Assembly (NCBI RefSeq): GCF_020921035.1
Contig: NC_063160.1
Span: 15,403,095-15,467,094 of the forward strand
Origin: Rhodamnia argentea
Taxonomy: Eukaryota; Streptophyta; Magnoliopsida; Myrtales; Myrtaceae
DNA length: 64,000 bases
Reading direction: 5' to 3'
The translations under genes and the position numbers were made by a program. Positions 1 through 64,000 of the stretch are shown here, piece after piece. The number at the start of each line of letters is the position of its first letter. Position 1 is the first letter of the stretch. The notes under the pieces were generated by a model. It did not search any database and was not told the DNA's origin. It worked only from the letters and a program-made list of their open reading frames with translations.

Positions 1-776
1 TTAGCTTGAGGAAAAATTGAGAGAACTGAAAAGGAAAAATAAGAAATGTGGGATTTCATTCTGTTTTATGATTCTCAAAAGTGATTCTTTTTTCCGTAAC
101 CAACTTTTTTTTTGTTATTGTTTTTGCTCCAAAACTATTTCCGGAAACAGAATCAAAACCAGAATCATTTACGTTACCAAACAAGATTCTCATCTTTTTT
201 TGTTTTGGAAAATAGAATCATAGAACCAGAATAGCTATCATGCAATCCCTAAGGCACTGAAAGGTGCTCTACCATTTCAGAGAAACTCCGGCACCTCAAC
301 TTAGCATCAGCAAATGATATTAAACAACATTTCCAAAGTTCGAGTGCATGATGTTCTAAACTTCTATATAAGCAACAGTAGTGTGACCTGATTTATTCTC
401 CCACATTAAACATCTACTGGAAAACTCATTCTCTAACCTCATATGCCCGATTACTAATAGATAAGCCTCGAAGTACTAGCACCCATCCTTCATATTTTCT
501 TTTTTCTCCCATATTAAACGTCTATGGTAAAACTCATTCTCTAACCTCATATGCACGACTACTAACAGATAAGCCTCGAAGTACTAGCACCCATCCTTCA
601 TATCTTCTTTTTTCTTTTTCCTCTTGGAACAGCAAAAATAATTTCTGTGAAATGACCCCAAGGAATTGACGGTACTTACCGACCAAAAAAATGTGAAACG
701 TGTACTTATCAAGGAGTGTTAGTAACTGTCAAATGAATATGCAGAAACGGGACAAAACAACACAGTTAAGAAGTAC
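1..776. other. Left edge: intronic or 3' part of the BRCT-RING gene
   Basis: I found no exon with confidence in this stretch. The exon at 777-956 ends at a good splice donor (GT at 776-775, minus strand) without a stop, so the BRCT-RING gene must continue leftwards. No zinc-finger-like reading frame that would complete the family's C-terminus is visible here, so the last exon or exons probably lie outside the window. The only structure seen is the direct repeat at 399-612. Confidence 0.6.
399..612. repeat. Two-copy direct tandem repeat, period 107 bp
   Basis: A unit starting with ctccca(c/t)attaaac at 399 is repeated at 506. The two copies share long identical stretches, such as the words around gataagcctcgaag and cacccatccttcat, with scattered substitutions and no coding potential. 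It lies in a probable intron or 3' flank of the BRCT-RING gene. Confidence 0.85.
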
Positions 777-3700
777 CTCGGATCTGGAACTTGTTCTTTC
801 TTGATCAGTCACAACATAGACTTCGCTAGTTGATTGGTCATGTGGAATGGTCTGGGAGTATACTTTTTGCTCTGAACCAGAAGAATCTTCCACCTTTGTG
901 ATGCTAACAAAACTTATCTTACACAGGGGACAAGTTGAAGTTTTTCTCCTTGAAGACTGCAAACAACAATTTCCCTAAGTTCTGATCACTTTCAACTCAA
1001 ACCAAGGAGCATAGTGTTAGCAAAATAAGAGTCCAGAAAGTAGAATATGACACTTTGAAGATGCAACTTAAGCAGCTTAAGCTGATTCAAAACTTCCATC
1101 AGAAAAAAGGACAATGTGGCCTGTTCCCGAAATAAGCACCAAATAGCTAGTTTTAGAAACTTTTATAAAAAGGTTCAGCTTCTTCTGTCACTCCAATATA
1201 CAAAATTCAGCTTTGCAAGTGACATTTGACTAAAGTAACAAATAACCAGTTCAAGAGAGAGAGAAAATATGATCATTAGTACTTCAACAAATATTTAAAG
1301 ATAGAAGGCCAGGTGTAATGCAGCACACTTCTGCCAAATGGTTGCAAATACATTCTATGAACTTCACAGGACGAAGTAGAAAAAATTATATCCAGTCAAT
1401 GCAAGAGTATCCATTGACAGTACCAGGTGAAGAAAACTAAAGAGGTATCGAAAACTAGATGGACCCGACATAAATAACACTAGGTACAAAGACAGATATT
1501 CGAACTCTTTCTTTACTAATTAATCCAGAAGGAAAAGTTAAAGAAAAGTTTCACACTTGTCATGGGGTGCTAAGTATATATAAAGACATCTATATAAACG
1601 ATCTAGGCTTGTGTTCGGAGTTTCCCTAGGGTTGGTAAGGCAAAATGGGGCTACCCTAGCCCATTGAGTGCTCTTCCTCGGGCCAGCAACATGCCCATGT
1701 ACTATCATGAAGAATTTTGTCACACTGGCGAGTGTACAAGAACCGAAGCAATTTTTAGGTCATTCACTATTTTGGAAAATGGACAAAAATGACACCAAAA
1801 GAACACATACCATATGGTCAGACCAATTCCGAATGCATGAATAACAAAATCTATGTCCACATGGTAGTATCCCTCTGGTTGAACTGTACTCCGTCCAACA
1901 TATAACACACGATAACTCCACTGATGACGGTAAACTGTTAATATAATCAGTCTGGCTTACATCATCAATCTCAATACGTAACTTCTCTGAATTTGGTTCA
2001 TCTTTTGAAACTCTTTCAAGGGTATCCGCTAAATCCTTTAGAAATAATTCCTCAGGAGAAGGCCGATGATCGTGATTCCAATCCTGAATCTCATCAACAT
2101 CTTCAATAATGCCATTCATTGCTCCCTCATGCCCATAAAATCCATTTCGTGTCCCTCCTTTTCGGGTACCGACAAACTCACCATTCAAATGTTCAGATGG
2201 AGTTGTTAAGTCCCTGTGTGTGTCATCAACTCCAACTACATAGCATTCCCGGTCAGAGTCTGAGGCAGTTAACTTCAAAGTCTCTCTTTTAGCATTCCTT
2301 TTCACCAAATTTCTGCGCCTTTTAGAAGATTCAGCCGAAGAAGAATCTCCTTTGCCACTGAATAACTTCACTTCTCTTCTCCCAAAACATCTAGATGGAC
2401 TAACATGTGACTCTTCATGCGGGGTAGTGATTCTTTTTCCTCTCAACGACCTTTTAGATGACCGATTCAACTCTGGACACTTCACAAAATAGAGGAGGTA
2501 AAAGCTCATTAGTGGCAATCTGACTTCAGCAGAATAAACATCTATCATAAAATAAAGAAAAAGGTGAAAGAAAAATATGTGGAGAAAAACCGGTAAAACT
2601 AATTTCAAAACCTGGCCCATGAGACTAAGACAAAATTCATCTCATGCTGCTGAAATACTGCACCTTGTGAGTATAGAGTAGTTCAGAAGAGAAATCATTT
2701 CACTAGATGTACAAATTATTGGATGGTAAATTTGATTCTGATGATTGGAAAACAAAACAAGCTGAAAAGGAGAAAAAGTTAAAAAGAGATTATGCTCAAT
2801 TACTTAACATAAGCTTTTTACACAAAAACAAAGCAAATCCAGGTAAACGTTGGCAGTGAGAAATTTGCAATTCAAAGTGACCATAATTATGTATTCGAGT
2901 TTTGAAACTCCAAAAGGAAATGTCATCTAGACTGAGTTCCACTATGCTATGCTGTCTTCTAGATCGACCTGTGTCTTGAGGGAGAGACTCTCAGCTTCTT
3001 TGTACAAAATATAAAGTGTCTCTGTCAGTTCAGTGAAACTTGATATCATAATTCTAACAACATGAAGTTTTACCGCTTGGTTTTTCCTAGTTGTACATTT
3101 CATGAGAGTGTCAATGGAAGTATTCAGAATGTCATACAGAGGATAGAACAAAAGTATACAAACTCAGCGAGTCATGGAAACTACAATGGCAGGAAAAGAT
3201 CAGTTTGATCTAAAATCATTACTTCCAAAGTATCTTAGCTACCACAGATAAAAATTAAGTTGTCGCTGAACATCATTTTCTCAACCAAGTGCAAAATTCA
3301 TGAGCATCAGCATGTCCGTCAGATTAGCCAAGTCTCGTATGAGAATAAGTCATGGCACCTGCGTAACCCAGACAGATCAGGATTCTGTGTAGTAGCTATT
3401 AAGAATGGTTACTGCAAGAGCCTTCCGCAGTATATATAGAATACATTATACATATACAACTCATTGACTAAGAGACTGAAAGGTAAAGCATAATGCTAAG
3501 CAGGAGCAGAAGAGACGAAATCATCAGCCCCATTACATTCAACGAATGATACGAGTCAATTTGACGAACTAGGAGCGCACAAATGCAGCAATCAATGGCA
3601 AAGCCAAGTTATCCACACAACAGAACCACAGAAAAGTACATAAAAACTGCAGGACATGATGAATTTCAAGAAGCAAAAGACGAGATTCAAAATGCAGTCT

Positions 3701-5118
3701 GGGCCATACCTCCTTCAACAAATGAGAGTCAGTCCAAACATCAGTTCCGTTATCTTCAAAAGCTGAATCAGTTATTTGTCTCATTGATGAACTGGCAAAA
3801 TTCGACCCATCAAAAAGTACTTTATGCTTCTTCACCATGATGTAGGGGTTAGGATTTATGGGGACTGGCAACAGCAATGGTCCCGCTTCTTCCCCACTAC
3901 ATAAAATTCATCAGCATCAGCACATTGTAATTTAACAACAAAAACATGATTAGCAAATAGCAAAGGTAACAATTTTCTGAAACAATTTGGAGAAAACAAT
4001 GACCTCTACAGACGATAAAACAAGGGTGCTAAGGCCATTCATCTTGAGTCAGAAAAATTATGTAAATCAGCCAACATCATTTTCATCCGTAGCAACTGTC
4101 ACATGAAAAGAAAAGAAAGAAAAGAAATAGATGGATGGCAGAGCCACTATGACTATTTGAGCAAACTTACAGAACTTCCTCTTTTCGTAAACGTGGAGCA
4201 AACTCAATCCAATAATTCTTTTACCACCTCATAATCATTATACAGAAAGGAGAAATCAGGGCGTATCAAATAGTCTCATATTAAATGACATAGCTTCTAT
4301 CGTGTACAAGCTTCTACATCATGCATAATAGTTGCCATGAGATATTAATTTTGCTGTCGGACTGTCATCATTGTGAGGTTCACAGACAAAAAAAAGGCAT
4401 AGTTACATCTAGTGCATGCATTTTCCTTCAACCGGAGGCAATGCTAACCCACATCTAGAGCTATCTTAAGGAGAACTACGAAATTTTCATTTAAGGAGAT
4501 CTCCTTGTTTGTAATGTTCAGAACACAACGCATCTAATGTCCACAATGGAGAGCAACAAGGAATTTTTTAGCTTAATTGCCTGTGACAGGAAAGTTTTAA
4601 CAGTAACATTCAGATCAATCTGATAATAAATCAAACTGACAGAAATTCTAGATTGTATCTCATATCCTCATGTCTACATCAGCTAAATCGACTATCATCC
4701 ACACCTTTCCAATGTGTAGGGATGTTCTGGAACACGCTTTCCTTGCTTTATGCACTCTTCCACCCACCAATGATTGACTACATGTGTTTTAAACTTCCTG
4801 GCGAGATCATATTTTTGCCCTTCAAATCTTCTGCAAACCTGTTAATCCAGACCCAGAACAAACCATAAGACCAAATTGTAAGTCAGTCTACGACTCCATA
4901 TCATGCTCTCGCGACCGGAATTCCACCGCATCCAGCCAGCCAGGCACCAAATGAGTGCGGATATTCAATTCCGAGATCGGGGAACCAAAACTCACCAAAT
5001 GCGTGGTCGAGCTCGACATGGCTCCAACGTAGCTAGCTCCAACTGAAGAAATTAGCTTAATAAGATCAAAGCGCTCCGAACCATGGTATCCACTGACGGA
5101 AGCCACAACAGATTCCAT
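777..5118 (-). CDS. BRCT domain plus C3HC4 RING-finger protein, C-terminus cut by the window edge
   Basis: Five exons on the minus strand join in frame: 5118-4996, 4838-4705, 3896-3710, 2479-1811 and 956-777, giving 431 residues with no stop. Residues 1 to about 90 form an N-terminal BRCT domain: it begins [17 protein letters not shown], and exon 2 carries the Trp-containing core [18 protein letters not shown] low-complexity basic and acidic region follows in exon 4. A RING finger then starts with CVICW, continues with [13 protein letters not shown], and is completed across an intron by STCPLC in exon 5. The BRCT domain suggests phosphopeptide or DNA-damage partners and the RING suggests E3 ubiquitin ligase activity; both are family inferences. 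The start was chosen because it opens directly on the BRCT fold. It resembles Arabidopsis At1g67180, which I recall lies beside FLL2, the type of gene found next door here. Confidence 0.9.
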
Positions 5119-6708
5119 GCCTCGGACAGGACCAATAACTGAAACAACAAAGCAAGAAAACAAAACATCAAGGAAAATGCCATAAACAGACAAAACCATT
5201 CAGGAGCTTCACAACTGCCCTTCGGGCAGCATCTATCGACGAATGAATCCACTTACTCCACATATGCTACCGAATGGTGCAAAATCGAATCCAAAATGCA
5301 AATAATCTAGAAGAGGCAGTTCTCAGAATGAGAAAGCCCGAGTGCAAACCCTAAAAGCAAAGCGATCAACAGCATGCTCGAAAAGAGAATTTCGATTGGG
5401 TGCTCGCGTGACTACTATTGCACAAGCTAAGAACGAATCACCATGCGTGGGATCTGGGGGACCTTCGTGCGCCATGGAGACGAAGACGTTTTGCCGCGAA
5501 ATCGAAAGTTTGAATTGTGAAGCGATGACTGTCTGACTCCTCTGACTACGGGCTCGGCCAGCCAGGACGGATGTAAATACCGGGTTAAAACAAACTCGCG
5601 GTTCGGATCTTAAATCGGGTCAAACAATGAGAGTGAGCCCATGGGCTTTGTTCCCAGAGTCCGTTTGCTTCCCCCCGCGCCCCCCCTCTCTCAATTCAGC
5701 GATTTGATGGACCGTACGCATGACAACCTTTTTTGAAGAGAATTTAGAAGTCCTTTTGAAGCAGAAAACTATTTAGCAACGCAACTTCTGAGACAAAAAT
5801 TCGTTTGATTACGCTTCATTTTTTTACTTCTGATGCATTTATTTTGCTCGAAAAGTAATTCCAAGGCCACTCGAAGACGGCAAAAGTAGAAAATTTAATT
5901 TTTAATCAAAAGTTAATTTTTAAAATAGAAATGTTGCCATACGTGCCATGACTTTATGCCAAATTCTTTCACCGCTAAATAATGTTTATTTGGGTTAGAA
6001 AATACAGTTATGCCTTATCATCAGAACTTAAGAGCTTACTAATTTAGATACTATTGATATTCGAGCAATGTTCGATTACAAGGTCATATGACCACCGGGG
6101 CTCTCCTTAGGACCCGACTCTTAATAGTAATGAAGCTCGGTTGGAGTAGTTCTTCGTAGGAAAGAATTAAAACTCAAGACCTCTAGACCAGATCAATCAA
6201 AGCCCGCTAATGATGATTGCATGAACAGCAACCCAATTTGAAACCCAACATACATTGGATGCAATGTTCTCGAAAGGCCTAATGATCACTGTCATCAGCT
6301 TGTGAGGAAGAATGACTAAACTCCCAACCCTCGCGCGATGAAGGGCTCGGCTCAATCAACACGGCGAATCAATGAGAGAAGCTATCCTCTTCGCTTGTAC
6401 AAACATCTATGAAGGAGCTCCAAAGAACGTAAGCGAAACAAAATCGGGGTCTTTGTATTTTCTTTTCCCCTTTGAAATGCGAGTCGGATCGGTGACAATG
6501 GTTTTTCACAAAAGAACCCCTCGTCCCATGTCCAGGAATACATCCTCCATCACGATGGGAACCAAATCGAATCCCTAAAGTAGTGCCCATTTCATTGCCC
6601 CGATGCTCTAGGAAGGAGATCCATATTCCAGGCAAGAGGCTGCACAGATTTTGATACTGTCACTGAGAATGTCGAACAAGCCCACCACCAGGTTGCAATG
6701 TTATGAGC
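5119..6708. other. Intergenic: 5' leader of the BRCT-RING gene, then 3' flank of the FLX-like gene
   Basis: About 5119-5570 should hold the leader of the minus-strand BRCT-RING gene, ending near a pyrimidine-rich stretch and a C-rich run at about 5670-5695. From about 5750 to 6100 the DNA is AT-rich and shows nothing I recognise. About 6080-6240 looks like a transposon relic: read on the minus strand it has a GGTCTTGAG word resembling a tRNA B box, but no clear ends. 6260-6708 is the likely 3' untranslated region of the FLX-like gene; the short open frames there show no family features. Confidence 0.5.
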
Positions 6709-8667
6709 CTATTTCCAAGCTGGGTTTCCACCTCGAGGTGGTGCATCAGAAGCACCCCCAGGGCGAGGAGGCGGGGTTGAGGATGCATGGGGCACATTGT
6801 TCACCGGAGGGACGGGCCCATGCTGCTGTCCAGCAGCACCTCGGGATTGTACATCATATGGTGGACCCTTGGATGCATCATAAGAAGGTCCACTCGGCAC
6901 CTCATGACCCGGTGCCTTGTACACATTATTGTAATTTCCTCTCTGCATATCGAAACCAGCTCCTCTCTGTGCATCATAACCGAGGCCACCTTTCTGTGGA
7001 TCATAAATGGGGCCTCGGTATGGATCATAACTGGGTAACCTGTGGGCGCCATAACCAGCCGCAGTTGCATCATAGTTGGGCCTCGGAGGAGCAGGCCTAG
7101 ATGGAGCTCCAGGATATGCGGGAATTCCAGCGGGCGGAATGGGAGCGGTGGGAGGATTAACCCCAGCATTACCAGCCGCATTTGGCGGAGGAGGTCCGCC
7201 AGCCTGTGTACAAAGCAATAAGTGAAGTGAACCAATGCAGTCAATTTGGAATAACAAGAATGCTGCAATCGAGAGAGATTTTGGTGGGGCAAATTAATGT
7301 ATTTTACCTGAGGAACACCGTAACCATCTCCATGTGCAGTTTGCGCGGAAGAATTTCCAGTAACCTCACTTCCAGCATTTACACTGGGGCCACCTTGTGG
7401 TCCTAATAAATTATGACCACGTGTAAATATTTTACAAAACAATGGTAAAAGAAGTAATTGAGGTTGCTAAAGATGATACCAGCTCTTCCTTCAACATTAG
7501 ATGCATTCGAAAGCTCAGCTCGTAGTTTTTCGACTTCAGTGGCCATGGTAACATAATTCTTCTCCATCACCTGAAGCTGCTGAAGGTGATCATCAAATAA
7601 TCTCTTCTCGTAATCGAAAGTGATCCTGAAAAATCAGGACAAAAAGCAATGGTGAAAGGACCATCTTAGATGAAGTGAATGAGCCAGAAACATTAGAAGA
7701 TCAAGCCAAATCATAGATCACCACAAGAAAGAACGGTCAATTTCACCTTTCTCAGAAATGGTTTATCAAGAAAACATTGTCCACGCAATCACAATGAGAG
7801 CTTACATGGAGAAATCATGAAAATAGGGGAAAATAGAACAATTTCGTAACAGAGCTATACCGAGTTTTCCGACCTAAAAATTCGAGTCCGCTCAAGAAAA
7901 AATAGCCTTTTCTATTGCAGAACCTGCCAAATTCACAGTACCTCACTTGACCGCCTTCTATGTTTCAGTTTAAGGATGGACCACTAAAAAAAGCAACCTC
8001 TCCAAGAAAAGTAAATTTGTAATCATATAAATTTGTCAGTCTATAAACTGAACTTTATCTAGAATTGCACATCTATGAACCTGAAAAACACCACCTGTAA
8101 GTACCTGCAATGATGGTACTCCTGCCTAAGGCCCTCAAGTTCAGACATCAGAGCAGGAAGCTGTTGCACATCAGCATGTGCCCTTTGAAGATCCTGAGTC
8201 AACTGTTGTACTTTAGCAAAAAGTTCCTGCCTTGCTACAATTAACTTCTGAGCATCAGCTCGAGCCTTCTGCAATTCCAACTTAAGAGGTTCTGCCGCTT
8301 GGATATCAGCCTCCATCTTAGCAATCCTATCCAGAAGGCTCCTCATCTGCTGTTCTCTCTCAGACTTCACAGCTCCAACTTGAGCATGTAAAATCTGCAA
8401 CTCATGTTGAGCAGCAGCAAGTTCCTGTCTCAATGCCCCATGAGTATTAGCAAGCCTCTGGTTCTCTGTAGCAAGTCTTTGCATCTCCACATGCTGTGCA
8501 GCAAGCTTTTGCTCCATAACTTCTGGTGGGGGAGGCAACATATCTACAGGAGAAAAGGAACCTGGTGGCCGACGTATTCCTGACACAAATGACTCAGTGT
8601 GCACCAAGCCAGGACCTGGTATAGGACGTCTTAAATGAGGAGGTGGAATGCGGCTTTTGCTTTCCAT
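6709..8667 (-). CDS. FLL2: FLX-like coiled-coil protein, probably FLX-like 2
   Basis: Four coding exons join in frame: 8667-8105, 7625-7480, 7402-7308 and 7203-6709, giving 432 aa. The N-terminus, with IPPPHLRRPIPGPG and the phrase MLPPPPEVMEQKLAAQH, is a signature of the FLOWERING LOCUS C EXPRESSOR-like family. Residues about 55-235 form a long heptad-rich coiled coil (QHELQILHAQVGAVKSE, then FDYEKRLFDDHLQQLQ in exon 2). The last 170 residues are a disordered Gly/Pro/Tyr-rich tail with degenerate YD-x-G repeats. In Arabidopsis FLX acts with FRIGIDA to maintain FLC transcription; FLX-like members are nuclear coiled-coil scaffolds and their individual roles are less clear. The start follows a good acceptor (AG at 8695-8694) and a short untranslated stretch. 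Its position beside a BRCT-RING gene favours FLL2 over other FLX-like members. Confidence 0.88.
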
Positions 8668-10058
8668 TTTTTTGATCAGATTGTTATGATTTCCTGTAAA
8701 GAAAATAGCACAGAGAAGATATAACAGGGGCACTTCAGGAAAAAAGGTGACTATGCTAATGAGAGAGCAATAATCCCCTCCAACTCTCATAAATCCTTGG
8801 ACACCTTAAGCAATAAATGAAAAAAAGAATGAAGAATACCTCACTTGAGAACCAACACAACACAATCCAAGCCAAATGAAGCATCAAAAGATGGATGAAT
8901 AAGAAGAAAGGAAACTTATGCATCCACAGAAACCACAGGAATGGAACGGGCACAGCAAGTATCAGATAATATTTTTTCCTTTAATGGGCCCACAAATTGC
9001 AGCAATAGGTTGGAAGTTCGAACATAGGTACGGTCAGAAAGCAATTGTAATTTGCAGCTCTCGCAGAAATTTCTGTTCGCCAGTTGTTCCAAGAAAAACT
9101 ATCTATTGCTCTTACATGAAAACTCTGCTAATATATGCATACAACGCATTGGTTTGGACAAAACTAAGTGTATATTATAGATTGTCAAACAAGCGTTACA
9201 GCATATAGAGTAACTTAAATTATCAATTTAACAACAAACTCTCCATATATTTTTAACTCTTAAAAGGATAAAACGCATATTACAACTGTGGAGATTATTC
9301 ATTAACCAGAAGTCTTGAACCCAAACCATACAAGAGATGTCAATGCTCAGGAAATGCATATAGATCCAGAGTTATGCATTTGCTTGAATATGCCAAACTT
9401 CAACTTTCCGTCCTATGTAAAGCCCACAGCAGGGGAAAGGAACGAAAATTCTTTAAAACAAGCTTTCTAAACCTCTATCCCAGTATTCATTCCTCAAGTA
9501 GTTCTAATTACAAACAGAAATTACACTGATGCCTCAACACATCGAAAGCGAGCTTAAAATGACCAAACACCCACATGACACAAAATATAACCCTTAACAC
9601 CATTCTAAAAAGACTTTACTATAGAAGATGCCATCTTGTAAGCATATACATGAATCCAATCCCAGTAAGAACATATTCTGCAAATCCCAATGTTCTATAC
9701 CAATTACCCGCACCGACTCACTACACCACAACTTTACTCATAATTTCCAGAAATTCGCTAGAATCATCACTCTGAGCAACCAGCGTGGACAACTGAATCG
9801 AGCAATTTTCGTTCGCGCGCAAAGAAGCGCAAATCAAAACAAGAAAAATAATAAGGGTAAAAGGAATTTGCCCATTCGTCGTCTGTGCATTCTAATCAAA
9901 GAAGCGACGAATAGATTGAGATATCACCTGAAACAACCCACAGAAACCGATGACCCACGCCACATCAAAATCACGTCCGAATTTCACGAGCTAAACATGA
10001 TAAGGAAACAGGATTCTCGACCTCGATTATTAAGGTTTGCAAGAGAAAAAAGAGATAC

Positions 10059-10170
10059 CTTGGAGGAACTCTCTTGGACTGAGAAGAAGGTAAACTACTG
10101 ATGCTATTGCTAGGAAAACGAATTTGGAGAGGAAGAAGCTCTCCTCTCTCTTCGCTGGTAAAATTGCAGT
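10059..10170 (-). other. 5' untranslated exon of the FLX-like gene
   Basis: A minus-strand donor (CCAAG/GTATCT, GT at 10058-10057) ends a pyrimidine-rich leader that begins near 10150-10170 in a gagaggagag tract. It would splice to the acceptor at 8695-8694, 26 bases before the ATG, across an intron of about 1.36 kb. The upstream edge is only an estimate, as no TATA box was assigned. The 1.36-kb intron (8694-10058) contains nothing else I recognise. Confidence 0.55.
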
Positions 10171-13055
10171 TTTTATTACTACCCAAGCCCATTTAAAAAA
10201 AAAATCGACCAAAAAAGCCTATTTAAAATTGACCCAAAAAGAGCCCATTATAAAAAACAAAAAGCCCATTTAAAAGTCCGGTCTTTCTTCTTTTTTTCTC
10301 GCAATTATAGATACATTAAGAATAATTTTACAAAAAAAAAAAAATGTGTATGTTTGTTTCGCGGTGTCAAAAAACATTTTCCTCATTCTCCGAAAAAGTA
10401 CGACTTTGATCCCGACACTAGGAGCTAGGGCAGAGGGATCCTAACGCCCTTTGCTTAGGTCCTCGGAGGTCAGGCATAAGTCCACAGAGGTTGGGCCTAA
10501 GTCCTCGTTGGTCATGCCCAGATATCGGGCTCTTGTGCGCAAGTCACCAATGTCGGAGCGCTGGCCCGTCTAGGCCAAGTCTGAGTTCTCGGCACCTATG
10601 CCCAAATTCCAATCCACTACACCTCGAGAAACCTCAATTCTCGAGCTCGGGATCCCGACGCTCGAGTCTGAGGACCCTAGTGGTCAGGGCCGAGCCCCCT
10701 GAGGCCAAGGGCCTAGTCCGAGGTGCCTGAGCTTGGGTCCTTGGCACACGAGCCCAGGACCTTGGCAGCCGAGCCTAGGTCCCTCAAGGTCATGCCCGTG
10801 ACCTCGATGCCCGTGCTCAAGTCTTACCCAGATTTGGAGCTGATGAATTTGATTAGAAAATCTATGCATATTCAACGACTCGGTTAAAAAAAATTAAAAC
10901 TTCTAAGGCGATTAGGAAAAATACACAAATAGTTTATTACGCAAACATATGCAGCTCTTATATCATGCCCGTCTCTCGGGGAAAATAAATGCAAGTTTTC
11001 CTTGTCAAAGATGCAAAAATAATATCCGAAAGTATTATCATTTTCCTGAAAATAATTTATTGGAAAACAATTGCAGGAAATGTCGAAATTTTTACGAAAT
11101 AAACGGAGCATGAACACGATATACTTTACATGTCACATTGATATTCGTTTTTCCCCTTATACATGACTCTAAAATCATTAGACGCTGAATTCCTTAACAC
11201 TCATTATAGATATTAATCCTATCCATAACATTTAAACGGTATTCGAAACTTCTGACTTAATTAATCTTTAGAATGCACATAATTTACTGCATTCACGTGT
11301 ATCGAATAATGAATGGATGATGCTCCATTCAATGCTAGCTTGAGCTAACCCAAAGCACAACTCTATACAAGAGATAAATTATGCGAACGTGGAATTTGTT
11401 CATATAAATGAACTTATATGCCTTTTGCTTAATTAGTCTACTAACTTCGATAGCATATGTACATCATTTCCAAAAGTCGTTCTTCTTTTATCTATTGATA
11501 AATAAATTATATTTTTTTCTGTAAAATATTACTCCTTTTTGGCCCAGTAAGATCTTATCTTGTTGACTGTACAAGGAGCAACTATCTTTTAACGTGCATT
11601 TATTTCGCCGAAAACTTCATAGTAAAGGAAAATATTTTTCATAAAACTCGTTTTCGAGGAAATTAATTAGTTCTTATTTGGTAGACGGTTTAGAGAAAGC
11701 GATTTCCTTCCTACCATAAGAGGAACTCGTTTTCCCCTTTTCTCCTAATCTAAGCTTGTTATTTTTCATGAATCGATTAATTTTCCGTCATCCAAATACC
11801 AAAAAGTCGAAAAACATCCCACAACAAGTTTCCTTCAAACAAATAAAACCCTTACTATTCATTCATTTCCAAGTTAGAAAGCGAACACGAAAAGTCTTTC
11901 TCGATCGTCGAGGTTTTATGGGAAATTTTTATATGCTCTTGGAATTCGACATTCTATTCACCTTTACATAATATAGTACATTAGAATTTGCAACACTTAA
12001 TATGAGAGATATGAACACATACATCACACTTGGAATTCTCTGAAGACATGTTCAAAAGATTTCTACATAATAAGAAAAAGAAACTCCCGATATGGAACGT
12101 TTCCGTAACATCCAGTTACAAAGCATAATATCTCGAAATCAAAGGGTGTTTTGAAGCTACAGGTTGCAAGCTACAACAAAGAAAAAAGGTTGTAAGATGG
12201 CTTTATACTGTTTTCAGTGAAAATTGTGTCATGTTGGGAATGTAGTCCCAGCTTTACCCAAACCAGTAGAGGTGCCATTTCATGAGCATGTCGATTGCTC
12301 AACCAAACTCCAATGCTAGGAACAAATTTGAAAATTCGCCGAACATTAAGGACCGTTATTCACAGAGTCCGTCCGATGCTATCTTCAGATAATGAAAGGA
12401 CAGTTTGACATCATGTAAGTATCACGCTCGACAGAAGATGGATCTTGAGCACGTAATTTTGTCGCACAACACTTGCATGATCAAAATCATAGACCATATT
12501 CTCACAATTGTGGTGTAAGACTAACAGGAGATTTTAAGGCACTCAATAAGATCATTCAAACAGCAGTTGGCACGCAATCGCAAGGCGAATTCCCAACTGC
12601 CAGCAATTATGTTTCCATCCTCAGATCATCTTCACAAGCACATATCCTCTCAAAGGCACGCATTTTCCCCTGCGGAAAAGCCTGCTTATAAGTGGAAAGG
12701 GCTCATCTTTCTCGCGGTCTCTTCCTCCAATACATGATGTGAGGGTCCAAGGCACTCGGTGCAATGGCTTCTCTGTCTGTTCATGATTGATATAATAAAA
12801 GAGGATCACAACAGATTGCTGAAGGATGAACCAGCAGTTGCAAGACAAATAAAGACGTCCCATTCTTACAGATGTGATCCAGGTCAAAGAAATCGTGGAC
12901 ATTAGTGTTTTTGTGATATTCATATACAAGGTTCTCAACAGAAGTGGTGAGAGATTATATGTATGCCGAATTGAGGAGAGAATCCCATTTATGCTATGTA
13001 CTAAATTACATCGAAGAAAAAAATGTACCTGAATGGACCGAAAGGCTACCCTTTT
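10171..13055. other. Intergenic between FLX-like and FTSHi3, including the FTSHi3 3' region
   Basis: About 10171-10400 is the FLX-like promoter side and holds short repeats of the word cccatttaaaa. 10420-10820 is a GC-rich degenerate repeat described separately. 10850-12000 is AT-rich with no supported gene. From about 12100 to 13055 the DNA is less AT-rich and probably contains the 3' untranslated region of FTSHi3; the few open frames there have no recognisable domain. Confidence 0.5.
10425..10820. repeat. GC-rich degenerate minisatellite-like tract
   Basis: This 400-bp island of high GC content sits in AT-rich DNA. It is built from imperfect copies of words such as gagcctaggtcc, ttggcagccgagcc and gaggtcaggc, spaced about 25-35 bases apart. 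The copies are too diverged for an exact period. No open frame looks like a real protein, and no terminal repeats or target-site duplications were found. It is probably an old satellite or the inner part of a decayed element. Confidence 0.55.
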
Positions 13056-16000
13056 TCATCCGCTTAGAGTTTGATAACCCATGGGACCTTGAAGTCCATC
13101 TTCTCTTGTGTCATTCCTTCCCATCATGGATGGAATCCAAGGAAACAATTTTCCTAGCTCCTTGCTGATTGTATTTGGCCTTAGTTGCTTGTCATTGATA
13201 CCATATTTAGCTCTTTCAACCGCTTCCATAATATCCTCCCTTGACACTGCTTCACCGCCTGCAAATTTCCAGAAATCACCATATATCCCTATTCATCATT
13301 TCAGCCTTCTCACTTCATGAGATGAGAGAAACCACAATAGATAAAGAGAAAAACAGGGATTTCAAATAGGTAAAAGCAGTTTTCAATATGCCTGAGCCAA
13401 GTTACTCAACTTCCAAAGTCCCTTCTTCAGTTTTTGTTTGCAAAAAAGTTTTCAAGATGATTCTTCGTCTGGTTAAGCAATAGCATGAAAAAAATTTGTA
13501 TAGCAATTCTTTTGACACACCTCTACGAGCAGCAAGCAGAGCCGCTTCATTCACAATATTTGCAAGATCAGCGCCCACAAATCCTGGGGTGAGAGAAGCT
13601 ACTAGATCACAGATAAGCTCAACGCCTTCCTCAACAGGGACTCCTCTCAGATGTACACCCAAAATCCTTCTCCTTCCTTCCTCATCTGGCTCTCCCACAA
13701 GAACTTTTCTTGAGAAGCGACCAGGACGGCAGAGAGCCGGGTCCAATGCTTCAGGTCTGTTGGTTGCTGCAAGAACAATCACTTTTGTGTCTGACTCAAA
13801 TCCATCCATTTCTGTCAGCAGCTACAGATGTAGAATATATTTAGAATGCAGTTGACGCTAAGTAAGCAATAAAATGACATATCCTTCTACATAGAATCCA
13901 ATATTTGCATGATGAAAATTCTACCATTCATTTGACCACAGGAAGAACTTTCATACTTAACAAGAGTAGCAGAAGGTCAGCACTACAGATCTCTCAGAAT
14001 TTTCCAATGTATTGCATGACTAATCACCTCCACCAGTGTAAGCATTGACCAAAGAAGTCAGCCCTCATATAACTGACGTGACGGAATTATAACGACCCTC
14101 AACTTCTCTGGTGTTAAACAGCAAATTAAGATAACTGAAATAATTCTGAAAGTTCCATAGCTAAGTTACCTGGTTCAGTGTTTGGTCCCGCTCATCATTG
14201 AAGCTTCTACCACGCTTTCCCCCAACAGCATCCAGTTCATCGATAAATATTATTGATGGGGAACATTTTCTCGCAGCAGTGAACAAGTCTCTGATGCGAG
14301 CAGCTCCTCTCCCAACAAACAACTCCACAAACTCGCTGGCAGAAACAGTGAAAAAGGGTACTCCAGCTTCTCCCGCAACTGCACGGGCCAGCAGTGTCTT
14401 CCCAGTTCCAGGAGGACCCACCAGCAGCACCCCTCTAGGCAACTTAGCCCCTAGCTTTTTGTAGTTAATTGCCCCTTGAAGGCAGGACACTATCTACAAA
14501 TTGGGACAGATGAGACGCAACGTAAGTATACATTAATTAGCAAAGACAGCCACATTTAAGTAACGTAAGTACTAAGCAGTGAAAAACATTGATATGTCTG
14601 GAATGTTTAAGGTCCAACCAGCATTTTATATAAAAGCTATCAAATCAAATGAGCTGATATACCACTTCAGTGAAAAAACTGAAGGACCTTTCCCAGAATG
14701 TGTATTAGTCAAACCAACGTAGATAACCAGAAAGACATGGAGAAGGACAGAAGTAACCACACAGAACATTAAAGGAACCAAGCTTGTACAAGCTCCAAGC
14801 CTAACTTCATAGAAAAAATCCAAGGAGCCAAAGTAAGATCTATAAGTTCCATTCCGGCATAGCTTTAGAGTGCTCATTACCCAAAGACATGACTTTGAGT
14901 TCAAACCAATTGTCAGTAGGAATGACCATCGAATCTTTCACTGGTTTGAGATAGAAGCCAAGTTAGAAGTGTATTAGAATATGAATATTGAAGTAATGTC
15001 TATATCTAGACATAAGGATATTCATGATATAAGGTTGGATCTCTCTTCATTCGCTCTATTCGTCACCTCAATGAAATCACAGTAATTGTTGCAAAAGCAA
15101 GCAATCTAACAATAAAAATACACAGGACAAAAAAATAAATAGGACACACAAATTTACGCGGTTCGGTCAAGTGACCTACATCCGCGGGAAAAGCAACAAC
15201 GAATTCTACTATCGATCAAGCGATATAATAGAGATTACAACCATACTCGAGTCGCTCAAACACTTTTAGCGTTTCCCAACCTCCAATTACACCAAACAGC
15301 TCATGCAATGTTTAGTCCCATAATTCCTTAGGAAATAATTTCTCAATCTCACGAAGGAATTCATAAATCTTACTCACAAGATTTATTTGGCTTGAACACC
15401 AATTCTTCTTGGTTGTAATTCACGAACAAAACCCACGAAGATAATCCACTATCAAGTACTGAGCGGCGCTATATATATATCTTCCAAAGGGACGATCGGT
15501 GGCCGAACTCAACATTAAAAGGAAATCCAGGCAAGATATTGTTAACCAAAGTTCAAGTTGGATTTCTTCTTTTAAATTCCATAACCGACTTCAGCTTCAA
15601 GAATCTCACATCAACCAGAAGACTAATTTGTGTGCCCCTCCTTTTATTTCAGTTTCACGGCAGAACCATATATTCCCTTTTACGTGACCATTCATCACTT
15701 CGCTTCAGCCCGGATTTTATCCATCCATACCCAAGTTGTGGAAGTAGGCAAGTCAAAGGTAACTATCCAATCCCAGACATCAACAATGTATAGCTGAAAA
15801 TGGACCAGTCAATCAACATGCTATATTCTTAATTGCCACTCATTAACTTAACATTAGTTACTTTTGTCGGGACCAGACAGTTGTAAAGTCCTTCAGCAAG
15901 AGCCATCGGGTCAATGGCTGTCAATTTGGGATAAACCAGTTAATCTTGTGGTTAGGAACATATTTGAATGAAATGAACATTTCTGAAGCGTACGTTGTAC

Positions 16001-17318
16001 ACTTGTGGAACAAGAGAAACCTTCTCATTGGGCTTTCCTGTGCAAAATTTTGTGCAATGAACGTTTTATCACAGTCATCAAGGCCATTCTGTACTGTTAT
16101 TGGTGTCTGAGCAGTATCAGAACAATGACACGTAACCATTAGATGGACGAGTCCAACTATAAGCCAAATTAAAAACATGCAGTATTACATGTCCAAGAGA
16201 GAACAGCTTACCTCCATAAGCTCAACCTTAGCAGCGTCAACACCCTCAACATCATCAAAGTTGACTGTCTGATTATTAGGCCGCGTCTTTTTTGCGGGGC
16301 TATTAGCAGCAGAAAGTTGTCGATAAAGAAGCCACATCAGTGGAGTCAAAGGAATCCACAATGATATTATAGTTATCAACGTATTCCTGACGGACATCAA
16401 TACCGACTGAGGGGCTGAACTATACGTTGTTCCTTTTTCTCTCATCAAACTTAGAAGAAACTTTTCATCATGATCAATCTTCCGAGTGGAAAGCTGCCAC
16501 TGTGGCATAGCAGCACGTGCTCTCAATGATTTCTTAGGCATGCTTGCACCAATCATCTTTCCAGCTGGAACAACTTCCTTCTCTTCAGTTATATCATCCC
16601 AAATTCCAATCGGAGCATTACTCTCTGTCGACTTTTCCCCTGGAAATTTATCATCTACACCACTTCCTGAGCTTGTGTTGTAATATATCCGACGAGACCC
16701 TTCTTCGAGCAAAACCTTAGTAACATTGCCATTTTGAAGGCTCATGATAAAGTCCGAGTAAGGAACAAGTTTTGGAGAAGGCAAAGCCGTTACTTTCAGA
16801 AAAATATAACAAAGAGCCAACGCTACAGAAACTGAAGCTGAAAGAGTCACTCTCTTCAAATTCTTCCTCAAGAACACCCCCAAATCATTCAACGTGGACA
16901 TAGCAGAGACCCTCTTGAATCTCGAGGCCAACAACCGAAGTCTGGGGCGCAATCTCAGCGAGAATTTCCTCCTAATACCACTGCGTCTTTTCCTCACATA
17001 ACCCCGCTCAATATCACTAAGTTCACCGCTCCCGGTCTCGTTTCTACTTCTACAGGACAACCCGGGGGGCGACTTAGAACTGCCGCGAAACACCCACGGC
17101 CGAATCCAATTATGTCTAGAGAGCTTTGGTATTGAATCAATATTACACGACAACCCATGTTCAGATTTGCACAAAGTTTGGAACTTCACTAGACGAAACA
17201 GAGCAAGACCGCCGCGAACACTGCGATCCGCGCAAGAACCGGTCTTTCCAGCGTGAACGACCAAGAGTTCTCGAGACTTGAAGAACCGATTATTGCAAAT
17301 GACAGAAAGACAAGCCAT
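13056..17318 (-). CDS. FTSHI3: FTSHi3-like AAA protein of the plastid, lacking the M41 protease domain
   Basis: Four exons join in frame: 17318-16212, 14493-14170, 13821-13521 and 13258-13056, giving 644 aa. A basic Ser-rich N-terminus of 60 or more residues suggests a chloroplast transit peptide. Hydrophobic segments at about 157-178 and 312-334 fit two membrane spans. The AAA module has Walker A GPPGTGKT (395-402), Walker B IIFIDE (450-455) and the second region of homology ([16 protein letters not shown]). After the AAA lid the protein ends with GYQTLSG, so the zinc-protease domain with HExxH is absent altogether. This matches the inactive FtsH homologue FTSHi3 (At3g02450), about 620 aa as I recall. 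The pore loop reads FVELFVGRG where active FtsH usually has FVGVG. It probably acts as an AAA unfoldase or structural subunit in plastid membranes. Intron 1 is 1.7 kb long and carries an LTR-like insertion. Confidence 0.93.
15105..15480. mobile_element. LTR-retrotransposon-like fragment in FTSHi3 intron 1
   Basis: The stretch contains tttacgcggttcggtcaag followed by gacctacatccgcggg, a phrase I know from the long terminal repeats of many dicot copia-type elements. The following 300 bases have the usual AT-rich LTR texture and end near a tatatatat run. No internal coding domain, second LTR or convincing target-site duplication was found, so this is a solo LTR or a remnant. It does not affect the reading frame of the host gene. 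Confidence 0.5.
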
Positions 17319-17929
17319 GTCCTAGCATACACCAAGAATGTCTACATACACATCGTTTCCAATACTATTTGCAATCTACCACAGTGGAAGAACGCGAACT
17401 TTGGCAAAAAAATTGGAGGTCAATATAGTCTGCGGAGAAGAAAGATGGAACCTTGAAAGCCACTGATAATGGTGGGATTTGGGGATAACCAAAAGGAGCC
17501 AATCTGAAATCACCTTGTTGTCATCGGTTCGAGGAGAGGGAAATCAAGAATGAGCACGAGACGGGGGACTTCTCAGGCTGAGTGACACTGACTGCGTTAC
17601 TCGCCGCGGGCCGTGAGAGGATAAGAAACGGCGGAGCATTTTGCCGAAATGTTGGGCGTAGTTGGAATTTTAAGCCATCGTTTATTACACAAAAAATAAA
17701 CGATTAAAAAGTATTTTTTTTAAAAGATTTTTGTGGTCGAAAAATATTTTTTATTAATAAATAATAAATTTTTATTACTCACAAAATTAATATACATATT
17801 TTTTATTGATTAATTATTTCAAGCAATACAAATAATTAATTTAAATAAAATATTTTTTGAACCACTTAGTTAGTTTCACAAAAAATGAATAAGTAATCAT
17901 TTTTAAAAGAGTTTAACCAAAGAGCATTT

Positions 17930-18400
17930 TCGTCATTTATTTTTTTTAAATACTTTTCTATTTTTCATTTCATTTCTTTTTTTACCCGTTTATTTTTCCT
18001 TTTTCTCCCCTCTTCCCTTCTCCTCCCCTCCCTAGGCCATTGCCGGCCTCGGGCAAGGGTGTCGGCGTCGGGTGAGGGCGATCTCACAAGCCGAGGGGAG
18101 GGCAAGGGCGACCCTCGCCGACATCGACCGAGGGAGCCCTTGCTCGATGCTGGCCCAAGCGAGGGTAGCCCGACCTTGGCCCAAGTGAGGACGGTAATGG
18201 CTTGGGGATGGGAGAAAAAGAAAAAGAAAAGAAATGGCAAAAGAAAAAAAATTAAAAATTTAAATGACAAAAATTTCCTCCAGTCATTCCCTTCTTTGAA
18301 ATAATTTACACACTTCAAGTCCTTGCTCAAAATAAGGCTCACCTTAGGTCTTTATTTGAGAAAATGACAGATCTTCAAGCCCTTTTTTGGAAGTTTCTCA
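17930..18400. mobile_element. Dispersed GC-rich repeat with AT-rich flanks (copy 1)
   Basis: A T-rich flank leads into a GC-rich core (about 18030-18190) with words such as ggcaagggcgaccctcgcc and gacatcgaccgagggag. The core is followed by AT-rich DNA with phrases about tttgagaaaatgacag and cttcaagcccttt. The same order of parts occurs at 38.9-39.25 and 48.9-49.6 kb, so it is a dispersed element family. No terminal inverted repeat or target-site duplication was identified, and the class is unknown. Confidence 0.5.
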
Positions 18401-21236
18401 AAAATAGATGAATGAAATTATTTTTCGTCGTCCATGAAAATGTTTAAATTATTTCGATGGATAATTATTTGATGTGATGCATGCGATCATTTTTTATGAA
18501 ATTTTTTTTAAAATTATTTATTTTTCTCAAAACAAATAAAAACCGATATGTTTTTTCGATGCATTTGTTTTCCTTATTTTGGCCAGCGAGACGCATGGAA
18601 ATTGGAGAGAGTTTTATCATCGCATGGATTCGAGTACATGCATGCATCCTCTGTCTACTTACACCACTAAACTTGGTAATTTCGTCACGAGACTCTTTAA
18701 ATTAAGTGGCTTAGATACATTTAAGACGCATACTTGTGAGTTTTACAAGCTCAAAGATTGCAGTAACGTACAGGTCGATTGACATTGGGAGACACTCCAC
18801 TTAAAAGTTAAAGACTCGTGGTACATAAAATTATTCACACTCAATAGTGTCAAAAATCAAACATGCCATGAGATTAATCTAAGATCCTGTTCCGTTCATT
18901 TCGCGAAAAACAACTTTCAAAAAGATATTTTTCGAATTTATCAATGTTCATTTCATAGCAAATAAATAAGTCAAGGAAAATATTTTTCACTCATCGAAAA
19001 ACTATTTTCAAAAGTGGGGAAGATCATTTTCTCGTTTTCACGAGAAGAAATCATTTTCCCCTCATTTTATCTCCGTTTATCACTTCACCTTCAATTCCTT
19101 TTTAAATATTTAAAAAAATTACAAAAAATTAATAAGTCTTTATCTTTATGTTTTATTTTTGAGGAATCATTCATCAGTGGTTGTGAATGAATGATTTTTT
19201 TTTTTTAAATCTTTTCGACCTTGGTTATGTAGGAGCAATTCAGAAAAATTGAGAAATAGAACCATCCGATTTGATTCGTTCTCAACATCCATGAGATGAT
19301 CCTTTTGCCGACAGATGCTCCTATTACACTCGTAGTCTCAGAAGGATGAGAACCAACTATGTCGCATTCACATTGAGAATTCAAGTATTATATACGTCAT
19401 TAGTTCGATCCTTTGTAGGAATACCCACTTTTAATGATTCTTGATTTTTCTCTCTTTTTTTTTTTCTTCTTCGTCGGACGATGAGCTTTGAGCTCGTCAT
19501 ATCTCGGCAACCCTTGAGCTCATTAGATCATGGCAAGCCTTGCTGGCATGTGGCGAGGCTCTAGCTCACCCGCAACCGATTCCCGTGACCGCAGACCGGC
19601 CGAAGAAGAAGGGAAAATTTAAAAAATGAGAAAAATAAAAATAGAATTTAAAAAATGTAAAAAAATAAAGAAATAAAAAATAAAAAAAAAACTATTAGAA
19701 GGAGTGCACGGACAAAAACCAAATTTGAATTTTCACGACGAAAAATATTTTTCAATTTATTTTTAGGTTCCAACCGAACACCGCAAAATATTATCATTTT
19801 TCTAAAATGCATTTTCCAGCAACACCTTAGTTTCCACGAAACGAACCAACTAACATTTTTAACCTTCGCACTCTTGATAATGAATGCTTTCGCAACTCTC
19901 TTATTGTCCACCAAATAATCAAAGGCATATAACGCAAGGGTGGCTTAACCAAAACCTTCAACCTCCATCACTTCTTTGTAGAGCTCGGCAACATTCAATT
20001 GATTTTTACTCGTCATAAAATGCCATTCATGAATGACTCTCTTCTCAGAATATCTGTCGCCCCATGAAATTGTCATCCTCCATAACTAACATACCAAATG
20101 CCGTCACCGGCATTGTTGCACCCATTATTGCTCCATTAACATCAATTTTTTTCCTTCTACAATCAATAATAAGAATTCTCACTTCTTAATCTCAGAGCCA
20201 ATCAAGACGTATATTTATCTCAAAGGTAAACCCAACGACAAACGTTCAAACGAAATAAAAAAAGTCATAAAAAAGTAAAGACAAATGCAGCTTAACTTAC
20301 ATTTTAATAGACATCTTGCAAGCTCAAAATGACTAGACTTTTCAGGAATCCAAACTCGATCCGTTGAGTTTACTAGAGAAACTATAGAAAGGTTCAAGAG
20401 CTTTGGACTCGGTGCAGTAGCAACACATGTGCGCGATGGCTAGATTATAGACAAAAAGGCTTATGAATGATTTCAACGAGGCATTGCAATACATTATAAT
20501 CAATTGTTTTCTTTCCATCTTGTCATTTTAACAAACACTTTTCATGCTTTTAATAATATGAATTGCACAGTTCAAGGAAACAAAAAATGATAATGCTGTC
20601 TATCCCCCAAGTGAACCAAAATATGAAATGCAAAATCTATGAACTACTTTATCAGATTCTACACAAGAAACTATAGGAAAGTTCTTTCAATCAAATTCTA
20701 TGCAGCAACTAGCCAAAGAATATTCTCAATGTTGCCAAAGAAAGTGTCAATGCTATGAAAACTCTGTCCGATCGAAATCATAAAACGAACCATGATAAAA
20801 TTGGAATACTCGTCAAACCATGAAACACGGATGACTCGACTCATCTTGATAGATTACCTCGTGTTTCATAAAAGCACATATTGCCGAAAATTTCGAGCAA
20901 ATCAACGAAAAATCGGGCAAAGAGTCAAGCGGTAAGATATATTACATTATAGCTATGCGGTGACGTAGAATCTCCAATAAGCTTGATAAATGGAAAATCT
21001 AGGATCTACGAAAATTTTGAAATTGATTTTTAAGATTTTGCTTGAAGAAGATCATCGAAAACGATAATCATCAAATTTTCAGAAGTTATTTTCAAATTGG
21101 AGAGGGGAGAGAGAACCTGGGGCTATGTTGAGCATCATTGAAGAAGAGCTAGCTTCAATGACGAAGATGAAGAACGTTAGTGAAGAAGAGCAGAACCTTC
21201 CATGACCAAGATGATGAGCAAAGTAGAGGCTTTTGT

Positions 21237-21276
21237 TTTTTTTTTTTTTTTTTTTTTTGCGCGGGGGGGGGGGGGC
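21237..21276. repeat. Homopolymer pair: long T run then G run
   Basis: A run of more than 20 T is followed by gcgc and a run of 13 G. Such a composite homopolymer is error-prone in sequencing, so its exact length should not be trusted. Confidence 0.8.
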
Positions 21277-22590
21277 ATATGAAAAGAGGAGTACATAACT
21301 TCAAGACGAAGATGCAAATCCCACAAATTAAATAAAATAAGTAAATCTGAAAAGTGAATCAACTTATTGCTGCTTGCAAAGATCGGCTTCTTTCCTAAAG
21401 ATGGATTTGTTGAACCATCAAAGCTTGTACGACGGCCAATTATCGAATCTCACGTCATCATCGGTGATGACCACACATCGAGAAATTCCTCTTTAGTAAC
21501 TATGGTTTTGTCATTAGGTAGTGCGCGCCTAGGTTCGGAGTCCCCATCATCATCATCGTATTAAAACTATAACAATACTAATATGTTGTAGAAACACAAA
21601 AAACATCTAATTAATCCCGGATCTATCTCTAGATCGGGATACAAGAGCACACAAATCTAAATCTAGCTTTAGATAGGGAGAGAAGGGCTACTAATTAGAT
21701 TGCAAATCACTCTCAAATAAGCCCATTCTGTTGAAGACAGCAGCAAAAAAAAAACCACCAAGACTTGTGGAGTGCTCGACTATTTGGGACAAGCACTCGA
21801 AGCCGAATCTAGCAAATTCTTTCGAGGTAGAGTTGAAGAAAGGAAAAAAGAGCGAATGAAAGAGTGTCCCTACATAGAAAGCAAAAGAGTGAGATTTGGG
21901 AAAGTGTTTTCACCTTCTTATTTTGGGAGTTCACTTTTCTTAATCTTATGAATAAATTTTCTGTTGACCGAAAAATATTTTTCGCATACCACATCATTTT
22001 CAACAAATCAAACAGCATTGAATCAAAACGGATGAAAGTCCCGAAAACACTTTCCCTGGAACAAACACAATCGAAGCACACAAATTCAATCCTTAACAAG
22101 TCAGCCAATTTTGTGGACATACTTTCTATTTTTTTTCCCCTTTTGATCTGTAAAAGCTTAAGGGGGAGGGGAGGTTATTCCATACTAAGGTCAGGATATG
22201 ATGATATGCAATAAGCAAATGTTAAAAATAGTAGTCTTCCAAGTCCATGTGCCCGTGGTGCTCACGAATGAACCAACTTCGGACACGGTACTCTCCAGCC
22301 CCAACCCCCAATCGCTCTACAAGCAATGCGGCATGCATGTTGGCTAATGTGAAATTAGAGAAGTGATTATTTGAGTTATTGGACTCATCTAAGCAATTGA
22401 TAATAATCCGTCGCATCACTTGGTATATTAATTTTTGGACGAATTTCAATATAGGCAGCATAATCATAATTCTTTCTTTATTAGGATGAATTTCAACTCA
22501 TCTCATCGGCACTATGTTTGAAAGAAACAGTAGAAGGTGAAAAAGTAAGGTAGCGCACCGCGCATGTCCCTTGAACGGGGACGCGAATTT

Positions 22591-22946
22591 GAAAAGCCAA
22601 ATTACCAATTTAAGACAAGTTTCAACTTGAAATAAATATATGGTTAATTGTATAAGACTTGTCTACTTAGTATATTGCTAAAAAGAATAGGTGACACATC
22701 AATTTGCTTTAGGACTAAATTGCAAAATCACATGAAAATAAGAATCTAAAATGGAATTGGCCGCAAATTGGAAAAGCCAAATTACCAATTTAAGACAGGT
22801 CACAACTTGGAATATATGGTTAATTGTATAAGACTCGTCTACTTAGTATATTGCTAAAATGAATAGGGGACACATCAATTTGCTTTAAGGACTAAATTGC
22901 AAAATCACATGAAAATAAGAATCTAAAATGGAATTAGCCGCAAATA
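22591..22946. repeat. Two-copy tandem repeat of 180 bp upstream of the Rab-GAP gene
   Basis: The unit beginning gaaaagccaaattaccaatt at 22591 recurs at 22771. Both copies run through the same series of words (ggttaattgtataagac, cttagtatattgctaaaa, caatttgctttaagg-type, cacatgaaaataagaatc) with few changes. The second copy ends about 100 bp before the likely transcribed region of the Rab-GAP gene, so it may lie in the promoter. Confidence 0.9.
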
Positions 22947-23049
22947 ACGTGCCGGAGAAATATATGAAAAAATCGTTTTCTCTGGACCGAATTAACTGTA
23001 ACGAGCCAATCGCCATTTGTTGTATCTGCAACAGAACGAAAGCGAAAGC

Positions 23050-23221
23050 AAGGAAGCTGCCATTTTCGGAAGCTGTCTTATGATACTGTACGATGCTCCT
23101 TAGCTGTTCATCCTCATTTCGCCCTTTCTCAGTCGATTCGACCCGACACTGAGCTCGATGATTTGATTCGCCGATCACGCTCGCAAAGCCTTTTGAGAGG
23201 AGAAGAATCTCCAATTCCCAG
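23050..23221 (+). other. 5' untranslated exon of the Rab-GAP gene
   Basis: A donor CCCAG/GTTCGT at 23221/23222 and an acceptor tttcccag at 23842-23849 bracket a probable leader intron of 628 bases, rich in T as plant leader introns are. The coding start then lies 84 bases into the next exon. The left end is an estimate. Confidence 0.5.
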
Positions 23222-23933
23222 GTTCGTCCTCGCGAAATTTTAAAAATTCCCATGTTAATTCACTGATTCGCCTTCGATTTTCTTGCCATGCTTCTTAGGT
23301 CTTGTTCTGAGTCGGATACGATGAAACGGAATTTTTTTTTTTGTTTCCTTCGGTTTTCTTGGCTGTAGTTGTTTGTCTGTTGAATTTGAGGTGACGATTG
23401 ACGAGTCGTTTGTGCTGGCATTGATACGCGCTTCTGTCCTGTTGTGGCGTGAACTGGGTGGAATTTCGCTCTGAATATTGATATTGCCTCCTGGGTTTGT
23501 TTTCTCTGCCTGGAGTTTGGGAACTTTCTGGTGTTCCGCTGGTTGTCTGGACTCCGGTTTCTGTGAGGTGTGTTGCTGATATCGTTGATGTTAATAGTCT
23601 TTTTGAGCTTTTGCAGCTACTGGTGATCTGTGCCTAGTCCTTCCTTACTGTGTATTGCATTTTATGCCGCTGTGATGCTTTCATTAGTTTGATGTTGGTA
23701 TCTCAGTTTAATTAATTGGGCCCCACTTTTCTTGTCCGGTTTGTAGACTTGCAAGGCCGGGAGGCCCTTTTTATCTTTGTGATGATATGTTGTCAACCTT
23801 ATGTCACGGTTTTCCCAAAAGATTTTGCGTTTTCCTTTTCCTTTCCCAGGTCTTGAAAGATGACCATGTAGTAGAAGAAGATTAATCCGTGGTATGTATT
23901 TTGATACGCTGGAGCTTCGCTTTGACATTTGAC

Positions 23934-26900
23934 ATGGAAAAGAAACGAACAGACGATTGCGAAGTGGGGCCACTACCTTCACCGAGACCATTGGACAGAT
24001 TTGGTTTCGTCAAGCAGGATGTAAATAGCTCTCCTGAAGGCGTAAACAAGGGGAAGTCAAAGGATGAGTTTGAAAGGTATGATCTTCATTCTCTTCAACA
24101 GGTTTGTTGGATCATTCAATAAAAAGCAGTGTGATCACGAGAATCTGCCAAATGAATTTCTCTGTTCTCAGGGAGGAAAGAAGGGTTAAGAAATGGAGGA
24201 AGATGATTGGGGTTGGAGGTAGTGATTGGAAACATTATGTTAGGAGGAAGCCTCATGTGGTAAAAAGACGAATAAGGAAAGGAATTCCAGACTGTTTGAG
24301 GGGTCTTGTCTGGCAGCTGATATCTGGAAGTCGTGATCTTTTGCTGATGAATCCTGGGGTTTATGAGGTGATCATCTTCTGTACTTGTTTCTGCTTAAAT
24401 AATTTCCTAGCGTATGTGTTTTTCTGCTTGGGACTCTAAGCATTTTTCAGCTAAATAAACCACAAGTCTGCTAAATTTCCATTGAATTCTCAAGCATGTC
24501 ATAGATAACTAAGCAATGCGTCATTCCGAAATTTTTATGCGTACATTGGGAAACAGGAGGAGGGAGGGAGGCTTAATGGAATTTTAATGACATACGGCAA
24601 GCCTGCAGTTTAAAGATATCAACTGCCTGAAAAAGGGAAAATATAGTCCTTTTCCAGAATTTGTTCAACTTTTTCTAACTTGTGCATTTATTTAATTCAC
24701 GACAACTTAATTTCCTACATTTTCCCCCCAACATCAAGCAAGGCCAATCATGCTGATACGATACAAGCATATATTTTGCAGCAATTGGTGATATACGAGA
24801 CATCAGCTTCGGAGCTGGACATAATTCGCGATATTTCTAGAACCTTTCCTTCCCATGTTTTCTTTCAACAGAGACATGGACCAGGTCAGAGGTCCCTGTA
24901 CAATGTTCTGAAGGCATATTCTGTCTATGATAGGGACGTTGGATATGTTCAGGTTTGACTATTTGTTGTATGAGCATATGGCTCGTTTTATTCTGCTTTA
25001 AAGTGGCCAACATTATTAGTTCAAATGCAGGGCATGGGCTTTGTAGCTGGGCTATTGCTTCTCTATATGAGTGAAGAAGATGCATTTTGGTTATTGGTAG
25101 CATTACTGAAAGGAGCTGTTCATTCTCCCATGGAAGGCTTGTATATGGTACTTCGTTGGTGCTTGAGATACCCACTTTGGCATGTTCAACCTAGAATGTG
25201 CTAGCTTTTATATATGTCTTACAGCTCTTTTTATCCTATCTAGAGCTAAGCAGAATCTTGTTACCTATCTTAGACAATAAACTGCAGCTATCTGGTCGAA
25301 GCATAACTGCTTTGCGTAGTTCATCTGGTCTAGCTGTGTGACCATTTTCCTTTCTTTGGATGGGCAAACTGAGGATCCACTTAATGATTAGTGGTCACAA
25401 TTCGAAAGCAACCCCACTTCCTCTGCTCCTGCTGTTGCAAATGATTTTCCTGTCCAGTGCTTGTAATGTTTCAAACAACGGCCTCTCCTGTTCTCCCGCA
25501 CAAGCCTGTGAGCTGGGATGCTGGGATTGCGCAAGCAATAGGGATGCACTTAGCTCAAACATACAACAATAAGCATGCAACTGGCAAATGTTTGCACCTT
25601 AAGCACAAAGGGAGGTTGGACATTTCAGTGAACTTAATATTCCCATTTCTCAGATAATAAACTTTGAGTCCTACGAGCAAATTCAAGATAGCAGTTGAAG
25701 CCCCTAAAATTGCCCACGACTTCAACTGGACCATGCCAGGCTGGAATGCTATATGGAAGGAAACTCCTAAAATAAGGGAAACATCTAATTTTTTAATTAC
25801 AAATTAGACAAATATGTTTAAGTCTAATCCTTCAACATGGATGTGGAGGTGGCTACACATTATTTTTGTGGCATTATGCTCTATGTTGTAGGAAATTGAA
25901 CGCCTTATCCTTTGGTCAGCACTATATCCCCCTCTGCTTTGTGTGAATTGTTGATTTTTCTTAGCATATGGTTGCTTTCTTGTCTTTATTATCATCAAAA
26001 TTTGTTTCTTAGATAGGCTGTACTGCTGACTCCTGTCAGAAGCAGCCGTCTCTTAGGGAACATGAGGTTGCTAATTGAGATTATAAGAACAAATTATTTG
26101 CTGTTTTTTCTCTTGCTTATTTCATTGTTCTGATGTAAAGAAGGTAATATATTTCTTCTGCATTGTTTAGATCTAATACATTCCTCATTCATTTCTTTAG
26201 TTTGCTGCTTCTTTCTAGTTTTTGATAGAACGTCACAAGGAGAATGTTTGATGACTAGTTAAATTGCCTATTTTAATGTGGCCCCCAGACAAAAAAAAAG
26301 AAAAGAATTGCCTATTTTCCCTTGTTGATCTGGGCTTTGATTCAAATCGTGTCTAGGATGAAGAAAATTTCAGTACTCTCAGTCTCTGAGAACTACTCTT
26401 TTCATACCATTGTTAGGTGGGGCTACCATTGGTTCAACAGTATCTTTTTCAGTTTGATCACTTGGTGAAAGAACACTTGCCAAAGCTGGGGGAGCATTTT
26501 AGTGAAGAAATGATAAATCCCAGCATGTATGCAAGTCAATGGTTCATCACAGTGTTTGCGTACTCTTTCCCATTTCACCTGGCTCTTCGAATTTGGGATG
26601 TTTTTCTCTTTGAGGTTGGTAGCTGGCAAAATTAACATTACTTTCTCTTTGAAAGCACCATTATGTTGTTGGAAATTCTTAGACAATTTTGTATGTTTTG
26701 AACAGGGTGTCAAAATTGTCTTCAAAGTCGGTTTGGCTTTGTTAAAGTATTGTCATGATGAGTTGGTCAGTATCTATGCACATACCTCCCCCAATGCTGT
26801 TAGTTTCTGCATGCTGATGAGGAAAATTTCTTGTTTGTCAGGTCAAATTACCATTTGAGAAGCTTATTCATGCTTTGCGTAACTTCCCTGAGCATGCAAT

Positions 26901-27495
26901 GGATCCAGATACATTATTGCCGATGGCTTACTCAATTAAGGTTTGACTTGCCAATGCTCATTGTTTCTTCTGGTCATGTCAACTTTTGCAGTCGCAGATT
27001 CCATTTTTTTTTTTTTAATAAAAAAGATGCTTGTTACTACAGTGACATTGCAGGATCTTTTTGCTTCAGGAATTATGGTTGCCTGACCATTTGGTCTGTG
27101 CCTCACTTATTAAGAGAGTAAAATCCAAGGGACAAGATATCGATTTCTTTTAAATAAATGTTTCTTCAGTTTTGTTCTTAATGAATTAATCTTCAATACG
27201 ACATGAAATGGAGATTATTGATCTTGTTCGCTTATATGTTGCATGACCAAATTCAAGACTCTTTCCCTGCAAATGCTTCAAGAGTCGTATAGTTTTGTCG
27301 GCCAAGGCCTCAAGTGCTTCTTGGATGTTTGTGGTTGATTCTTGTTCCAGCTCTCTGTCATAGATCTTTGTGTATGATCAGGTAGCAAAACGCTTGGAAG
27401 AATTGAAGGAGGAGTATGAGAAGAGGAACGGAAAAGCACTTAAATCTGCTGAGAGTGCTGCTAAACAGAACCACAATAAAGGTTTCTCCTCGTAG
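23934..27495 (+). CDS. TBC-domain Rab GTPase-activating protein, PAM1-like
   Basis: Eight coding exons join in frame: 23934-24076, 24172-24367, 24782-24952, 25031-25147, 26417-26614, 26706-26765, 26842-26940 and 27382-27495, giving 365 aa. After a short N-terminus (LPSPRPLDRFGFVKQ) the TBC domain runs from about residue 83 (RKGIPDCLRGLVWQL) to about 300. Both catalytic fingers are present: the arginine finger in IIRDISR (Arg133) and the glutamine finger in YVQG (Gln170). It should therefore be an active GAP that speeds GTP hydrolysis on a Rab protein in membrane traffic; the Rab partner cannot be read from sequence. The closest family I know is Arabidopsis PAM1 and its paralogue At3g02460, which lies next to FTSHi3, as here. 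The intron at 25148-26416 is long. The C-terminal 37 residues form a short helical, charged tail. Confidence 0.94.
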
Positions 27496-28918
27496 ATATT
27501 CAAGGCAGAACTTGCTCATTCACATGGAAGAGAATCTCCCTGCTCTATTTTTCGTGGCCAATGATGTCAACAGAAATTCCAAATATGACCGAACGCTGTG
27601 GCTTGATGTACATTTCATGATTGGTTCAAGGTGAAGTTTGGCATTAAAATTGGATCACGTCACCTCAATAAGAGCGCATTGCGAAGAAGCTTTCTTGGAG
27701 TGGGAATAAAACGGGTGTCATGCGCTTTAGATGTTTGCTGATGTTCTTCCAACTTGACACCGGAAGCTCTCACAGTGGTTCGCGTGACTTCCTTCCCATC
27801 TCACGTCTCCTGGAGCTCGTGCTACGTTTGAGGCATTATAACTCGAGTACAAAATTTTGTCAATCCTGTGGCTTAGGTTTCTTGTTTGCCCTTCATCTGC
27901 GGCTACTGTTTGATCCGCAAGAGGTACCACGGTTGCTCCTGTGTGCTTACTGCTCGGTGTGGCCAGATGCTCTGTTGTTTGCTGAAGTCGTCCGAGTGAT
28001 TCACTCGTCTCTCTGATTATTTTCTTGCTTCGATAGCTTCTCGTAACCGTGATTTCTTCTGGGATTGCTCCTCTACACATTGGTGCTAGCAAAGATGGAG
28101 GGGGTTTATTGACCACTGTTCTCTCTCTTAGTATCTTCAAAATTCTGTGTATATTTTTCAGCATTATATGCCGATGAATGCATGAATCCGATAAAAGTTT
28201 TGGGGCAACTGTTTTTGATGTGGCTCTAGAAAACGTATTTGGGACTATGGAAGTACGAGAAAGATGCTGAATGTTTCATTTTTATTTTGTCGTTCCGGGT
28301 CAACTTTCAAGGAAAAAAGAAGCAGCACGAAACCCAACTCAATTTTGATTTCATTCAATTTCCGGTCCATTTAACAATGCGATTTGGTTTGTAAGTTTCC
28401 AAAACAGAAGTTAATCAGTTCAGTTTTCGATTTGGCATCAAGGAGAAATGGATAATAATTTTTAAAAAAATGATTATTAAAAATGATTATTTATGATACT
28501 TAAAAAAATTTAACCAATTAAAAATATTTTCATTATCGATAATAATGTATACCCAAATAATTTCTTAGAAGGTAAAAATATTTCTCGTTGCAATACAATT
28601 TTTATTATTTGAAAAATATTTTTTAAATAATAATTTTTCGCAAAATAAAGAATTTTTTTTTGAAGTTGCATATTATTTGCCTAATCAAGACCTTAGGATC
28701 GAGAAAGGTTCTCCGATTGCCATCATCAATTAGAATCGAGAGTCCATGGTTTTACTCGTTAAAGAGCTCCGATGTTGGTTCATTTCGCGGGCACAGCTCT
28801 CCTGTTCCTGACCCCTTCGTGGAAAAAGTTTTGACCCATCGCCATGATCGCTGCTGCGAGCTTTTCGTCGTAGCGGCCGATCTCTGTCTCCGTCTCTGCG
28901 ATTTTGCTTCGTGCGGGA
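27496..28918. other. 3' region of the Rab-GAP gene and upstream region of the PPR gene
   Basis: 27496 to about 28170 is probably 3' untranslated or immediate 3' flank. 28400-28680 is strongly AT-rich. 28700-28918 becomes GC-richer and is the likely leader of the PPR gene. Overlapping open frames on both strands here are unsupported. Confidence 0.55.
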
Positions 28919-30697
28919 ATGGCGGGCTCGACTTCCTTCAACACAGAAACCCAACTCGTACAAAGCATCTGTGGACTCATAATCAAAGGTCAAGGGAACT
29001 GTCCCTTCCACTCGAAGCTCTCTTCGGTTCTCACCTCCGCAATCATTCATCAAGTTCTCCTCAGCTTCTCGCTCCATTGTCCCAGTCCTTCTCATTTGTT
29101 GGCATTCTTCAAGAACGTGGAATCGATGCCCGGGCACAAGCACTCTTTACAATCCTCGTGGACGATGATTCACATCCTCACCAAGCACAAACACTTCAGG
29201 AGTGCCCAGGACCTGCTCGAGAAAATCGCTCGAAGAGATTTCTTGTCGTCCCCGTCAGTTTTGGGAGCTCTGGTGAGGGCACATGATGACCCGGATGCCA
29301 ATTCGCAGGTTTTCAGCTGGCTGGTGATATTTTATGCGAATTCCAGGATGACCCAGGATGCGGTTCAAGTGTTCGAGCACATGAGAGTGTGCGGCCTTAA
29401 GCCACATTTGCATGCCTGCACTGTGTTGTTGAGTTCTTTGGCGAAGGATCGACTGACTGATATGGTGTGGAAATTATACAAGAAGATGGTTAGGCTCGGG
29501 GTTGTCCCGAATATTCACATATACAACGTGCTGATTCATGCTTGTTGCAAGTCTGCAGACACGGAGAAAGCGGAAAAGATATTGATTGAAATGGAGTCTA
29601 AATGTGTTCATCCTGACCTCTTCACGTACAATACGTTGATAGCGTTGTACTGCAAGAAGGGCATGCATTATGAAGCTCTATGTGTTCAAGATAGAATGGA
29701 AAGAGGAGCAGTTAGTCCTGATATTGTAACCTATAACTCTCTTGTGTATGGACTTTGCAGGGAAGGCAGGATGAGAGAAGCTGTGAGGCTTTTTAGGGAA
29801 ATCAAAGGTGTTTCGCCTAATCATGTGACGTATACAACCTTAATTGATGGGTATTGCAGAATAAATGACCTCGAAGAGGCTTTAAGGTTGCGAGAGGTGA
29901 TGGTGGCCAAAGGTCTGTATCACGGTGTTGCAACGTACAATTCCATCCTGCGAAAATTATGTGAACAAGGTAGAATGAGGGATGCCAACAAGCTCTTGAA
30001 TGAGATGAGCGAGCAGAAAGTAGAACCTGATAATATTACGTGCAACACTTTGATTAATGCATACTGCAAGATAAGGGATATGAGGTCTGCATTGAAAGTG
30101 AGGAATAAGATGCTCGAGGCTGGACTTAAGTTGGACCAATTCACGTACAAGGCACTGATTCATGGTTTCTGCAAGGTTCAAGACATGCACAACGCAAAAG
30201 ATTTCCTCATTAGCATGCTTAATGCTGGATTGTCTCCCAGCTACTGCACTTATTCCTGGCTTATAGATGGGTACTGTGACTTAAATGAGGAAGAGGCGAT
30301 ACTAAGACTCCCGGATGAACTTGCTAAGAGAGGTCTTTGTGTCGATGTTTCTCTGTACAGGGCGCTGATAAGGAGGTTCTGTAAAAGAGAGAAGATTGAT
30401 TATGCTGAAAAAGTCTTTTCAATAATGAAAGAGAAGGGCATATCAGGAGATAGTGTCATATACAGCAGTCTAGCCTATGCCTACATGAAAGTGGGGAACA
30501 CTACAGCCTCATCAGCCATGATGGATGACATGTATAAGAGGAGGTTAATGATAACTTTAAAGATCTATAGAAGCTTAAGTGCTTCCTGTGTAGGTGATGA
30601 AAACATCTCAAGGCTCTTTTGGAACGAGGTGGTTGACAGAGGCCTAATGTCAAAAAGCAGTTTGAAGGATATTCAACACTCTGCTTGGCATTCATGA
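28919..30697 (+). CDS. P-class pentatricopeptide repeat protein
   Basis: A single uninterrupted exon of 592 aa. About a dozen 35-residue PPR motifs run from about residue 135 to 570, with typical phrases such as DLFTYNTLIALYCKKG, DIVTYNSLVYGLCREG and NHVTYTTLIDGYCRINDL. No E, DYW or MutS-related domain follows, so it is P class. Such proteins bind organelle RNA in a sequence-specific way and affect its stability, splicing or translation. The first residues (MAGSTSFNTE) give no clear targeting signal; mitochondrion or plastid is a family expectation. The ATG at 28919 is the first in this frame. It resembles Arabidopsis At5g38730, whose neighbour I recall as the RRP7-like gene, the type clustered just downstream here. 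Confidence 0.93.
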   Translation: MAGSTSFNTETQLVQSICGLIIKGQGNCPFHSKLSSVLTSAIIHQVLLSFSLHCPSPSHLLAFFKNVESMPGHKHSLQSSWTMIHILTKHKHFRSAQDLLEKIARRDFLSSPSVLGALVRAHDDPDANSQVFSWLVIFYANSRMTQDAVQVFEHMRVCGLKPHLHACTVLLSSLAKDRLTDMVWKLYKKMVRLGVVPNIHIYNVLIHACCKSADTEKAEKILIEMESKCVHPDLFTYNTLIALYCKKGMHYEALCVQDRMERGAVSPDIVTYNSLVYGLCREGRMREAVRLFREIKGVSPNHVTYTTLIDGYCRINDLEEALRLREVMVAKGLYHGVATYNSILRKLCEQGRMRDANKLLNEMSEQKVEPDNITCNTLINAYCKIRDMRSALKVRNKMLEAGLKLDQFTYKALIHGFCKVQDMHNAKDFLISMLNAGLSPSYCTYSWLIDGYCDLNEEEAILRLPDELAKRGLCVDVSLYRALIRRFCKREKIDYAEKVFSIMKEKGISGDSVIYSSLAYAYMKVGNTTASSAMMDDMYKRRLMITLKIYRSLSASCVGDENISRLFWNEVVDRGLMSKSSLKDIQHSAWHS

Positions 30698-32072
30698 AGT
30701 AAGAGCATTAATTCATGGTAAATTGATTATTTTTAGCTCTGCAATGTGAGTTGCTCAAAAAACTGGTAAGTTGTTTAATGCAGCTGCAAACCTCTATGGA
30801 AAAGAAAAAGGTCCAGTGCAGGTTTTCTGTGAGCTGTCATTTTAGCTTTGAGATTGCTTGAATGCCACAGCCCGATCAATTGCACAAGGGTGTCTCCTCA
30901 AGAAGGTGTAGTATGTCTACTTGATGCTTTTCTGGCACACTGGCTTTTGTTTTTCATTGCTTGTAGTGAAGACTCCGGTTAGCAACACTATTTCATTACT
31001 TAGTGTTTCTGCCACCCGTGAACTATCAATTTAATTGATTTAAAAGCTATACATTGTTGCAGTTACTTGTCACATAAGAGCAACACCGATGAGTTGGACA
31101 TAGGTTGGGACATCATCTTGATCCACAAGACAGACCACTGCCACGCGAAGGTTCTTCAACAATTTTCTAATGGGAAGATACCGGTATCTTCAGGTCCTCT
31201 ATTTCACAAGCAACCAAAGTAAGACCAAGGAGACAAGGACCAGTCTGGCAAAGGCCAGTGCTGCCAAGCAGTAGGCCTCGCAGGCAGCAGAGCATGTGAA
31301 GAGAATGGCTCGTGGTGCTAAGGGAACTGGGAAGCATACTTGGAATTGCTGGCAATGCCAACAATGATGACGGGAGAATGCGTTAGGGAATGAGATCCAT
31401 ATAAATACTAAGGGAAGTAAACAGTTACTGCTATGGTCTGCTGTATTTTACTTCGAATGAGGTATTTTTTAGGTCCTATCATGGAAGTTTGGAGTCGTCT
31501 CTGGTCCTGCCAGAGGCAACATTCTACATGTATGCATTGGTTGATTTCAAATGAAATAAGATTCTTCCCCTTTCTTTTCCACCCTAATTCCCCAACTTGA
31601 TCAAACTAGAGAAAAGAAAGAGATGGAAGATGGTTTATACACGAGTGGAAGGAGTAGTGATATCAAACAACACTAAAAGCCTCTGTTATCAAGAGTAAGG
31701 CATCAACCGGAAAAGGGAGGAAAACAGCAGCTCTCTGAGCATTTCTTGGTAATAGAGTAGGAGTCTATGGCACATCGCATAAGGACAACAAAAATGAGAT
31801 CAGAACAAAACTTGAAGGAATTAGTGACTTGACATGCTGCGCTCATTTCTGCAGTATTCTAGTCACAGCCTGAGTCCTCCAGCATCTTCACTAAGTCTAT
31901 ATCCATGTAAGAATAGTGTCTCCTCTGACATAACCACCTAGGGTCCGTAAGAACAAACGCATCCTTGTGGCCACTGCACTCTGCTTGGACCAGTATCAAA
32001 TTCCATATAAGGAATATACACTTCCTTCTAATGTATCCCTATGGACCTCATTCTTATGGCTTGTCAACCAAC
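30698..32072. other. Intergenic between PPR and the WDR43-like fragment (converging genes)
   Basis: The first several hundred bases are probably the PPR 3' untranslated region. About 31600-32072 is probably the 3' end of the minus-strand WDR43-like transcript. No further gene or clear repeat was seen. Confidence 0.5.
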
Positions 32073-33364
32073 TTAGTCGCTCATTTCATCAGCATCACTA
32101 TCTCCTTCGAATACTATGTCAGATGTTTCCTCCTCGGGGCTATGATGGTCGATGTCCATTATTGCATCTTCTGATCCCTCTTCCTCACTGTCATGGTCTT
32201 CATAAATCACTGGTTTCACTGGAGTATCTTCCTCCTCTTTCTCATCGATTACCTGCTCAAGAAGTACAGACGGGGTCAGATGACACACCAAACTTTAGTA
32301 CAAATCCCAACTTCGCATTTAGTTATACGTACTCCTGCGTAAAGGACGTCCAAAGAGACAGATAGTTGAAGAGCTGGCCGAAAGGTCGACACTCTCGATT
32401 CAATGAGCTGCAAACAACCACAAGCAAATCAGAAACCCAAAGAAAAGAAAGTCATGTTACGAAATTGGACAAATCTTCCTACACAACCTTGAGATTTTAT
32501 TAAATTTATCCACAGCAGTACGAGTAAAAGAGATGATATTGGAAGGTAAAACATTCTGCTGAAGCTCATATATACTTGCGCTCAAAAGTTTCTTAACATG
32601 GTAACCGGCCCCCATTTCAGACCTGATACAGAGAATTCAAGGCAGCCAGCGAAGCTTCCTGTGACACTATTCCACTAGAGTGCTGAAGCAGTAGTCTTCT
32701 CAGCCAGGGAAGAGCACATACAAGCACAGCACCCCTGCAGCAACAAAGCAAAACAATATTGATGGAGCAGTATCTTCAACAAAAATTTTACAGCCAGGAG
32801 GAAGGCCCCCATAGAACAGCATTAGTGCTGAAAAATCATTCAAGATAATGATTGCATAATCGGAGGCAAAGATTGATAGTGGGAATACATAGAAAGGCTG
32901 CCCAGCATCTAGACCAAGTTCAAAGAGATCACACATCGAAGTCACACAAAACTCTGCAAGAGTACCTAGACATTTATGGCCAACCCTACACGCTATGACA
33001 GCGGAGGACAGTAAATATTGACTACTCTAATTCATATGATAGTTTGGCCAGCAGGTTCAGTGCCGGTATTCTGCTATATAAGATGAATATCCTACATTAT
33101 AAAACATAAATCATGTTTTATTTTACTGACAAAACAAGCAATTGACATGAAGGGAGGGAAAAAGATGGCTTTTGGTCGAATAAGATAGCAACTGTAACAC
33201 CCATACATTTGCAAACAGGACAGTTCTTAACGTCTATATTAGCAAGTAATTGAGCTTCCTTGGTCAATGAGTGTTTTCCTTCAATTTGATGTCGGTAACT
33301 CTTGGCGGTGGATTACAAGTTTAAGATCATCCAGCACAAAATGCCTAAAAATTAATTAGAATAA

Positions 33365-33446
<82 letters not shown>

Positions 33447-34390
33447 CCTGGATTCAACTATGGATATGAGGAATTGCAGAAGCTTAAGAACATCAGATGG
33501 GTTCAAAAGAGAGATAGAATTAGCTATAACCTGCCAGTACAAGCGAGTTTGACACAATTACCATGTGCCTAAATGATCTATCATTATCTTTTCCAGAAAT
33601 AAATAATTATCCAGAAGCATGAAGATAAGATTAAAAGAACACCTTCTCGTCTTGTGTATATAAGCAATCTAAGAGGAGGGCACGGTCATCAGCATGCAAT
33701 GCTTGCTTGAGCAAAACATTAACAGAGTCAGCGCGAGGCTGGGCAAGAGGGGTGAGGTCTTGTTTTTCATGGCTCATGTTTATTCCACCATCTACCAAAT
33801 TTAATTTTTCAAGCTTTTCTCCCATGGTTGGCTCATTCAAATCATCCTCCACAACCCCATCACCAGTCTCACCATTACCTGCCGGGAAAGCGAAACTATG
33901 TTTTCATAATGATGCGACAGTGCTGTTCTACGCATTGTACATACATTCATAAAATCTGACAACCACCATGAAAAACACAGCCTAAAAAGAAACCATAGAC
34001 AACACTAACCAGAGACAAAATAGACATGCAGTCTATGCACATGAGAATGAGAGGCTTCAGCAATGCTATGTATTCTTCAGTTTACTGGAAAAAGAAGAAG
34101 AAGAATGCCATCCACACAGCAACACGCGTCCTACATTTTCTCCTTTTTGGCAATTTAACTAGTGCACCTAATAGCACCATGAACATTGCTACATGCATGC
34201 ATCTCCTTTCTGTTGTTAAATTACTATCGAGCATAATCATATGCGAATTGGCTAATGCAGAGACGAAATAACAGCGGCAACAATATATCATGCAACTGAA
34301 GCACAAGCATATTACAGTACAAAGGCAGGTGAAAAGTAACTTGTAACTACCTTTCCTTGCAGTAACCTTACGGCTTGTTTTCATCATCTC
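32073..34390 (-). pseudogene. 3' portion of a WDR43/UTP5-like gene (Utp12 domain only)
   Basis: Six exons join in frame: 34390-34351, 33878-33643, 33530-33448, 32734-32623, 32407-32333 and 32252-32073, giving 241 residues. The middle part, from SVNVLLKQALHADDRALLLD through VIANSISLLNPSDVLKLLQF, ALPWLRRLLLQHSSGI and LIESRVSTF, is a Utp12 domain. An acidic tail rich in Glu/Asp follows. The family (yeast Utp5, human WDR43, Arabidopsis At5g11240-like) normally has an N-terminal WD40 propeller. No WD40 exon is visible upstream: within 700 bases the sequence turns into the truncated RRP7 copy. The piece is therefore 5'-truncated. The first exon contains ATG ATG, so a Utp12-only protein could in principle be made. 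All splice sites and the frame are intact, so the truncation may be recent or the fragment still used. Confidence 0.75.
33367..33443. repeat. Compound (TA)n(GA)n microsatellite
   Basis: TA repeats (about 33367-33400) run directly into GA repeats (about 33401-33443). They lie in the intron just downstream, on the minus strand, of the WDR43-like exon 33530-33448, ending only a few bases from its donor. Confidence 0.95.
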
Positions 34391-35436
34391 CTAGAAATGC
34401 TAACTTTTACAAGACTTAACACAATGGAGAATCAACTAAACCATGAACTGTGATCTGATCACCGATATTTGATTATCATCCTTCTTTGAACAAACCTTGC
34501 CTTGAATCTTGAACAATAGATTCCAATCTTCCTTATACCTAACTTCAAAATTGCTAAGACGACCGACACATATTCCGTGTTGAAACCAATCATGTATTCA
34601 ACCTTCCTCTTGACAGTTGGGGTCTTATTGCTTGAGACAAGGTTTGCCGCGAAAAGCTCAAGCCAAAGCTAATCCAGCTGAATTCACTATTAAATTTTTC
34701 AAGAGAGTGGTACTTCCATTACCACTGCAAGCAAAAAACATCTCGACCAGTGGTTTTCATAACTCACGGTTCAGTTGACCCTACATCCTTAACCATTCTT
34801 AAGTGTCACATAAAAGACTACTTTTTTCAAGTTTCTAGAGTCTCCTCTGTGTGAATACCAAAGAGAGGAGAGTTCTTCACCCTCTGAAGTACCTGAATAG
34901 AAAATCCAGAAAAACATCTCATGTTTTCAGTCCAATCCCAAGTCTTAAATGGACATAACAATACTTCCCGCTTGGTTTTGTTGTGAAAAGCATAAGAAAT
35001 TAATCATTCCCTTATTTGAAGAGAAGGTAAATCTCTGACTCAAAGGTGGTCAAACAAAATGTGGGATCAAACTTAAGGAACTATTATGTTTTTGCAGTAA
35101 CACAATGACATGTTTTTCTTTGTATTTTCTTGGTAGTGTAAGCCCTACGTCTTCCTGCCAATAGTAGCATCAATTTACTCCTCATGGAAATTCCTCAGTA
35201 GCAGTTCAATAATATATCACATAATTTTGATCCTTTCTACTAGGCCATGTGTGTGTGCACAACACGAATACACATGCACGGGCACATGCTCCCACCCACC
35301 ATACACACAAACACCCTCCAACCCGCATGCACACATACACACAGAGAACATACCCCCACACACACGTACACAGAAAACATGTATTGAAAATGAATGGTAC
35401 GCAGCACTTTGCATAAGAAATAATTCCATTTCTTAC
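34391..35436. other. Junction zone between the WDR43-like fragment and the truncated RRP7 copy
   Basis: 34391-35077 shows no exon I can support on either strand. At 35078 the sequence becomes near-identical to 45161 onward, which marks the left end of the duplicated segment. 35078-35436 is intronic RRP7 sequence and includes a CA-rich microsatellite (about 35250-35380). Confidence 0.65.
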
Positions 35437-37591
35437 TCTTCATTCCTTCTGAAGTATCCTTGTTCCCTGACGAGATACGATAAACCTCCTCCTTATCAGT
35501 TTCATCATTCTTTCTCAGTAGCAGATCACCTTCTTCTGACAAGTTTTGATTGCTTTTCTTCCTCTTCCTCTTGTTAGCCTTCTTAGACATGCCTGCAACA
35601 TGTTGAGGTAAGTATCAAAGGTGTGATATTCAATGCTTTGAATGAAGTAAAACGGATATCTCACAACCCTCATCATGCAGTAAACAATTATTCATAGTCA
35701 TCAAATTTCAATCCCACTATTGAATTCATACAATTCTAGGATCCAAAAACCAGATTGTAGTATATGATCTTGCTACAAAGAGCAGCTGAAAAATTGTAGG
35801 ATCAGTCAGACCAGTAGACTTCTCATGAGTCTCTTGCCCTCTAGCAAAGTAAGTGTAGTTTCCCATGTCGCAAGCCCATGAAGTATCTTTTTTTTGCTCA
35901 AATTCATTATTAAAATAAAAAGGCATTTTCCTAGCATCAAAAGCCCAGTCTTCACCCCTACCACTGTCGAAGTAAACACGAGCAAGAACGAAAAGAAATC
36001 ATCATAGATATCAATTTCCATACATGAAGCCATAATGTGAAGGACCTCAAACACAACTCAAACATCAGAATTACCATCGTCCTCCTCAACAACAACCACA
36101 GCATCAACCCAACAAACACCAGCAAAACCTTCACGTACTCTCAAGATTTCAGTTTTCATAACATTGTGCCGGTATTTTCCAGGAAAAACATGCAAAAAGT
36201 GTCTCCAATACTCTCGTTCTTTAACTTTACTGCATCTTATTTAGTCTCAAGTCAGGTGTTCAGCGTTGCTTCATTTGGTTCTGTTTGCACATAGGTGGCT
36301 TTCGGTGTAGATTCAAGGTTCATGATGATTTCGTGTATTAGTGCCAGCAAAATACGGTCACCTTCACTTTGTTCTTCAACCCAGGAAGGTCTATTCAGTC
36401 AGAAGTCTTGCATAGAGGCGTCAAAAATTACGCACGAGAGAGGATCGCCATAATGCAAAACCAGAATGGTGAGTTTTAACATCCTAATTGGAAATAATGC
36501 TACAATTTTAGTTTTTCTAGCTTAATGTAGCACGTAGCAGGAAACCAAGATCATAGATCTATGATGTGATCCACCGCTTAATCCTCAAAGACACTGCTCC
36601 AGCTTTTACGACTTCTGCTACGAGTAAATTTTCATTGCAGGCACCGACAAGCAAACAACATCACAACCTTATTGCTAGTTATAAACTATATAATCCAGTA
36701 TTCGGAACTTCTGGATGAAAAAAACAAAAAATATTGGCTAGTATTAGCTAACAAAAAGTACAGCTACATACTACTGATTCCTTGAGAATGGTCATCCACC
36801 ACAGAAGTATGATCGACCTCGCTCCTGTCGGGTGCACTGTTTGTTTCCTGTAATTGGTCTCCTTCATCCCTTAACTTGTTATCCTTCTGTTTTTTCCTGA
36901 CAAGTCTCTTTGACTTACCTACATTGCAGAAAATGCTAGAAACAATGAGAACTTGGTAACAAAGTGCAATAGCCAAAGTTCACTTCTACAGAGTGCATAC
37001 TTGCGAGTCTAGTACCGTTATGCCTTGAATATGGTAATGCATATTCTATTTACAACTGAGTATAATCATGACAATCACTAAGAACAGTAAGATACTCACA
37101 TAAAGAGGCACGTCAAACTCCAAAGCAAATTAAATACTAGGTAGCAAAGTGAAAGGCCAATAATTGCTGGAAGCATGGTGTACCCATATGCAGAAACACA
37201 ACAGGAGGCAAGAATACCATATGCTTGAGCAAAAAGAATTCTAGGCTAATGAAGAAGGAAATCAAACTGAAGTCAGACAGGTTTGTTCCAAATACAAACT
37301 ATCGACGGAACAAATAGATCACTAATACCATGCTCAGCCTCCCATCGACCCCATTGCCCACTAGATCCTTTTTCTCCATTTTTCCCTTCTTACCAGATGA
37401 TCCGCTTTTTTCCATTCATTCACTGATCTAACGAACCTACTATGAGGGAAACCAAGAGGAAGGTGGAAAAAGACAAAACAAACATACTACTCCTACGCCA
37501 TCTGACTTGCCAATTGCCATTATTGAAAATATTTACCTTTCTTCTCTCCATGCTCTTCCATTATGCTTCCAACTTCCACTTGATCTGACAT
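35437..37591 (-). pseudogene. 5'-half RRP7-like gene copy (start exon plus two repeat exons)
   Basis: Three exons equivalent to exons 1-3 of the intact gene are present with good splice sites: 37591-37537, 36918-36772 and 35592-35437. They encode MSDQVEVGSIMEEHGEKKG and two Lys-rich modules. No later RRP7 exon follows before the duplicated segment ends at 35078, so the Rrp7 domain is missing. Reading past the last donor enters a CA-rich microsatellite. Compared with the intact copy, module 1 differs at one residue and module 2 at about five of 52. Its leader region near 38290-38520 is also present, so it may still be transcribed. Confidence 0.85.
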
Positions 37592-38929
37592 CATCCAATA
37601 AGCATAAAAAGCTGAACAAATTGAGTCCATCAGACAAATGCTACATTGAATTCTATGCATGATATATCACTTGTAGCAAGAGTTTCACATTTTGTGGACA
37701 TTAACATGTAGGGGTATGGCATGCACATGCTAAAAAACCAAGGCCGGTCACTCACATCAAGTACGGGACACGAGTAACTACGGTTTCTGGGAAAATCGCT
37801 AATCAAATAACAAAATGAGGACATCAAAAGCATTGCCAGAGGAACATTCTCATACACAAAATACATACTCCAACCCAAATCAGCATGCACAAATCTACTC
37901 TGATACAACACAGCTTCATTAAACATATATCGAACAATTGGTAACACGGGTTCAGAAGGTAAAGGAACAGGTCTCTACTGAGCGAATTCCCCTGCTTGCA
38001 TTTGGCAAACAAAAATCCGCACCACAATCATCATATTGAGTGAACCAGGATCACTTATGCTCTTGAGCTTGAGTAAAGTTGGATTCTCATAATAAGACAT
38101 TTGCATACCCTCTCTTGTCCATGAAAAACAAGAATATTTGGCTAATGGGACAACAAAGAGTGTTGGCGAAGGAAGACTAAACTAATGAAGGATGTCAAAC
38201 ACGGACAAGTCCTCAGCATTCATTAAAAGTTGGGAACTAAAATTACTAACCACAGACAGACAGAGAGAGGGAGAGAGTATCGAACCAGAGGCGCGGGTGG
38301 TTGCCAACGAGCTTAGCCGCCGAGGACGTGCAGCGGAGAGCGAGCGATGGCGTGGGTTGTTGCGGGGAGGAGAGGCGTGCGTACGGTGGTCTAACGTTGA
38401 GGCTTCGAAGGCGCGAAGCCGATGGGGGCGGTGGCGGTGGCGGTGGCGGTGGGAGGAAGGGAGAGGGAGAGACGAGACGAGAGAGACGGGGCGAGTGAAC
38501 CACCTTTTCTTTCCCTAGTCTCTGTTTGTCCAACCAAGTTGTTCATTTTATACTAAACTATATTTCACTTTTACCTAACTGAAAACGCTTATTTAAAAAA
38601 AAAAAACGGATTTAGAGTAGAATTAAAACTTATAAACTGACAAAAATCGGAACGAGAATAAAACACACATTAAAATTGAACTGAAAAATATCGAGCACAT
38701 ATTTAATTATTTATCTCAATAGGGAGTTCGTTGTCACTTTGAACTCATGACAACGGAAAATGGGACGATAAAGTTAGTTTCGGATCCAATTTACTTTGGA
38801 ATTTCTATTCTTGAATCGTGATTGTCCTGCCTTTTTTGTCCTACTTTGAAAATCAATTTGCTAATGAAAATTTTCAATAAGGACATGAAATGAACTCTGT
38901 TTCAAATAAAGGTCCGAAATGCTTTGTTT

Positions 38930-39260
38930 GTTTCATAAAAATGGCTTGAAATGTCAATATCAGTATCAAAAAAGAGCCTAACTTAGTAGCTGATTAAGGA
39001 CATTTTGGTCATTTTATTTAATTTTTTTATCTTTATCTTTTTTCTATTTTTTTAAATAAAAAAGTAAATGTAAACAAAAATAAAGCAATAAGAGAAGACA
39101 CGGGCAGGAGGCAACGCTCCCGCCTATGGGCATTGGCGCTTCGACGAGGGTTTGCGAGCCCTCCCCAAAGTCGGGCAGGGTTGGGCGACCCTCGCCCAAG
39201 TTTAGGGGAGGGTCGCGGCCCTAGGCCGGACCTTGGCGAGGGTCGCCGGCATCTTCGAGC
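38930..39260. mobile_element. Dispersed GC-rich repeat with AT-rich flanks (copy 2)
   Basis: An AT-rich lead with the phrase ttggtcattttatttaat is followed by a GC-rich core (about 39095-39255) with gagggtttgcgagccct and gggcgaccctcgccc. It matches 49.45-49.6 kb as part of the large duplication, and 18.0-18.2 kb as an independent family member. Confidence 0.6.
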
Positions 39261-39955
39261 AATTCTTGGACATGGCACGGTCGATTGTTTTGATCCATGT
39301 CAACTTCGACATCATGTCGTTGGACGGAAGGTAGCCGTTGGAGATAGATGCCAAGGTCAAGGAAGACAGGAAGCTCCACTTGACAGTGAGAAGGTCCAAT
39401 GCTTCGAGGTCGGACATCTTCTCGAGGAGGTCACAAGGACTGCCCTCGATCATTCGTAGGCCCTCGGCTCTAGTCGATGGGGTCGTTGGTCCACGCCGAG
39501 GCATCAACAACCCGCCGACAATGCCCGACCCCCTACCTGTGGTGGGGCGGCGGCCAAAGGCACCTATGTATTATTCTTCTTCCCTCAGGTTGCTGCGTGT
39601 TCTTCTCCTTCCAGTTTTTCCTTTTTTTAGTTTTTTTAGTTTTTAATTTAATTTTACTAAAATTCAAGTTTAAATTGTATTTTTACAAAAATGACCTTTG
39701 TTGGCCGAAATATATAGCCTACCGAAGAGGTCAAGCCCTCATCCGAAACCACCACGGCTATCTCGGGCTCTTATTTGAAATAACGAGAGCACTTCAGGCT
39801 CTTATTTGAAACAAAGTCCGCTTGAAGTCATTATTTGAAAAAATGATAGCACTTCGAGCTCTTAATTTAAATTTTTCCATTTTCTAACCATCACGAAGTT
39901 TTCACTTTCTTTGAATATTGTTTCATTTCAAGTTCTAGTTGAGTCCGTTTGGAAC

Positions 39956-40182
39956 AAGGGCTTGCTAATGGGCCAGCACAGACCAAGCATAATAGGCCCG
40001 GTAATATAGCGGGCTGTGCCAAGTACGGCCTGTTTGACATGGCACCGGCCACGTGCCACGCTGGCCTGTCAATGCTACCGGGCGGGTTGCTGGCACGGTC
40101 CGCTACATATGGGTTGTGCCGGGCAAGGCTCAAAGAAAGCCGGGCGGAACCAAACCGTGCCCTGGCCCATTGCCCACCCCTA
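39956..40182. mobile_element. Non-autonomous hAT-type element with terminal inverted repeats
   Basis: The left end (aagggcttgctaatgggcc) and the reverse complement of the right end (taggggtgggcaatgggcc) form imperfect inverted repeats of about 25 bases. Flanking 8-bp duplications are tttggaac (39948-39955) and tttggagc (40183-40190), which differ at one base. An 8-bp target duplication and a TAGGGNTGGCAA-like end are hAT features. The 227-bp interior is GC-rich and codes for nothing. It lies in the part of the spacer that unit 2 lacks. Confidence 0.75.
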
Positions 40183-41138
40183 TTTGGAGCTGCTTGATAA
40201 TCCGGTTTTCTTTTCTCGTCGCTGAACTTGTGTATTTTTGTTTCAGTTGGGTCGCTCTCATTAGTAAGAGAGAAGAACGTCTTCTCTCTTACACGGCGTT
40301 TGGAGTTTTTGGCCCCGAGTCACGCCCTGAGCCACTTTTTTCTTCCTCTCTCGGTTAAGTCCTTGAAAGGCCACTCTGAGGCTTCATCGTGCAGCTCCGG
40401 AAGAATGTCCGGAGGCATGCCGGTAACACTTTGGATCCATTTCGAGTCAACCAACGGCCAATTTGAGTTTTGCCGACATAATACCAAGAACTTACCAGAA
40501 GACTGCAGGATCTAACAGCACCTTCGACCCCCTAAAGGTAGGATGAAGTCCCACTACGTCGCTCCATAAGGCCGAGGACGAGGTTGGCACTACGGGATCC
40601 GCAATCCAATGCATTTCCTCTTTCACCCATTCTGTTAAGCTCTCCGCTGCGGGCGTGAGAAGTTAAGACAGGGCATGCCATCTTTTCTCAGCTCAAACGG
40701 TTGCTGCATTGTTTCTGCAACCAGTGTCCTAGACTTTCCAGAGAACCGACTTCTCGTGTACATAGTAATAATGCTGTTTTCTTGTTTCGATGCTTCAGAT
40801 AGATGAATGATGCATGCAACCTAAGGAAAAATAGTATTGATTACACTTCATTTCAAAGTGAGATTTCCAGCCTTGGAAATGCTAAGATGAAAAACTCCAA
40901 GATCTCTCTCAATGTAACTACGTATGAGAATGGCCGAATGGTCCTAGAAACAAATAGATAGAGACTGGAACCCAGCGGCCAGCCTTTTTCTATTTTCTCT
41001 TCAAAAAGAGAGCAAAAGACAAGGTGGCGACGCCTTAAATTAGCCAATTGAAGTTCCTGGTGTTTTCAAAGAGAGTAGTCAAGGTAGCATATTCATCACT
41101 TGAATGCCTTTGCTAGGACACAGAGTCCTCTAGCTGTT

Positions 41139-44100
41139 TCAGTAAGGTCGGAACTTCCTGGCAGCTCTCAACTGTTGTATTCGTTTTCTATCTTGCTCGA
41201 ATTTACTCTGCAACATCATTATCTCTGCACCAAACGAAAATTATAAGAAAAAAATAACAAAAACCACATCGCCAGGAAACATCCTAGCTCATTCAATGAT
41301 CAGATTGCCCATTCAGCAGGAAACTGTAGTCAAATGGTCCCCAATAATTCTTGACAGGTGATGATGCTTTGTATATGCAAACTAAAACCAGTAGCCGAGT
41401 GCCAAATAAAAGTCGACTACATGGACGTTTATGTGCCACATCGACAAAGATGCATTTCCTATATCCAATCGAAAGTGTTTACAGCAATATCAGACAGAAA
41501 TCTCTCTTTTTGTATGTGCTAACCAATATTTGATGTTCTTTCTCCTCACAAAAGAAACCATCTACTGAACAATGAAATGGAGAAATCAACATGCTGGAAG
41601 AAAATGGAAACTTTATGAATGCCAAAAAAATTAGACAGTGGTAGTCATTGAAGGTTATACAGCAGTAAACATCATGAAGGCTTAAAACCAGGATAAGAGA
41701 AGCACACACAATTGGGCAAACAGGATAATAGACAGGCCATACAAGCTCGAATGCATGTCATGCATGATGTGCCTGCATATAGCTACAGACAGACAACATA
41801 TGCAAATAGACATGCATAGGGACACATCCGAATATGGCCTATAGTATGCAGCTCCATACAGCTAGGCAGCTATTTTGAATCTTTGATGAAACAACCAAAG
41901 AGCGAGGAGATTTCTATTTAATGGGTCAGATCTAGGCAAAATATTGAAATGTCACATGCTCGATCATCCCACTTCAGAAATTAGCAGATGACACTATTTT
42001 GGCAAGTTATTGCATCGTGAAACATATGCTCCGTGTACGTGTTCAACATTATAGAAGTGTGAAGAGAAGCGCAAATAAAAGTAACAAGTATCCTCCTGAT
42101 TTTCTGAATGCATTTCATCACCCCAAGGACCTATCTAGCATGTCTGATGTTAGTTTATTTAGATATCAGTAACAGAAAATCAATATGGTATGTTAATGAA
42201 GTAAAATTTTACAAACAGGAGCAAATAAGGGAGGAGAATAAAGCTGAAACAATGTGAAAAAAAGCAACTAAAAAAACCTACTATCAACATTCCAAAGTTG
42301 CTCGTACTATTGTCTTAGCAACAAAAGAAGTTTGGCTCTTACCCAAGCAGTAGTCTCTAAAAAGAACGAAATTAAGCTACAAGAGAAACTCATCATACCG
42401 CTCCTCTGTGCTTCTCGTCTCTGAAATCGGTAAAAATCCGACCCAACTTCCTTGCGCTTCTTCTTAGCCAGCTTGTCCTCCAAAGCAGCCTGGGAAACAG
42501 AGCCAACAACAATTCCACTTTCACTATCTGTGGTCTTCTTCCTTCCTTTGTGATGGGTTACCACAGTCCATCCTCCCTCTGCAACACGGGCTTCTCTTTC
42601 TTTTCTTTCCTGTGGAGCGAGAATGATAAATGTGAATACAAGTGTGGCTAACTGAAAACTGCCGACAAACTGAAAGAAATAAATTAAAAGATCAAGCATA
42701 GGTAAATAGAAAATGATGATAATTTATCATTCAGCTCGGTACAAACACCAACCAACATGTATCTGAAGTAAATATCACTCATACAAGAATGAATGCACAA
42801 ACATTTGAGTCTTGCAAAACAGGGAAAATGTCCACACTGAACCAGCAAAAACCAGTAAAACATGGCAATAACCTCATGTTGCTGACAAGAGGGCACTTGA
42901 TCATTTCATTCACCCATGCCATGTTAAACCCGACTCTTTAGGTTTAAACTATATTCAAAATTACATCATCAGTGAACCTAGTTGTCCCGCTGGGCAAGCA
43001 TACCTTTGAGATGATGGCGAGGTACATAAATTGGGGATACTCTTTTATTCATGAAACATAGCACCTTAAAAGGATATGCTGTCACTTTACAGGGATAGGT
43101 GCATGACCATTATCCACATCAGACAATACTAAAGGACACTCGAAAAACCAAATAAGAAGTAAAGAATCGATAGATCTGCAATACCTGTTCCAGTGTCGCC
43201 TCGTGAGTGGTTATAAAATCATCAATTCTTTGTTGCAATACCTCTATTCCCGGTCTTTTCTGATAGTATTCCATCACCCACTCTGCATGTCAAGTTCATA
43301 TGAGGAGGTCCAAACAACGTGGTTCCATGTGAAAAATTTCCCTATGATTGCTCCAAGAAGTTGACAGTGACAAGATTGAAACAATTCTCAGCCCTATTTA
43401 GCAAGACTCTCAGAGTGCATCTTGGCGATGAAAAATAATCAAAGGAGGAGTTAAATTTCATACTCTTCATTCCTTTGGATTCGTCCTCATCCCCAGAAGA
43501 AATTTGATGAACATCATCCGGATCAGGTTCAGAGTTCTTATCCACTACTTGGTCAATATCTCTTGGAGACTGTAGGAGCTTCCTTTTCTTTCTCCTAGCT
43601 TTCTTAGACTTACCTACAGCGTGGGAAGAACAATGAATCACTGCTCACAGAAAAAGAGTTATCGTCAACAACCAATATTGCATCTGTCAGGTAAAACAAC
43701 TACTTTGCAAGCCACTAGTTATATTCCCAAGGTAAGGAATAGGATTCAGCTACTACCAGATAACCTCAGAGCCACCACCATATCCTTTTCAAGAACATCT
43801 TGATAATGGCTCTTACATACCCCTCATAGTCATAGGCAAATGTCTGATTCCTTACGTTTTGTTACTTCAGAAGTATCTCCATTCCCTGAGGAGGAGGCAG
43901 GATGAACCTCCCCAGGATCAGGATAGTCATTCTTTTTCAGTAGTCGGCCAAGTTCTTCCAGAAAGTCGCGATCCTTCCTTTTCTTTCTCCTAGCCTTCTG
44001 AGTCTTACCTGGTACAAAGGTGAAACAAGAAACACCAGTAAACAATATAATTTGATCCACAATATCTATATTGTAAGTAGGGTGAAACATTTATCTGCAA

Positions 44101-47100
44101 GCCTTATCTACATTAATTCACAATAAGAGCGTCTCCTTCCATAACTCCTTTAGAGCATACTATCATTTTCCTATTACCAGACAGTCTCAAGGCCAAGATG
44201 ATATATTCTTTCACAGGACATATCGAAATAAACTGTATGTATCACTAATAAGCATAAGCAAGCATCAAAGTTTTTACTTTTCATTCCTTCAGAAGCATCC
44301 TCAATCCTTAACAACATATGATGAACCTCTGGATCAGGTTCATCATACTTTGTTGATGGGTGGTCACCTTCTGACAAGTCATGATTCTTCTTCTTCTTCC
44401 TCTTGACCTTCTTCAATTTACCTGCATCATGGATAAGGCGAATAACAATGAGAACAAATGCTTTCTAAATAAAGTAAATGCGATACTTCGCAATCTTCAT
44501 GACGCATTGCCCCCAAAACATGATTATTCATAGTCATCAAACTTCAATCAACAGTAGTGAGATAATAGAATCTAAGGATCCTACCAGCTGCATGACCCTG
44601 ATAAAAATAGGAGACAAATTGTGGGACCAGTCGGACCATTAGACTTCAGTCTTCTACCACCTTCCGCATACATATATTCATAGCCTCAAACCAATCCCAA
44701 TGGGTTAATCACTTTCTGGATTGAATTATTTAGTGAAAACAATGAACTGTAAGGAATATTCTTTTTGCAAAAAAAAAAAACATATCACTGTAATCTAAAG
44801 AAGGAGCTAGCTGTGAGGAAGATCCTCAAACACAACTCAACAATCAGAGTTTGTTGAATCATAAACAATAACCACAGTACTGACCAAACTAAATCCTACA
44901 CCACCTCACTTTGCTCTTCATGTCTATTTTTTCGCTTATAAGGGGAAATACGCGACTGAATTCTTTTCAGAGTAGCATGCACATATCGTAGGACCACTCA
45001 GACCATTGAAATTTGGATGAGTCTTGTGTCTTCTTCCAACTAAGTACATTTTCCCATTAGGCAGGCCCAGGAGTATCACTTTCTCGATTAAAGTTATGAT
45101 AAACTAAATGACATTTTCCTAGCATCAAAATCTCAGTATCGACCCCTACCCTTAAAATCAGAACTATTATGTTTTTGCAGTAACACAATGGCATGTTTTT
45201 CTTCGTATTTTCTTGGTAGTGTAAGCCCTATGTCTTCCTGCCAATAGTATCGTCAATTTACTCCTCATGGAGATTCCTCAGTAGCAGTTAAATAGTATAT
45301 CACATAATTTTGATCCTTTCTACTAGGCCATGTGTGTGTGCATGACACAAATACACATGCACAGGCACATGCACCCACCCACCATACACACAAACAAATG
45401 CACACACAAACACCCTCCAACCCGCACGCACACATACACATAGAGAACATACCCCCACACACACATACACAGAAAACATGTATTGAAAATGAATGGTATG
45501 CAGCACTTTGCATAAGAAAAAATTCCATTTCTTACTCTTCATTCCTTCTGAAGTATCCTTGTTCCCTGACGAGACACGATAAACCTCCTCCTTATCAGTT
45601 TCATCATTCTTTCCCAGAAGCAGATCACCTTCTTCTGACAAGTTTTGATTCCTTTTCTTCCTCTTCCTCTCGTTAGCCTTCTTAGACGTGCCTGCAACAT
45701 GTTGAGGTAAGTATCAAAGGTGTGACATCCAATGCTTCGAATGAAGTAAAACTGATATCTCACAACCCTCATCGTGCAGTAAACAATTATTCATAGTCAT
45801 CAAATTTCAATCCCACTATTGAATTCATACAATTCTAGGATCCAAAAACCCGATTGTAGTATATGATCTTTGCTACAAAGAGCAGCTGAAAAATTGTAGG
45901 ATCAGTCGGACCAGTAGACTTCTCAAGAGTCTCTTGCCTTCTACCAAAGTAAGTGTAGTTTCCCATGTCGCAAGCCAACGAAGTATCTTTTTTTCGCTCA
46001 AATTCATTTTTAAAATAAAAAGGCATTTTCCTAGCATCAAAAGCCCAGTGTTCACCCCTACCACTGTCGAAGTAAACATGAGCAAGAACGATAAGAAATC
46101 ATCATAGATATCAATTTCCATACATGAAGCCATAATGTGAAGGACCTCAAACACAACTCAAACATCAGAATTACCATTGTCCTCCTCAACAACAGCCACA
46201 GCATCAACCCAACAGACACCAGCAAAACCTTCACGTACTCTCAAGATTTCAGTTTTCATAACATTGCGCCAGTATTTTCCAGGAAAAACATGCAAAAAGT
46301 GTCTCCAATACTCTCATTCTTTAACTTTACTGAATCTTATTTAGTCTCAAGTCAGGTGTCCAGCATTGCTTCATTGGGTTCTGTTTGCACATAGGTGGCT
46401 TTCAGTGTAGATTCAAGGTTCATGATGATTGCGTGTATTAGTGCGAGCAAAATACGATCACCTTCACTTTGTTCTTCAACCCAGGAAGGTATATTCAGTC
46501 AGAAGTCTTGCATAGAGGAGTCAAAAATTATGCACGAGAGAGGATTGCCATATTGCAAAACCAGAATGGTGAGTTTTAACATCCTAATTGGAAATAATGC
46601 TACAATTTTAGTTTTTCTAGCTTAATGTAGCATGTAGCAGGAAACCAAGATCATAGATCTATGATTCCTCAAAGACACTGCTCCAGCTTTTACGACTTCT
46701 GCTACGAGTAAATTTCCATTGCAGGCACCGACAAGCAAACAACATCACAACCTTATTGCTAGTTATAAACTATATAATCCAGTATTCGGAACTTCTGGAT
46801 GAAAAAAACAAAAAATATTGGCTAGTATTAGCAAACAAAAAGTACAGCTACATACTACTGATTCCTTGAGAATGGTCATCCACCACAGAAGTATGATCGA
46901 CCTCGCTCCTGTCGGGTGCACTGTTTGTTTCCTGTAATTGGTCTCCTTCATCCCTTAACTTGTTATCCTTCTGTTTTTTCCTGACATGTCTCTTTGACTT
47001 ACCTACATTGCAGAAAATGCTAGAAACAATGAAAACTTGGTAACAAAGTGCAATAGCCAAAGTTCACTTCTACAGAGTGCATACTTGCGAGTCCAGTACC

Positions 47101-47680
47101 ATTATGCCTTGAATTTGGTAATGCATATTCTATTTACAACTGAGTATAATCATGACAATCACTAAGAACAGTAAGATACTCACATAAAGAGGCACGTCAA
47201 ACTCCAAAGCAAATTAAATACTAGGTAGCAAAGTGAAAGGCCAATTTGCTGGAAGCATGGTGTACCCATATGCAGAAACACAGCAGGAGGCAAGAATACC
47301 ATATGCTTGAGCAAAAAGAATTCAAGGCTAATGAAGAAGGAAATCAAACTGAAGTCAGACAGATTTGTTCCAAATCCAAACTATCGACGAAACAAATAGA
47401 TCACTAATACCATGCTCAGCCTCCCATTGACCCCCATTATACTGCCCACTAGAACCTTTTTTCTCCATTTTTCCCTTCTTACCAGATGATCTGCTTTTTT
47501 CCATTCGTCCACTGATCTAACCAACCTACTATGAGGGGAACCAATAGGAAGGTGGAAAAAGACAAAACAACCATGCTACTCCTAAGCCATCTGACTTGCC
47601 GATTGCCATTATTGAAAATATTTACCTTTCTTCTCTCCATGCTCTTCCATTATGCTTCCAATTTCCACTTGATCTGACAT
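41139..47680 (-). CDS. RRP7-like ribosomal RNA-processing protein, intact copy
   Basis: Nine exons join in frame to 399 aa: 47680-47626, 47002-46856, 45691-45536, 44421-44278, 44008-43856, 43613-43464, 43282-43185, 42609-42399 and 41224-41139. Exon 1 gives the start MSDQVEIGS. Exons 2-6 each encode one Lys-rich to acidic module of 48-52 residues (residues about 19-268), for example SKKARRKKRK followed by VHQISSGDEDESKGMK. Exons 7-9 encode the C-terminal Rrp7 domain (WVMEYYQKRPGIEVLQQ, GGWTVVTHHKGRKKTTDSES, DFYRFQRREAQRSEIMMLQ) and end RAARKFRPY. RRP7 acts in the nucleolus on the small-subunit precursor; the basic modules may aid nucleolar targeting or RNA binding (inference). The gene spans the junction of the two duplicated units at 45160/45161, inside intron 3. 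It is the only full-length member of the cluster. Confidence 0.93.
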
Positions 47681-48650
47681 CGTCAAATAAGAATAAAAGG
47701 CCGAACAAATTGACTCCATCAGACATATGCTACATTGAATTCTATGCATGATATATCACTTGTAGCAAGAGTTTCACATTTTGTGGACATTAACATGTAG
47801 GGGTATGGCATGCACATGCTAAAAAACCAAGGCCGGTCACTCACATCAAGTACGGGACACAAGTACCTACAGTTTCTGGGAAAATCACTAATCAAGTAAC
47901 AAAATGAGGACATCAAAGGCATTGCCAGAGGAACATTCTCATACACAAAATACATACTCCAACCCAAATCAGCATGCACAAATCTACTCTGATACAACAC
48001 AGCTTCATTAAACATATATCGAACAATTGGTAACACGGGTTCAGAAGGTAAAGGAACAGGTCTCTACTGAGCGAATTCCCCTGCTTGCAGTTGGCAAACA
48101 AAAACCCGCACCACAATCATCATATTGAGTGAACCAGGATCACTTATGCTCTTGAGCTTAAGTAAAGTCGGATTCTCATACTAAGACATTTGCATCCCCT
48201 CTCTTGTCCATGAAAAACAAGAATATTTGGCTAATGGGACAACAAAGAGCGTTGGCGAAGGAAGACTAAACTAATGAAGGATGTCAAACACGGACAAGTC
48301 CTCAGCATTCATTAAAAGTTGGGAACTAAAATTACTAACCACAGATAGACAGACAGATAGACAGACACAGACAGACAGAGAGAGGGAGAGAGTATCGAAC
48401 CAGAGGCGCGGGTGGTTGCCAACGAGCTTAGCCGCCGAGGACGTGCAACGGAGAGCAAGCGATGGCGTGGGTTGTTGCGGGGAGGAGAGGCGCGCGTACG
48501 GTGGTCTAACGTTGAGGCTTCGAAGGCGCGAAGCCGATGGTGGCGGTGGCGGTGGCGGTGGGGGAGGGAGAGACGAGACGAGAGAGACGGGGCGAGTGAA
48601 CCACCTTTTCTTTCCCTAGTCTCTATTTGTCCAAACAAGTTGTTCATTTT
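47681..48650 (-). promoter_or_regulatory. Leader and promoter side of the intact RRP7 gene
   Basis: A GC-rich leader block at about 48390-48610 contains a (GGT/GGC)n tract near 48540-48560 and ends on the minus strand at a possible donor CTG/GTTCGA. A leader intron down to near the ATG is likely, as the region between is AT-rich and nearly the same in both units. The acceptor I favour in unit 1 (ttgttcag, just upstream of 37611) reads ttgttcgg in unit 2, so the intact gene must use another acceptor or an unspliced leader. No TATA box was assigned. Confidence 0.4.
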
Positions 48651-49214
48651 ATATTAAACTCTATTTTACTTTTACCTAACTGAAAACGCTTATTTAAAAA
48701 AAAAACGAATTTAGAGTAGAATTAAAACTTATAAACTGACAAAAGTCGGAACGAGAATAAAACATACATTAAAATTGAACTGAAAAATATCGAGCACATT
48801 ATTTAATTTTTTTTTCTCAATTGGGAGTTCGTTGTTCCTTTGAATGTTTCTCAAATCTCATGACGACAGAAAATGAGACGTTAAAGTTAGTTTTAGATTC
48901 GGTTTGCTTTTGAATTTCTATTCTTGAATTGTGATTGCCCTCTTTTTTTTTTTTTTTGGCCCTATTTTCTAGTGAAAATTTCCAAATAAGGGCGTGAAAT
49001 GAATTATGTTTCGGATAAGAGTCTGAAGTGCTTTCTTTGTTTGAAAAAAAGGATTTGAAATGTCAATATCACTATCAAAAAAGGGGCCTAACTTACTAGC
49101 TGATTAAGGGCATTTTTGTCATTTTATTTTATTTTATTAATATTTTTCTTTATATTTTACTTTTTCTTTTTTTGAAAAACTTTAAAAAAAGTAAAAGTAA
49201 ACAAAAATAAGCGA

Positions 49215-49435
49215 CCCACCTGCGCATGGCGTAGTTGGTTGAGCTTGAGCCCTTCTTCCTCTCATAAAAAGTTGAGGGTTCAAATCTTCTGGCCGAGTTC
49301 CTCGATTTAAGAGGAGGGCCCCGGCGGTGGGTTGCTGGGCTAGTCTCCCTCAAGGTATAGTCACTAGTTGGCCCTCGGGCCAGACGCCGGGCAAAGCCTG
49401 GTGGGGCCGATGGATCTTAGATATAAAAAAAAAAA
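49215..49435 (+). mobile_element. tRNA-derived SINE with 14-bp target-site duplication
   Basis: The head contains an A-box-like word tggcgtagttgg (49227-49238) and a B-box-like word ggttcaaatct (49277-49287) at tRNA-like spacing, as expected for an RNA polymerase III promoter. A GC-rich body follows and the element ends in an A run. It is flanked by perfect 14-bp repeats acaaaaataagcga at 49201-49214 and 49436-49449. Unit 1 lacks it and shows only one copy of a similar sequence (acaaaaataaagca, near 39074), so it inserted into unit 2 after the duplication. Confidence 0.9.
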
Positions 49436-49444
49436 ACAAAAATA

Positions 49445-49600
49445 AGCGAGAAGAGAGACACAAGCGGGAGGCAACGCTCCCTCTTGTGGGCATCGGTGCC
49501 TCGGCGAGGGTTTGCGAGCCCTTGCTAGAGTTGGGCGAGGTTGGGCGACCCTCGCCCGAGTCCGAGGGAGGGCCGCGGCCCTAGACCCGACCTTGGCGAT
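49445..49600. mobile_element. Dispersed GC-rich repeat core (copy 3, unit 2)
   Basis: It matches 39095-39240 of unit 1: ggaggcaacgctccc, gcgagggtttgcgagccc and gggcgaccctcgccc occur in the same order. Its right side is cut at 49600 by the hAT element. Confidence 0.6.
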
Positions 49601-50979
49601 AGACGTGGCCAAATGAAATCGTGGGCTCGGAACCGGCCCTTGAAGGGGGCGGTTCCCCCCTTCCCCCTAACGGTTCTTTGTTGCTTCAACAAAAAAAAAT
49701 TGATTTTTTTTAAAGTTAAATAACCCTCCCATTCTCTATAAATACATATCCTCTCCCTTTCATTTTTCTCACAAATCCTCATATTCCTGGATATGATTCT
49801 CGTGAGTATACATATTGAGAAGACGACGACGATAATATCAACGTTGTTCTCATTCCGAACGTCGAGCACGTCCCAACACAAAAAAGTCTTCATCCTCCTA
49901 CCGTTATTGAAAAAACATCGACGGCAAATGAACCGGAATGGAAGGGCCGAGAGAGTACATCCAACTTGTGGCTGCACTTCGACAAGCTATATGATGAAAG
50001 CGAAGGTATAAATTGTAAATATTGTTAACAAACATACAAATTTACCAAAGGAAACGGTTACGGAACATTCTGTCGGCATCTAATGAAAAAATATCCAACA
50101 CAAGCGAGGATCGACATTACGCGACAACAAATTTCCAGGTACGCCAATCCTAATACTCATCCTTTATTCCGTTATACCGATGTACTTTATAAATAAACAT
50201 TAGCTAAATATGTTGCCCTTGATCATGCTCTATTTACTACTGGTGAAAATTTTAATTTGAAATTTTTGATAAATACTTGCGTTGGTTCGCAAGCACCAAC
50301 TATTCTGAAAACCACTCTTAAATGCGAACTTTCGCATCTTTATAACAAATAAAAAAAATATTTGGCAAAATTTTTTGCGGAATCCAATGGACGTGTGCAT
50401 TTAGGTAGCGATATTTGGAGTGATCTTTGGCAAATTCATTCTTATATGGGTGTCATGTGTCATTTGATAGGTGACGATTTGGACAATTCAAAAAGACTTA
50501 TTGCATTTCGAGTTTTTTATGAAAAGCATTCGGCTCATAATATTTATAGAATAATTATGCAAGTTTTAGAATAATATAATTTGATAAATAAAGTATTTTC
50601 AATTGGTTTTGATAATGCCACCGCAAATACTGCTTTCATTCCCAAATTAGAAAATATTTGTAAACCCTCTTTTGGCGGATAATTTTTTCACATTAGAAAT
50701 GCTTGCAATGTTTTAAATTTATGTGTACGAGATGGTTTACGAACTCTTGAGACTTCTCTAGCCCCAATAAAGGGTGCAATTAAATTTTTATAGAGTCGTG
50801 CCCATTTTATGAAAGCATGGAGAAAATTTTGTAAACAACATGAGAGAAGAGAAAAAATGTTTTCAAAAGATATTCTGACTCGTTGGAATTCTACGTACGA
50901 GTTGCTTCATCAAATTTTTGATTATAAAGATTTATTATGTATGTTTATTTCGCAAAATATTCCCGAAATGGTCGTCCAG
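49600..50979 (+). mobile_element. Truncated and decayed hAT transposon with transposase relics
   Basis: The left end tagacgtggccaaatg resembles hAT terminal repeats and abuts sequence shared with unit 1. From about 50362 the plus strand shows transposase relics: DIWSDLWQIHSYMGVMCHL, then an FHIRNACNVLNLCVRDGL phrase, and near 50870 the diagnostic DILTRWNSTYELL. Stops and frame changes interrupt it. The right terminal repeat is missing: the element stops at about 50979, where shared spacer resumes. Insertion followed by a deletion that removed both the element's right end and the equivalent of unit-1 bases 39240-40423 explains this. Confidence 0.85.
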
Positions 50980-51694
50980 TAACACTTTGGATCCGTTTTG
51001 AGTTGACCAACGACCAATTTGAGTTTTGTTGACATAATACCGAGAACTTACCAGAAGACTGAAGGATCTAACCGCACCTTCGACCCCCAAAAGGTAGGAC
51101 GAAGTCCCACTAGGTCGCTCCATAAGGCCGAGGACGAGGTTGGCACTACGGGATCCGCAATCCAATGCATTTCCTCGTTCACCCATTCTGTTAAGCTCCC
51201 CGCTGCGGGCGTGAGAAGTTAAAGACAGGGCATGCCATCTTTTCTCAGCTCAAACGGTTGCTGCATTGTTTCTCGAACCAGTGTCCTAGACTTTCCAGAG
51301 AACCGACTTCTCGTGTACATAGTAATAATGCTGTTTTCTTGTTTCGATGCTTCATATAGATGAATGATGCATGCAGCTTAAGGAAAATAGCACTGATTAC
51401 ACTTCATTTCAAAGTGAGATTTCCAGCCTTGGAAATGCTTAGATGAAAAACTCCAAGATCTCTCTCAATGTAACTACGTATGAGAATGGCCGAATGGTCC
51501 TAGAAACAAATAGATAGAGACTGGAACCCCGTGGCCAGCCTTTTTCTATTTTCTCTTCAAAAAGAGAGCAAAGGAAAAGGTGGCGACGCCTTAAATTAGC
51601 CAATTGAAGTTCCCGGTGTTTTCAAAGAGAGTAGTCAAGGTAGCATATTCATCACTTGAATGCCTTTGCTAGGACACATAGTCCTCTAGCTGTT

Positions 51695-54600
51695 TCAGTA
51701 AGGTCGGAACTTCCAGGCAGCTCTCAACTGTTGTATTCGCTTTCTATCTTGCTCGAATTTACTCTGCAACATCATTATCTCTGCACCAAACGAAAATTAT
51801 AAGAAAAAAATTTACAAAAACCACATCGCCAGGAAACATCCTAGCTTATTCAATGGCCAGATTGCCCATTCAGCAGGAAACTGTAGTCGAATGGTCCCCA
51901 ATAATTCTTGACAGGTGGTGATGCTTCGTCTATGCAAACTAAAACCAGTAGCCGAGTGCCAAATAAAAGTCGACTACTATATGCCACATCAACAAAGAGG
52001 AATTTCCCTATATCCAATCGAAAGTGTTTACAGCAATATCAGAAAGAAATCTCTCTTTTTGTATCCGCTCACCAATATTTTTTGTTCTTTCTCCTCACAA
52101 AAGAAACCATCTACTGAACAATGAAATGGAGAAATCAACACGCTGGAAGAACATGGAAACTTTATGAATGCCAAAAAAATTAGACAGTGGTAGTCATTGA
52201 AGGTTATACAGCAGTAAACATCACGAGGCTTAAAACCAGGCTAAGAGAAGCACACACAATTGGGCAAACAGGATAATAGACAGGCCATACAAGCTCGAAT
52301 GCATGTCATGCATGATGTGCCTGCATATAGCTACAGACAGACAACATATGCAAATAGACATGCATAGGCACACATCCGAATATGGCCTATAGTATGCAGC
52401 TCCATACAGCTAGGCAGCTATTTTGAATCTTTGATGAAACAACCAAAGAGCGAGGAGATTTCTATTTAATGGGTCAGATCTGGGCAAAATATTGAAATGT
52501 CACACGCTTGATCATCCCACTTCAGAAATTAGCAGATGACACTATCTTGGCAAGTTATTGCATAGTGAAATATATGCTCAGTGTACGTGTTCAACATTAT
52601 AGAAGTGTGAAGAGAAGCTCAAATAAAAGTAACAAGTATCCTCCTGATTTTCTGAATGCATTTCATCATCCCAAGGACCAATCTAGCATGTCTGACGTTA
52701 GTTTATTTAGAAATCAGTAACAGAAAATCAATATGGTATGTTAATGAAGTAAATTTTACAAACAGGAGCAAATAAGGGAGGAGAATAAAGCTGAAACAAT
52801 GTGAAAAAAAGCAACTAAAAAAAGCTCCTATCAACATTCCAAAGTTGCTTGTGCTATTGTCTCAGCAACAAAAGAAGTTTGGCTCTTACCCAAGCAGTAG
52901 TTTCTAAAAAGAACGAAATTAAGCTACAGGAGAAACTTATCATACCACTCCTCTGCGCTTCTCTTCTCTGAAATCGGTAGAAATCCGATCCAACTTCCTT
53001 GCGCTTCTTCTTAGCCAGCTTGTCCTCCAAAGCAGCCTGGGAAACAGAGCCAACAACAATTCCACTTTCACTATCTGTGGTCTTCTTCCTTCCTTTGTGA
53101 TGGGTTACCACAGTCCATCCTCCCTCTGCAACACGGGCTTCTCTTTCTCTTCTTTCCTGTGGAGCGAGAATGATAAATGTGAATACAAGTGTGGCTAACT
53201 GAAAACCGCCGACAAACTGAAAGAAATAAATTAAAAGATCAAGCACAGGTAAATAGACGATGATGATAATTTATGATTCGTCTTGGTACAAACACCAACC
53301 AACATGTATCTGAAGTAAATATCACTCATACAAGAATGAATGCACAAACATTTAAGTCTTGCAAAACAGGGAAAATGTCCACACTGAACCAGCAAAAACC
53401 AGTAAAACATGGCAATAACCTCATGTTGCTGACAAGAGGGCACTTGATCATTTCGTTCACCCATGCCATATTAAACCCGACTCTTTAGGTTTAAACTATA
53501 TTCAAAATTACATCATCAGTGAACCTAATTATCCTGCTGGGCAAGCATATCTTTGAGATGACGGCGAGGTACTTAAATTGGGGATACTCTTTTATTCATG
53601 AAACATCGCACCTTAAAAGGATATGCTGTCGCTTTACAGGGATAGGTGCATGACCTTTATCCACGTCAGACAATACTCAAGGACACTCGAAAACCCAAAT
53701 AAGAAGTAAAGAATCGATAGATCTGCAATACCTGTTCCAGTGTCGCCTCATGAGTGGTTATAAAATCATCAATTCTTTGTAGCAATACCTCTATTCCCGG
53801 TCTTTTCTGATAGTATTCCATCACCCACTCTGCATGTCAATCTACTCTGTTGATGGGTGGTCACCTTCTGATGAGTCATGATTCTTCTTCTTCTTCCTCT
53901 TGATCTTCTTCAATTTGCCTGCATCATGGATAAGGCAAATAACAATGAGAACAAATGCTTTTTAAATAAAGTAAATGTGATACTTCGCAACCTTCATGGT
54001 GAGTTGTCCCCAAAACATGATTATTCAGTCATCAAACTTCAATCAACAGTAGCAAGATAATAGAATCTAAGGATCCATACCAACTGCATGACCCCGACAA
54101 AAATAGGAGACAAATTGTGGGACCAGTCAGATCATTAGACTTCAGTCTTTCACCCCTTCCACATACATACATTCATAGCCTTAAACCAATCCCAATGGGT
54201 TAATCACTTTCTGGTTCGAATTATTTAGTGAAAACAATGAACTATAAGGAATATTCTTTGTGCAAAAAAAAAAAAAACTTATCACTGTAATCTAAAGATG
54301 GAGCTAGCTGTGAGGAAGACCCTCAAGCACAACCCGACAATCAGAGTTTGTTGAATCATAAACAATAACCACAGTACTGACCAAACTAAATCCTACACTC
54401 CCTCACTTTGCTCTCCATGTCTATTTTTTCGCTTATATGGGGAATACATTATTGAATTCTTCCAGAGGAGCATGTGCATATTGTAGGACCACTCAGATCA
54501 TCGAAATTTGGATGAGTCTCGTGTCTTCTTCCAACTAAGTACATTTTCCCACTTGGCAGGCCCAGGAGTATCACTTTCTCGATCAAAGTTATGATAAATT

Positions 54601-56328
54601 AAATGACATTTTCCTAGCATCAAAATCTCAGTATCCATCCCTACCCTTAAAGTTATTATGGGGCAAGATTGATAAGAAATCCATCACAGAGACTACCATC
54701 CATGAATGAAGTCATAATATGAAACCTGTTACGCGACTCAGCTATCAGAATTTGAACCATTATCTCCTCAAGAATAACCCCAACTTTGACCCAATAAACA
54801 CCAGCAATAACTTAACGTACTCTCAACATCCTGTTTTGCATAATATTGTGCATATATTTCCAGGTAAAGCATGCACTAAGTGCCTCCATTACTCTGGTTC
54901 TTCAACTTTCATGGATGTTAGTCTCAATTTCAGGTGTTCAACATTGCTTTTTTTGATTCTATTGCTTATAGGTGAATTTCAGGATAGATTCATGCTTCAT
55001 GATCACGTATCCTAATCGCAAGCAAAATACAGTCACCTTTATTTTGTTTTTCCCACCCACTGGTCATATATTAAGTCAAAAGTGTTGCGCAGATGTGTCA
55101 GAAAGCATGCACAAGTGAGGGTAGCCATATTTCAGAACCAGAAATGATCTTTTATCCTAATCAGAAAAAATGCTACAATCCCAGTTTTTCTAGCTTAATT
55201 AAGCATTTAGCAGGAAAGGAAGATCATAGATATAGATGTGATCCACCATTTAATCCTCAGAGACACTTCAATTTAACTAAAAATTTCAGCTTTTACAACT
55301 TTCAGATACCAGTCAATTTCCATTATAATCATCGACAAGCAAACAATATCAGACAGTTATTGCCAATAACAAACTATATAATCCTGTCTTGGGAACTTCT
55401 TGATGATACATGCAGACCTGATATTGGTACATGCTTCCTTCAGAATGGTCATCCACCATAGAAGTATGATGAACCTTGTTTCTGCCAGGTCCACCGTTCG
55501 TTTCCAGTATTTGGTTTCCTTTATTGCCATCCTTCCTATTTTTCTTGATAGATCCTTTTGACTTACCTACATTATGAAAAATGCAACAAATAATGAAAAG
55601 TTGTAGCAAATAAGGCCAATAGCCAATGTTGACTTGCCAAAGAAATCAGGTACTTGCAAGTCTAGCAGCATTATGCATTTCAATTTGCTACTCAGTTTTT
55701 TCATAAAAGTATTTCAATATGTCACTCTAGTCACAACTGAGCATTATCATGATGATCATTTAGCACAATTAGATACTCACACAAAGGGGCAAAGTCAAAC
55801 TCGAGAGAAAAGTAAATGCTAGGTGGCCAAGTGCAAGGGAAATAACTGCTGAAAGCATCATGACAGGTGTAACCTTCATTAGAACTCTCCCCTTCTAACC
55901 CCCTAGACTTTCCAAAGCAAAAACACAACAACAGCGAAAAAAAAAAAAGCGTATGCTTAGCGAAAAGAAATTTTAGGCTAATGAAGAAGGAAATCTAACT
56001 GCAGTCTGATGAATTTATTCCAAATGCAAAACTATTGAATCAACACTTGGTTCACCAATAACATGCTCAGCCTCCGACAGACCCCAATAAACTTTTTACC
56101 CAGTAGATCATCTTTTCTATCTTTTTCCTTCTTGCTAGGCAATTCCATTTTTTCCATTCTTTTACCACCTTAACCAACCTAGTATCTAGGACAGGAAAGG
56201 CAAGGAGAAAAAAGACAAAATAATGGTGCTAAATCCTAAACCATTTGATCTGCCATGAATGAAATTCTTTACCTTTCTTCTCTCCTTGCCTTTTCAATAT
56301 GCTTCCTACTTCCCCCTTGATCTGACAT
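51695..56328 (-). pseudogene. Right RRP7-like gene copy, damaged
   Basis: The 3' exons are intact: 53829-53732, 53156-52946 and 51780-51695 encode the Rrp7 domain, with one notable change (RAAWKFRPY instead of RAARKFRPY). Upstream, exon 4 survives only as 53918-53842, which reads KLKKIKRKKKKNHDSSEG and then meets a TAG; its donor and exons 5 and 6 are deleted. Farther upstream, in diverged sequence, lie a module exon (55566 to about 55431) and a start exon (56328-56273). The start exon is 56 nt long instead of 55, which shifts the frame. No equivalent of exon 3 was found. A normal RRP7 protein cannot be made by joining these exons, so it is called a pseudogene, although the 3' part alone remains open. 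Confidence 0.8.
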
Positions 56329-58096
56329 TGCTCTATAAACATCAAAAACCAAAAACTTTTAGTCCATCAGACAAATGCTATCAGCACTCACTGATATGTG
56401 TAATATACCACTTGCAGCAACAATTTCACATGTCGGGGACATTAACATGTTGGGAGATGGCATGCACATGCTTAAAAACCAAGGCATTTTGAACAGATGT
56501 GCCAAGCAAGGCTGAAAATGGACAAAGGACAGATAATATGCGACTGAACCATGAGAAAGCTCGGTTTGATGAGGCAGGAGGAGTACTCAGATATGTGATT
56601 AGAGAACTGGCTGTTTCGGGGCAAATCACCAATGAATAACAAAATAAGGACCTCAAAAGCATTGCCACAGCACTGTTCTCATACAGAAAATACATGCTTC
56701 AACTAAGACTAGCACGCACGAATCTGATATGAATTTGTCTTCGTTCAGATAATCTGAAAAAGAATGAATTTAACGTTATTCGCCTACGGTGGAAACAGGC
56801 AACACGGTCTCGGCAAGAACATGCCTTCGACCGAGAGGCAAATTGTCCTGCTTGAAATGGGAATAAAAAGACGCGTCCGCTTAAGTATCAACATCATGTT
56901 AAGAGCACTTCACAACGAACGTTAAGGGGGCGAACCTGAGCTCGGTTAAAGTTCAATTCATATGCGCAGCAAGAAAGGTACTCGTCAAAGAACAGTTAAG
57001 TAATGAATGATGCAACAGATGATCACGCGCAAGTCCTCAGCACTCATATACTTTTAAGCCACCGAAAATCACGACTGAGAGAGAGAGAGAGAGAGAGAAA
57101 CGAACATGAGGCGCAAGTAGCTGCTAAGGGCGTAGCCGCTGGAGGACGCGCTGTGGTGAGCGAGCAACGGCGTCGCTAGCTTTCAAGAAGAGAGGCGCAG
57201 ATGTAGTGGCGGTGGTGGTTTCGAGCGAACTTCGAGGCGCGACGCCGGCGGTGGCGGTTGCAGAGAGGAGAGCAGCGGGACGCGAGGGGGGGAAGAGAGG
57301 CGCGCGGGCCGACTGGAAAGAAACTACCTTTAAAGCCCGTTGCTTTCCCTAGTCAAGTCGGGCGACAATATTGTTCTCGTTAATTTTATCCCCAACGACA
57401 ATACAATGTCCGGGTATTTATCTGTCTAGTACACTCGCATGATGCTGGAATAATTACTCTGAACTTTTGGTCAACATGTAATATCGTCCCTAAATTTTTG
57501 ATTTATACAATATGATCCATAAATTTTAATCCAATATATAATGTCGACCATTAACTTGTAATATGATTGATGATTCACGAACTTTTGATAAATATTCAAT
57601 CTAATTTTTAAACTATATGAAGATGTCTAATGTTATCATTCTGTTAATTCAAGTTTAAAGACAACATCGAACATTTTCATAATTATACTTCTAAAGACCA
57701 AATTGATATACCAAATGTTCACGGACGATGTTGCATATTTGATTAAAGTTTATAGATCACATTGAATAAATTAAAACTCGGGACACATTGAATAAAGTTT
57801 GGAGACATTTTTCCTTATGATTTTCAAAAAAAATTCTCTTTAGGTTTTTTTTACTAAATTCACAGACAAGTACTCGTTATTTTATTAACAAGTTCAAACT
57901 GGTACACCCGTTAACCGTCACGTGTAATATGTTGTGGCAAGCACTATCCTAGGTGATTTTGAGCAATCTTGATAAAGTAAAGCCGAATTAAAAGCAGCCA
58001 AGGCAAATATCACTTGAAGCCAGAATCTAACCCTAACTGGTGTTGGAATCAAATTCACTTGCGTGCAATATACTGTCAAAGGCAATAATAAAGAGT
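56329..58096. other. Leader of the right RRP7 copy and AT-rich flank
   Basis: About 57100-57340 is a GC-rich leader block comparable to those at 38.3-38.5 and 48.4-48.6 kb, preceded on the plus strand by a (GA)n tract at 57078-57099. From about 57450 to 57830 lies an AT-rich dispersed repeat with phrases such as cattgaataaattaaaa, related to 61690-61880. No gene is supported. Confidence 0.55.
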
Positions 58097-58099
58097 TAA

Positions 58100-59046
58100 G
58101 GCTGCGTTTGGTATTCTGAATATCTAGACATAAAACTGGATAGAATATGATAGGATAAGAAATTCAAGGATTTTGTCACATTATATTTTTTGTTTGGTAA
58201 ACGATGGATTTAAAGTCGGATAAGAAAAAGCAAGGAGCGACTAAAATCGACTCTATTTTACTAAAACATCGGGATGCTTTAGAAATTATTTAATGATGAG
58301 TTATTGTTGAGCAGAGGTTTTGTGCCATTTGAATTCGAGCACAACAGCAACATAGAAGACGTTGTACAATCATGGGTCTTGATTTGGAGTCGAATCCTTT
58401 GAGAATGACCCGTCGCTCTTGTGCGTTGTCTTCTCAAATTATTCAGCTTCTTTTTGCAAGTTGAAGATGCACTCATGCAAATCATCCAAAAGAGCCCTTT
58501 CGAATGTTCAAGAGAGCCATTTCAAACGTCGAGATCTCTTTTGAAAGGCGAAGATCAATCTCGAATTCTTCGTAACATGTTTAGACCCCTTTCTAATATT
58601 GGAAAGGTTCAAGCAGTTAAAGAACAATGGACGTGATATCATATCACGCTAAACAATCGATTGAATAAGGTCACGGAGATAACCGGTTTTGCGATCGAAT
58701 ACCCTAGCTTGGCGGCACCGGAGCAACGACCACACTTGATGGTCACTACCACCGGAGAGGCGGCCCCTCCGCTAGAGAGGCGGCCCGGCTTAGTGGAGAG
58801 GCAGTGATTGTAGAAAAAACCTGCTCCTCCTCATGTGTAGAAAAAACCTGCTCCTCCTCATGTCTACTTTCTTGAGAAAATCCTGTCCTGGTATACCCTA
58901 CTCTCTTCCCTAGGATTTTTTTTTTTTTTTTATCTTGGCTATATTCTCTTAAATCCCTTTGTTATCCTCTCCTAGACAACTACCAAATACATGATAAGAT
59001 AATTCGTATTCTATTCTAGCTTATATTCTAACGACCAAATGCAGCC
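58100..59046. mobile_element. PIF/Harbinger-like non-autonomous element
   Basis: The ends ggctgcgtttggt and (reverse complement) ggctgcatttggt form 13-bp inverted repeats with one mismatch. TAA flanks both sides (58097-58099 and 59047-59049), fitting the TWA target preference of PIF/Harbinger elements. Subterminal parts also share AT-rich words with gaatag/gatagaat. The interior has no transposase; it contains a 27-bp direct repeat near 58805-58862 (cctgctcctcctcatgt twice). Confidence 0.75.
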
Positions 59047-59059
59047 TAAGAGATAAAAA

Positions 59060-59320
59060 AAAAAAATTTGCACACATGTTATAGTGGTTCAGCTTATTAC
59101 AAGCCCACGTCCACTTTCTACACACATATCTTACTAGTTGTATTTCACTTGTGAATCTGTAAGAGATTACAATGTGTAAAGCTTCTTGAGGGATTACACT
59201 TTCTCACGTAACCACTCTTCTCAGATACTCTCGCATAATACGATTGAAAAGCTCTCAAAGACAAGTGTGTAAATTTGTCATTGGATAATCTTTAGAGGAT
59301 CATTAGTCTATCAACCCATT
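59060..59320. mobile_element. LTR-like fragment beside the Harbinger-like element
   Basis: An A run is followed by tatagtggttcagcttatta and cccacgtccac, a phrase of the same kind as the LTR-like fragment at 15.1 kb. No second LTR or coding part was found. The limits are approximate. Confidence 0.35.
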
Positions 59321-61084
59321 GTACTCCAATTCAAGATGTAGTTGTTGCTAATAAAATCAGAATCACCATGATTCAGTCGCCCATAAAATTAGTAGTGAGT
59401 TTCCAAAAGTAGAGTTCTTCATGTGGAAATGTCTTTAGAAATAGCGTCAATCAGTCAAGATACTTTGCGTGATAAGTTGATTTGCAAAACAATCTAATTG
59501 ATTGAAGATCGATGCTTTCTAAACGTGAATCCTGAGCCAAATCAATAGCTGTGTTGCGATATAAATATCTTTGCTAGATTGTGAGTCTGAATAGGCTTCA
59601 CATTCTAATGAAACTTCCGATTCTGAATACCCACATAATCTGAATAGATTTAGCATAGTCTTCAGACGCAATGGGCTACCTGAAAATGCTTTCATTAGAT
59701 TCAATAGAAACAATGGAAGGTTTTGTCAATTTTCAAAACATATAGGTAGATTTCTCAAAATCATGTAACTCAGTAATTTGAGGTGAAATTTAATAAAAAC
59801 TAATAAAGGATAAATTTTTCACAAGTGCATAGTTTGGGATTTAAATTTTTCACAGGTGTACAATCTAAGATTTTTTGTGGACAAAAAATTAATTTGAGAT
59901 AAATTTGTGATAAGTGTATTAGTTTGGAGTTTTTGTGGTATTACCTGTAAATGACAATAAGTGGTGTGGATGATTTGGAGAGTGAAAGGAGATTTCTTTA
60001 TGAGGGGTGATCGGTTTCGGGATGGGTCGGTTCCTACCTTGGAACTTGGAACTAGATCGGGTGGAGTCAATTCCCCGGGAATCATCCCACATCGCCTTGG
60101 AATTGGAGGGGTCAGTCCTAAAACTGATGATTTCTTCATCTTTTTATTTCTTCTATTCCCTACATGTGAGAGTTTCCCAACATTAAAACAAAAAATAATT
60201 TGCTAAACAGGGTTTGCATAAAAAAAAAATTAAGAAATCTTAGCTGATCTATCGATCCGATTCCTTATGTGGATCAGAAATCGGATCAATTATTCCCGAT
60301 TTCAAATTTTTGGAACTCAGAACCGGATCAATCTCCATTGGAATCCCCCAGAATTGGGCAATTTGGTCCGGTACGGTTCTTGGGTTGGATTGGACCGATG
60401 CACATCCCTAGGTTTTGTGAAACCTCTGAAGGTATGGCGTAGTTGGTTCAAGATCTAAAAGAGAGACGAATCCCATTTTTTTAATTATATAGTGCAAATA
60501 GATAGATTGTTATTCATGTTGGTTTTTGTATTTTGGTGACGAGGAGTACCAATATTAACACAATCAGAAATTAAAACACGAATCGCTTTTGATATCAAAC
60601 CAATCACAATTTTCAATAGGGTCGCTCTCCTTAATGCAGACTTGTTACTATCTGTAACATCTTTGATCTCTCTTTTATGGCATTGGAGTGGGACAGATGA
60701 TTCAAGGCCTGAGCCATTTTGGCTCTGTGAGGAGCTTGCAATGCTGGGTCAATAGCCAACTCTGAGCTCGTGAAACAAATTTGCTGTGTTCTATCTGCGA
60801 TTTGTCCAGAGGAATGCCAGACTTGCTAGTCACCCTGCGTCTTCCTTTTTCCATCCTCAAGTTTGAAGATGGCGGATTTGTGCTGTGCTGCCGAACTCCG
60901 CAGAGGATGGTGCATGCCCTTGCCATTTTCCTTTGCTTCTTGATCTGGGGTCCTAAACCTTTTGGTAGCAAACCGGTCCTCGCGTTTTCGCACATAATAA
61001 GCAAGGTCGCTTTCTTTATCCTAATGCTTGTGTAACTGGTATGGTGCATGAACTGAAAGAAAAGTACAATGATCACATTCCACT
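59321..61084. other. Intergenic with a probable hAT-like element, no supported gene
   Basis: Apart from the element at 60001-60412, I see no feature with recognisable content. 60700-61040 has moderate GC content and is open on the minus strand, but the translation resembles no family I can name and the frame runs into the decayed RRP7 piece. Confidence 0.45.
60001..60412. mobile_element. Probable non-autonomous hAT-like element
   Basis: The right end, read in reverse complement, is tagggatgtgcatcggtcc, and the left end contains aggggtgatcggtttcggg. Both are close in style to hAT ends, and the interior is rich in ggttc/ggatcgg words. I could not find a matching 8-bp target duplication, so the limits are uncertain. 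Confidence 0.45.
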
Positions 61085-62010
61085 CCGACTGCAGAAGTTT
61101 CTGCTGATTTTCTGAATGCATTTTCATCGGCCACAAGGACTTCTCTAGCATGTGCCATTGAGATTCATTCGTGGAGCTTACATACACACTAAAATGCAGC
61201 AAAACAGAAGCAAATGAGGGAGAAGGATAAAGCTGAGGCAATGTACAATTTACAAAGTTCCTCGTACCAACGACAAGTTTGGCCCTTACCCAAGAATGGA
61301 AGTAAGCTACAAGAGAAAGTTATCATACCATTCGTATGCGCTTCTCTTCTCTAAACTCGGTAGGAATCCAACACAATTTCCTCACGCTTCTCTTTCTTTC
61401 CTTTCCTGTGGAGAAAGAACAATACAAGCGGGGATAACCGAAATCCGCCGACAAACTGAAAGAAACACTGAAAAGCTCGAGCTTAGGTGGGTAGAGAGTT
61501 ATGACTTCTTCACTCAGCTCAGGACAAACCCCAAAACCACACATACAATGAATGAATGCACAAACATATTCAACCACCTCGGCAAAAAGGGACAACGTCC
61601 ACGCTGAACCAGTAAAACATGGCAATAATTTCACGTTGATGACAAGAAAGGCGCTCGATGGTCACGCATGCCAAAAGTTGATATATGTTCAGTTTGGCCC
61701 GTCATATAATTTAGGGAACACATTGAACATGTACAAGAATTTCAGATGCTAAATTGAAAAAATTTGAAGTTCGGAATGACGTTGCAGATTGGGCTAAAGT
61801 CTAGAAGCTAAATTGAATAAATTAAAAGTGCAAGGATCGCATTGCACGTTGAGCCTAAGTTAAGGGACCATTTGTGTCATTTTCCCTTATTCATAAAACC
61901 AAATCAGGGAACCAGTAATCCTCCGGGTGCTCTTTAACTCATGAAAAATCGTACCTTTATAGAATATGCAGTCCCTTCCCAGGGGACAGTTGCACCTCAA
62001 TTACCTTCGC
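61085..62010 (-). pseudogene. Decayed fourth RRP7-like fragment
   Basis: The stretch aligns by eye with 42.09-43.13 kb of the intact gene: intron 8, exon 8 and intron 7. Exon 8 survives as 61405-61329, 77 bases instead of 211. It keeps the acceptor and the start ERKERE, then an internal deletion removes the GGWTVV core and the frame stops at once. The donor side (gaatg/gtatgata) is recognisable. An AT-rich repeat of the type at 57.5-57.8 kb sits inside at about 61690-61880. No other RRP7 exon is present around it. Confidence 0.75.
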
Positions 62011-62380
62011 TGGTCAGATTACGAGTTTGTCCATTTTGTTATATCTATCTATGACGGTAACAGATCTTACGATCCGGTATGTTTTCTGGCAAAAGTTTGA
62101 TGTTGGAATTTTCACGGCTGACGTTTTCTATGTGGTAGAGAATCTGGAATGAAGAGTTTTCATTTTTCGTGAAATGCAACTAGAGAGCAGAGTGATCTGT
62201 ATTGATAGGAGCTGAACAAGTGCGCAGACTCAACTGAATTTTGTCCTGCCAAAGCATGAGTTTCTGATTCCACAACAGGCCCAAGTCAAAAGGCAAACAT
62301 GTTTCCTCATCACAAGCGCGAGGCGACATGTGGCGCTCCCCGGTGCGAGCTCTCGGCTCTTTGACCTGGCACCACCATTT

Positions 62381-62420
62381 ACACGTGTCGATATTTGAGA
62401 CTAGATCCAAGAGCTATATA
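62381..62420 (+). promoter_or_regulatory. G-box/ABRE and TATA box of the KIN-like gene
   Basis: acacgtgtc at 62381-62389 contains the palindrome CACGTG, a G-box and ABA-response element core. A TATA box (ctatata, 62414-62420) follows 25 bases later, about 105 bases before the ATG at 62525. This spacing fits a promoter driven by ABA or dehydration through bZIP factors; the response itself is inferred. Confidence 0.65.
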
Positions 62421-62524
62421 ATGTTCAAGCTAATTGCAATGAGTCACAAACTCACAACTGACTATCTAATCATCAGTGTTCATAACATTTGTCGTTCTAG
62501 TCTCTCAGCAAATCATCCGAAACA

Positions 62525-63249
62525 ATGGCAGACAATTCTCACAACATGACCTTCCAAGCTGGTGCGGCCAAGGGCCAAGCTCAGGTCTGGCTTTTCTTGC
62601 TTAATCACTCTGTCCTCTATCGTTTTAAGGCATTAAGGATGAGGATTGGACCAATCTATTTTGTGATTTCTCCCCGAGACGAGTCTGAATATTATCATTC
62701 GGGCGGCTAGATAGATCACATCTTGAATATAAATTTCGATTGTGCGTGTTGATTGTGCTGCCCATAACAAAACAGTGCTGACGCTCAATGAATTTTCCCT
62801 GCGTGCATGATGAACATACCGTGGGAACCATACGATCGAAGAGTTTGCCAGCAGATTGATTGTCCTCTTTAATCAGTCTTACGGTGATGCTAAGATGGTG
62901 TCTATCTTTAAATCAGGAAAAGGGGAACCAAATGATGGACTCAGTCGCTAATGCTGCTCAATCAGCTAAGGACTCAATGCAACAGGTAATTATTATTTTT
63001 CGCCAAATTAGGACTCCACCATTGCAATGCTTGATTCACCGACTTCTCGCGGCATAAGACAGCACGCCTTAATCTTGGTCCCTCATGATGTGGTTACCCT
63101 GCCCACGCATAACACATAGATGATTTAGTCCTCAATTGAAGGGTAATTTTTTGGATTCCCTTTAACATCTGCAGGCTGGTCAGCAGATGATGGCTAAGGC
63201 ACAGGGTGCTGCAGATGCAGTCAAGAATGCGACTGGCATGAACAAATGA
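62525..63249 (+). CDS. KIN2/COR6.6-like small stress-induced protein
   Basis: Three exons join in frame: 62525-62584, 62917-62985 and 63175-63249, giving 67 aa. It begins MADNSHNMTFQAGAAKGQAQ, continues EKGNQMMDSVANAAQSAKD and ends ADAVKNATGMNK. This composition (Ala, Gln, Lys and Met rich, no Cys or Trp, amphipathic helix potential) and the AGxAxGxA start and KxxTGMNK end are those of the plant KIN1/KIN2/COR6.6 family of about 66 aa. These small hydrophilic, LEA-like proteins accumulate under cold, drought, salt and ABA and are thought to protect membranes or proteins; no enzyme activity is known. The G-box just upstream agrees. The exon ends all fall between codons. Confidence 0.92.
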
Positions 63250-64000
63250 AGCTGAAAGGGAAAATAGATTCTGTTTTTCCTGGTTCTTGCCTTCCCAATT
63301 TTGCGCTTAGAATAAGAATTTGGCATTTTTCATGGAATTCGTGTCTTGTCCTGTTCCAGAGCATTACCTTAACATGCTCCTTAGTCCTTTGTTTAGGGAC
63401 TTAATTAGGGAGGGGCTTTGGTTGTTTTTCGTTTTTTGTCTTCTTTGATATTCAATGAAAGTGGAAAGACTCTGTTCATGGTGGATTCCACCTCATAATG
63501 TTCTAAATCAATGAAGGTTCTATCCGAGTTTGTTCACATCTTCTGGAGATAAACATGTGAGTGGCTTCAGTTCTTGCTTTGTCAATTTTGAGCTACCAGG
63601 ACCAGAGAATAATTTCAATCACAATTGCCTCTCCACCCATGATGACAGTCAATGTATTCTTTGTATCATAGACAAACTTATAATTCGAAAAGATAGATTG
63701 CCTCTACACATTGTAAGGAGATTGAAACTGCTTGCGGAAAATTTTTCTTCGACTACTTAGCGTCTAGTTTTTTTTTTTGGTTAAGGTTGTCTATGAGCCT
63801 GAAAAGTAGTTAAGGGTCTTGAAGTTGTCTCTGATTGATGTAATTGGCCTCTTCTAGACTTTGAGATAATGTCCTGTTTTATCCAGGGGTTTGCCATGGC
63901 AATGGAGACAAAAGAGTCACCTGGTCCCGTGCCTGTCTTTACATACTGGCAAATCGCCATTAGAGCCTAAACGCAACAATTCACACATCAGTGGCCAAAA
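63250..64000. other. 3' region of the KIN-like gene and right edge
   Basis: The 3' untranslated region probably extends to about 63480-63520, where aatgaaag- and aatcaatgaa-like polyadenylation words occur. Beyond it no exon, repeat or RNA gene is recognised; open frames there show no family features. Confidence 0.55.

Follow-up and report, generated by a model that had tools for sequence, protein, structure and literature searches.

Chimeric Genes at Tandem Duplications

Chimeric genes that arise by tandem duplication have usually been studied as sources of new function standing beside intact parents. Several such systems have been described. The HERC5/6 chimera of bats and rodents takes its 5′ part from one neighbouring paralogue and its 3′ part from the other, at the same locus, and its origin was inferred to be unequal crossing-over (PMC7775381). 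Sdic of Drosophila melanogaster is a chimera from a segmental duplication, found in a tandem array with gene conversion, and it fuses two different genes, sw and AnxB10 (PMC7475035). Tandem duplication was also found to make new gene structures in Drosophila yakuba, in an expression-centred population survey (PMC5460883).

A putative chimera from Rhodamnia argentea, here called J, is similar to these systems in its arrangement but differs from each of them. Unlike HERC5/6 as described, its join is out of register with only short shared words at the break, no intact parent was found, and the encoded protein is the ribosome-assembly factor RRP7. Unlike Sdic, both of its parents are RRP7 genes and the type of protein is unchanged. 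In contrast to the population survey in D. yakuba, J comes from one assembly, in which no other complete copy was found. No report of an RRP7 duplication in plants, or of an RRP7 chimera at a duplication junction, was found in the literature searched. Chimeras at duplication junctions are already established; what sets this case apart is that such a gene is the sole complete copy found of a conserved gene of the small-subunit processome.

The Junction Gene and Its Family

The window (the whole stretch of 64,000 nucleotides that was analysed, C11:15403095-15467094) contains the following features.

32076..33878, minus strand: 3′ exons of a gene with a Utp12 domain (UTP5/WDR43-like), which follows downstream of the 5′ half of the left RRP7 (PF04003 E=8.8e-18 with joined exon peptides; PDB Utp5 E=1.6e-9)
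35078..45156: unit 1 of the tandem duplication, with an A-type 5′ half, a spacer and an X-type 3′ half (self-BLAST)
35437..37591, minus strand: left truncated RRP7 copy (A), with open exons 37591-37537, 36918-36772 and 35592-35437 (BLAST)
41139..47680, minus strand: coding span of the junction RRP7 gene (J), an open spliced frame with 8 of 8 introns GT-AG and PF12923 at E=1.7e-27
47680-47626, 47002-46856, 45691-45536, minus strand: J exons 1-3 (spliced frame)
44421-44278, 44008-43856, 43613-43464, minus strand: J exons 4-6 (spliced frame)
43282-43185, 42609-42399, 41224-41139, minus strand: J exons 7-9 (spliced frame)
43464..47002, minus strand: J exons 2-6, five homologous K/R-rich (lysine-rich) repeat exons, phase 1 at both ends (phases and shuffle test)
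45157..45160: duplication junction in J intron 3, where A-type intron 3 meets X-type intron 2 with 4 filler bases (homology ends and sequence comparison)
45161..54651: unit 2 of the tandem duplication (self-BLAST)
51695..53918, minus strand: right RRP7 3′ half, with exon 4 cut in half and a TAG where the deletion begins, followed by exons 7 (53829-53732), 8 (53156-52946) and 9 (51780-51695); exons 5-6 deleted
54480..57300 (right end approximate), minus strand: an X-type RRP7 5′ half of older date that runs on into the right 3′ half, with exon 1 at about 56328-56273 (one extra base) and exon 2 at about 55566-55431 (without the donor of J) (self-BLAST and alignment)
61101..61994, minus strand: old RRP7 3′ remnant (Y), with parts of exon 8 and flanking introns (BLAST)

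RRP7 of Arabidopsis has a reported role in P′ site cleavage (PMC9048941). The spliced frame of J has nine exons and 1200 bp including the stop codon, and encodes 399 aa. Residues 277-399 fit the RRP7 C-terminal domain PF12923 (Pfam, E=1.7e-27) over profile positions 3-120 of 120, with 96.3 bits against a curated cut-off of 23.3; outside this domain no further Pfam family was found at E≤1. In a PDB search the C-terminal part of J aligned with human RRP7A (7mq8, E=9.7e-16) and yeast Rrp7 (4m5d, E=2.9e-9) up to the RKFRPY end, RAARKFRPY of J being paired with human RAQRKFRPY and yeast KAKRKFNPY. With PF12923 above its cut-off and the C-terminal motif present, J is by its sequence a member of the RRP7 family, and its function in ribosome assembly, with a nucleolar role in 18S pre-rRNA processing, would follow that of the family. 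It shares with the other members a full C-terminal domain ending in RKFRPY but differs in its N-terminal part, which is made of five K/R-rich repeats. All four PDB matches of J begin at query residue 262 or later. The Rrp7 proteins of yeast and human possess a folded N-terminal domain. The Pfam RRP7 model spans the C-terminal domain only, and the N-terminal domain was hence not treated as family-defining.

Anatomy of the Tandem Duplication

The original prediction described two head-to-tail copies of one segment, each opening with an RRP7 5′ half and closing with a 3′ half. Self-BLAST of the window bore this out with three collinear blocks on the same strand and in the same order, all at E=0.0: 35078-39083 with 45161-49210 (92.7% identity), 40420-43293 with 50976-53840 (95.8%), and 44346-45156 with 53843-54651 (91.9%). 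Homology at the left ends begins at 35078 and 45161, as predicted, and at the right ends it breaks off at 45156 and 54651, placing the right edge of the duplication at 54651 and not at 54654. Unit 1 (35078-45156) and unit 2 (45161-54651) are thereby separated by four bases, 45157-45160. From left to right, the pieces are an A 5′ half, an X-type 3′ half, an A-type 5′ half, an X-type 3′ half, the X 5′ half and the Y 3′ remnant. The spliced 1200-bp frame and a genome search agreed with the prediction that the only full frame crosses the junction in intron 3. The flanking RRP7 copies are truncated or broken, also as predicted, the left one ending after exon 3 and the right one lacking exons 5-6 and half of exon 4.

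In the left flank, no match to RRP7 exons 4-9 was found in 20000-35077, and 40420-45156 used as query gave no BLAST match in 15000-35077. Apparent RRP7 3′ matches in this flank were rejected, as they cover spacer and simple-repeat sequence. On the other side, 1050 bp are missing from the right gene between the middle of exon 4 and a point just before exon 7, with a TAG at the join, and an additional base follows the start codon corresponding to that of J. Moreover, it has no donor where J exon 2 has its donor, and R is changed to W in the C-terminal RKFRPY, a motif common to J and human RRP7A. If the lesions in its 5′ half predate the duplication, no intact parent existed. To the right of 62 kb, no RRP7 5′ exons were found as far as 84 kb. 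The X 5′ half has about 70% identity with gaps, or about 77% without, to both A-type halves (BLAST); in global alignment with A, 33% of aligned noncoding sites differ (K2P 0.44). Orthology of A and X drawn from this level of similarity is rough.

The Breakpoint and Its Register

On the minus strand the junction reads ...CATAATAGTTC on the A side and TTTAAGGGTAGGG... on the X side, with TGAT between them. At the matching positions X carries CATAATA and A, in its left flank, CTTAAG; the short words shared at the breaks of the parents are CATAATA and TTAAG, and the filler is 4 bases.

Two older pieces (54480-57300 and 61101-61994) decide between the models that have been proposed for this locus; neither these pieces nor the symmetric repeat exons figured in the original prediction. 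When the X 5′ half is aligned with its A-type counterpart, the match begins at 54480, inside the duplicated segment, and crosses 54651 unchanged, with ungapped identity of 69-78% just inside the segment and 73-80% just beyond it. This collinearity across 54651 places the 3′ and 5′ halves of the right gene side by side before the duplication. In J, the exon-4 region (44252-44647) matches the exon-3 region (45510-45922) at 67.1% with gaps and about 75% without (BLAST), close to the 69.5% and about 77% that the main BLAST match gives between A and X. J therefore seems to carry, in exon 3 and exon 4, the A and X versions of one ancestral exon. The protein scores of exon 3 are higher with exon 6 (100) and exon 5 (88) than with exon 4 (75), and the equation of A exon 3 with X exon 4 therefore depends mostly on the flanking intron sequence. 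On this alignment the join in J is out of register, with A intron 3 meeting X intron 2.

The edge of A homology (45161) and the edge of X homology (45156) lie within 5 bp of each other. One join predicts that both edges coincide, whereas two independent truncations would not. With non-equivalent introns and only short words in common at the break, short-homology joining is more likely than homologous crossing-over. An exchange between intron copies had been proposed earlier; the small-homology joining in this proposal is favoured, but the introns are not equivalent, being intron 3 of A and intron 2 of X.

Repeat Exons and Constraint

The repeat exons of J were found to be homologous in 10 of 10 exon pairs, with 0 of 1000 shuffles equalling the score. 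As exons 2-6 are repeats of one module and all phase 1-1, their introns can be joined with the frame kept. Between J and the left copy, exons 1-3 differ by seven nonsynonymous changes and one synonymous change, and between J and the older X exon 2, pN is 0.226 and pS 0.218. Exons 7-9 of J and the right copy differ by three nonsynonymous and seven synonymous changes, for which a simple site-count test, taking no account of transition bias, gives P=0.001. The two exon classes, 1-3 and 7-9, differ at P=0.025 (Fisher; small numbers). Within these small numbers, the comparison shows C-terminal exons that appear constrained between copies and repeat exons without sign of protein constraint. When X was used as outgroup, 33 noncoding changes fell on the left copy and 35 on the junction copy, and both assignable coding changes (2/2) fell on the junction copy; J exons 1-3 were not seen to be better conserved than those of the left truncated copy. 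The C-terminal exons of the right copy either remained under constraint for a while or took their sequence from J by conversion.

Copy Number in the Genome

The whole assembly (346,658,060 bases, 346.7 Mb, in 74 contigs) was searched exon by exon with only the best candidates scored, and "only copy" here means only copy found. All three PF12923 matches lie inside the window, where the span 35432-55570 covers all RRP7 matches (6 candidates scored, whole assembly). Protein matches to J at E≤10 were inside the window in 17 of 18 cases (27 candidates scored), the eighteenth being on C8 with E=0.73. A corresponding search with PF04003 (Utp12) gave three matches from seven candidates, none in the window and none at the C10 locus described below. 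This search missed two intron-split genes, which shows that exon-by-exon family searches overlook split genes, and the claim of a sole complete copy of RRP7 therefore leans on the protein search. In 14 control genomes, the PF12923 and PF04003 searches gave 0 matches. Apart from J, no complete RRP7 frame was found in the assembly.

The Utp12-Domain Neighbour

Rrp7 (UtpC) and Utp5 (UtpA) are both listed among the small-subunit processome proteins (PMC3879963). No upstream exons were identifiable for the Utp12-domain gene in the left flank. Its Utp12 peptides gave five genome matches, four inside the window and a fifth on C6 with E=2.8. With a WD40 query, C10:8098859-8101957 took 6 of 18 matches, the others being weaker. 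Among the downstream exons of this C10 locus, as read from translations, one is similar to the peptide of the Utp12 domain (46% over 41 aa, E=0.002). A WD40-Utp12 gene split by translocation was considered and rejected, as the C10 locus looks complete, with its own downstream exons and acidic end. The A-type leader (promoter region and K/R exons 1-3) might serve two genes, J and the left copy, the latter spliced onto the Utp12 exons from 33878 (both phase 1) to give a predicted RRP7-Utp12 fusion of the small-subunit processome; such a double use would be conceivable but is unlikely. The window also carries a 597-aa PPR gene, which together with the intron-containing RRP7 and Utp12-domain genes is indicative of a plant.

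Divergence Between the Units

At about 48750-48800, upstream of J, there is a jump in the K2P distance between the two units, which is 0.036 on one side and 0.186 on the other. The gene halves have K2P of 0.036-0.077, while the spacers have 0.186 or are not alignable, with no long match between the units in 39240-40419 and 49600-50975. Within the 3′ half, 44278-45156 has K2P 0.077 versus 0.039-0.043 in the remainder. The spacer of unit 2 contains a 206-bp insert with flanking repeats; this insert and a second element there are presumed from their appearance to be SINE-like and hAT-like, respectively. Two pieces of the hAT-like element matched 0 families in Pfam.

The jump would be accounted for if gene conversion homogenized the gene halves or if one unit had its spacer replaced. 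Since the divergence of spacers and halves does not match, one of these processes must supplement a single clean event. The register argument is unaffected by either, and the age is uncertain. At an assumed rate of 6.5e-9, K2P of 0.036-0.077 would correspond to about 3-6 My and 0.186 to about 14 My; these ages are not relied on because gene halves and spacers disagree.

Origin of the Junction Gene

The original prediction left two models unranked, J as a new chimera or as the ancestral gene. The old, in-register right gene and the out-of-register J speak for the former, and it is likely that J was born as a chimera at the junction of the tandem duplication. The starting point would have been an A-type RRP7 5′ half adjoining the Utp12-domain gene, with a complete X-type RRP7 at higher coordinates and both on the minus strand. 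The segment from A intron 3 to X intron 2 would then have been duplicated head to tail and joined at short homologies, and the new junction would have placed the A promoter region and exons 1-3 before the remaining exons of X. Provided that the hybrid intron is spliced, the phase-1 repeat exons would have kept the frame, with a product that gained one K/R-rich repeat and kept its C-terminal domain entire. Later the parental X would have lost exons 5-6, one splice donor and one conserved residue, leaving the chimera as sole complete copy. The polarity of these steps is read from one genome.

If the ancestral RRP7 were instead J itself, intact from the start, its left and right neighbours would be debris of later array duplications. 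No copy but J is complete, erosion of outer array copies is shown by the A 5′ half and by the Y 3′ remnant, and the K/R exons could have duplicated within the gene beforehand. However, both truncations would have to stop within 5 bp in a 10-kb unit, and the right gene and the A-type 5′ half are collinear across 54651, which also argues against this improbable reading. An assembly artefact, in which two haplotypes or wrongly joined repeats were strung one after the other, has to be weighed as a single assembly was examined, but it is very improbable: the units differ by about 4-8% in introns, the SINE-like insert and one further stretch are present in unit 2 alone, 33900-35077 occurs once in the genome, and the contig is 23.9 Mb. 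Moreover, without the junction no complete RRP7 frame remains among the matches found.

More than one RRP7 locus could be active, which would be compatible with a chimeric J. The right copy, with exons 7-9 open (E=3.9e-27 for RRP7), an exon 7 acceptor that is kept and differences from J that are mostly synonymous, could make a short RRP7 by exon skipping, in which case J would be one source among others. This is doubtful, however, as its exon 2 is without the donor of J and its exon 1 has the extra base, inspection by eye places the next candidate donors out of phase 1, and the change of R to W falls in RKFRPY.

Implications

As a chimera, J seems to have taken the place of its parents: of this conserved ribosome-assembly gene it is the one complete copy found. 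Its repeat exons are symmetric and weakly constrained, which would make their introns interchangeable and suggests why a chimera of this kind was tolerated.

A possible fusion at the left RRP7 5' half

Features in the window, on its right flank (64001-84000, extended window coordinates) and on C10
28904-30697, +, PPR protein gene, 597 aa, single open frame
32076-37591, -, left RRP7 5' half and Utp12-domain exons
49211-49416, tRNA-SINE-like insert in unit 2, 206 bp, flanked by the repeat AACAAAAATAAGCGA
61101-61994, degraded RRP7 3' remnant with parts of exon 8 and the introns flanking it
near 67.9 kb, +, CONSTANS-like B-box protein, from translations only
near 79.1 kb, -, 6-phosphogluconate dehydrogenase, single open frame, from translations only
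C10:8098859 to about 8107700, WD40 gene, UTP5/WDR43 type

The Utp12-domain exons lie downstream of the left RRP7 5' half on the same (-) strand. Exon 3 of this 5' half ends in phase 1, and the Utp12-domain exons begin at 33878, also in phase 1. No upstream exons belonging to the Utp12-domain gene itself were identified. From this arrangement, a transcript fusing the two is possible. The WD40 gene on C10 possesses downstream exons of its own, one of them similar to the Utp12-domain peptide; it and the window's Utp12-domain gene are two separate, different genes. By eye, a candidate short exon near 34386 likewise ends with a phase-1 donor.

Spacers and an older array

Between the units, the spacer at 48751-50975 diverges from its counterpart (~38650-40419) far more than the gene halves do, with an abrupt rise near 48750-48800. 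This pattern suggests gene conversion or spacer replacement. The insert in unit 2 was presumed tRNA-SINE-like from its appearance. The decayed 3' remnant means that the RRP7 array formerly contained three or more older copies of the gene, whole or partial.
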